Shown here: positions 1-36,159 of the stretch, one piece after another | Layout: each line of letters opens with the position of its first letter | Position numbering within the stretch: the first letter of the stretch is position 1 | IMG/VR virus record: IMGVR_UViG_3300048011_000459 | Location: 1 to 36,159 of that record | Strand: one strand, 5' to 3' | Source of the DNA: a virus | DNA: 36,159 nt | Translations under genes and position numbers: made by a program | Notes under the pieces: generated by a model | What the model was told of the DNA's origin: nothing | Databases searched by the model: none | What the model saw: the letters and a program-made list of their open reading frames with translations, nothing else

Positions 1-118
1 AATTTCCGAGTGGCATTATGGCCGAACAACACGGCTTAATGTCTCCGTTAGGATATAAAAATATTTCTGTAAATGGCAATGCACAAAATGTATTTCGAGA
101 AGACTTTTTTTTACTCAT
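1..118 (-). CDS. Radical SAM protein, N-terminal fragment (cut by left window edge)
   Basis: Reading leftwards from an ATG at 118, 39 codons are open to the window edge. The residues include CALPF at 12-16, then PNGDIKPCC ending at C30-C31, then MPLGN. This is the typical beginning of phage 'twitch' radical SAM proteins, in which an N-terminal cysteine set for an auxiliary iron-sulfur cluster precedes the CxxxCxxC core. C12 and C31 are separated by 18 residues, the same spacing as in the three complete permuted paralogues to the right. The start overlaps the upstream gene's stop by 8 bases (ATGAGTAA), the same junction type seen several times in this operon. The radical SAM core itself lies outside the window, so the family call rests on the short N-terminus and the context. 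Confidence 0.75.
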   Translation of the reverse strand, partial: MSKKKSSRNTFCALPFTEIFLYPNGDIKPCCSAIMPLGN

Positions 119-1370
119 TTTTTTTGGGTTCTCTCCAATTACGCGACTTATCTGTCATATCTTCGTGTGTCCAAATTCTATCTACTCTGCTATATGTACC
201 GCAGATATTTGCACAATATGCCATTTTGCCGGCATCGCAACTAGGCTTCTGCCATGAGTCAGTATATAGCCTGTCTAAGTGTCCTCGTGACATTATATCC
301 TTTAACGAGTGTAATTCAAGATTAAAATTATCCCAGCCATATTTTTGTGTTTCGTGATGTAATTGTAAACTCTGACCATCACCGTGTGTTCCAACTAAAT
401 GAGTGCCTGCATAACAACATGGCATAACTCTTCCAAAATTGTCAACAAAGATTTCAATACCCGAGTCTCGGGTCCTTGCTTTACATTTAATATCAGCAGT
501 ATCTAATTGTGTGTTATCTTCTTTAGCAAGCTGTGCATATGCATTATCTACCATATCTTGATAGTTGTGCGGGGTCTGTCTATTTTTTCTTAAACTCTTA
601 TATTCTGCAGGATCAAAGTTCCAATACCCTGTTTGTTCTTCGCCAATTGGTTTTTCAATATTTCTATTGTTTGGGTCTATCGGAGCATCAATGTAATATT
701 CCAGCTCTCCTTCTCTTGACACAGCTGGCATTCTACGTAACGAACCGTTATCGTCTACTCCAAGTGCTTTCTTAGGCACAAATGCATAAAAACCCAATTC
801 TGTTGACAACTTCTTTGCTTCTTGTAGTTGATGTTCGTTATGTTTGAATATTAGAAAATCCCATTCAGCTTGTGCGCCTGTTTCTAAATATGCCTTTACG
901 TTTGCGTATAACTTATCCCATACGACGTTTCGTCTATACAAGTGATTGGTATCTTCAAGTCCATCTATACTAAAAGTAATTCTCCAAGACCAAGGCCCCT
1001 TTTCTTTACTTGCAAAAAGTTTCCCCATTTTACTCCAAAATTCTGGATTACGCATTCCGCCATTGGTATTCATTCTTACACAAGTTTCAGGATTTGTTTC
1101 AGCAATATATTCACATATTTCGTAAATATCTTTTGCAACACCTGGGTCTCCATGTACTCCACAAAACAATATTACTTCCATTTTATCTAGAACTTCTTTA
1201 GGAAAGTATTTTTTAAATTTATCTAAAGTAATCTGTCCTAATTCAAGATCAGGTCGTATTAAGGGACTGTTACCAAAAAATCGAGTACACATTGGACAGG
1301 CAGCATTACACGAATTTGTTAGTTCGATATGCATTTGAGACAGCTTTTCCCAAGTAAAAAATTCATTCAT
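111..1370 (-). CDS. Radical SAM protein with C-terminal SPASM-like cysteine region
   Basis: A 419-residue protein. The radical SAM motif CNAACPMC (C21, C25, C28) lies near the N-terminus and should bind the [4Fe-4S] cluster that cleaves S-adenosylmethionine. A core strand follows with FCGVHGDPG, where GGE is usual, and later SIDG. The C-terminal part holds C296, C318-C319, C378, C386 and C390, a pattern like SPASM/twitch domains that hold one or two extra clusters. Family members modify peptides or other small substrates; the substrate here is unknown. Unlike the neighbouring paralogues, its auxiliary cysteines follow the core instead of preceding it. A good ribosome site (AGGA, 8 bases before ATG) is present, and the start overlaps the previous stop by 8 bases (ATGAATGA). 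Family call is firm, function is not. Confidence 0.88.
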   Translation of the reverse strand: MNEFFTWEKLSQMHIELTNSCNAACPMCTRFFGNSPLIRPDLELGQITLDKFKKYFPKEVLDKMEVILFCGVHGDPGVAKDIYEICEYIAETNPETCVRMNTNGGMRNPEFWSKMGKLFASKEKGPWSWRITFSIDGLEDTNHLYRRNVVWDKLYANVKAYLETGAQAEWDFLIFKHNEHQLQEAKKLSTELGFYAFVPKKALGVDDNGSLRRMPAVSREGELEYYIDAPIDPNNRNIEKPIGEEQTGYWNFDPAEYKSLRKNRQTPHNYQDMVDNAYAQLAKEDNTQLDTADIKCKARTRDSGIEIFVDNFGRVMPCCYAGTHLVGTHGDGQSLQLHHETQKYGWDNFNLELHSLKDIMSRGHLDRLYTDSWQKPSCDAGKMAYCANICGTYSRVDRIWTHEDMTDKSRNWREPKKNE

Positions 1371-2577
1371 AACTTGTATCCTGAATTAATTGATAATACT
1401 CTGGATATACCGCTTGGAAAGATTGATTTCTATAAGCATCTTGCCATTTAATTTCGTTCATTGCTTTATTCCATAAAGCAATATCAAAGTTGCCGTCTTT
1501 TAAAAATTGGATTATGCCAGGTAAATAGTTCTGCCAACAGTTTGCATCTTTTGGGATTAATTCTAATCTGTTAATTATTGTTTCTCTAATACCATCTGGT
1601 ATTATCTTCATATTATAATGATCAGGATCATGAACTAAATTTAAGTATATTCCAAAATCACTATAGTTTTCTTCATACTCTGCAATAATTTCAGGTAAAC
1701 TATGAATATTAATTGAACTTAAAGTAACAATCCAACTCATGTGTATGTTTTTATGAGTTTTTGCAAATTCTCTCGCCTTCTTTAAAGTTGCTTCTGCTTC
1801 GCTCCATTTTCCTGGATATCTCATGTAATTAAATCCAGGACCAACGCCGTCAATACTAAAGTTTAGATTTAAATGTCTAAACTCTCTAAAAATTTCAACA
1901 TCGTCTGGCCAGTGAGTACAATTTGTAGCATAATGTAGCTCTATATTTTTTGCATAATCAAGCTCAACTGCTTTTTTTAATGTTCCCCACATTTTTTCAC
2001 TCATGAATGGTTCGCCACCGTAAAAATCAATCTGATTAATGTTTTCTAAATTATTATCAAAATCATCCCAAAATGGACTAGTAGGCTCATATTGCTTACT
2101 ATATTTACGCATTGATGCAGCATAATCTTTAAAATTTTTGTAATATTTTTTTTCTTGCATGTCGAACTTTTCTTTTAACCAGGTACTACTGGAATGAGGT
2201 CCGCATGTTCTGCATTTAAGATTACATTGATTGCCTAAATTAAGTTCTAACTTAGCTAGTCCTTTGAATGGTGTGCCGCCGTCTTTGACCATTCCTAAAT
2301 ATTTTTCATTATCTCGTAACCTCTTACTCTGTCTACCAGAATCTTCTTCTGTCCAACAAAGCCTACATACTTCATGTTGTATACCGTTGGCAAGTGCTTC
2401 TCTTACTTCAACAAAATCGGGTTGATTAAAATTTTCTTTAATCGTTTGTTCACCTAGAGATATTTTTCTATCCATAAATCTTGTCATACAACAAATTTTT
2501 GTGTGTCCGGTATTATCTCCACTCATTGCATGTTCAGCATTTACACACCAGCTTTTTTTATTTTTTTCATTTATCAT
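1363..2577 (-). CDS. Twitch-type radical SAM protein (permuted cysteines)
   Basis: A 404-residue protein. An N-terminal cysteine region (C11, C29-C30, C71 and C74, the last two in CRLCW) precedes the radical SAM core motif CNLKCRTC (C118, C122, C125). The core continues with FYGGEPF (GGEP at 187-190), which binds the SAM amino group, then YATNC and SIDG. This layout matches phage proteins annotated as 'twitch domain-containing radical SAM protein', where the N-terminal cysteines probably hold a second iron-sulfur cluster. The start ATG overlaps the stop of the 37-residue peptide gene by 4 bases (ATGA), so the two should be translated together. No clear ribosome site of its own is visible, which fits coupling. 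Substrate unknown. Confidence 0.88.
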   Translation of the reverse strand: MINEKNKKSWCVNAEHAMSGDNTGHTKICCMTRFMDRKISLGEQTIKENFNQPDFVEVREALANGIQHEVCRLCWTEEDSGRQSKRLRDNEKYLGMVKDGGTPFKGLAKLELNLGNQCNLKCRTCGPHSSSTWLKEKFDMQEKKYYKNFKDYAASMRKYSKQYEPTSPFWDDFDNNLENINQIDFYGGEPFMSEKMWGTLKKAVELDYAKNIELHYATNCTHWPDDVEIFREFRHLNLNFSIDGVGPGFNYMRYPGKWSEAEATLKKAREFAKTHKNIHMSWIVTLSSINIHSLPEIIAEYEENYSDFGIYLNLVHDPDHYNMKIIPDGIRETIINRLELIPKDANCWQNYLPGIIQFLKDGNFDIALWNKAMNEIKWQDAYRNQSFQAVYPEYYQLIQDTSYE

Positions 2578-2687
2578 AGTTTTATCCGTTTATCGTCATT
2601 AAATAGGCTATGTTTTTTGTCTGGCCAAACATAGTCCCAAGAATAATTTAGATCACCTTTCCAAATTCCTGCTAGTTTTCTATCCAT
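2574..2687 (-). CDS. Small tryptophan-rich 37-residue peptide between radical SAM genes
   Basis: The space between two radical SAM genes is filled by an ATG-started frame of 37 codons ending in TGA. The peptide begins MDRKLAGIW, continues through KGDLNYSWDYVWPDKK, and ends DDKRIKL; it has three Trp, two Tyr and many charged residues, and no Cys. The stop overlaps the start of the 404-residue radical SAM gene by 4 bases (ATGA), the same junction used elsewhere in this operon, and the gap to the upstream gene is 14 bases. No strong ribosome site is visible and no signal peptide or membrane segment. I recognise no family. It could be a peptide substrate of the radical SAM enzymes, a small accessory protein, or merely a leader for coupled translation. 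Confidence 0.6.
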   Translation of the reverse strand: MDRKLAGIWKGDLNYSWDYVWPDKKHSLFNDDKRIKL

Positions 2688-2701
2688 AAGCAAAAAATCT
2701 T

Positions 2702-4072
2702 CTATTTTCCATAATTTTCATATACCTCTTTACAATCATTGTAAAAATCTTCGTACATAGGAAATACTTCTAGTAAGTTAAGTCCAACTACACGCTTATC
2801 ATTCTCTGTAAAGAAACTATAAAAATCTCTGCGTCCTTCACGAATTTTTTCTTCACTTACTGGATTCTGATCTGCATAATCTCTTACACGTTTCATTTTT
2901 TCATATTCTACGTCTGTAAACCATTCTTTATTATCTTGGATAAATTTTAAATTTGCATCCATATGTTTCATTAAAAAATCTCTCGGCAATATAGTTATCA
3001 TCCAATGTGGCGGCTCTTTAAGATAAGGAGTGTCAAACCCCAAAGCTTCTTTACCGTATGTCTTTCTCCAGTCTATTACTTTTTGTAAGAAATTTTGGAA
3101 AGTTGCAACACATAAAATATTGAAAGTACACATAATATTAACTTTAAATCCACGGTCGATTGCTTCTAGAAAATTTCTTTCCCAATGATCGCACTGTAAT
3201 CCAGTTCTCATATATTCTGCCTGAGATCCCCAACCTTCAATACTAGTAAACAAGCTAAACTTTTTAATTTTATTTTGATCTTGAAGACTTTGTACTCTGT
3301 TGTACATTTTATCCATTTTTTGAGTAGTAACACCCAAGTTACTATTAATACTAATTTCTAATTGTGGCGCTGGCTCTTTTTCAAGTAAGTCAAAGAACTG
3401 CATTGCACCTGGATTCATTAGAGGTTCGCCTCCTGTAATACGCAATGTATGTAAATCTTTACGTAAATCAGGCCACCACTTCCAAAACGCTTCTACATAA
3501 GGATTATCATCTTTAGGTCCGTAATAGGTTCCGTTTTCTAAGAAGTCAATACCGTATTGGTTGTATGTTAAATCGTAGTTGCCGTGTTTTTTGATCTCAT
3601 CCATCCATAATGTACTTGCTTGCGGACTACAATAACCGCAACGATAGTTACATCCGTTACCAAACGACACTTCTAAGTAACGAGGATTAATCGGGGCGTC
3701 CCACGGAAGTTCTGCTAATTTTTCAATTTCATCAACAGCAAAATTACTACTGCTATGAATCATTCGATCTGAAATGTGGTCTCCATCGAGATCTTCAATA
3801 TTCCAGCAGTAGTAACATTCATCAGGACGCCCTCCTTCTAGCATAGTTTTACGCTGTTCCTTTTTGAACTTAGTATTATGCAATGCACTAGGATCTGCTT
3901 CAATTTCGACCAAAGGAATATGATGCGGACGTGGATGATAACAGCTATGATTATCGCCTGTATGTAGATAAAGAGTTTGATGAAGCCATTTCATTGCACA
4001 CATTCCTGGTCCAACTTTATTAAGTCTGTCCCTAGTATGTTTAATTCTATCAATATTTGTGTTATTTGTCAT
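2702..4072 (-). CDS. Twitch-type radical SAM protein (456 residues)
   Basis: The N-terminal half-domain carries C25, C44 (in SCYHPRPHHIP), C86 and C89 (ECYYCW), spaced C-x18-C-x41-C-x2-C. The radical SAM core follows with CNYRCGYC (C141, C145, C148) after the strand RYLEVSFGNG, then RITGGEPLMN (GGEP 214-217). The product closely resembles the 468-residue protein next door, including the LHNTxxKKEQRK and PYVxAFWxWxPD stretches, so the pair arose by duplication. Known relatives are phage twitch radical SAM proteins without assigned substrates. The start overlaps the stop of the upstream paralogue by 4 bases (ATGA). After its stop, 14 bases separate it from the small peptide gene. The family assignment is secure; the reaction is not known. 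Confidence 0.9.
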   Translation of the reverse strand: MTNNTNIDRIKHTRDRLNKVGPGMCAMKWLHQTLYLHTGDNHSCYHPRPHHIPLVEIEADPSALHNTKFKKEQRKTMLEGGRPDECYYCWNIEDLDGDHISDRMIHSSSNFAVDEIEKLAELPWDAPINPRYLEVSFGNGCNYRCGYCSPQASTLWMDEIKKHGNYDLTYNQYGIDFLENGTYYGPKDDNPYVEAFWKWWPDLRKDLHTLRITGGEPLMNPGAMQFFDLLEKEPAPQLEISINSNLGVTTQKMDKMYNRVQSLQDQNKIKKFSLFTSIEGWGSQAEYMRTGLQCDHWERNFLEAIDRGFKVNIMCTFNILCVATFQNFLQKVIDWRKTYGKEALGFDTPYLKEPPHWMITILPRDFLMKHMDANLKFIQDNKEWFTDVEYEKMKRVRDYADQNPVSEEKIREGRRDFYSFFTENDKRVVGLNLLEVFPMYEDFYNDCKEVYENYGK

Positions 4073-5475
4073 ATATTTTTACACTCTTTTATAAATTGTT
4101 TTAATTCTGGAAATACTTTATTAATATCTGTATTGCGGCGTTTATCGTGCTGCGTAAAGAACAAATTAAAATTCTTCTTTGCTCTTAGTTCTTCGTCAGT
4201 ATTTAATGGTTGACTTGCCCATTTAAGTAGTCTTCTGACTTTATCAACTTCAAAGTCTTTAAATCCTTTAAATCTATTAAAAACAGATTCAGGATTTGCT
4301 TCCATATAATCAATACTATACTGTAATGACTGTAATAATTCAGGAGATGCTAACTTCATACTCATCCACTTAGGGTCATGTAGCATAGGAGTATCAAACC
4401 ATATCAATTGCCTATCTGTATTAAACTCTCGTCTTAGTTTGTGTATGTTTTTAATGTAAGTTAACCAATTAGGCAAACTAAGTAAATTAGCTGTAATAAT
4501 AAAGGTGAGGCTGTGCTTGCTGCTTTCTCTAAGATATTGTGTTATATTTTTATATAATACATCAAAGTCTAATCCGTGTCGAATATACTCTGCTTGTTCT
4601 CCCCAACTATCTAAACTACAAAATAACATAAAGTGATCAACTGCGTCTCGATCTGTTATTTCTTTTACATCTTCCATAAATTTTTGCCACTGATTACCAG
4701 GAGGACAGCAGTTACTTGTAATACTTAATTGCAATTGTTTATTAGGAGTTTTCTTTACATAATCAAATACTTTAAAAGTATTTTTGTCCATTAAAGGTTC
4801 ACCGCCGGTCATACGAAATGTTTTTAGTGTAGGATATACGTCAGGGAACCATTCCCAGAATGCTTGCACATAAGGGCCATCAGGAGAATTATTAATTCCT
4901 AAACTTTCTACCCATGCTGGATCATTATGGCCGCCGTCTACTAATTGATAAGCACCATGTTTTTTAACTTCTTTATGCCATTCTGTTGATAAGTGCGGAC
5001 TACAATATGCACATTTTAAATTGCAAGCTTGATTAAAATTAACTTCTAAATATCTAGGTTTAGGATTTTTTTCAACTTGTGCTGCTTCTATAAGACCGGC
5101 TTCATACACATCTTTACTACGATATGCACGATCACTAATATTACCTTGATCTTCTAGTGCCCAGCAAAATTCACACTCTTTAGGCCGTTCTCCTGCAAGC
5201 ATCTTTTTACGTTGCTCTTTTTTATACTCAGTGTTATGTAATGCATCAGAACTTTTAGCAAGTTCTTCCAAAGGAATGTTGTGTGCAGGAGGATGATAAC
5301 AACTGTGTGTTTTTCCGGTAGGCAGATGTAGACTCACACTATACCATTTAGCTAAACAAAAGCTGGGACTAACTTTGTTAAGGCCTTTAAGTAAATCTTG
5401 GGCATCTTCAAAATATTGGCTTTTATACCTTCCCTTAAACAGTTTTACTACATCGCCTTTTAATTTTTCATTCAT
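4069..5475 (-). CDS. Twitch-type radical SAM protein (468 residues)
   Basis: A paralogue of the 456-residue protein downstream. Its N-terminal cysteines are C40, C59 (SCYHPPAHNIP), C101 and C104 (ECEFCW), with exactly the same C-x18-C-x41-C-x2-C spacing. The core motif CNLKCAYC (C151, C155, C158) follows RYLEVNFNQA, and RMTGGEPLMD holds GGEP at 224-227. The extra N-terminal 15 residues relative to the paralogue are Lys-rich. The start overlaps the preceding sugar-transferase-like gene by 4 bases (ATGA), tying radical SAM and glycosyltransferase genes into one transcript. Two paralogues kept side by side suggest two different positions or substrates modified, or a heterodimer; both are inference. 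Confidence 0.9.
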   Translation of the reverse strand: MNEKLKGDVVKLFKGRYKSQYFEDAQDLLKGLNKVSPSFCLAKWYSVSLHLPTGKTHSCYHPPAHNIPLEELAKSSDALHNTEYKKEQRKKMLAGERPKECEFCWALEDQGNISDRAYRSKDVYEAGLIEAAQVEKNPKPRYLEVNFNQACNLKCAYCSPHLSTEWHKEVKKHGAYQLVDGGHNDPAWVESLGINNSPDGPYVQAFWEWFPDVYPTLKTFRMTGGEPLMDKNTFKVFDYVKKTPNKQLQLSITSNCCPPGNQWQKFMEDVKEITDRDAVDHFMLFCSLDSWGEQAEYIRHGLDFDVLYKNITQYLRESSKHSLTFIITANLLSLPNWLTYIKNIHKLRREFNTDRQLIWFDTPMLHDPKWMSMKLASPELLQSLQYSIDYMEANPESVFNRFKGFKDFEVDKVRRLLKWASQPLNTDEELRAKKNFNLFFTQHDKRRNTDINKVFPELKQFIKECKNI

Positions 5476-6389
5476 AGTTTTTCTATAAACCTTTGGTTAT
5501 CTGTTCTAGACGGGTGCTGATACACTGCTTTAAAGAACTTACTTTGTTGTGCGTCAAGTGGTTGTTCTGCGATAGGTATATCTAGTTCGTTAATTAACTT
5601 AATGCCGTATTCTTCAATCTCATAATCAACATCTTCAATCGACTCGAAAGAAACTTTCCATAAATCATTTAGATACTTAAAGTCGCGTACTTGCACATAG
5701 TCCCAGTCTGTACACATTGTCATATACAATCCTGCCCTTGTGCCTAAGATAGCCCAGTCGCCGTTTTCTACGTCTTTGCCTACCATACTCCAAATGTATA
5801 ACCAGTGTAAGCAGCGCCAGTGATTGTTTTTAAATTCTTCTTTGCTAATCCTTACTCCACGATCTGTTGCAAGTTTTACACCTTCTCTAAATCCTGCTCT
5901 CCATGCTTGTGCAGGTGTTTCGTTATTGTACACATCAGAGTAGCAACTGTTCATCTGAATATACTGTGCATCCCAGCAGAAATCTACTTGCGCATGTGCA
6001 TTGTTAGGATCAGCGTTTTCATGTGTTTTCATCTTCAACACATATTCTTTAGGCCAACATTTTAATCCGCCGTTGCCGTACATTAATCCGTTAATTTCGT
6101 TACGACCACACCAGCTAATTACAGTGTTCTTTAAATCTGCATGTTCATCAAAGTCAATTTCTTGATTTAAAAAATCTTCACGTATGCGGTTGTCACCATC
6201 TACTGTAATAAAGCGATCTGTTTCGCTTAATCTTGCACAGGCTTTGTGTGCAGCATCCGAACCTTCAACTCCATGTACACGTTTAGCCCATGGCACTTTT
6301 TTACACAAGTCTGCATAATTTTTTTCTGCGTTTGGTTCATCATAACTTAAATAGATAATATCATAGTCTATCGGTTTAAATTTTGCCAT
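5472..6389 (-). CDS. Probable GT-A-fold glycosyltransferase (305 residues)
   Basis: The N-terminus reads as an alternating strand-helix start (DYDIIYLSYDEPNAEKNYA), followed at residues 60-67 by FITVDGDN. That DGD sits where GT-A glycosyltransferases carry the DxD motif that holds the metal and nucleotide sugar. A Trp/Cys-rich middle region (WCGRNEINGLMYGNGGLKCW) fits an acceptor or donor pocket. I recognise the general type from phage genomes but not a named family, so nucleotide-sugar transfer is inferred from the DGD strand and from the two clear glycosyltransferases upstream. The start overlaps the stop of the 314-residue gene by one base, and a GAGG ribosome site lies 7 bases ahead of ATG. 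Alternative: a nucleotidyltransferase of related fold. Confidence 0.5.
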   Translation of the reverse strand: MAKFKPIDYDIIYLSYDEPNAEKNYADLCKKVPWAKRVHGVEGSDAAHKACARLSETDRFITVDGDNRIREDFLNQEIDFDEHADLKNTVISWCGRNEINGLMYGNGGLKCWPKEYVLKMKTHENADPNNAHAQVDFCWDAQYIQMNSCYSDVYNNETPAQAWRAGFREGVKLATDRGVRISKEEFKNNHWRCLHWLYIWSMVGKDVENGDWAILGTRAGLYMTMCTDWDYVQVRDFKYLNDLWKVSFESIEDVDYEIEEYGIKLINELDIPIAEQPLDAQQSKFFKAVYQHPSRTDNQRFIEKL

Positions 6390-7333
6390 TAAATAACCTC
6401 ATGAGCGTAATTTTCAAAGTACTTTGCTGTGTATATACTTACATTATTAGGATCAAGTTCTTGCTCAAACTTGAATGGAATTATTGATACCGACTCTGCT
6501 AACAAGTCTCCTACTGTAAATTCTAAACTTCTATAAAGTATATTCGGATCATATTTTTTAGTAACACTAAAATATAGTGTTTCTTTAGGATTATAACCGC
6601 TCATACGTAAAAATTTCTTAGTATGAGGGTTAATTGTAATGTTCCAGACATTATTATCAGTATCTTGTCTTACGATAATATCATTTTCTAAATTAATATT
6701 ACAATCATCATAATCAAACACAAATATATTGTTGTATTTTAAAATTAAATCTCCAACAGCTACCGAGTCGGTTATTTTTAATTCTTTATTTTTATCTCGA
6801 TATAATTTTACATTTTCAACAATAAGTTCTGCATTATCTGTAGTAAATTTAGTATTTGTAGGTTGATCTGTTAATAGCTTGTAAACAGTATCATTTATCC
6901 AAATATGCTGGCCTGCGAGATGCGGTAATTCATCATACCATACATCAATATGTAATCCAACATATTGTGGACGTAATGCAACAACCTTTGTGTAATCTTC
7001 TACAAAACCGTTGTTATTAGTGCGGTTGACTATAGGCAATTGATAACACATTGTTGCTGCTGTATTATGACTATCATCGTATGCTATTTCTTTTAGTCTT
7101 ACTTGCTTAGAACTTACGTCATATGTTATAGTGAATTCTTCAGTCCTTCGTTCGCCAGTAAGAATAGGCTTCACTTCTTCAGTATCGATTTCAAAAATTT
7201 CAAATCCTTCTTCGAAAACTTTTCTTGAACTAATTTTGCTTATTTTACCAGTTTCTTTTTCGTAATAGACATAGGATTGTGTTGCAACAGGTGCAACACT
7301 AAAGTTTTTAATTAAAGACTGTAAATCAGACAT
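6389..7333 (-). CDS. Unknown 314-residue protein between glycosyltransferase genes
   Basis: I do not recognise a named family. The sequence is strand-rich, with regularly alternating hydrophobic residues and many Asp, Asn, Thr and Val, and has no signal peptide, membrane segment or metal-binding cysteine pattern (its two Cys are in TMCYQ and DDCNI). A stretch around residues 119-150 (VVALRPQYVGLHIDVWYDEL, then HIWINDTVYKLL) reads like a beta-sandwich. It begins with an AGGA ribosome site about 9 bases upstream and overlaps the upstream glycosyltransferase stop by 8 bases (reading ATGTCTGA on the minus strand), and its own stop overlaps the next gene by one base. The position between three sugar-transferase-like genes suggests a partner or target in the same pathway, or a small virion protein that is decorated. 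Confidence 0.75.
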   Translation of the reverse strand: MSDLQSLIKNFSVAPVATQSYVYYEKETGKISKISSRKVFEEGFEIFEIDTEEVKPILTGERRTEEFTITYDVSSKQVRLKEIAYDDSHNTAATMCYQLPIVNRTNNNGFVEDYTKVVALRPQYVGLHIDVWYDELPHLAGQHIWINDTVYKLLTDQPTNTKFTTDNAELIVENVKLYRDKNKELKITDSVAVGDLILKYNNIFVFDYDDCNINLENDIIVRQDTDNNVWNITINPHTKKFLRMSGYNPKETLYFSVTKKYDPNILYRSLEFTVGDLLAESVSIIPFKFEQELDPNNVSIYTAKYFENYAHEVI

Positions 7334-8168
7334 TTGTTAAATTCCTATAACGTTCTAATGCTGGTGATTTTTCTATAAAATCTTTTTCCGTATAATGTAA
7401 TATTCCGGCTTGTGTGTAGTTTCCAATTTTTAAGTTGGCATCTTTAGAAATATAAACACCTACTTGATCTTGCCAACTAGTTTGCACTTCGTTCCATCCC
7501 TGGCAGTAAGGTTTCATATGTGTAAAACTTGGAAATTTAGCAATTTTATTTGTTATAGATGATTCGCAATCTAATATTTTAGTAACAATTGCTGCACATA
7601 CATCAATACTCACATGCGTTGGACGCGATGACGCATCTAAATGTTGTTCATAAAATGTTTCCCAGTTATTAACCACTAATTCTAACCAAGTATAAAACTC
7701 TTGTGCAAATTCGCACTTTTTAAAATAATGAAACCCTGCAAATAAATTAGGAAGATTGTTTGCTATAAAGGTTTTTCTATAATAGCTAGTATCAGCAGAA
7801 GTACCTTTGTAGGTTAGTACACTGCTAGTAAAATACATTTCATAATTAGACAAGAAATCCCACCATACGTCAATATTTTGTAATACCAACATATCTGTGT
7901 CCATTACAATAGTTTCATCATATGGACTAGCATGATAAATTTTCCAGCGATTTTCTACCTTCCACTTGCTTTTGTTAGCACTATCGTTAAATGGAATAGG
8001 AATAATTTTATCAAAAAGACTTATGTATTCTTCTGGTACTTTATCGTTTGTAATTAAACTAATTGGTGTAGTATTATGAGTTTTTAAACTCATAGCCAGT
8101 AAACATGCTTGTTCTACATAATCATCATTATCGTTATTTTGCGCAAGAACTACAATTCCTTTAGTCAT
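7326..8168 (-). CDS. GT8-like glycosyltransferase (280 residues)
   Basis: The product starts MTKGIVVLAQNND and carries SPYDETIVMDTD, with the DTD at residues 90-92 as the DxD-type metal and nucleotide-sugar site of GT-A enzymes; the layout resembles family GT8 (glycogenin/LgtC-like). Later NLFAGFHYFKK and LHYTEK fit the acceptor side and the C-terminal His of this family. It is paralogous to the next gene upstream (MSKGVFLIARNNG, SPYDETLLMDTD). An ATG six codons further upstream is in frame, but I choose 8168 because it aligns with the paralogue's start, has a GAGGAG ribosome site 7 bases ahead, and gives the 8-base overlap (ATGACTAA) typical here. Sugar and acceptor are unknown. Confidence 0.78.
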   Translation of the reverse strand: MTKGIVVLAQNNDNDDYVEQACLLAMSLKTHNTTPISLITNDKVPEEYISLFDKIIPIPFNDSANKSKWKVENRWKIYHASPYDETIVMDTDMLVLQNIDVWWDFLSNYEMYFTSSVLTYKGTSADTSYYRKTFIANNLPNLFAGFHYFKKCEFAQEFYTWLELVVNNWETFYEQHLDASSRPTHVSIDVCAAIVTKILDCESSITNKIAKFPSFTHMKPYCQGWNEVQTSWQDQVGVYISKDANLKIGNYTQAGILHYTEKDFIEKSPALERYRNLTNV

Positions 8169-9012
8169 TTGCAAACTCCTCGTCAATAATTCTACTGAGA
8201 CTGGTCTTATTCATCACATGTATACTTTGACCAGAGGTTTGAATTGCCGTATATTCTCCTAGATAGTCTTTCTTTTCAACTAAAAACATCATGTTGTCAT
8301 CTTTTAATTGCCATAATAAATCTTTATCAATAGTATACATCATACTTCCAGGTAATTCTTGTACAAAGTCACCAGGTTGAAAACCATTCATAATATGCAC
8401 AGCAATACTAAATGCAAAATCATTTCTAAATAAGCTAGAAGTTATTTGATATACTCGTCGGTAATGATTCCATTCTTGTTCTATATGACTAATAAGATTA
8501 AAAAATATTTCATTTATTTCAGTTTTTCTAAAAAATACAACAGTTGCCCAATAAAAATCTACACTAGTATTGCTAATAGACCTAAACTCATCTTCTTCTC
8601 GAACCTTTGCAATATCGTCTGATTGCTTATACAACATAAGGTCAGACTTAGATTTAAAACAAGACTTTAATAAATCATTTGAAATAATATAATCAGTATC
8701 CATTAACAATGTTTCGTCATATGGAGACATTTCGTATACACTCGATCTGTTACTATTTTTAAAACTAGCCGTTTTTTTAAAGAGAGAACCATCAAAGAAA
8801 TATCTTAAATTAGTTCCGTCAGTCCATTCTAACTGAATAATTTTATCAAAGTCCTCAGTTCCATAAGTGTCTTTTAGATAGTCAACACTATCAGTGGCTA
8901 TAGATACTGGAACGCCCAAATGTCGCTTTATACGCTTTGCCAGAAATACCGATTGTTTTACATAATCAATATAGCCATTATTTCGTGCAATTAAAAATAC
9001 ACCTTTACTCAT
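8161..9012 (-). CDS. GT8-like glycosyltransferase (283 residues)
   Basis: Begins MSKGVFLIARNNGYIDYVKQ and carries SPYDETLLMDTD with the DTD at residues 105-107, the DxD-type site for metal and nucleotide sugar. The overall plan matches the tandem neighbour downstream, with a longer insert before the DxD (about residues 60-95, including DGTNLRYFFDGSLFKK). No membrane segment or signal peptide is seen, so it should act in the host cytoplasm. Its start overlaps the 116-residue gene's stop by 8 bases (ATGAGTAA). The ribosome site is weak (AGAG), which suggests coupling to the upstream gene. The tandem duplication implies two successive or alternative sugar transfers. Substrate unknown. Confidence 0.72.
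   Translation of the reverse strand: MSKGVFLIARNNGYIDYVKQSVFLAKRIKRHLGVPVSIATDSVDYLKDTYGTEDFDKIIQLEWTDGTNLRYFFDGSLFKKTASFKNSNRSSVYEMSPYDETLLMDTDYIISNDLLKSCFKSKSDLMLYKQSDDIAKVREEDEFRSISNTSVDFYWATVVFFRKTEINEIFFNLISHIEQEWNHYRRVYQITSSLFRNDFAFSIAVHIMNGFQPGDFVQELPGSMMYTIDKDLLWQLKDDNMMFLVEKKDYLGEYTAIQTSGQSIHVMNKTSLSRIIDEEFAND
8176..8181 (-). promoter_or_regulatory. Ribosome binding site GAGGAG deciding the GT8-like start
   Basis: GAGGAG on the minus strand lies 7 bases before the ATG at 8168. The alternative in-frame ATG at 8186 has no comparable site, so this site fixes the start. It is embedded in the last codons of the upstream gene. Confidence 0.7.
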
Positions 9013-9355
9013 AATTAACTAATTTCTCTACACTTCTGTTCTTCTTAAGATCCGAATACTTAGTGTAATAATCATTGGACGCACTAGTATAATTGTTAAT
9101 AATTTCTGAATAAAACTCTTCAATATCTGTTATCATACACGGAATATTATTATCGTCAGTGATTACAATTTCATCTTGATCAGCAGATACCATTGCACTT
9201 ACAAATGTAATCAATTCTCGAGTAATTGTAAATTGAGAACCATTATGAAAATAAATTAAATCTTCTTGGTATTTTTCTGCTAACAAACGTTTCTGATTAT
9301 TGAGTGTTAGCATGTAGTTAGAAAAGTCTAGTGCTTTTTCTAAACGCTCATCCAT
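9005..9355 (-). CDS. Small acidic 116-residue protein, first gene of the cassette
   Basis: No family recognised with confidence. The first 35 residues (MDERLEKALDFSNYMLTLNN, then QKRLLAEKYQ) look helical and could form a coiled coil. A middle part (FHNGSQFTITRELITFVSAM) resembles a hydrophobic core, and the rest (DEIVITDDNNIPC, then IEEFYSEIINNY) is acidic with a second helix. It is the promoter-proximal gene: an AGGAG ribosome site lies 7 bases before ATG, and a consensus sigma-70 promoter sits just upstream. It overlaps the following glycosyltransferase by 8 bases. Small proteins of this type are common in marine T4-like phages and have no known job. Confidence 0.75.
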   Translation of the reverse strand: MDERLEKALDFSNYMLTLNNQKRLLAEKYQEDLIYFHNGSQFTITRELITFVSAMVSADQDEIVITDDNNIPCMITDIEEFYSEIINNYTSASNDYYTKYSDLKKNRSVEKLVNYE

Positions 9356-9380
9356 AGTTAAACTCCTAGTTTATTGTACT

Positions 9381-9409
9381 AGTATATATTGAATTTTAAG
9401 ATTTGTCAA
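9381..9409 (-). promoter_or_regulatory. Consensus sigma-70 promoter for the accessory cassette
   Basis: On the minus strand TTGACA (9409-9404) and TATACT (9386-9381) are separated by exactly 17 bases of AT-rich DNA. The -35 hexamer is perfect and the -10 hexamer differs from TATAAT at one base. Transcription would begin around 9372-9376, about 20 bases before the first gene's ATG at 9355, with its ribosome site in between. It begins 12 bases past the stop codon of the last tail gene, so it separates the cassette from late transcription. Confidence 0.72.
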
Positions 9410-9420
9410 GAAAAGATTGG

Positions 9421-10410
9421 TTAAGATAGAGGTCTTATTAGAGTGCCAATAGGTTCAAGATCAATTATGACAGCATCATATGGAGTTTCATTAATTGCTA
9501 CTTGACTATTTGGCTTTGATATTTGTACATTACTATTGAAAGCACCAAATACTACTTCATCTATGCCATATGTGAGATCATTAGGGCGCCCGTCGATAAA
9601 TTCAACTTTGAATTGTATAGCAGATGTAGAATCTCCTGTTGTATATTCTCTTGCGTAAATATTATATCTATTACGTGCATATACATTTCCGCCTGTTCTT
9701 GAATATATCAAGCGATAACTAGTTGTAAGGTTATAATTGCCTATGTTAGACCCTGTGCCGATTGATGCGTTGTTGATTGTTTCATTGGCTTTAAAGCTAG
9801 TTGAACCCATTTCATTTAGGATAGTTTGCCAATCTACAGTTTTACTTTGACTTCCGGTATACTCAACATCTGCACTTAGTCTAATTTCGCTGCCTGAATT
9901 GAAAAAATGACGTCGGTCGAGATCAGTTGGCCAAGATATTGTAAAGATATGAGATATTTCAGTAGACCAAGCTGCTTCAGTATTAGGTCTATTACTAGAA
10001 GCACTAGGAATATTAATTAACTCCAGGTTTCCAGAAAACACTTCAAATTTATCAGCAGCAATTTGAGACGCTAACGTTTCTAGATTAATTATATATGCTT
10101 CTTCTATTTTGTCCGTGTCTAATAAATTAGAGTTATAATCACCAACAACAAATTCGTCTACAACTACATTAGCTGCACCAATTTGATGAGACCGGCACCT
10201 AACTAGATCAATATATAAATCTTCGTAATTTTGTGCAGTAATTTTATCTGCGTTAGCTAAATCATTTGCAGCACGAGAACCGAGCACACTGTTTGTACTA
10301 AAAAGCTGACCGTATCCAAATGTAGGAGTTGCAGGATTAGATTCCCCTAGTACCAAATTTATTTGGTCTCTAAGTGTATTATATCTACTGGCTAAAACTG
10401 TTGTTGGCAT
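9421..10410 (-). CDS. Virion structural protein, paralogue of the 307-residue gene
   Basis: A 329-residue protein. The N-terminal 90 residues (ASRYNTLRDQINLVLG, FGYGQ, ITAQNYEDLYIDLVRCRSHQ) look helical. A strand-rich domain starts near residue 150 with the motif DLRRHFFNSGSEIRLSADVE, then VDWQTILNEMG, SNIGNYNL and KVEFID. The RRxFFNxGxEIR motif and most of the layout recur in the next gene, so the two are duplicates. Such proteins occur beside tail-fibre genes in T4-like marine phages; a role as a fibre or baseplate-associated virion protein is inferred. A late-type promoter box stands in the 61-base gap ahead of it. It is the last gene of the tail block. Confidence 0.7.
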   Translation of the reverse strand: MPTTVLASRYNTLRDQINLVLGESNPATPTFGYGQLFSTNSVLGSRAANDLANADKITAQNYEDLYIDLVRCRSHQIGAANVVVDEFVVGDYNSNLLDTDKIEEAYIINLETLASQIAADKFEVFSGNLELINIPSASSNRPNTEAAWSTEISHIFTISWPTDLDRRHFFNSGSEIRLSADVEYTGSQSKTVDWQTILNEMGSTSFKANETINNASIGTGSNIGNYNLTTSYRLIYSRTGGNVYARNRYNIYAREYTTGDSTSAIQFKVEFIDGRPNDLTYGIDEVVFGAFNSNVQISKPNSQVAINETPYDAVIIDLEPIGTLIRPLS

Positions 10411-10434
10411 TCATCATCTCTTTTTGCTATCAAG

Positions 10435-10442
10435 TATTTATT
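10435..10442 (-). promoter_or_regulatory. T4-late-type promoter box AATAAATA
   Basis: AATAAATA on the minus strand, one base off the T4 late consensus TATAAATA, lies 24 bases before the ATG at 10410 in a 61-base gap. Position and match suggest late transcription of the 329-residue gene; AT-richness means chance matches are possible. Confidence 0.42.
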
Positions 10443-10471
10443 TAAAATAATATTAACGCAAAGAAGACTGA

Positions 10472-11395
10472 TTATGATAAGGTCTGTGTGCTGAAGTATG
10501 TAGGTGCAATAACTACCACCTCGCCGTCTGCGCGGTAATGCTGTATAACACTTTCTAATCTGCCGTCTACATTATTGTCAACATTGTTGTCAAATACTAC
10601 ATCGTTAAATTCAATTTTAAATATAATACGATTATTTTGATCCGAACGTGCTTTAATACTATAAATATTTCCTGCGTATACTGAACTATATGTTCCTGAA
10701 CCAATTTTTTGATAAATTAGTTGATACCCGCTGTTTAAATCATAATTGCCGATCGAGCTACTGCCGCCTGTTGTAGAAATTGTTGTTTCTGCACCAAATT
10801 TTACAGTTCCAACACTAGAACACAACTCATTCCAGTCTAATCCTTTAGGCGTACTTGCGCTAGTATTATTTGCACTTATTCTGATTTCGCCACCTGTATT
10901 AAAAAAGAAACGTCGCGTATCTGCTGAGCTAAAAGTAACTTCTACTTCATGATATATTAAACCATTCCATGTACTAGATCTGGAACTAGTAATTGCAGGC
11001 TCTAATGCCGATTGCGAAGGGTCCATTGTGTTTTTGTCAGCAATAACATTATTCATAAGAGATTCAAAATCTTCAATACCTTTTTTGAAGCCATCTGGAT
11101 CAATACTAGTTACGCCATCGTCGTTAATAAAATTACTAGTATCTTCTGCTACAATGTTTAAATTTTGTATAACTTCAGCAATTCCAATATCACCCGGACC
11201 AACTTGATGTATCCTTGCTTTGAGAATATCAGAATAAATTGCATTTATGTCAGCAGCCTCAACTATATCACCGGTATTGTTAACTGGTGCACTTGTAAGC
11301 GATTGTCCGTATCCATTTTGTCCTGCGCCTGTTCCAAGTATTAGCTCAATACTGGATTGTAGGTTGTTAATTCGTGCTGCTGTGATGTCTGCCAT
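10472..11395 (-). CDS. Virion structural protein, 307 residues
   Basis: It shares with the following 329-residue protein a helical N-terminus (ARINNLQSSIELILG, NGYGQ, AADINAIYSDILKARIHQ) and a strand-rich C-terminal domain (DTRRFFFNTGGEIRISAN near residue 160, then LDWNELCSSVG, SSIGNYDLNSGYQLIYQ, FKIEFND). The two have drifted well apart outside these motifs. A ribosome site (AAGGA, about 6 bases ahead) supports the start, and only 12 bases separate it from the fibre gene upstream, so both share a transcript. No enzymatic motif is seen. The role as a tail/baseplate accessory protein is inferred from the context. Confidence 0.72.
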   Translation of the reverse strand: MADITAARINNLQSSIELILGTGAGQNGYGQSLTSAPVNNTGDIVEAADINAIYSDILKARIHQVGPGDIGIAEVIQNLNIVAEDTSNFINDDGVTSIDPDGFKKGIEDFESLMNNVIADKNTMDPSQSALEPAITSSRSSTWNGLIYHEVEVTFSSADTRRFFFNTGGEIRISANNTSASTPKGLDWNELCSSVGTVKFGAETTISTTGGSSSIGNYDLNSGYQLIYQKIGSGTYSSVYAGNIYSIKARSDQNNRIIFKIEFNDVVFDNNVDNNVDGRLESVIQHYRADGEVVVIAPTYFSTQTLS

Positions 11396-11407
11396 GATGA
11401 TTCCTTA

Positions 11408-12892
11408 TTATACCTTTAGTACACATTCCACTAGTTTTTCGCCCTCATCATTATTGCTTTCAAGTGCAACACCAACTAAACTTCCGCCGTTAATTGCTGT
11501 ACTTGCACAACCATTATTATCAACATATACTGCTTGACCTTTTTTAACTGCGCCAATTACACGAACAGGTAAGCGCCCTTTAAGACCAATATATTGACCT
11601 TCTGCTTCACTATTCATCATTATAGCAGGATCAGTTGAAACAACACCAATTGCCATACAGCCTTGCTGTGTTGGCTCTACTTCGTGATCTTCATGTGAAC
11701 ATACACATACTACTGTGCCCGGAGCAAGTTCTTCTGCTGTAGTATATTTTTCTGCTAAGTCAGCATAACGTGCTTGAGTTGCAGTACCTTGGAATAAGTT
11801 TGCAGCAATATTGCCTGTTGCGTCTCTAACTGCTACTGTATTATTTGTTGCACTAGAACTTGCACTACGGAAATCACTGCCTACTCTTAATGTAGCAGCT
11901 TTAGATGCCTCACCTGTAAAGTTTGCTGCATACACATTTGACCAACCTAGGCTAGCACTGCCTAACGTAAATGTATTATCTGCTGCCGGGACAATTCCAG
12001 TTGCTGTAACTGTTCCTACATGTGTCAATACACCTGCGCCGCTGGTAACTTTTAATTTAATTACGCCATTATTAGTGATGTTTTGAATAATGCCATCAAA
12101 ACCATTATCATCAACTCTTAATTGAAAGTCTTGTGAATCACCAATTAAAATGCCGTCGTCTGGTGCTTCAATTGTACTTGCAAATACAGTATTTCCTACA
12201 CCTGTTTGTACAAAGTTTGCAGCAGAAATGCCGCCTAACTTGTCAGCATTTGTCGCAGTGCCGTGAAATCTATCAGCAGTACTTGTAACGCCAGCAGTGC
12301 CGTTTAATGTATTTCGTAATGTAATACCTCTGTGAATTCTATCAAAACCTTGTGATATTAATGAAGTTTCGCTTGCGTTTAGATCAAACTCGGTAGGGCT
12401 TGTCACATAAATTATTTCGTCTTCAATTACAGCAGCAATTATGCCTCTCGTAGCACTTGTAGTATCAAGAACTTCAAGGCTTTGCATTTGGGTTACACCT
12501 TCGCCTGCGTTCTGTGGTCCTATAAGTACAAAATTTGTTCCGTTATATACATACAATTGGTCATTTCCGCTGTCCCACCAAAAGTCAGCAGTCGCCAATC
12601 CAGTAGGTTCTGTAGTTCCTATTTCGGCTCCGCCTGTTGTGCGCCACTGTGTTCCGTCATAAAACTTTAATTTACTTGTTCCGCTGTCAAACCAAACTTG
12701 CCCACTGATTGGCCTTGCTGGCTGATTTGCTCCGCTAAAGTTTTCTAATAAAAACAAGAAGTTTTCATTTTGAATTTCACCGTACCCTGCGTAATTTTTA
12801 CCGATGAATTTAAGATCAGTTGTTTGATCAACTGTGCCATCTTCCACTGTAGTTAGCAGTGTATTGTTATATCTGTCTATTGCATATGCCAT
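11408..12892 (-). CDS. Tail fibre-like protein with cysteine-bearing C-terminal domain (494 residues)
   Basis: Residues 1-200 are the N-terminal module shared with the 636- and 684-residue proteins: YGEIQNENFLFLLENF, GQVWFDS, LKFYDGTQW, DFWWDSGNDQLYVYNG, LIGPQ. A fibre-like middle follows, with VPAADNTFTLGSASLGWSNV near residue 310. From about residue 369 the protein changes: QARYADLAEKYTTAEELAPG, then VVCVCSHEDHE and a compact strand-rich domain to the end. All five Cys I see lie in this last part. YADLAEKY...PGTVV domains end many phage fibre proteins and somewhat resemble phage appendage C-termini that act as trimerisation chaperones or cleave themselves; which applies here is unknown. A late-type box precedes the gene. 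Confidence 0.78.
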   Translation of the reverse strand: MAYAIDRYNNTLLTTVEDGTVDQTTDLKFIGKNYAGYGEIQNENFLFLLENFSGANQPARPISGQVWFDSGTSKLKFYDGTQWRTTGGAEIGTTEPTGLATADFWWDSGNDQLYVYNGTNFVLIGPQNAGEGVTQMQSLEVLDTTSATRGIIAAVIEDEIIYVTSPTEFDLNASETSLISQGFDRIHRGITLRNTLNGTAGVTSTADRFHGTATNADKLGGISAANFVQTGVGNTVFASTIEAPDDGILIGDSQDFQLRVDDNGFDGIIQNITNNGVIKLKVTSGAGVLTHVGTVTATGIVPAADNTFTLGSASLGWSNVYAANFTGEASKAATLRVGSDFRSASSSATNNTVAVRDATGNIAANLFQGTATQARYADLAEKYTTAEELAPGTVVCVCSHEDHEVEPTQQGCMAIGVVSTDPAIMMNSEAEGQYIGLKGRLPVRVIGAVKKGQAVYVDNNGCASTAINGGSLVGVALESNNDEGEKLVECVLKV

Positions 12893-12920
12893 TGTTATGT
12901 AACCCCTAGTGCTATTATAT

Positions 12921-12928
12921 TATTTATC
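12921..12928 (-). promoter_or_regulatory. T4-late-type promoter box GATAAATA
   Basis: GATAAATA on the minus strand differs from TATAAATA at the first base only. It lies 28 bases before the ATG at 12892, in the 40-base gap between two fibre genes, and would give the 494-residue gene its own late start. Confidence 0.42.
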
Positions 12929-12932
12929 GTTT

Positions 12933-14843
12933 TTACGGATACACAGTTGTTGACTGATATGTCCACGATGATCCATTAGATTTATATGTCATTAGTGCCC
13001 TCGACGGTGAAAGCACCACTGTGCCGTTAGCACCTTCAGGAGCAAACGCAACATCTTGTACTACTGCCTGATTTAATGTTCCGTTAGCATCAACAGAGAC
13101 GTAACTTATATTCTTAACAGCTTCTACATTCACACCCTCAACAGTTGCGCCAGTATATGATGTTGTGTGTATACGAGCAACTTTGTTAGTATTAAGTACT
13201 GCTGCTGGATACAAGTCATTTAAATATGTTGCTACTGCATTTTGTAACGCATTATCTGTGCCGAGACCTGTAACATCCATACTAAACACAATAGTTTCTG
13301 TTACAATTTCTTCATCAACATATTCTTTAGTAGTAACAGTATTATCGTCTGATTCTGTAGTTGATAATTCTGCTGCTTTTCTTGCACTTATCGCTTTAGC
13401 AACACCTGTAATTTTTTGGTTATCAGTAACATTAATATCTGCTCCTGCTGTAATTGCAATGCCATTTGACGATGTTATTGCCATATCATTAGTCGAGCTG
13501 ATTATCTTACCATTAATATTAATTTCGTCAACTTGTAATACAGTAAGTGTACCAATTTGATCTAAGTCTAGTGCTTTAGTAACATTGACTAAACTATCAT
13601 TTGTTAATTTATCGATGCCGGCGATTTTGTAACTCGATCCAGCGTTTAATAAGTCAAAATTTACATTTGAAGTAAAAGAGTTTGTTGCAGTTTTCCAAAG
13701 AATATCTTTACTACCATTAATACTGTTTACACTAATTCCAGATGAATCTGCTTGAGCATCAGTAAGTTCTGTACTATCATTTAATACACCAATTTCAATA
13801 ATCTTATCTTCTACTCTTAATGTTTGTACATCTAGTGCAACTCTGTCGCCTTCGACAATTAAGTCACCTGTAACTCTTAAATCACCTTCAACATCTAATG
13901 TATATTCTGGTAATCTGTTAGTAGTAAATATGCCAACTCGTGCTGTACTTGCATCTACATAAATTGCATCAACTGAAATAGCACCAAATGTACTTGACTT
14001 GACTCGTAAACTTAAATCGTGATCAGTAAGTTGGTTTTCGATATAAAATCTAGGACCAACAACTTTTTGTACATTATTCTGCGATAGGCCAATTGTTAAG
14101 CCACCTGAGTTTTGAATAGTTAGTGTACCTGTTGTAATGCCGCTTGCAGTAGATGGAAGAAAACTATCAGCAGTTCTAACAACTCCGGTTCCTGAAACTA
14201 GTGCATTAGCACTATCTGCAATGCCTCTAAATTTAAAGTTAGCAGTATCGATAATATTCATACCTACACGAATAATGCCGTTAGGATTTGATGCTGTTAC
14301 TAATCCTAAGATTCTCTGAGCATAGATCGGAGTAAATTCAATGTTACTAATTACTGCTGAAAGTGTACCACCTACATATAAGTAAGCAACGGTACGTGAT
14401 CTACTTTGTTGATCAAGTATGCTGCCGATTTCAAATCCACTTTTGCCTTGAGATTCGGTATACTGCGGTCCCATTAAAATTAAGTCAGTGCCGTCAAATG
14501 CATATACTTGGTTATTTAGATTATCAATCCACATATCTCCAGCAACCATTTGCGGTCTAGTATTTTGTACAATCGGGCCGCCGCTTGCTTTCCAAACACT
14601 TCCGTCATATACCTTTAAACGCTGTTCTGTACTATCCCACCATATCTGACCTGTTACTGGATTACTCGGAGCAGCAGTGTTACTAAAGTTTTCAAGTAGT
14701 CTTATAAAGTTTTCGTTAAAGTACTCTCCATAACCTGTATAATTTCTACCAACTAATGTAAGATTGGTACTAACTGTATCAATTTGTCCATCAATTAAGT
14801 CTGTTAACAGTGTGCCGTCTGTTTTGTTTAGTTGATAACTCAT
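12933..14843 (-). CDS. Tail fibre-like protein (636 residues)
   Basis: The N-terminal 200 residues repeat the shared module: YGEYFNENFIRLLENF, GQIWWDS, LKVYDGSVW, GDMWIDNLNNQVYAFDG, LMGPQY. The middle (about 314-407) carries LDVEGDLRVTGDLIVEGD and LRVEDKIIEIG, a strand-turn repeat widespread in T4-like phage fibres and likely a trimeric beta structure. The C-terminus (ATYLNDLYPAAVLNTNKVAR to WTYQSTTVYP) is unlike those of the two sister proteins. There is no enzymatic motif. It follows the 684-residue gene after 3 bases, so the pair is co-transcribed. The shared N-terminus should attach to the virion, and the free C-terminus may touch the host; both are inference. Confidence 0.78.
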   Translation of the reverse strand: MSYQLNKTDGTLLTDLIDGQIDTVSTNLTLVGRNYTGYGEYFNENFIRLLENFSNTAAPSNPVTGQIWWDSTEQRLKVYDGSVWKASGGPIVQNTRPQMVAGDMWIDNLNNQVYAFDGTDLILMGPQYTESQGKSGFEIGSILDQQSRSRTVAYLYVGGTLSAVISNIEFTPIYAQRILGLVTASNPNGIIRVGMNIIDTANFKFRGIADSANALVSGTGVVRTADSFLPSTASGITTGTLTIQNSGGLTIGLSQNNVQKVVGPRFYIENQLTDHDLSLRVKSSTFGAISVDAIYVDASTARVGIFTTNRLPEYTLDVEGDLRVTGDLIVEGDRVALDVQTLRVEDKIIEIGVLNDSTELTDAQADSSGISVNSINGSKDILWKTATNSFTSNVNFDLLNAGSSYKIAGIDKLTNDSLVNVTKALDLDQIGTLTVLQVDEININGKIISSTNDMAITSSNGIAITAGADINVTDNQKITGVAKAISARKAAELSTTESDDNTVTTKEYVDEEIVTETIVFSMDVTGLGTDNALQNAVATYLNDLYPAAVLNTNKVARIHTTSYTGATVEGVNVEAVKNISYVSVDANGTLNQAVVQDVAFAPEGANGTVVLSPSRALMTYKSNGSSWTYQSTTVYP

Positions 14844-14846
14844 TTA

Positions 14847-16901
14847 TTATTGCCCCGTATAAATTATGTAATTGACTGCTAGGTATGGATTCATAACATC
14901 CACAGGTGTTCCTAATGCAGTTTCTGTTTTGATTCCGCCGCTGGAAGCAATACCTTGTGTCCCACCTAAACCTGGTTCAATTGGTAATGAAATTGCAGTA
15001 TCATCTACTGGCTCGCCAGAGCCGACTCTGATGCCATAAAATTGTGTTCCGCTTTCGCCTTCTAAATCATGTTCGTGTTCTGGAAGGTTACTAGTTGCAA
15101 TTGTCTTTGAGTCTGATCCTGCGTTGCCGCCGATTGTATCGGCTGCAATATTTGTTACTCTGTTTGCACTCGGGCCTCCCATGTTATCGAGACCTAATGC
15201 AAATCTGCCTCGGAAGTCTGGCAATGTAAATTTATTAACTCCACTGTCGCTAACTAAACTAGGATCTTTAAAGTTATGTTGTATTGCTATCCATAATTCG
15301 TTATAATCAGACTTATTAACTTCGTTGCCGTCACATAGTAACCATCCTTCTGGTGCTTCTTCGCCACCGAATGGCATTATCGCGCCTGCTGGTACAAGTG
15401 GAATTGTCTTTAAGAAGTTACGTTTTGTAATTCTGCGTACACCAGTTGTTCCTGTAGTTACATTTAATAATAATTCGTCAGCATTACCTGCATCATAAGT
15501 AATTTCTTTGTTACTAATAAAACTGTTTGCAATACTTACGTTAAATGTTTTTGTGCCGCCGCCGGTTTGTCCATCAAATTCAAAACTGTTTGGTTCAACA
15601 TCGCCACTTAGTGCAAACGTAGTAGCACTTGCAAGTCTATCAGCACTTCCTGCTCTGCCACTAACAGTACCACTTACATTGCCTTGAATATTACCAAAGA
15701 ATGTTGTAGCATGTATCTGGTCATATTTATTAATTGCAGTACCGATATTTCGTGTGCTATTACCGTCAGGTGCAATATTACCTGTTTGTAATAATCCGCC
15801 AACAACAAGATTCTCTCCAATGTACGCATTTTGTGCAATGCCGATGCCGCCTTGAGTTGTGATACTACCTGATCCTTGAGATATCGAGTTTTCATTACTA
15901 GTAACTCGTATTACCCCAGTTTCTGCTTCTCCTTCTTTAGGCGAAATCTTAAGATTACCTTTGATATCAACAGTTTCTTCAGGCGCAATATTATTAAATC
16001 CTACATTTCCTTCACTACTAAGACTCATTATAGTTGGAGACGTATTTCCGTTACGCATTTTAAAATCAATACTAGATCCACTAGTATTATGCTGTATAAC
16101 GCCAGTTTCGCCTTCGATACCAATACTTAATTGCCCGCCTGTGCCAACTTTAACACCGTCATTACTTTTTACACTTAATTGGAAATTAGTAGTACTAGCA
16201 GCATTACCTCTTAAAAAGTTACTTGCTGAAATGGTTGTATTGCCTACTACTAATGCTTCGGCTTTTTCCGCAGTTCCATAATATTTTAGTGTCTGTGTGC
16301 CAACAATTGCTTCATTAGCAATGTTTATTCCAGGATTAATGCCTGTCCTAAAACCTTTAATTGATACCTTTGGGAGAAAACTTTGACTGCTAATAATAAT
16401 TACTGGTTGATTTTCAACCTTAATTGCCAATACATTATAAGATATATCATCTGTACCTATAATCGTTTGAGACTGTGCTCCAGTAAGTAATCCGTCACTA
16501 AAGTCAGGTCCAACTAGTACCCAAGTACTACCTGTAAACAAATATAACTGTTGACTGTCTGTATTAACCCATAAGTCGCCGGCGCTCGAATTTGCAACTG
16601 CCGGCGAAGAACTTGCTTTTTTAAGGCCGCCACTAGCTGCCCAGTTTGTTCCATCGTAAACTTTAAGTTGATCTACACCGTCTGTTGTATCATACCATAA
16701 CTGTCCTTCTACTGGACGTTCTGGTGCATTTGTATTCGCAAAATTTTCTAATAAATGTAAGAAGTTTTCGTTAATAGCAGATCCGTAATCAGTTCGCTGT
16801 CTGCCCGGAAAACTTAAACTTGTTTCACTATTAAGTGTGTTGTCTTCAACAGTAATAATACCCTTGTTAACAGTATCAGTGTAACTTATTGTATATGGCA
16901 T
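14847..16901 (-). CDS. Short tail fibre-like protein with tail collar domain (684 residues)
   Basis: Residues 1-205 are the shared fibre N-terminal module (YGSAINENFLHLLENF, GQLWYDT, LKVYDGTNW, GDLWVNTDSQQLYLFTG, LVGPD). A repetitive middle (VDIKGNLKISP, ISQGSGSITTQGGIGIAQNA, NIGTAINKYDQIHATTFFGN) follows. From about residue 499 to the end lies a phage tail collar domain, as in T4 gp12: PAGAIMPFGGEEAPEGWLLC, FTLPDFRGRFALGLDNMGG, TSNLPEHEHDLEG, and a final NPYLAVNYII. H609 and H611 (HEH) match the position where gp12 has histidines binding a metal ion inside the trimer. In T4 this protein anchors the particle irreversibly to the cell. An AAGGAG site 6 bases ahead confirms the start. Confidence 0.85.
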   Translation of the reverse strand: MPYTISYTDTVNKGIITVEDNTLNSETSLSFPGRQRTDYGSAINENFLHLLENFANTNAPERPVEGQLWYDTTDGVDQLKVYDGTNWAASGGLKKASSSPAVANSSAGDLWVNTDSQQLYLFTGSTWVLVGPDFSDGLLTGAQSQTIIGTDDISYNVLAIKVENQPVIIISSQSFLPKVSIKGFRTGINPGINIANEAIVGTQTLKYYGTAEKAEALVVGNTTISASNFLRGNAASTTNFQLSVKSNDGVKVGTGGQLSIGIEGETGVIQHNTSGSSIDFKMRNGNTSPTIMSLSSEGNVGFNNIAPEETVDIKGNLKISPKEGEAETGVIRVTSNENSISQGSGSITTQGGIGIAQNAYIGENLVVGGLLQTGNIAPDGNSTRNIGTAINKYDQIHATTFFGNIQGNVSGTVSGRAGSADRLASATTFALSGDVEPNSFEFDGQTGGGTKTFNVSIANSFISNKEITYDAGNADELLLNVTTGTTGVRRITKRNFLKTIPLVPAGAIMPFGGEEAPEGWLLCDGNEVNKSDYNELWIAIQHNFKDPSLVSDSGVNKFTLPDFRGRFALGLDNMGGPSANRVTNIAADTIGGNAGSDSKTIATSNLPEHEHDLEGESGTQFYGIRVGSGEPVDDTAISLPIEPGLGGTQGIASSGGIKTETALGTPVDVMNPYLAVNYIIYTGQ

Positions 16902-16907
16902 AATTTA

Positions 16908-16913
16908 CTCCTT
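16908..16913 (-). promoter_or_regulatory. Ribosome binding site AAGGAG of the collar-domain fibre gene
   Basis: AAGGAG on the minus strand lies 6 bases before the ATG at 16901 and overlaps the stop codon of the 200-residue gene by two bases, linking the two in one transcript. Confidence 0.7.
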
Positions 16914-17514
16914 ATCCTGCTAAACTTTGTACACGCACTGTATAGTCAATTTGAATTAGTCTATTAAGTGATTTTTGTACTGGATGGAAAATAACATGAG
17001 TAATTAAACGTCCAGTGCCGTCTGGTGAATAACTTCGTAATCCTAATTCATCAAACACATAAGGACTATCTGTTGCACTTGCGGTATCAAATGCATCTTG
17101 TTCGTTTGGTTCGCCATAATCTAACAAACAACTTACTACAATATCAGTATAGTTTGTGCCACTAACATGTCTTGTTTCTAATTTGTTACGTGCAGGGTCA
17201 GTATTGTTTACACTTCTGTCATCAACAACTTTAGTATAGGTTTGGTTGTATAAACTTGCATTTGTGCCTGTCGAGTTAGGTGTTAGGTAAGTAATAATAC
17301 CTGTAGGATCGATACTAGTACCGCCATTTCCGAAACTCATTTCATATATGAATCCTTGGCCTGCGTTACTCAAGCTTTCTGCCATTGCAACACTCATATT
17401 TTCATAATGAATTGCATTGCGTTTGTTAATATATACTTTTTGTGATTCAGGGTCAAATATTTTAATATGCCCTTGCACTAGTACTCCGTTTGTATCTTGC
17501 ATGTTATCGCTCAT
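16912..17514 (-). CDS. Virion structural protein, 200 residues
   Basis: A compact protein of alternating strands: NGVLVQGHIKIFDPESQKVY, then INKRNAIHYENMSVAMAESL, GFIYEMSFGNGG, then DYTVRVQSLAG at the end. I recall similar proteins in T4-like marine phages beside baseplate and fibre genes, annotated only as structural; no named domain is recognised. It stands between the giant virion protein and the three fibre proteins, so an adaptor that carries a fibre on the baseplate is a reasonable guess. The ribosome site AGGAA is close to the ATG, and a late-type promoter box overlaps the stop codon of the giant gene just upstream, making this the first gene of the fibre transcript. Confidence 0.68.
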   Translation of the reverse strand: MSDNMQDTNGVLVQGHIKIFDPESQKVYINKRNAIHYENMSVAMAESLSNAGQGFIYEMSFGNGGTSIDPTGIITYLTPNSTGTNASLYNQTYTKVVDDRSVNNTDPARNKLETRHVSGTNYTDIVVSCLLDYGEPNEQDAFDTASATDSPYVFDELGLRSYSPDGTGRLITHVIFHPVQKSLNRLIQIDYTVRVQSLAG

Positions 17515-17531
17515 TTATTTTTCCTATACTG

Positions 17532-17539
17532 TATTTATT
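17532..17539 (-). promoter_or_regulatory. T4-late-type promoter box AATAAATA overlapping the giant gene's stop
   Basis: AATAAATA on the minus strand, one base off TATAAATA, starts within the last codon (GAA) of the giant gene and includes its TAA stop. It lies 17 bases before the ATG at 17514. Three such boxes stand before late genes in this window. Confidence 0.45.
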
Positions 17540-20500
17540 CAGGTAGCCCAGATGTTCCTGCACGTAAGAATCTTGCAATCGAATTTTCTGTATCACCTAG
17601 TGCTATACCTTCTGCCGTCCAGCTTTGTCCTACTTTTTTGACTACTGTTACTCTTGTATCTTTTGCAGGAGTATTAATTAATGTAATTGTATTAGTATTT
17701 GCATCAAATGTAAAGTCTGATCCTATAGTAATATCACCTTCTGGACTATCTAATGCTATTGTATAATCAAATACATCTAGTGGTGTTTTACGCATACGCA
17801 CACCGCCTACAAACACTTCAATCTCGTTAATTGATGCTACTGGATACCCGATTTCGAACGTTGCTGTAAGACCATCTGCGCCAAGTTTTTTGTCTCCCTT
17901 ATCATCTATGTAAGATACATCAAATGACATTGTTCTGTCTTTATAAGGAACAGTCTTACTTATGTTTTGGTCAAACACTTTAGTACCTGTTTCGTATGTA
18001 TCCTTAACCCCTGTACCTAGTGTTCCTCTGCGAAGCTGTCGTAGTGTATTTTCTTCTTTAACAAAATATTCAATACGCTCACCTTCAATAAAGATTACAC
18101 CAGGTAAGTTTTGTCCTTTGTTTGGTTCTGACAGCTCAATAGCATCATCCAGTTCAATTCTTAAATCATAATAATTTAACGGCTGTGCTAGTTTAGCAGT
18201 AGATTTATCAAGGCGTTTAAAATGTGTTCTATTAAGCATGTCTTTAAACTGTCTGTATGCAAATTTAGGCTTGCTAATCGGTGCAGTAAAGTGGATAACG
18301 TCGATAACATCATCTGCGTCTGGCTGCTTAATTAACTGAACTTTCATTCTATCATCTGTAATATAATAATCTACACTCGGTGATAATAGTTCTCCATTAA
18401 CGCTTACCCATACATACTGTGCATCAACGGCAGATTTACGCAAGGCAATTTCACCAACAGTTGTTCTGCGATATGTAATATAATCGATATCTTCTGGTAT
18501 TAGCGCAGTTCTCGATATTACTTCGTAGTTAATGCGCTCTGTTCCTAATAAATTATGGTTTGTAAATTGTATTACCTCCACTGTTGCATTATCTGCAGGA
18601 GCATTGTCTAGTGTTACTGTATTTCCGTTAACTCTATATTCACCATCTGTAATTACGTACATTTCTAACAAGTCTCCCGAAAATCCTATGTCATCTGAAA
18701 GTATAATACTACTGTTTGCAATTTCAAAACGCCATTGTAGAGGAGTTGTAATTTCTACACCATTTAAAAATATCTTAACATCAGAAACATCTAGACTACC
18801 TGCAGGCATTTGGAATGTTTCTAATGCAAATTCGCGTTGACTATTTTCAGGAATAGTATATTGAATATTATATCCTGCATTTAGTATTTTATTATCTACT
18901 TTAACTAATACGTTATGTTCACTCGGAATTACATAAAGAGGAGCACTTGAAAGTGTAAATTCTCTAGTAGATGCATCACCATTAAATACGTCTTTGGTAA
19001 TTTGACTATAATTAACTTGTTCATCTGCTGAGAATACTGTGTAATTAATTACTGCGCCGTCTGCTACTACTTCTTCAAATCTAATAACTGTCTTAGGACC
19101 AGTCTCTGATTTAAATGCTGCAACAGTTTTTTGTTCGCCGTTAATACTTGCATATACACTTATATTCTCTTCCCAATCGACAGTAGTTTCGAATTCTGTA
19201 GTATCCCCGTCGCCTATTAGTTTACCATAATCTAATATGTTTTGAGTGCCTTGTGCAACTGTTACAATACTAAGTTCTGCACCTACTACTGCTGTATCAA
19301 GTGTTACAGTATTTGCAGCCCAGTTTATAGTATAATCAGTTTTCGGAAGTATAATATTGTTAACTTTTACAATAACTGCATCACTACTATTTGGAGTAAC
19401 TCCTAAGTCGTATACAAGTGTACTATCCATAATATAACTTTGACTATTAATAACACCTTGTCCTGCGCTGTCTCGTGTGAACACTTTGATATCTAATGTA
19501 TCCAATACTTGTCCTGGAATAACTTCTTCGGGGCCTCCTGAAGTAGTAGGAGTAACAAAGCCGTCGCCGTCTACAATAATTTCTTCCGCTGCAACACCAC
19601 GTGCTGATGTATAAGCTAAATCTCCGCCAGTTAGTGCAGTATCATAACTTTCTGCATCAGGAATAACACTACCGTCACTTGTAGTTTTTCTTACAACAAA
19701 TACATCACCGTCTAACAACGCTATGCCTAAATCTTGCACATAGATTACATCAGTTGTGCCATCGCCTGTAATACTGTTTGTAATAGCATTTACATTAGTA
19801 GGAGTGCCTGCATCAAAATTAGGATCATCAATTCTTACACCGTTTTTGTATAAGTTGTAAACAACACCATCTTCTAGTGCTGTACTTAATTGTACTGCAA
19901 TAGTTGATCCATCTGCTGTAAATATTTCATCTTCAAATGTATTATCAAACTCATCCCATGTATCAGTATACCAAGGAGAAGTGTCAAACCCTGCCGGTCC
20001 TGAAAAATCAAAACTACGTACTTCAACACCACCGTAATCAACGCCGTTCATTAGCTGTGCTAGATCTTTGCCATACATTCCTGCAACTGGATTATATGCA
20101 AAATTAATTCTATCCTCTGCATTTAACATGCTTAAAGGAATATTATATTCAACACGTATTGTTGCATTTAATTTTGGAGGATATGCAAATAGTATTTTTC
20201 CTTGTTCTCTGGTATAACTCTTGTCAGTATTTTTAATATTTTGGTATGTGTATTTGCTGCGCAATTGTAAGATATTATCAACATACACACTAACTTTTTT
20301 GTTGTCTAAATCCATAGGCCATTCAAGGAAGAATCTATTTTCAAATCCTGTGCCTGTAAATGTTTCTGTTTTGGATAATGTATCAAACGTAAATGTTCCG
20401 CTAGTTCTATCAAACTTAATTTTAATACTTGGACTTCTTACTAGTCCATTTCCTAATACAGCAGTTGCCTTTGCCGGAGTGCCATCTTCAGTTTGGGATC

Positions 20501-23500
20501 CTGAAATAACAACTGTAGGAGCACTAGTATATCCCGTTCCGGGATATGTTACTTTGATATCTGTTATTTTTCCGTATCCTAGATAAGCTTTGGCCTTTGC
20601 ACCAGTGCCGCCGCCGCCTAATAGCGTAACAACAGGCTCAAATGTATAGCCACTTCCGCTGGAGCCAAGATCGACATCAGTTACTTGATAACCATAATTA
20701 TCTCTCCAACTTTTACGAGGATAACTCAATGTATCAATATTTTCTCTTTTAATTTCATTATTATCAATTATTGCACTACTTGTATCTATAGTACCTGTAA
20801 GTTTATTATATATAGGCGATAGATCAAAGTCACTAATTGAACTATTTGTAGGTTCTAATGCTGTATACTGACTTACAAATTCTCTAATTTTAGTAGAGTA
20901 AGGCTTAAATTCTTCTACTGCATCTTGATAACTTTGTAGATTATCATTATTGAATGTAATATCTTGTTGGTTTAAAGTTTCTCTATTATGTTTAGCTTTT
21001 ACAAAACTTGTTTTAAACATCCAATCAACAGATTGCTGCTCTGACATTACATAACGTAGTGCTGACATGAACAACTGATTGTATTCAATTTCTAATGCAT
21101 TTATAAAAATCTTATCTCTAATAGTTTCAAGTATAATTCTTAATTCAACACTCGGATTATTATCAAAGAAATTACTGTCAAAACTACGATTACTATAACC
21201 TACAGTATTTTTACTGTAGTCATACAACGTATCTTTTAATTGTATTGTTCCGTTTTGTCTACCAATTGTATCATAGTTGATCGTGTAGTCTTCGACATCT
21301 TGTTCGTCGACTTTGCGTAGTAATAACCATCCGCCAGTACCTACATTCTCAATTTTTACTATATCACCAATATTATTAGTTAGCGTAGGTAATTGATAAG
21401 AACCAACAATAGTATCGTTAATATTTGTAAACTGATTAAATCCCGGAGCATACCAATCAATATAATTCCAATAAGTTTCAATATTATAACTTTGAAGTTT
21501 TCTTCTATACCATTCTGTATTATTCCAAGAATATAATGCCCATTTATCTTGAATAGTTTCGTCTGCACTAACTAATACAGTAAATGGCCTAACTGTTATA
21601 ATTGTAGAATTGTTGTAACCGCTACCTTCATTAGTAATGTTAACCGAGACAATTTGTCCTAAATTATTAATCTCAACTGTAAATTCTGCGTCAGTTCCTT
21701 CTCCATTAACTTTAACGCTAGGAGCAACTTTATAGCCTCGGCCCGCGTCTGTAATGTTAACTCGCGTTATTCTGCCATTAGTAATTATAGGCGTCAATAC
21801 AGCCGGTTTAATTTTATTTGTACTTACATATGTAAGATCAGCTAAAGTATCAATTTTTAAATCATAATCTCTTGATATTGCAGTCGGCGGAGTATCTTTT
21901 TGAGTTAAACTCGAAATATCATACTCGTCAACTATAAGAGTTTCTGCTAATTTTAAATTTATTCTTTCAATTGTTTGTTTTAGTGCTTCAAATCTGTTAA
22001 CAAACATACTTTGCCTTGGACGATTTTGTACACCGTAACGATTTTTAACAGTAATAGTTGGATCTGGAACAATCCTATTATTACTATCAAACCCAATTAA
22101 GCTATCAAACCATTTACGTTCAATATCGGGATCAGGCTTACTTATATCTAACCCATCTGATATTAATTTATACTGACTGTGTATATTCTGTGTTTTCTTA
22201 GGACCAGTTGAATACTTAATATTCAATACTAAGTCGTCATTATCGATATAAGTATCAAAATTATTAAGAACAAACTTGTTATCAGAAAGTAAACTTAAAA
22301 ACGGATAGCCTTGTGTTCTTGGATTTTGTATAAGTGCAGAAATGTCCCTAATACTTAAACGTCTATTTTCCATAACAGGAACCACAACACTATTAACTAC
22401 CCAGAAATAATATTTGTTATTAAAAGTTTTACTGAACTCATCATAGATTATTTTAGTTGAATATCTAGTATCGCCAAATAAACTTGTGCCGCTAATTCCG
22501 TTAGCTATGCCATCAGGTGTATCAGCAATACCATCTCTAATACTCGGTATAAAATTACTTTCTACCCACTCATATACATCAATTCTTGCACCAGGTGCTA
22601 GTTTATTCCAGTTATTTTTTTGGAATGTTGTTGAACCTTGATAAGCATGAGTAAATTTAGCAGTACTAATATTCCACCATACTTGACCAACATGTTCGGC
22701 AGTCCATGCTCTATTAGGATCTACTGAACTGTCTGACGTATTGCCTGTGTTATATACTGCTGGATCAAACGGAGTTTTAAATGTAATTTCTTGATCTGCT
22801 GGTCCTGCAATCTTACCTTGTACAGGATCAATATAATCAATGTAACTTACAATTTGATTTTCACGTTTGTTATACAAGAATACTCCGCGGATATTATCAA
22901 CATCTACTGGTGTAATTCCTTCTCTAAGAACATTCCATGCAAATGTATTTTTGTTTTTTCTAAAGTCTAACAACTGCCCTTTTGTATTGTCATTAAGCTG
23001 GTCTGGCATTCCTATATAAACATGATTGCCGTTAGCATAAATGTTTTCGCCAAATGTAGTTTGAGTTAGCGGATAAACAAATTGTTCTGAATATATTAAA
23101 TTTTCATTAACTGTTTCATATACATATACTACACCTTTATCTAGTTTAATATTTCTAAAGTTAGTAAACTCTCTATCAAACGTAGTTGCAGTGTCTTCAG
23201 TTGCAGAATATACTGCAACGTCAAATGTAGTCGGAATTGTTTGGTCGCCATTTAGACTAGACACTACTAAGTTATCAGAGCCAAAGTCGAGTCCAAAGCC
23301 GAAACCTTCACTCTCTTCATTTTGTGGAGGAGTTAGTGTCTGTGTTAGTACAAATACACCATCTTGTTGTGTATAAACATATACAACACCCTGATTTATT
23401 TTATTAGTATCTACCAACATTGAACTAATTGCAAGCTGTGTACCTTCTGGATTTAATGCAACTTTATCTGCCCACGCTGTAACATTATCAGGTGCGGCGA

Positions 23501-26500
23501 TTGTTTGATCTAATAAAAATTTATCGTCAATTGCACGGTAAATTGCTAACTTTGTATCTACAGTACTCGACGTGTCAACTTGCTTACTAGTTGCAACTAG
23601 AACTTGCGCATCGTCACTTATATCAAAACTCTTACTAAATTCTAAAATATTTTCAATAGGATCAAATACATCTTCGTTGTAAAATGCATTTGCTGTTAAA
23701 TTAGGCAAATATCCTACATAATCAATATTAGTACTTAACAAAGTCCAGGAGTTATTTGATTCACTAGGAATTGGTGCACTAACTGCTATATTAGTATCAG
23801 CTTTCCATAATTTATTATCTTGTACAACAATATTTTCTTTTTTATAAGTGTAACTATTATCAAACACACCGCGATAATTCGAATCTTTACCGTGTTTCCA
23901 ACTAATATTAGTCCAATAAATTGGATCGGAAATAACATTCTGTTCAGAATTGGTCGCTTTTCGACACACATAATATGCATCTTGGTATATTACAATGTCG
24001 CCAATATCGTACGCTGTTAACTTATATTCGCCTTTAAAGCTGTCAGTTGTTTTAGTACCATGACGGAATATTTCAATTGACCCAGGATGAGTACGTCTTC
24101 CTGTTGAGTCGTCTTCTGATAACGCTACACTGTTACTGCTAACTAACAATGTATAATAATTACCAGATTGTACTATTTTAACTGCCTCGCCAAAGTATCT
24201 ATTCTCGGCTCTATACTCTGAAACAAAAACATTTTGGAATCTATAAGTGCCGTCACGCAATCTTCTGTAAATGGCAACAGCGCCTTCATTTTCGATTATT
24301 TTTTCTGTTCCAAATTCGCTAGCCGAAATATTATAGATTTGCGTATAATCTTTGTTTAAGCTAAACGGTGGGTTTGGTAAACGTTCGATTCCTGATTCAA
24401 TTGTTTCGTCAAAGAACCAATATTCTTCATCAATAATTGTTGGATTATCACTAATTAGAAAATCATTAGTATGTTCGAATACTAATAATTTACCTACAAT
24501 TGAATTTCCTAATATTATATTATTATTAATGTCTGTCACCGTGCCAATAGCACGGTCTACGTCAGCAACCCCGCCTCTAATACTAGGATTAACTGTATTA
24601 TTATCACCAGACTTTCTGCGAATTTGGTATCTACCGATATTTGATTGTTCTAGCCATTCGCCTGATACTATTTTTAGATAAACTCTAACACTGTTAAATT
24701 TACGTTGCATAAACATTACTTCAGCACTACTAGTTGTAATACTAGTAAGTGCAAGACCGCCTTGACCGTCTTTTGGAGTTTGAATATCTTCTAATATGTC
24801 ACCGACTTGCGGTTCGTATGCAAACCCATCAAAATCAAATTCGCTTAATTCAAAATCAATATAACCGTCCCATAGGTCAACAATAGTCTGTTGTTTGTTT
24901 ATAATATCATATGTAAATTCTGCACTTGCAACATCAATTATTCTGTTGTCAAGATTATATAACCTCATTTCAGTAGTATCGCCGACTGTTAATGTATCGC
25001 TATAAGTTTTGCCAACTCTGACAACCCACTTTTTGCTAGGCAACTCACGTTCAGTTCCATCTACGCCATCTTGTCCTGACGGATCTCCGCGATACGATAA
25101 ATTTTCAATATAACTTACATTGTTTTTATTTGTAACATATACACCAATGGCACCCACTGTTGACTGAATATTATAATAATTATTAAGCAATCTATTAGAA
25201 TTTTGCAATTTTACATCAGCATAAACTAAGCCGCGACCAACATCATAATATGTGCCGTTGTTTGAATATTCAAATCCAGTATCGATCATCCAATACCCAT
25301 CAACTGCATCGCTAGTTGCGTATGTAGATTCCTCTGAATAAAATCCTACAAAATCTACTTCTTCAATAAATAATTCACCAGTAACATCGAATACACCGTT
25401 TGTATTTTTAAGATAAACAACTGCACTGTCTCTTCGGGTACTTACATATGCAACTTCAGCTGAACCAGTATCGCTTGTTACAATAGATCCTACAATTGGC
25501 AGGGACACAAATGCTTCGATCAATAGTATATGATCAATTTTTTCAACAATATTATGTTCTTGAGATATAAAATCTTTAGTAATTAACGGAATATTTCCGT
25601 CGAATGGAATAAAATTATCAAGTGTAGGATATGCATAACTGCGTTGATTCCAAAATAAATTAATTGTATCACCGGGCTTGGTGCCAATATACATATCTTT
25701 AGGAGCACGTACTAATAAATGACTTGTTGTATTATTTTCTAACCCTGAATCACCAGCTACTAAAAGATTTAATGTTGTACTATCACTGTCTGCTTGAGTA
25801 GCGATATTTATATATGTATCAAATGTACTAAAAGGTTGATTGCCAATTTCTGGAAGTATTTCTCTATTTGCTTTCCACAGGCTTTCTCTATAACGAACAA
25901 TATCATTTTTAACATAACTAGCAGATGGCTGGAAGTCAAATGTAGATTGTCCAGTATTTGGATCCGTTTTATACGCTAGTTTAGTTTTTACACTACTTGC
26001 ATTTGGTATACCTATAACAAGGTATTCGCCGTCTGGAGATACCGAAATACTCTTTCCGAAGGATATATCAGTATTATCAAACAGATTACTATCTTCAAAA
26101 ATAATCTCTTGATCTAAAATTAAATTACTTTGTTCTCTAGATCTTCTATAGTAAGAAACTTTACCATTTGCATCATCTGGTGCTGAAACAAAAACATTAT
26201 TGTTATCTTGTGTTATAGCAACACTATCACTAAATTTTTGATCCGTACTATCATATTCTGAAGTATTAAAAATAGCCTGAGAATTTAAATATACAGGATT
26301 GTTTTCTAAAACAGCCCAATCTTTATTATAAGTGTCAATCCATAATTTTTGATTGTTGTATATATTTTGTTTTGTTACAGAGTTAATATCTGTAACACTT
26401 TCGGCACGTATAGTTCTTAATGTAGATATTACATAACTCTCGTTATCTTCTGCTTCAAGGTCTGTTATTTCGTTGTCTAACGGAACTCTAATTCTAACAG

Positions 26501-29500
26501 TATTAAGGTTAATACTATCAATCTCGTACAATCCGTTAATATTATATGTTTGTGCTTCACGAACTCCAATGTAATCTCCTACAACAAAGTTTTCGATTGC
26601 CCACTTGTCTAAAGTTAGTTCAACTAACCTTAGTCTGTTTGTAGCAACTTCAGTAATAAGAGTTTTTATACCAATAACATTAACCTTTGATCTTATTAAT
26701 TGTTTTACTGTCCAAGATTTATTATCAGTGTCTGTTACCCATATAGTGTTTCCAAGACTGATTTGATTTGTGTCGACTAATGCAAGATCTAATTGATTAC
26801 TAACAATAAAATCAACATCATCTTCATTAACGTATCCCGAAGTTCTGATATACTCATTAGTTAAAGTTTTAGTTGGGAATGGAGCATGTGTATAATCTGC
26901 AGGTTTATCGAACACTTCGTTCGGCAAAATTCTGTAAATCTTATCAAAGTTAGTTGCAGGCAATGTGTTTACAAGCTCAACTGCTTGAGGCGACTCTTGC
27001 ATTTTTTCTTGTTGTAGGTTATACTCAACTTGTTGAATATCATCTACTGCACCATAGCGCCCAACTTGTATTGCCCATTCTTCATAAAACTCTAAGTTGT
27101 CAGCAGTATTGCCAAGCGCATCAAACAGTTTAGTAAACACATTCATTGTGCCTTTGTCTGCAATAGCACCACGATAGAATTTAAACTGACTTACATCGTC
27201 GTTAATAATGTTTGCAAGATATTGGCGCTTTTGATAGCCTATCAAATGCTGTGCCATTTTTTGCTGTTCAATATCAAAGCTATCTGAATCTAAGTCATAA
27301 AAATCAGTAAATTGTGTAACTCTGTAATCAAAGTTAGTCATTAATCCTGACACTGGTTTTTCATTTAGTTGATACCAAAAATTATTATTAAATTCTTGAG
27401 AACCAGTTACATTAGACGTTGCTACATAATAGTACTGCTTATACTTTACAATATCGCCGATATTGTAGTCTTTCCAAGTAGTCCAATCCGTAAAACTTGC
27501 ATCATCGTATACAAATCCAGGAATGTTTAATCCGCCGTTCCATCCGTCTGATTTATAACCATTAACTCGAATTCTTTCTTGTCTATAACCAGTTGCAGGA
27601 TTATATATAGTGTCATTGAAGTCTGTTGTATTATCTATCAATACAACATGTTCTTTTTGGACCAATGGCAGTGAAACATGATATAAACCTTCTTTAGTTC
27701 CTACTGTTTCGATACCAAAGCTGTTTTGATCTCTTAGCAAACTATTAAATTCTGAATCTAAAGGCAAGCCATCAGCTTTAAAAATACTATATCTATAAAA
27801 ATCATCTTTGATATTATCAACTACATAATAATCTCTATTGAATTCAATTAAGTTTGCAGCAGGCGATAACGCAATTAATGAACTATTAGCCCATCCTTGT
27901 GTTGTCCAGAATAAAAACTGTTTTGCAGAAGTATTCCAATTTTCAACTTCATTAGTACCTTCAATAACATTTTCAAAACTAAATCCAATTTCTGATTGTC
28001 GTACACTATATCCTAGTATAAAGTCAACAACTTCTTGTGCAGTATCAAAACGACTTCCGTATTGCAAACGTTTGACTGAAGTAGTGTCAAAGTTTTTCTT
28101 AAACTCTGCTGTTCTGCCGCCAGTAAGAGGCAATGCAGGAAGTTTAACAAGATTGTCTGTGTCAAATGTTCTATCACTAGTAAATGAATCTATAACTCTA
28201 TAGTAAACGTTGTTATGTAAAATTACTTCTCCACTTAGATAAAGTTTTTTAGTATCCCATTCGACTACCTTTTCACTTATGCCGCCGACGGTTACAGTAC
28301 TTTTCGAAGATCCTTGTATAGATTTGTAATATTCAAAATACGGCTTATCTAAATTGTATCCTCTAACAATATAACCTAATTCTGCACGTTCTACAACTAT
28401 GCCGCTATAAACTGCCAGTTCACTAGGACTACTTGTGTTTAAAAATACTTGATAATTTTCCTGCGGCACAAAAATGCCGTCTTGTGTAAGTGCCTGTGTA
28501 GGCGAACGACTATCTAGTATTAAATTAAACTTTTCTTTGCTAGTAAATCCAGCAATTTTTATACCTAATTGATTGGTAAGTGCATCTAAGTCAGTTTTAT
28601 ATCCTTCATAAACTGATAAAATATCACTTGCCACAAGATTATAAATGTAGTTTACTAGCCCAGAAGTAGTAGTTCTAGCATCCGATTCAAATGTATTAGG
28701 TAAGGTTAAATCTTTCAGTACTATAGGCTTGTTAGTAACAATATCTACCCATTGATTTGCTAAATTTTTGTTGATTCTCGATACGTCAAATCCTAAACCC
28801 ATTGTTTTTGCAGGTTGATTTAACAACATTGCAGCTAGTACTGCAAAAGGATATTCAGAACTCTTGCGCCAAGTATTTTCGACCGGTGTATAATCACCAA
28901 ATTTAAAATTATTAGTTGCTGTTCTTATATCAAAGTCTTTAGCATATCTACTTTCCAACGGCGATAATAATTTACCAGTACTATCAACTGGAATGAAATT
29001 AGACAGCCCTGGACGACTATATTTAAGATCAATTCTTGTATTATTAGGCTCTGCAATTTTGCCTTCTTCAAGATCTTTCCAAAGTACTAGGTTGTCACCA
29101 GTATACGGCGCAGGTCCATACACTTCATTCCACCAATCTGGCTTCGTTGTTAATCCGAGCATTTCCCATGGGTGACTATGAGGTCTATCTGTGTCAAATG
29201 CTCTTACGTAAACGCCTCTCCAAAATCCTGGATTTTCATTTCTGTTTGGCGATTTTGTTGTACTATAATTAAATGTCCAGTTGTTTGTTCTGTCATAAAA
29301 AGTATTATTAGTATAATTATTCTGGCTTATATTTTCCAGTATCCACTGATGGAAACTACCAAGTAAAGTATTATCAATTTCTTCTTTTGTAAATTCGTTA
29401 GTTCTAAATTCGCCGCCGATGAATTCGTTTACATCTAATCTGTCAGTTGAATATTCTGCTTTAATGTTGTTAAATATTCTTTTTTCAAATTCTAATAACA

Positions 29501-32500
29501 GTTCATCTCTAAAATCTTTATATGCTTTTACATAGCTGCCGTCGTGACCTCTAATAAATGCAACGCCGATTGGATACTCGTCAATTTCAATATTGTCGTT
29601 TCCAGCTAATGTAGCGCCTTCAGTAGGAACATAAAACAATTTATTCATACCTACAAAAGTATAAGACTTTGAAGCCGAACCTGATCCAGCTGCACTCTTT
29701 GATGTATACACTGGATAAAACCAACCTCTATTGCCAGTTGCTTCATCTTCACCATATATTTTAAATGGTCCAAATGTTTCTAGCACAGGTCCTTGAACTG
29801 TATCATCAATAGTTAATTCAGGATAGTATTTCGGATATAATCCTAGTTTACTCGGAGTGGGAGCAATAAAGCTTCCATCTGTATTGCTATATTCGTGTAT
29901 TTCAATTATATCATTTTCATCTTGTCCGGCATTAATCGAAACATAACTTGCTGTATCAAAACTATAATCTTTGTTATGTACTAACTGTTCACCGTTTAAA
30001 TAAACAAGAATAGCACTTGCACTTAAATCCTTTAGATCAAAATTATTAGTAATAGGGTAATCACGAATTCTTTTATCGTAAACTGTGTATTCAATTTTAT
30101 TATATGCACCAGATGCAATCATATCCGAAAAATAAAACGGTTGCGACTTTAACTTATCACTATTAATAGTTTTTAGAATAAGATCAACGTGTTTATTAAC
30201 AGGACCGTCATACCCTAATTTGTCAGCAGTATCTAAAAACGTTTTTTTATACCTTGTATATTCTTTGTTTGAATAAGTTAATGCTTTAATAATATTATAA
30301 TTTTTGTTTGTTATATGATATAATGGTAAATTGACAGGAGCACTATGCTTTACAAAACGTTTACCATATTTGTCTAAATCTCCTAAATCTCTAAGATTAC
30401 TTTGTCCTAAAAAATCTCCGTTATATCCAGTAATATCTTCCAACATACTATCAACATGGTCAATTACTTCGCCGAGCGTAAACTGACTAACATCATCATT
30501 TAGTGGATTACGTTCTAAGTTATATGGAAATTCATAATATCCATTAGCATTTTTTATAGTTTTAGAATCTGTTTTAATTTTAATAACATCATCTGTGTTT
30601 AAAGAGCTATTAAAAACAACTACTGCATTGGCGTTGCTTTTATCAATAATATAATCAGCATTAATTAATTTTAGTTTATTATTAACAAATACAACTACTT
30701 TTAAATCTGCAATACTGCTAGAGTTATCATATACATCAATTTCAAAATTGTTAGTTTGAATGTCTGTTGCAGCATATTCTTTTATAATATATTGTTTACT
30801 AATTGAAGGAGTACTGCTAAATCCATTTACATATGTAAAGTTAGTAAGAGACGTATATTTTTTTAAATATCCGCTATCAATTTTTTGTGTAAATAAGTCT
30901 GTCTCTGTTTGATATGTAAATGTATCATTTAATAAATTAAAATCAAATACAATATCTCCAGAGTTTTCAATAGATTTATAACTTAACGCAAATCCTAATT
31001 CAGCATCAACTGTGCCTTCACCTTGTGCATAAGAAAATAATTTAGTTCCTTTAAATGATGTTGAACCATAGTATGTTTCATCACTAAAACTATTACCGTT
31101 TATATCACAAACCGCAAACATAGGCGTTTGATTATAAGTTGTCTTTTCTTGTGCAGCTAACCATTGATCTTTATGGTAATGATAACTTTTGCCTGCATTT
31201 TTTACACCCTGTGTAACTAATACAGTTTCAAGATCAATTGGATTAGTATCATCAGTTTCTACTAAGCTAAGTTGTCTGTTATTTCCAATCTCGACAAATT
31301 TTACTTGATAAATTTTACCACTTACTAATAGATCTGTATCTGCTGTAAATAAGATGCGCATATTGTTAGCTAAATTGATACCGTCAATGTTATATCCAGA
31401 CTGTCCTTCAATAGTACTGAAAACGTCAGTTGTAAATGTATCAATTAAATCAACATCTTTTTTAGCTACTGCTCCAAAATTATTTAATTTTAACCCTGCT
31501 TCAAATTCTATAATAGGTCGTTTTGCACGAGCTGATTCATCGACATTTACTGGTAAATGATTAAATTCAAAACTTTTTATAATTACATCTTTATGATGCC
31601 ATCTATTATAACGACTCCAAGCATTCCTGTCCGGTGACGCTCTATTAACTACAATATAGTCTTTTTCTGTTGCATATGCACTTGCATCTGCAAACGGAAG
31701 TGTATCAAAATTATCACTGTCGAATGCAATACGTCTTGTATCACTATAAGCTGCCGGAATAATTAAATCTTGATCTTTAATTAATTTAATTTTATCCCCT
31801 ACACCTTCAACATACCAATCGTTAGTTTCATATTCAGCAGGTAGTACATCTCCTTGGAATCTAATTTTCATTCCGTTAGATAGTTCAACGCCATTTGCAC
31901 TTAGATAGGTTTTCTTTCCTAATATTTCTTCAGCAACATTAAGGAATGCATTTTCTTCAATATCATAAATTCTAAATTGACCGCTTGTATCTACTGCATT
32001 TTTACTAATGTAGAATAATCTATCAGGTGCGTTGAAGGGAATAGTAAATTCGATTGTGCCTTTTTCAATATATGCAATTGCAACTTCTTCACCTTCTTCA
32101 CCTAACTTACGAATACCATCTGGGTATAGTGTACTAACATTATCGTCTGCTGCAAATGTTACACTGCCGCCGCTTGGCAAAATAATAAATTCGCCTTGAT
32201 CATATTCATTGCCATATAGAACGGCGTCAAATAATCCGTCAGCACGTAATCCTTCTGATCCTGCTGTCAGAATAGCACTGCCAGGAGTAAATGTTCTGCT
32301 AATAGCAATGGCCATTGGATGACCAGGAGCATCAATTTCAAAACGGTAAGTTTGTCCACGATAAAGTTTTAGATTAGGATTGCGTGTTAATCCATCGTTA
32401 AACACATATGCAACATTATCACCTTGATCTTCAGTTGTAACAGTATATGTACTAACAACTTCTCTACTTTGTCCTCTTACAGGAATACTAATAGGACCAT

Positions 32501-32957
32501 TTGGTAGCCAATAATATTCACGGAAGTTTACAAATTTATCCCAATCAATATTTGGGTTCCATGCATAAGATTCTTGGCTGTTTAATCTACTATGATTATC
32601 TATGTTTGCACCGAAAACATCTAGCTGTCCAATGTAATCATTATAATCTTTATAAAAAGTTACATTATCGTAGTTGTCTTTAATAACAGCAGCAGGTTCT
32701 AATTGATAATTAGTTCTATCTGTTGTTACATCTCCTACATAATTGTCTGTAGTTTTATACGCTTTGGCAGTTGTTCTGCCATAATAGCCATTAATTTTTT
32801 CTGCAACACCGGGCTGTATAAGTTGATCAAGCGTGCCTTGTAAAAACTTTTTGTTAGCTTGCGTTCTAAAAAACTTAGGTAAAAAATCACTTGCAGTAAT
32901 TTTATTATTCTGTCCTGGAACAGGTAGTGCGCTTTCGTTTTGATCATTCTTAGCCAT
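17535..32957 (-). CDS. Giant multidomain virion protein (5,140 residues)
   Basis: One uninterrupted frame of 15.4 kb. The N-terminus (FLPKFFRTQANKKFLQGTLD; WNPNIDWDKFVNFREYYWLP near 133-158) resembles giant structural proteins of marine T4-like phages. In order I see: a cupredoxin-like domain (about 185-335); modules of the form VNGxxLxxxxDY near 750-800 and 980-1025; five segments like CBM5/12 sugar-binding modules between 1564 and 3074; propeller-like blades near 2240-2325, 2870-2970 and 3100-3340; GxGY repeats near 3720-3790 and 4087-4175; and a C-terminal array of VNG/DY modules to the end. Only two cysteines were noticed. There is no signal peptide or membrane segment. The start overlaps the upstream stop by one base (TAATG) without a clear ribosome site. 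A long baseplate-attached adhesin or fibre is inferred; an internal tail role is possible. Confidence 0.85.
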   Translation of the reverse strand: MAKNDQNESALPVPGQNNKITASDFLPKFFRTQANKKFLQGTLDQLIQPGVAEKINGYYGRTTAKAYKTTDNYVGDVTTDRTNYQLEPAAVIKDNYDNVTFYKDYNDYIGQLDVFGANIDNHSRLNSQESYAWNPNIDWDKFVNFREYYWLPNGPISIPVRGQSREVVSTYTVTTEDQGDNVAYVFNDGLTRNPNLKLYRGQTYRFEIDAPGHPMAIAISRTFTPGSAILTAGSEGLRADGLFDAVLYGNEYDQGEFIILPSGGSVTFAADDNVSTLYPDGIRKLGEEGEEVAIAYIEKGTIEFTIPFNAPDRLFYISKNAVDTSGQFRIYDIEENAFLNVAEEILGKKTYLSANGVELSNGMKIRFQGDVLPAEYETNDWYVEGVGDKIKLIKDQDLIIPAAYSDTRRIAFDSDNFDTLPFADASAYATEKDYIVVNRASPDRNAWSRYNRWHHKDVIIKSFEFNHLPVNVDESARAKRPIIEFEAGLKLNNFGAVAKKDVDLIDTFTTDVFSTIEGQSGYNIDGINLANNMRILFTADTDLLVSGKIYQVKFVEIGNNRQLSLVETDDTNPIDLETVLVTQGVKNAGKSYHYHKDQWLAAQEKTTYNQTPMFAVCDINGNSFSDETYYGSTSFKGTKLFSYAQGEGTVDAELGFALSYKSIENSGDIVFDFNLLNDTFTYQTETDLFTQKIDSGYLKKYTSLTNFTYVNGFSSTPSISKQYIIKEYAATDIQTNNFEIDVYDNSSSIADLKVVVFVNNKLKLINADYIIDKSNANAVVVFNSSLNTDDVIKIKTDSKTIKNANGYYEFPYNLERNPLNDDVSQFTLGEVIDHVDSMLEDITGYNGDFLGQSNLRDLGDLDKYGKRFVKHSAPVNLPLYHITNKNYNIIKALTYSNKEYTRYKKTFLDTADKLGYDGPVNKHVDLILKTINSDKLKSQPFYFSDMIASGAYNKIEYTVYDKRIRDYPITNNFDLKDLSASAILVYLNGEQLVHNKDYSFDTASYVSINAGQDENDIIEIHEYSNTDGSFIAPTPSKLGLYPKYYPELTIDDTVQGPVLETFGPFKIYGEDEATGNRGWFYPVYTSKSAAGSGSASKSYTFVGMNKLFYVPTEGATLAGNDNIEIDEYPIGVAFIRGHDGSYVKAYKDFRDELLLEFEKRIFNNIKAEYSTDRLDVNEFIGGEFRTNEFTKEEIDNTLLGSFHQWILENISQNNYTNNTFYDRTNNWTFNYSTTKSPNRNENPGFWRGVYVRAFDTDRPHSHPWEMLGLTTKPDWWNEVYGPAPYTGDNLVLWKDLEEGKIAEPNNTRIDLKYSRPGLSNFIPVDSTGKLLSPLESRYAKDFDIRTATNNFKFGDYTPVENTWRKSSEYPFAVLAAMLLNQPAKTMGLGFDVSRINKNLANQWVDIVTNKPIVLKDLTLPNTFESDARTTTSGLVNYIYNLVASDILSVYEGYKTDLDALTNQLGIKIAGFTSKEKFNLILDSRSPTQALTQDGIFVPQENYQVFLNTSSPSELAVYSGIVVERAELGYIVRGYNLDKPYFEYYKSIQGSSKSTVTVGGISEKVVEWDTKKLYLSGEVILHNNVYYRVIDSFTSDRTFDTDNLVKLPALPLTGGRTAEFKKNFDTTSVKRLQYGSRFDTAQEVVDFILGYSVRQSEIGFSFENVIEGTNEVENWNTSAKQFLFWTTQGWANSSLIALSPAANLIEFNRDYYVVDNIKDDFYRYSIFKADGLPLDSEFNSLLRDQNSFGIETVGTKEGLYHVSLPLVQKEHVVLIDNTTDFNDTIYNPATGYRQERIRVNGYKSDGWNGGLNIPGFVYDDASFTDWTTWKDYNIGDIVKYKQYYYVATSNVTGSQEFNNNFWYQLNEKPVSGLMTNFDYRVTQFTDFYDLDSDSFDIEQQKMAQHLIGYQKRQYLANIINDDVSQFKFYRGAIADKGTMNVFTKLFDALGNTADNLEFYEEWAIQVGRYGAVDDIQQVEYNLQQEKMQESPQAVELVNTLPATNFDKIYRILPNEVFDKPADYTHAPFPTKTLTNEYIRTSGYVNEDDVDFIVSNQLDLALVDTNQISLGNTIWVTDTDNKSWTVKQLIRSKVNVIGIKTLITEVATNRLRLVELTLDKWAIENFVVGDYIGVREAQTYNINGLYEIDSINLNTVRIRVPLDNEITDLEAEDNESYVISTLRTIRAESVTDINSVTKQNIYNNQKLWIDTYNKDWAVLENNPVYLNSQAIFNTSEYDSTDQKFSDSVAITQDNNNVFVSAPDDANGKVSYYRRSREQSNLILDQEIIFEDSNLFDNTDISFGKSISVSPDGEYLVIGIPNASSVKTKLAYKTDPNTGQSTFDFQPSASYVKNDIVRYRESLWKANREILPEIGNQPFSTFDTYINIATQADSDSTTLNLLVAGDSGLENNTTSHLLVRAPKDMYIGTKPGDTINLFWNQRSYAYPTLDNFIPFDGNIPLITKDFISQEHNIVEKIDHILLIEAFVSLPIVGSIVTSDTGSAEVAYVSTRRDSAVVYLKNTNGVFDVTGELFIEEVDFVGFYSEESTYATSDAVDGYWMIDTGFEYSNNGTYYDVGRGLVYADVKLQNSNRLLNNYYNIQSTVGAIGVYVTNKNNVSYIENLSYRGDPSGQDGVDGTERELPSKKWVVRVGKTYSDTLTVGDTTEMRLYNLDNRIIDVASAEFTYDIINKQQTIVDLWDGYIDFELSEFDFDGFAYEPQVGDILEDIQTPKDGQGGLALTSITTSSAEVMFMQRKFNSVRVYLKIVSGEWLEQSNIGRYQIRRKSGDNNTVNPSIRGGVADVDRAIGTVTDINNNIILGNSIVGKLLVFEHTNDFLISDNPTIIDEEYWFFDETIESGIERLPNPPFSLNKDYTQIYNISASEFGTEKIIENEGAVAIYRRLRDGTYRFQNVFVSEYRAENRYFGEAVKIVQSGNYYTLLVSSNSVALSEDDSTGRRTHPGSIEIFRHGTKTTDSFKGEYKLTAYDIGDIVIYQDAYYVCRKATNSEQNVISDPIYWTNISWKHGKDSNYRGVFDNSYTYKKENIVVQDNKLWKADTNIAVSAPIPSESNNSWTLLSTNIDYVGYLPNLTANAFYNEDVFDPIENILEFSKSFDISDDAQVLVATSKQVDTSSTVDTKLAIYRAIDDKFLLDQTIAAPDNVTAWADKVALNPEGTQLAISSMLVDTNKINQGVVYVYTQQDGVFVLTQTLTPPQNEESEGFGFGLDFGSDNLVVSSLNGDQTIPTTFDVAVYSATEDTATTFDREFTNFRNIKLDKGVVYVYETVNENLIYSEQFVYPLTQTTFGENIYANGNHVYIGMPDQLNDNTKGQLLDFRKNKNTFAWNVLREGITPVDVDNIRGVFLYNKRENQIVSYIDYIDPVQGKIAGPADQEITFKTPFDPAVYNTGNTSDSSVDPNRAWTAEHVGQVWWNISTAKFTHAYQGSTTFQKNNWNKLAPGARIDVYEWVESNFIPSIRDGIADTPDGIANGISGTSLFGDTRYSTKIIYDEFSKTFNNKYYFWVVNSVVVPVMENRRLSIRDISALIQNPRTQGYPFLSLLSDNKFVLNNFDTYIDNDDLVLNIKYSTGPKKTQNIHSQYKLISDGLDISKPDPDIERKWFDSLIGFDSNNRIVPDPTITVKNRYGVQNRPRQSMFVNRFEALKQTIERINLKLAETLIVDEYDISSLTQKDTPPTAISRDYDLKIDTLADLTYVSTNKIKPAVLTPIITNGRITRVNITDAGRGYKVAPSVKVNGEGTDAEFTVEINNLGQIVSVNITNEGSGYNNSTIITVRPFTVLVSADETIQDKWALYSWNNTEWYRRKLQSYNIETYWNYIDWYAPGFNQFTNINDTIVGSYQLPTLTNNIGDIVKIENVGTGGWLLLRKVDEQDVEDYTINYDTIGRQNGTIQLKDTLYDYSKNTVGYSNRSFDSNFFDNNPSVELRIILETIRDKIFINALEIEYNQLFMSALRYVMSEQQSVDWMFKTSFVKAKHNRETLNQQDITFNNDNLQSYQDAVEEFKPYSTKIREFVSQYTALEPTNSSISDFDLSPIYNKLTGTIDTSSAIIDNNEIKRENIDTLSYPRKSWRDNYGYQVTDVDLGSSGSGYTFEPVVTLLGGGGTGAKAKAYLGYGKITDIKVTYPGTGYTSAPTVVISGSQTEDGTPAKATAVLGNGLVRSPSIKIKFDRTSGTFTFDTLSKTETFTGTGFENRFFLEWPMDLDNKKVSVYVDNILQLRSKYTYQNIKNTDKSYTREQGKILFAYPPKLNATIRVEYNIPLSMLNAEDRINFAYNPVAGMYGKDLAQLMNGVDYGGVEVRSFDFSGPAGFDTSPWYTDTWDEFDNTFEDEIFTADGSTIAVQLSTALEDGVVYNLYKNGVRIDDPNFDAGTPTNVNAITNSITGDGTTDVIYVQDLGIALLDGDVFVVRKTTSDGSVIPDAESYDTALTGGDLAYTSARGVAAEEIIVDGDGFVTPTTSGGPEEVIPGQVLDTLDIKVFTRDSAGQGVINSQSYIMDSTLVYDLGVTPNSSDAVIVKVNNIILPKTDYTINWAANTVTLDTAVVGAELSIVTVAQGTQNILDYGKLIGDGDTTEFETTVDWEENISVYASINGEQKTVAAFKSETGPKTVIRFEEVVADGAVINYTVFSADEQVNYSQITKDVFNGDASTREFTLSSAPLYVIPSEHNVLVKVDNKILNAGYNIQYTIPENSQREFALETFQMPAGSLDVSDVKIFLNGVEITTPLQWRFEIANSSIILSDDIGFSGDLLEMYVITDGEYRVNGNTVTLDNAPADNATVEVIQFTNHNLLGTERINYEVISRTALIPEDIDYITYRRTTVGEIALRKSAVDAQYVWVSVNGELLSPSVDYYITDDRMKVQLIKQPDADDVIDVIHFTAPISKPKFAYRQFKDMLNRTHFKRLDKSTAKLAQPLNYYDLRIELDDAIELSEPNKGQNLPGVIFIEGERIEYFVKEENTLRQLRRGTLGTGVKDTYETGTKVFDQNISKTVPYKDRTMSFDVSYIDDKGDKKLGADGLTATFEIGYPVASINEIEVFVGGVRMRKTPLDVFDYTIALDSPEGDITIGSDFTFDANTNTITLINTPAKDTRVTVVKKVGQSWTAEGIALGDTENSIARFLRAGTSGLPE
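17640..20310 (-). repeat. C-terminal array of VNG/DY fibre modules of the giant protein
   Basis: Residues about 4216-5106 contain repeated units of the form GDGxTxxFxLxxxP...VxVxVNGxxLxxxxDYxIxxxxxxxxxxPADxxxIxV. Examples are VIVKVNNIILPKTDYTINWA, LVKVDNKILNAGYNIQYTIP and VWVSVNGELLSPSVDYYITD. An insert near 4949-4996 reads VIFIEGERIEYFVKEENTLR followed by LRRGTLGTGV. These units are common in phage tail proteins and should form a string of small beta domains. Confidence 0.6.
20430..20695 (-). repeat. GxGY glycine-rich repeats of the giant protein
   Basis: Residues about 4087-4175: VTDVDLGSSGSGYTFEPVVT, LLGGGGTGAKAKAYLGYGKI, TDIKVTYPGTGYTSAPTVVI. The unit xVxxxGxGYxxxPxVxxxGGGGxGAxAxA is repeated here and in weaker form near residues 3720-3790 (21585-21795). 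It probably folds as a regular beta structure in the shaft. Confidence 0.55.
22930..23655 (-). other. Propeller-like blade segment, third part
   Basis: Residues about 3100-3340 hold several blade-like units: SKSFDISDDAQVLVATSKQV, ADKVALNPEGTQLAISSMLV with GVVYVYTQQDGVF, FGFGLDFGSDNLVVSSLNGD, and FGENIYANGNHVYIGMPDQL. Each has the FGxxxxxxxDGxxLxVxxP...GxVYVY pattern. This is the longest unbroken run. Confidence 0.5.
23735..23875 (-). repeat. CBM5/12-like module 5 of the giant protein
   Basis: Residues about 3027-3074: GVFDNSYTYKKENIVVQDNK, LWKADTNIAV, then NNSWTLLSTN. It follows module 4 almost directly, forming a tandem pair inside the propeller-like region. Confidence 0.5.
23895..24030 (-). 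repeat. CBM5/12-like module 4 of the giant protein
   Basis: Residues about 2976-3021: YKLTAYDIGDIVIYQDAYYV, CRKATNSEQN, then DPIYWTNISW. The best copy: AYDIGDIVxY...YYxC...YW. It contains one of the few cysteines of the whole protein. Confidence 0.57.
24055..24355 (-). other. Propeller-like blade segment, second part
   Basis: Residues about 2868-2968: NISASEFGTEKIIENEGAVA, IYRRLRDGTYRFQ, then YFGEAVKIVQSGNYYTLLVS and GSIEIFRHG. Two blade-like units, ending where CBM-like module 4 begins. Confidence 0.48.
25805..25940 (-). repeat. CBM5/12-like module 3 of the giant protein
   Basis: Residues about 2339-2384: FQPSASYVKNDIVRYRESLW, KANREILPEIGNQ. It keeps the Y-x-x-x-DIVxY...LW pattern and follows a propeller-like segment directly. 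Confidence 0.48.
25985..26245 (-). other. Propeller-like blade segment, first part
   Basis: Residues about 2238-2324 read FSDSVAITQDNNNVFVSAPD, then GKVSYYRRS, then FGKSISVSPDGEYLVIGIPN. The recurring plan FGxSxxxSxDGxxLxxGxP...GxVxxY is that of FG-GAP/integrin-type beta-propeller blades. Related segments return after several hundred residues, so a propeller interrupted by inserted domains is the likely architecture. Confidence 0.5.
27355..27495 (-). repeat. CBM5/12-like module 2 of the giant protein
   Basis: Residues about 1821-1867: DWTTWKDYNIGDIVKYKQYY, then an acidic loop and NNFWYQLNEKP. W-x-x-x-x-Y-x-x-GDIV-x-Y...YY...FW is a clear match to the CBM5/12 plan. Confidence 0.55.
28140..28265 (-). 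repeat. CBM5/12-like module 1 of the giant protein
   Basis: Residues about 1564-1606: EWDTKKLYLSGEVILHNNVY followed by YRVIDSF. The Y-x-x-G-x-x-V...YY pattern is that of small chitin/cellulose-binding modules (CBM5/12), which hold sugars through surface aromatics. This is the most divergent copy. Confidence 0.42.
31953..32405 (-). other. Cupredoxin-like domain of the giant protein
   Basis: Residues about 185-335 contain NLKLYRGQTYRFEIDAPGHP, later LPSGGSVTF, then GTIEFTIPFNAPDRLFYISK. The pattern YRGQTYxFxIxxxGHP...GTxxFTxPxxAPxxLxY is that of a cupredoxin-like domain common in marine secreted proteins. The loop where copper-binding Cys and His usually stand reads ISKNAVDTSGQF and has neither, so it is probably structural. 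Confidence 0.5.
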
Positions 32958-35900
32958 TAGTAACTATAACCCCCGCCGGTATTTGAACTGCTCGATGAGC
33001 TTGATGTATTAGATGTTGATGCACTACTCGTTATCCCTGATGTTATTGCAGTTGATACACTATTGATTACTGTACCACTTGCTTGTAGGTTAGTTGCTGT
33101 TAACTGATCAATTGTTTCAATGTCAGTTACTTTAGCAGCACTTGCAAATATTTCGTCTGGTTCACTTTTTATCTCAAATAGGCTGCCAAAACTTTGTGTA
33201 GTTTGACGCGGCACTATTAGTATACTTACCAGTTTTGGAGATAGCTCATTTATAATATAGGCACTAAGTTCTTGGAAGTAAAAAGTTTCTCCAAAGTCCC
33301 AGTTCTCAATATCAAAAAATTTGTTGATAGCTTCGATAATTTCTGATTTTAGTTCATTGTCATTAATAACTATATTAGAATTTTTAACAATCTTAAACTT
33401 AACTTGTAAATTAGGATTTGCCTTATCACCAAATAAAATCTTATATTTTACAGGATGGTATATAATTTCATCGCTTATACTCTTTATTTTATTAATTTCA
33501 GATCCGTAACTTCTAAACAACTCGTCGTTGCTAGGAGGCTTTGGAGTTGTTGTAGTAGATCCTGCAATATATTGTCTAACCTGTGTATCATATGTTTTAG
33601 ATAGTATGTAAGTATCAATAATATTACTTGCACTTGGATCGATTCTATATCCACTATCTGCAACATGAATATAATGGAATTTTAAATCAGAACGTCCGAT
33701 ATATGCTTTATAATCTGTATTGATTGTAGTATTGTTTAGTACTTTGTTTAGTTTTCTAAAAATACCTTCGTCAATTAAGTAGAAAACTTGTCCTTCTACT
33801 CTTGAACTATAAGGAGCAATTGCTAATTCGTTTTGTACTACAATTATTTCAGCATTTGTGTTTGCAAAATATTTAAAATCTTCTACGCCGTCTGTAGTTG
33901 TATACTTCTTTTGAAATATAATTTTAGCAGCAGTCGAAATACTCTCGTTTTCTTCGCCAACAATCTGTTCAAAGATATCAGGATCGTCGACTACGCTATC
34001 ATCATCGAGATCAATAAATTGTACTTGTATTTTTCGACTATCTAAATAACCCTCGGCATCTCTATAAGCATCAGTAATTGCCCAACTATAATCTATTGAA
34101 AACGGAACTAATTCGCCAGGCTTTCTGTTAATATTTAAAATATCAATTTTATCTCTGACAATTTGTCCAGTTGACGGATCGTAAATTTTATCAGCTGCAT
34201 CGAAGAAAAATCTAAGTTCGTCGGCACTTTCAATTACATATCTTAGATTGCGGTATGTAATTGTATATTTTTCTCCATCTGTTTTAAAATATAACATCCA
34301 ACTTGCATCAAGATTTTCACCTGTATTATCGCCTGTTTTGCCTATAGCAAAATTATTAAGTGTATTAATATCTTGTGCTAATATTATTTTCCATTGCCTA
34401 TCATTCCGGTCATAACGTAATGCAAAGTCTTTATATTCGAACACTTGATCAATTAATTCTATTTTTACATCATTGATTAGTGTTTTAGAGAAATTTGGAA
34501 TAATTTGATGTAAAATTGCGTCAGTAGGAATAACATTATTTAATCTAATGGGCGCAATACCATCTTCGTCAATTACTGTTCCGTCACCCGAAACAGAAAT
34601 AACTTTAGACCATCTATATGATGTTTTTCCTAAATGATCTCCTGTATTATCGTCCATTAGTGTGCCGTCTGGCATAAAATGCTTACCTTCTGGTGCAACA
34701 AACTTTAGCATAGTACCAGGTTCTAATAACCGTAATCCATTTGCAGTGAATGTTCCTACAGTATAAGGTATCAGATCTATATCTTGTAATAATCCCAATG
34801 ATTGATTTGTACTGGTACTGTATTGTATCCAAGATGCATTTAGGTCACTAACAATAATTTTTGGATACTTTGCAAGATAAAAATTTTGCGCATTAATACT
34901 GCCTAAAATACCTTCAATTGTATTATATATAACACCTTCAATATCTGTTTGTGTAGCAAATGTAAATGTTTGTTTTTCAACAAATTCTTCTTTGTAAATT
35001 ACACCGTCGTCTGCAAATAAACTAGTATTTGAATATTTTCCACTAGCGTCTTTTAGATCAAAAAACCGACTGATGCCACTTGAAATTCTGTTTGAACTTT
35101 TTGTTTTAATAATGTCTTGACTGATTGCTAGCGGGCCAATATTATAGTCTTCTCCAGTAATCAATCTATTTTGTGTATAGTATGTTGCAGGAGCATTTTG
35201 TTTAATTTCTGCATTTGTTTCCGACGAAGTACCATTATTAACAGTATAATTTAATTTAAGACCGATTGTTAGAGTTTGTATAGATCCGTTTCTTGATTGA
35301 TAGGGAATTTCAATACTCGTTGTTCCCACTGCACTAGGAGTAATAACACTTCTTGTATTATTGCTAGTTCTATAGTAAGTTCTAAAATTACCTGCTGGTA
35401 AATTGCCGAAGACGCCATCACTAAAGTTTAAATTAATTCTATCTCCAACACGAGTAGTTACAGCAAATACATCTCTAGTCTGCTTAAACAAACTATTATA
35501 GATAACATTATTACCTTCTACAGCATCAATACGTGTCCACTCATTGTTTTCAAAGCCAGCACTGTTTAATGAAAATAGCCAAACATCGCTATCATTAATG
35601 TTTTCAGAATCAATTTGCACTGCTTGATTCGGAGTTGGATTTGATACATTAAAATTACCTGTTTCTAGTTTACCTTGGCGGAAATGCATAAAGAATCCAG
35701 TATTCGAACTTCCTGCGCCTTGCCCGTCATCTCTAAATAAGAATGCAGGGCTATTTCCAGGCAGCGGTGCTTCTTCTAAAATACTATCGTCTACAATATC
35801 AGTACTTACAATTTCAAAACGTGTGCTAACGCCTTCGATACGTTTAGTAAACGGATAAATTGCCTGGCCTGTATTTGTAGCATTTAGTCGATATTTTTGT

Positions 35901-36159
35901 GTTTGTACATCTGCAATCAATGACGATTTTAAAGGATTGCCGATTGAATTAGATACAGGCAATGCGGAATTTAATATTTTTGTAAATTGTTCAAAGTAGT
36001 TTGAGTTAGTTTGGTCGTTCCATTTAACAATAATGCCTGCCATGTTTTTACCATTACTATCTACTAGATTTTCAGTTGTTTTAATAGTATCAAATTTTAG
36101 TAAACCATTTGCTGCTTGATTTCTGCGAGGATTGTAAGACAGCATACGTGCAAGACGTA
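32957..36159 (-). CDS. Baseplate wedge-like protein, cut by right window edge
   Basis: The frame is open to the window edge. An internal Met at 36145 has no ribosome site and is preceded in frame by RLAR, so the true start lies outside the window. Counting from that Met, 1,062 residues are present. The start (MLSYNPRRNQAANGLLKFDT) is shared with structural proteins of T4-like cyanophages. Near 235-260 FSDGVFGNLPAGNFRTYYRT and near 327-341 NRLITGEDYNIGP resemble gp6/baseplate-J-type wedge proteins, as does the late part (ELKSEIIEAINKFFDIENWD, FGETFYFQELSAYI, VSILIVP). The last 35 residues are Ser/Thr/Gly-rich. It would be much longer than T4 gp6 (660 residues). Baseplate location is likely; gp6 versus gp7 is unresolved. 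The stop overlaps the giant gene's start. Confidence 0.6.
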   Translation of the reverse strand, partial: RLARMLSYNPRRNQAANGLLKFDTIKTTENLVDSNGKNMAGIIVKWNDQTNSNYFEQFTKILNSALPVSNSIGNPLKSSLIADVQTQKYRLNATNTGQAIYPFTKRIEGVSTRFEIVSTDIVDDSILEEAPLPGNSPAFLFRDDGQGAGSSNTGFFMHFRQGKLETGNFNVSNPTPNQAVQIDSENINDSDVWLFSLNSAGFENNEWTRIDAVEGNNVIYNSLFKQTRDVFAVTTRVGDRINLNFSDGVFGNLPAGNFRTYYRTSNNTRSVITPSAVGTTSIEIPYQSRNGSIQTLTIGLKLNYTVNNGTSSETNAEIKQNAPATYYTQNRLITGEDYNIGPLAISQDIIKTKSSNRISSGISRFFDLKDASGKYSNTSLFADDGVIYKEEFVEKQTFTFATQTDIEGVIYNTIEGILGSINAQNFYLAKYPKIIVSDLNASWIQYSTSTNQSLGLLQDIDLIPYTVGTFTANGLRLLEPGTMLKFVAPEGKHFMPDGTLMDDNTGDHLGKTSYRWSKVISVSGDGTVIDEDGIAPIRLNNVIPTDAILHQIIPNFSKTLINDVKIELIDQVFEYKDFALRYDRNDRQWKIILAQDINTLNNFAIGKTGDNTGENLDASWMLYFKTDGEKYTITYRNLRYVIESADELRFFFDAADKIYDPSTGQIVRDKIDILNINRKPGELVPFSIDYSWAITDAYRDAEGYLDSRKIQVQFIDLDDDSVVDDPDIFEQIVGEENESISTAAKIIFQKKYTTTDGVEDFKYFANTNAEIIVVQNELAIAPYSSRVEGQVFYLIDEGIFRKLNKVLNNTTINTDYKAYIGRSDLKFHYIHVADSGYRIDPSASNIIDTYILSKTYDTQVRQYIAGSTTTTPKPPSNDELFRSYGSEINKIKSISDEIIYHPVKYKILFGDKANPNLQVKFKIVKNSNIVINDNELKSEIIEAINKFFDIENWDFGETFYFQELSAYIINELSPKLVSILIVPRQTTQSFGSLFEIKSEPDEIFASAAKVTDIETIDQLTATNLQASGTVINSVSTAITSGITSSASTSNTSSSSSSSNTGGGYSY

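Follow-up and report, generated by a model that had tools for sequence, protein, structure and literature searches.

The stretch of viral DNA analysed here (an IMG/VR contig of 36,159 nts, hereafter the window) comes from a little-studied group of large marine phages within the T4 superfamily. Its baseplate wedge protein (32957-36145) is at best 34% identical to that of Atu_ph07/Phosso and about 30% identical to those of RaK2-type phages; a search of INPHARED returned no close DNA relatives of the window, and no tblastn match to the protein P116 (see below). Every gene of the window lies on the minus strand. In reading direction, the baseplate wedge gene is followed by the gene of a 5140-aa protein, the tail genes, P116 and 8 more genes. 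The features relevant to this work are, in the same direction:

17532-17539, minus strand: late-type box AATAAATA before the gene 16912-17514 (16/20 relatives)
12921-12928, minus strand: late-type box GATAAATA before the tail fibre gene 11408-12892 (29/29 relatives)
10435-10442, minus strand: late-type box AATAAATA before T329 (ATAAATA in 26/31 relatives at T329)
9421-10410, minus strand: T329, which ends the tail block and lies immediately upstream of the promoter (gene order in relatives)
9381-9409, minus strand: sigma-70 type promoter (sequence, promoter scan, conservation)
9363-9367, minus strand: ribosome-binding site AGGAG, 7 nt 5′ of the ATG (sequence; most relatives carry AGGAG or a closely similar sequence)
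9005-9355, minus strand: P116, first gene of the putative operon, 116 aa, DUF4376/tail-fibre-chaperone-like fold (similarity and model)
8161-9012, minus strand: GTb, glycosyltransferase-like, 283 aa, its start overlapping the P116 stop (conserved second gene; YDETLLMDTDY motif)
7326-8186, minus strand: GTa, GT8/glycogenin-like glycosyltransferase (match to the glycogenin-1 structure profile; invariant D90 and D92)
6389-7333, minus strand: u314, variable, with a CBM5/12-like segment in its long forms (relatives' sequences, model)
5472-6389, minus strand: u305, conserved, VDGD motif, possible glycosyltransferase (conservation)
4069-5475, minus strand: twitch-domain radical SAM protein (NF033640, 322 bits, cut-off 170)
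2702-4072, minus strand: twitch-domain radical SAM protein (NF033640, 297 bits)
1363-2577, minus strand: twitch-domain radical SAM protein (NF033640, 288 bits)
111-1370, minus strand: radical SAM protein (Pfam Radical_SAM E 5e-6, below the curated cut-off; PHROG 21308)

The single 5140-aa reading frame (17535-32957) follows the gp6-like gene and has counterparts of 5185-5270 aa in relatives; it may correspond to the giant, VrlC-like baseplate protein known from marine T4-like phages. T329 was judged by eye to be a paralogue of the gene 10472-11395 and has no match in PHROGs.

Within the cassette that starts with P116, starts and stops overlap through most of its length, and the genes from P116 through the radical SAM genes appear to be arranged as in one operon. 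The order P116-GTb-GTa-u314-u305 is constant in nearly all sufficiently long loci of relatives; downstream of it, the set of radical SAM and other genes changes between loci. Three of the radical SAM proteins exceed the NF033640 cut-off (288-322 bits), while the fourth, at 111-1370, reaches only 50 bits. GTa matches glycogenin-1 over residues 6-106 (E 1e-6) and its DxD site, D90-x-D92, is invariant, which places it in GT8. GTb has no Pfam or PDB sequence match and no meaningful PDB profile match; it is assigned as glycosyltransferase-like because of its motif and its likeness to GTa. Similarly, u305 has no database match and its PDB profile search gave no meaningful result; DGD or DTD motifs are present in u305 as well as in GTb. 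Within the otherwise constant core, u314 varies, ranging from 185 to 469 aa in relatives, with short and long forms occurring in related phages. The long forms contain an inserted segment with a weak CBM5/12 match (E 0.02), and the u314 model matches locally the chitin-binding domain of chitinase C, with a probability of 0.99 over 44 columns but an E value of 0.4. Otherwise, its fold search gave local or weak matches, including weak ones to tail fibre structures.

Paralogues of u305 (224-227 aa) are found further downstream in the cassette of some relatives, preceded by a sigma-70 type promoter of their own (G004:C1:52182-52216 in L099, G007:C1:52901-52935 in L104, L029:18788, L032:17498 and L050:9478); other copies lack it (L035, L048 and L053). 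The -10 box of these promoters ends about 6 nt before the ATG, which would give a leaderless transcript.

Upstream of the P116 ATG (position 9355), the minus strand carries TTGACA (9409-9404), a 17-nt spacer and TATACT (9386-9381). The arrangement of these hexamers with a ribosome site and an ATG had been noted in a preliminary description of this DNA, and the promoter was confirmed at precisely 9381-9409; the strand, which that description did not name, is the minus strand. The site conforms to the sigma-70 pattern (TTGACA/TATAAT, 16-18 nt apart): its hexamers match 11 of the 12 consensus bases and an extended -10 is absent, although the sigma consensus of the actual host may differ. The pattern TTGACA-N15-18-TATAMT occurs only once in the window, at this position. 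The window is AT-rich, and its dinucleotide-shuffled versions contain on average 2.9 sites matching at least 11 of 12 bases with a spacer of 16-18 nt; likewise, a promoter scan of 20 kb returned 85 promoter-like sites against 85 expected. For the single 65-nt gap before P116, simple arithmetic from the shuffle rate gives a chance of about 0.0015 for such a site. Because shuffled sequence holds that many matches, the window by itself is no proof of a promoter, and we dropped any claim of significance drawn from it alone.

The preliminary description had proposed comparing the same site in related genomes. Loci were fetched through similarity to the P116 protein, never through the promoter. A first scan of IMG/VR gave 543 P116 relatives (80 kept), a search with a profile gave 568, and 3 more were found in genome assemblies; the comparison covers 99 loci with 50 distinct upstream sequences. 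The promoter is kept in 48 of these 50, which share ancestry and hence are not independent: 40 have it in place, as defined by TTGAC-N16-18-TATAAT-like hexamers, 8 have it about 45 nt farther upstream, and it is absent from 2. Random windows of 165 nt from the same loci score 1.5%. Among 31 anchored in-place sequences, pairwise identity amounts to 98.5% in the hexamers, 58% in the spacer and 54% at the third codon positions of P116. The promoter was retained in loci with different upstream genes (L057, L067-L072 and L087), and even the P116 homologue of L193, with a protein identity of 35%, is preceded by TTGACA-N17-TATAGT. Two lineages lack a canonical site, L090 entirely, and L082/L083 retaining TGTTATACT but no -35 box. 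Judging from these alignments, the hexamers of the P116 site are under purifying selection as a promoter. We consider the site a real promoter because of this conservation in relatives, and not because of a single 11/12 match; moreover, since the core gene order is constant and the promoter is kept next to different upstream neighbours, it belongs to the cassette and not to the tail gene.

Three P116 relatives, L191, L192 (Neomarinimicrobiota MAG RS350) and L193 (Gammaproteobacteria MAG MED685), come from bacterial-genome bins. As these are probably misbinned phage contigs, they are no evidence on the host.

A different picture emerges for the tail block. When ATAAATA was counted within 70 nt upstream of genes in distinct relatives, it was found at the three gaps listed above and in 0/36 relatives before P116; neither form of the T4-type late promoter, TATAAATA or NATAAATA, was present upstream of the P116 start (0/36). 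On the other hand, sigma-70 matches lie within 70 nt of P116 in 29/36 relatives and almost nowhere else in the tail block or cassette. Four larger records of relatives show the same late boxes, including one at the gp6-like gene. The contrast drawn in the preliminary description between this promoter and the T4-late-type boxes of the tail gaps is thus correct; the boxes are conserved at three gaps, and the short gaps before 11395, 14843 and 16901 have none.

A short element, AACCAATCTCC and variants of it, is located just 5′ of the -35 box (9405-9425 in the window) and is conserved in most of the in-place promoters; it is absent from L086, L087, L174 and L179, whose promoter is intact. In the class with the shifted site (L053, L078, L080, L084, L163, L170, L186 and L191), the sigma-70 promoter lies about 45 nt farther upstream, in several cases with an extended -10. 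Here a conserved element, TTCAG-CTTC ... GAATATATAAT, is found between promoter and ribosome-binding site, and CAGTCTTC, similar to AACCAATCTCC, is kept about 23 nt before ATATATAAT near the ATG. In the records that match the combination of CAG box and ATATATAAT, it occurs only at P116, apart from one chance-level match in a bacterial assembly. Two further candidates were rejected: a conserved leader hairpin in the shifted class, for which single folds were suggestive in some sequences but yielded no consensus structure, and a second general promoter class, GCGNATATATAMT, with 0-1 occurrences per record.

Two other explanations of the site itself have to be considered. The motif could be a functionless chance match and the cassette simply the end of the late transcript, as the roughly three 11/12 matches expected in the window and the lack of a terminator between the tail genes and the cassette would allow; this is contradicted by hexamer conservation far above that of the spacer and of synonymous positions, by the retention in 48/50 upstream sequences even with different upstream genes, and by late boxes that are missing, of the gaps compared, at the P116 gap only, so that we regard it as very improbable. 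Alternatively, the site might be a middle promoter that depends on a phage activator and is not used early. The conserved bases upstream of the -35 box (AACCAATCTCC) and the similar CAGTCTTC of the shifted class would fit such an activator site. However, with a -35 box this close to perfect no activator is needed, TTGACA occupies the -35 position and the gap contains no T4 MotA box (TGCTTtA at -30), the element is missing from four loci despite an intact promoter, and the CAG box with ATATATAAT does not recur elsewhere in these records. A middle promoter is consequently a reading to which we give little weight, although more than to a chance match.

To see which genes share this promoter type, the records of 22 relatives were searched for perfect sigma-70 sites. 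Such sites are rare (mostly 0-7 per record, against 0-1 for a reversed-pattern control) and usually include that of P116. Perfect sites that are likewise conserved stand upstream of the genes of a late sigma factor (PHROG 12791, in four records), of GTP cyclohydrolase and of a metallopeptidase/VWA protein, and another is close to an SbcD-like nuclease gene; slightly looser sites precede those of a 5′-3′ exonuclease and an AAA ATPase. One record of 357 kb (L083) departs from this pattern, with 48 perfect sites. There, about 20 sigma-70 promoters close to consensus stand in tandem over about 12 kb (G001:C1:11663-23296), almost all of them with a spacer of 16 nt, in what looks like a region of early genes.

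In T4-like cyanophages, transcription of early genes is attributed to host sigma-70 polymerase in its unmodified form, and that of late genes to NATAAATA (PMC2984593). Because of the promoter type and of the genes that share it, we infer that the P116 operon is likely transcribed early, or early/middle, by the host polymerase. This agrees with the preliminary proposal of early transcription by unmodified host polymerase as far as the promoter is concerned, which is of sigma-70 type, distinct from the late boxes and common to the late sigma gene; the timing itself would follow from these properties.

The same description held that the promoter isolates the cassette from late transcription, and here the gene arrangement points the other way. 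The cassette runs in the same direction as the tail block, the -35 box comes only 11 nt after the upstream gene's stop codon, and terminator prediction gave nothing between the two blocks (in the first 20 kb, a terminator scan gave 8 predictions against 8.3 in shuffled sequences). As there is neither a terminator nor room for one before the cassette, late read-through into it is expected. The P116 promoter should thus add an early input without insulating the cassette.

The protein P116 has no significant match in PHROGs, Pfam or PDB sequences. Its model (pLDDT 89) was compared with a viral fold library (BFVD), in which the best match is an uncharacterised phage protein (E 9e-7), and DUF4376 proteins make up many of the named matches in the top 30 (E 2e-3 to 1e-1, TM 0.5-0.65). 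DUF4376 proteins are encoded directly after tail fibre genes, and one of them, V22 gp27, is a demonstrated fibre chaperone (PMC7289586; PMC10579305; PMC10877375); the P116 gene comes directly after T329, the last gene of the tail block. Like the chaperones of Alteromonas phages V22 (gp27) and A5 (gp9) and like Campylobacter F341_034, which are small proteins encoded directly 3′ of a fibre gene, P116 is predicted to fold as a helix, two hairpins and a helix, and the G-F and DDN-P motifs align in register. In contrast to them, it shows no significant sequence or profile match and heads an enzyme operon with its own early-type promoter. The Pfam family PF14301 (DUF4376) gave no match at E ≤ 1 in 18 records and none at E ≤ 10 among 33 P116 members, and an hhalign profile comparison was not significant (E 0.23). 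Since both fall short of significance, membership in DUF4376 was rejected, and we treat the link as a working likeness by fold.

According to the preliminary description, the cassette acts on host metabolism or surface and is not a virion-maturation set. This goes further than the evidence allows, since P116 resembles tail-fibre chaperones in fold and position, and the carbohydrate-binding-like segment of u314 is as compatible with fibre maturation or host recognition as with modification of the host surface. The early-type promoter alone cannot settle the target, because a chaperone or a modifying enzyme is usefully made before its late substrate. T4 gp57A is such a catalytic helper, stocked early, ahead of the late structural proteins. 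An early host-takeover set, directed at host surface glycans or metabolism and apart from virion building (for example, a change of the O-chain that blocks co-infecting phages), would be compatible with the early-type promoter, with the GT8-like enzyme and with the comparable pelagimyophage cluster, for which its authors proposed O-chain modification (PMC7029224). Yet with no terminator to separate it the cassette should be transcribed late too, its first protein resembles tail-fibre chaperones, and it directly follows the fibre genes in most relatives, all of which makes a pure host-takeover set doubtful. The cassette may instead serve the virion, P116 acting as a fibre chaperone, the glycosyltransferase and radical SAM enzymes modifying fibre or baseplate proteins (perhaps u314), and the early promoter stocking these helpers. 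The matches of the P116 model to DUF4376 proteins in the viral library, the position of P116 after T329, a possible counterpart to that of DUF4376 chaperones after a tail fibre gene (PMC7289586, PMC10579305), and the CBM5/12-like and weak tail-fibre structural matches of u314 speak for it; the silence of Pfam DUF4376 in all 18 records and the profile comparison at E 0.23 speak against it. We see a virion-directed role as possible, at clearly less than even odds. A bolder version, in which the host-type promoter in the late tail block would provide the machinery that matures or disguises fibres (P116, a new family in >500 viral contigs, with the glycan enzymes) before the fibres are made, is at this stage tentative and rather unlikely.

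The site, its conservation, its contrast with the late boxes and the gene order can be accommodated in one scheme, in which timing, read-through and substrate are the proposed elements. Late in infection, host polymerase equipped with the gp55-type sigma factor of the phage would read the tail genes from ATAAATA promoters. The internal sigma-70 promoter would allow transcription of the operon ahead of this gp55-type late switch, and the late promoters upstream would later add operon transcript through read-through. The operon could then constitute a host-recognition cluster, combining a fibre-chaperone-like protein with sugar-transfer and radical SAM enzymes that act on host-surface glycan or on fibres. 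Taken jointly, a selected sigma-70 promoter of the P116 operon, an early start with late read-through and, most likely, a host-recognition cluster are the best explanation, with a probability of roughly 0.78.

Uncultivated marine phages commonly carry cassettes of glycosyltransferases and radical SAM proteins beside their tail fibres, and what these cassettes do has been guessed from position alone. A conserved early-type promoter inside a late block is independent evidence on timing, and it marks one operon with a fixed first gene, P116. Furthermore, TTGACA-N17-TATAMT before P116 pinpoints where transcripts can be mapped and is a simple marker to look for in metatranscriptomes.

The closest parallels come from two groups of phages. 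The T4-like cyanophages S-PM2 and Syn9 have near-consensus host-type promoters at non-structural genes, NATAAATA at structural genes and a gp55 homologue (PMC2984593); in the present, distantly related phages, however, the host-type promoter drives an enzyme operon from within the late tail region. Pelagimyophages have a host-recognition cluster, in which a variable island beyond the giant baseplate protein and the tail fibres holds radical SAM cassettes and GT8 enzymes (PMC7029224). In the window and its relatives, GT8 and radical SAM genes likewise occupy a variable island, which comes after the fibre genes and that of the putative giant baseplate protein. Middle and late promoters were not found in the pelagimyophage study (PMC7029224), which followed a single-genome approach, whereas comparison makes early and late promoters readable from genomes of this kind. 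Unlike in the pelagimyophage cluster, both kinds of promoter are visible here, and the variable part comes after a fixed core, P116-GTb-GTa-u314-u305.

Follow-up and report, generated by a model that had tools for sequence, protein, structure and literature searches.

Organization of the fibre gene locus

The source virus is an uncultured aquatic phage related to PA5oct, Atu_ph07, and similar jumbo myophages. The window, i.e., the whole stretch of 36,159 nucleotides that was analysed (IMG/VR record IMGVR_UViG_3300048011_000459), contains three adjacent minus-strand open reading frames, A, B, and C, which occupy the whole of positions 11408–16901 (Table 1). The neighbours of the trio have counterparts in known phages. 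The 200-aa protein corresponds to PA5oct gp357, Atu_ph07 gp177, and Phosso 293 (38–54% identity), the giant protein is homologous in parts to PA5oct gp355, Atu_ph07 gp180, and Phosso 294, and the baseplate wedge subunit corresponds to PA5oct gp354 and Atu_ph07 gp181. The 307-aa protein is a paralogue of the one encoded at 9421–10410.

Table 1. Genes and predicted features of the fibre gene locus.
Feature	Position	Strand	Description
307-aa protein downstream of gene C	10472..11395	-	PA5oct gp360 homologue
Gene C, 494 aa	11408..12892	-	N-terminal module and stalk, then a predicted autocleaving chaperone domain (phi29 gp12 type) at the C-terminus
Predicted autocleaved chaperone, gene C residues 378-494	11411..11761	-	Aligned to phi29 S691|D692; invariant D-x-A-E
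N-terminal module of gene C, residues 1-130	12503..12892	-	
Gene B, 636 aa	12933..14843	-	N-terminal module, shoulder to ~325, stalk, C-terminal tip 515-636; variable slot
TLDVEGDL motif, gene B residues 315-322	13878..13901	-	End of A/B homology; equivalent to the L236/L281 join
N-terminal module of gene B, residues 1-130	14454..14843	-	
Gene A, 684 aa	14847..16901	-	N-terminal module, Phage Tail Collar domain (506-567), gp12/gp10-like C-terminus
N-terminal module of gene A, residues 1-130	16512..16901	-	
200-aa protein, directly upstream of gene A	16912..17514	-	phrog_11259; conserved neighbour
Giant 5140-aa virion structural protein homologue, upstream neighbour	17535..32957	-	Conserved
Baseplate wedge subunit, 1062 aa	32957..36145	-	phrog_10646, 5.7e-237

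The shared N-terminal module

The initial annotation described three consecutive fibre genes with a common N-terminal module and unrelated ends. This description holds: pairwise BLASTP comparisons of A, B, and C give E values around 1e-38 (9e-39, 3e-38, and 2e-38), and a profile of the module picks out these three frames alone in the window (E ≤ 10). The motifs NENFxxLLENF, GQxWxD, LKxYDGxxW, and LxGP occur in all three proteins, but GDxW, which was also listed as common, is present in A and B only, the window's gene C reading ADFWW. Of the two W motifs, the second repeats the first in weaker form.

The 200-residue pattern first described does not correspond to a sharply bounded module. The core comprises about 130 residues, of which about 88 form the best-conserved part, and identity is highest over residues 1–130. 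Beyond the core extends a weaker-conserved shoulder that reaches residue ~256–325 depending on the gene pair: profile comparison runs to residues 320/325 for A/B, to 256/255 for B/C, and to ~290, plus one more gapped stretch, for A/C. Aligned nucleotide identity between the three genes of the window is 41–60% over codons 1–150 and then declines gradually. Divergence is not uniform along the length and a border exists, yet it does not lie near residue 200.

Recent gene conversion among A, B, and C was considered and rejected: the longest exact DNA match between the paralogues within the genome is 11–13 nt, nucleotide identity peaks at 60%, and N-modules group by slot and not by genome. Since the paralogues share at most 13 identical bases, the DNA-level recombination substrate that had been envisaged at the module border would be an orthologue in another phage; the join that is seen lies near residue 320.

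The predicted model of the N-module is poor (pLDDT ~30 over residues 1–60). Credible sequence relatives of the module were not found in the PDB, and single-sequence PDB searches with A, B, and C gave nothing useful. At the DNA level, isolated phages gave a single match to the trio region, 79 nt long and located inside the 200-aa gene. A description of the module or the trio was not found in the open PMC literature, including the accessible parts of PMC8326128, PMC6102473, PMC6892783, PMC10253068, and PMC12619734. PA5oct (gp358/gp359), Atu_ph07 (gp176), and Sinorhizobium phage Phosso (292) carry the same N-module, and their loci are ordered as in the window: the wedge gene, the giant gene, the gene of the 200-aa protein, and then one or more module genes. 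PA5oct has one Gp10_C-ended and one YADLAERY-ended copy, and the rhizobial phages have one YADLAE-ended copy. These loci differ from the trio in having one or two copies and no B-type gene, and their modules are just 30–42% identical to those of the window.

Order, copy number, and linkage of anchors and tips

Near relatives were taken as 80 loci or contigs ranked by similarity, a choice that understates diversity. The order A-B is present in all 80 and in the window, and A-B-C in the 65 that reach gene C, the remaining 15 meeting a contig edge first. Lengths and order are constant. Tip swapping was not found in 58 complete trios, where segment distances correlate at 0.53–0.93. The 80 nearest contigs thus give no support for free exchange, their gene order being fixed and swaps between tip classes absent. 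Variants of the gene C-type tip (tip cluster G2), with or without GG and with or without CxH, scatter on the backbone tree: with near-copies dropped, leaving 44 of the 58 loci, they require 7 and 11 changes there, versus 3 and 7 on the tree of G2 itself. This scatter may reflect recombination or exchange of alleles, or convergence.

A wider sample was chosen by the module motif, so that the module is present in 119/119 loci by construction, with tips and copy number unconstrained; loci overlap between sets, several come from one contig, and 408 of 705 complete genes are distinct. In this sample copy number varies and some lineages have an extra slot. The collar gene comes first and the G2 gene last in all 15 runs that hold a complete copy of each. 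Among the 408 distinct genes, the collar cluster is joined to 106 A anchors and 1 C anchor, the B-tip cluster to 115 B anchors and 1 unassigned anchor, and the G2 cluster to 122 C, 11 unassigned, and 4 B anchors. On the N-module tree the labels change 22 times; shuffled labels give a mean of 72.0, and 0 of 200 shuffles reach a value as low.

The view initially taken, that each of the three genes joins one shared anchor to a receptor-binding tip that can be exchanged freely, would suit the common anchor, the unrelated ends, the variable copy number, and the one clean tip replacement described below. It is very unlikely, given the strong association between the classes of tip and anchor and the chaperone-like look of the end of gene C. 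Moreover, where anchors are at least 70% identical, the tips are unrelated in 0 of 2858 gene pairs of slot A and in 1 of 3708 of slot C (counts that are not independent), the single exception being an extra-slot gene. The idea of exchange is partly supported: it holds for the middle slot, in deeper relatives, and for an extra slot, the border lying elsewhere than proposed. For the outer two genes it does not hold.

Gene B and tip replacement

Gene B has no Pfam domain above cut-off. Its tip is modelled fairly confidently, with no fold match better than Z 4.8; the model of the whole protein is poor (pLDDT 49). Among near relatives the mean distance is 0.41 and 0.33 in the last two segments versus 0.16 in the anchor. 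The clean replacement comes from a single pair of metagenomic contigs in the motif-selected sample. The two, L236 and L281, are sisters and run collinear with 76–84% DNA identity; the similarity breaks abruptly at residue ~320 of gene B and resumes right after its stop codon, which indicates that the tip was replaced in L281. Most other slot B pairs scored as having unrelated tips at anchor identity of at least 70% have diverged yet alignable tips or involve L227. Candidate swaps were rejected as follows: L227 (4 pairs) has a frameshifted B gene, L222/L290 aligns across almost the full length, and the ends of L293/L306 and L240/L254 are diverged and mostly alignable. The slot B tip may occasionally be replaced by recombination with another phage near the TLDVxGD motif, at residue ~320.

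The C-terminal domain of gene C

Gene C most likely ends in a folding chaperone of the phi29 gp12 type, predicted to cleave itself off. The domain matches phi29 gp12 by Foldseek at 2.8e-5 and the phi29 preneck appendage by profile at 5.8e-6. In structural comparison (VIA), the domain scores Z 15.1 to 3suc (113 aligned, rmsd 2.3) and Z 14.8 to 3gqh, with the same fold at the extreme C-terminus. At the cleavage site, phi29 WSDFAEYF aligns with YADLAEKY of gene C, placing its acidic residues opposite phi29 D692 and E695, cleavage-site residues with a catalytic role. D-x-A-E is present in 137/137 G2 tips, as [YF]ADxAE in 136 and YGDLAE in one. The 'pre-mature' 3suc chain has Q where E is expected. 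The fold, the extreme C-terminal position, and the D-x-A-E are shared with both the Peptidase_G2 chaperone of the phi29 neck appendage gp12 and the chaperone of Acinetobacter Dpo31. Gene C differs from phi29 gp12 in its N-terminal anchor, which lies beside a baseplate wedge gene, and in having Ala before the cut where phi29 has Ser.

Peptidase_G2 is matched at E ≤ 0.01 by 10/10 domain members and 15/20 full-length members; full-length Phosso 292, Atu_ph07 gp176, and PA5oct gp359 have no match at this threshold. The gene C of the window scores 20.9 bits at full length and 23.9 as an isolated domain, below the Pfam gathering cut-off of 25, and is therefore described as working like a G2 chaperone and not filed under PF11962. 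The fold is also common to capsid cement proteins, and the isolated domain reaches 26.4 bits for Phage_cement_2 (cut-off 24). It might accordingly be asked whether the domain is retained and serves in binding or as a kind of cement. We consider this unlikely, as the best fold matches are to the phi29 gp12 chaperone and the D-x-A-E, which aligns with the phi29 cut site, does not vary.

Under the chaperone reading, the last 117 residues would assist the folding of the gene C trimer, which would then cut them off between A377 and D378. The end of gene C is thus probably removed rather than used for receptor binding, and the proposal of a set of receptor-binding tips survives only in part. The third tip had also been singled out as Cys-bearing. 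Five Cys are present; C490 is invariant (60/60 near relatives, window included) and the others are kept in 10–36 of 60.

Gene A and the place of the set in the virion

Gene A, found in 80/80 near-relative loci, carries Collar PF07484 (2.7e-14, 53.3 bits, cut-off 24) and a weak Gp10_C signal (17.5 bits, below the cut-off of 27). Its PA5oct counterpart gp358 carries Gp10_C at 85.3 bits (9.8e-24). Gene A could therefore work like a pin or short fibre of the T4 gp10/gp12 type. The collar, the Gp10_C domain of the PA5oct counterpart, and the baseplate neighbourhood recall the T4 tail pin and short tail fibre, from which the trio differs by an N-module in which T4 homology was not detected.

PA5oct gp357–gp360 are annotated ESI-MS/MS, i.e., as detected in virions. 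Together with the proximity of the module genes to the baseplate wedge gene, this agrees with the common virion anchor suggested at the outset. Judging from synteny alone, the N-module would dock the proteins to the baseplate. The ends had been regarded as alternative or co-mounted. Co-mounting is the likelier of the two, since none of the three genes is disrupted, they are conserved together, and the inverted repeats found are only short; all three proteins would then be carried at once on the virion. A comparable arrangement is seen in the branched tailspikes of CBA120 and RaK2, sets of fibre proteins that attach through conserved N-terminal domains and vary in their ends (PMC10253068). Those proteins use gp10-like XD and D1/D2 domains and depolymerase bodies, and the available part of that account does not mention the module.

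Taken together, A, B, and C appear to be paralogues that serve as fibres or pins in the baseplate region, probably as trimers, with a chaperone on C and a variable tip on B (probability roughly 0.68). Host binding, cleavage of gene C, and co-mounting are what we infer from this reading. Another view is that the trio represents core baseplate parts, counterparts of the T4 gp9/gp10/gp11/gp12 pin and short fibre, whose ends serve assembly or signalling and not receptor choice. The conserved order beside the wedge gene, the T4 Gp10_C domain of PA5oct gp358 (which its record calls T4-like gp10), and the little tip turnover in slots A and C speak for it; the faster divergence and occasional replacement of slot B tips, and the six module genes with varied C-termini in each of XacN1 and RAS14, speak against it. 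We regard it as possible, if somewhat doubtful.

The fibre or pin reading can be extended, speculatively, to an ordered set of specialised slots. Its ends would be fixed (collar first, chaperone fibre last), and its middle and sometimes an extra slot variable, tips being replaced at the TLDVxGD joint with the anchor untouched. The N-module would join the trimers in one baseplate-mounted heteromeric complex of set ratio. This extension is rather unlikely to hold in full.

Implications

The analysis provides a sequence-defined anchor module that is spread over many jumbo-type myophages, in which such fibre genes are mostly annotated as hypothetical or structural, and makes visible where swaps do and do not occur within the set. 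If the reading is right, it predicts the positions of the domain borders and the probable loss of the end of gene C during assembly, and slot B would be the gene to examine for host range in this uncultured aquatic phage.

Shared N-terminal module of the fibre trio

Three neighbouring fibre genes, A, B and C in order of transcription, occupy the whole of their span (see table). Judged from their sequences, homology of the three N-termini is beyond doubt: pairwise BLASTP gives E values of 9e-39, 3e-38 and 2e-38, which bears out the common N-terminal pattern described in the initial annotation, and a module profile search of the window matched A, B and C and nothing else. The module runs from NENFxxLLENF through GQxWxD...LKxYDGxxW to a weaker second W unit closing with LxGP, and is best conserved in residues 1-130. 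The motifs listed in that annotation are all present except that GDxW is found in A and B only, C having ADFWW there. The module border had been placed near residue 200. A border does exist, but it is graded and later, because profile-profile homology reaches residues 320/325 (A/B), 256/255 (B/C) and about 290 (A/C).

Features of the window and of compared loci
Sequence	Feature	Position	Strand	Remarks
Window	Trio A+B+C	11408-16901	minus	
Window	A		minus	684 aa; first in transcription order
Window	B		minus	636 aa; second
Window	C		minus	494 aa; third
Window	200-aa protein			upstream of A
Window	Giant	17535-32957	minus	5140 aa (codons); upstream of A
Window	Baseplate wedge subunit			upstream of A; phrog_10646, 5.7e-237
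Window	Paralogous pair	9421-10410, 10472-11395	minus	just downstream of C
Window	286-aa and 283-aa genes	7326-9012	minus	between radical-SAM and fibre blocks
Window	Four radical-SAM genes in a row	111-5475	minus	after fibre region; Pfam PF04055 and/or PHROG matches
L323	Middle-slot module gene	6924-12878		
XacN1 (L206)	Six module genes	12474-21530		
RAS14 (L207)	Six module genes	10665-19342		
CP20 (L208)	YADLAE-domain gene	4963-6477		
L227	Frameshifted B	2684-4614		

The C-terminal domain of C

AlphaFold models residues 381-494 of C, its YADLAEKY domain, with good confidence (ten-residue means 84-92; weaker spots at residues 421-430, 61, and the last four residues, 75), and the N-terminal end of C without it. 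Of the solved structures that the domain matches, the C-terminal fragment of phi29 gp12 and the pre-mature form of that fragment (Foldseek 2.8e-5) rank above capsid proteins sharing the fold; a VIA comparison with the phi29 gp12 structure gives Z 15.1 and rmsd 2.3 (113 aligned). By sequence, a ten-domain profile matches phi29 gp12 (5.8e-6) and the Dpo31 tailspike chaperone (2.7e-5). YA/DLAEKY of C aligns onto WS/DFAEYF of phi29 gp12, whose cut site we take to lie between S691 and D692. D-x-A-E is present in all 137 G2 ends (the YADLAE-type domain, likened to Peptidase_G2), and in 3suc, a structure described as pre-mature, Q replaces its E. Based on the fold match, the profile matches, this alignment and the kept D-x-A-E, the domain most likely serves folding and trimerisation, followed by predicted self-removal, which, if true, would leave a C body of 377 residues. 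Against an autocleaving chaperone, the whole C protein stays below the Pfam Peptidase_G2 cut-off (20.9 vs 25); that family is matched at E <= 0.01 in 10/10 domain members. Campylobacter phage CP20 carries the same chaperone-like domain with another N-terminus.

Gene order and anchor-tip linkage

In the near-relative set (the 80 best viral contigs plus the window), A is followed by B in 80/80 contigs and the window, and C comes next in all 65 loci extending that far, the other 15 reaching the contig end first. Gene lengths are nearly constant. Mean pairwise identity in 25-residue blocks ranges over 0.58-0.92 (A), 0.49-0.91 (B) and 0.56-0.99 (C), peaking in the anchors for B and C, and anchor and tip distances increase jointly (correlations 0.53-0.93; 58 loci with all three genes complete).

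A wider sample, of 119 further loci, was picked by searching for DNA that encodes E-N-F...L-E-N-F, so finding the module in all 119 is expected. Here the collar gene is first and the G2 gene last in 15/15 runs having both complete. Variant orders are A-B-G2-G2 (L292), B-G2-G2 (L275), B-other-G2 (L242, L315) and A-short-G2 (L249, L281); in L323 the middle-slot gene has 1985 codons, against the usual 600-750. Anchor class and tip cluster go together among 408 distinct complete module genes: collar tips sit on A-type anchors in 106/107, B-type tips on B-type anchors in 115/116, and G2 tips on C-type anchors in 122 (11 unassigned, 4 B-type), the anchor class being set by score and too close to call in 29/408. 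On the N-module tree, which has 136 rows, few columns and many unresolved forks, the tip label changes 22 times against a shuffled mean of 72.0, a value as low in 0/200 shuffles.

Tip replacement

Among gene pairs with anchors at least 70% identical, which are non-independent, ends unrelated by BLASTP occur in 0/2858 A, 10/3284 B and 1/3708 C pairs. Four of the ten B pairs were dropped as swaps because the L227 gene, as assembled, is split into two ORFs by a frameshift after codon 194, and three because their ends are diverged yet largely alignable; the other three all lie among L236, L281 and L319. The clear replacement is B of L236 (617 aa) vs B of L281 (373 aa). Their anchors are 95% identical, and the contigs align on both sides of the break at 76-84% DNA identity; identity is lost from about residue 320 up to the B stop codon and returns directly after it. 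The break sits at a TLDVxGD peptide, which is also the point at which the homology between A and B of the window stops. A second case, in an extra slot, is L242 vs L292, with 75% identity up to residue 465 and differing ends, G2 in L292 only.

Neighbourhood and proposed role of the trio

The order of the three genes upstream of A recurs in PA5oct (a Pseudomonas phage), Atu_ph07 (Agrobacterium) and Phosso (Sinorhizobium), and BLASTP shows the homology of each neighbour to its counterpart. The giant is partly homologous to PA5oct gp355, Atu_ph07 gp180 and Phosso 294 and exceeds them all in length. Between giant and 200-aa gene, PA5oct has an extra short 126-bp gene, and Atu_ph07 an extra short gene and a 237-aa gene. 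In place of the trio, PA5oct has two module genes, gp358 and gp359, ending in T4 Gp10_C (9.8e-24) and the YADLAE domain, whereas Atu_ph07 and Phosso each have a single, YADLAE-ended one; gp357, gp358, gp359 and gp360 are all annotated with ESI-MS/MS evidence. Six module genes in a row, with proline/threonine-rich linkers and varied C-termini, occur both in XacN1, a Xanthomonas phage, and in RAS14, a Stenotrophomonas phage.

Downstream of C, the members of the paralogous pair (30% identity, 3e-32) have homologues in 199 and 208 fetched loci, many of which overlap, and the 307-aa member is homologous to PA5oct gp360. For the 286-aa and 283-aa genes, 152 and 156 of the fetched loci contain a homologue. 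Radical-SAM genes likewise lie close behind the fibre gene in Phosso and Atu_ph07, and show no BLASTP similarity to those of the window at 1e-4.

The main rival reading is that A, B and C are all structural baseplate pins without a part in host choice; it draws support from the surrounding genes and from Gp10_C, and the turnover in slot B counts against it. Phase-variable or alternative use of the trio is not favoured, because no recombinase gene was identified among the 16 window proteins, other than the giant, that were scanned, and the inverted repeats seen in the trio region are all short.

Fibre sets with common anchors and differing ends are already known from RaK2 and CBA120 (PMC10253068). 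Within the literature searched, what looks new is this module as such, together with the constant order A-B-C, the putative autocleaving-chaperone member and the restriction of replacement to certain slots. As the best reading, we propose that A, B and C would be co-expressed and would each form a trimeric fibre or pin, all mounted together and docked on the baseplate by their common anchors; in this set A may be T4 gp10/gp12-like, C a fibre processed and cleaved by its chaperone, and B the variable member, with a presumed part for the set in receptor binding.
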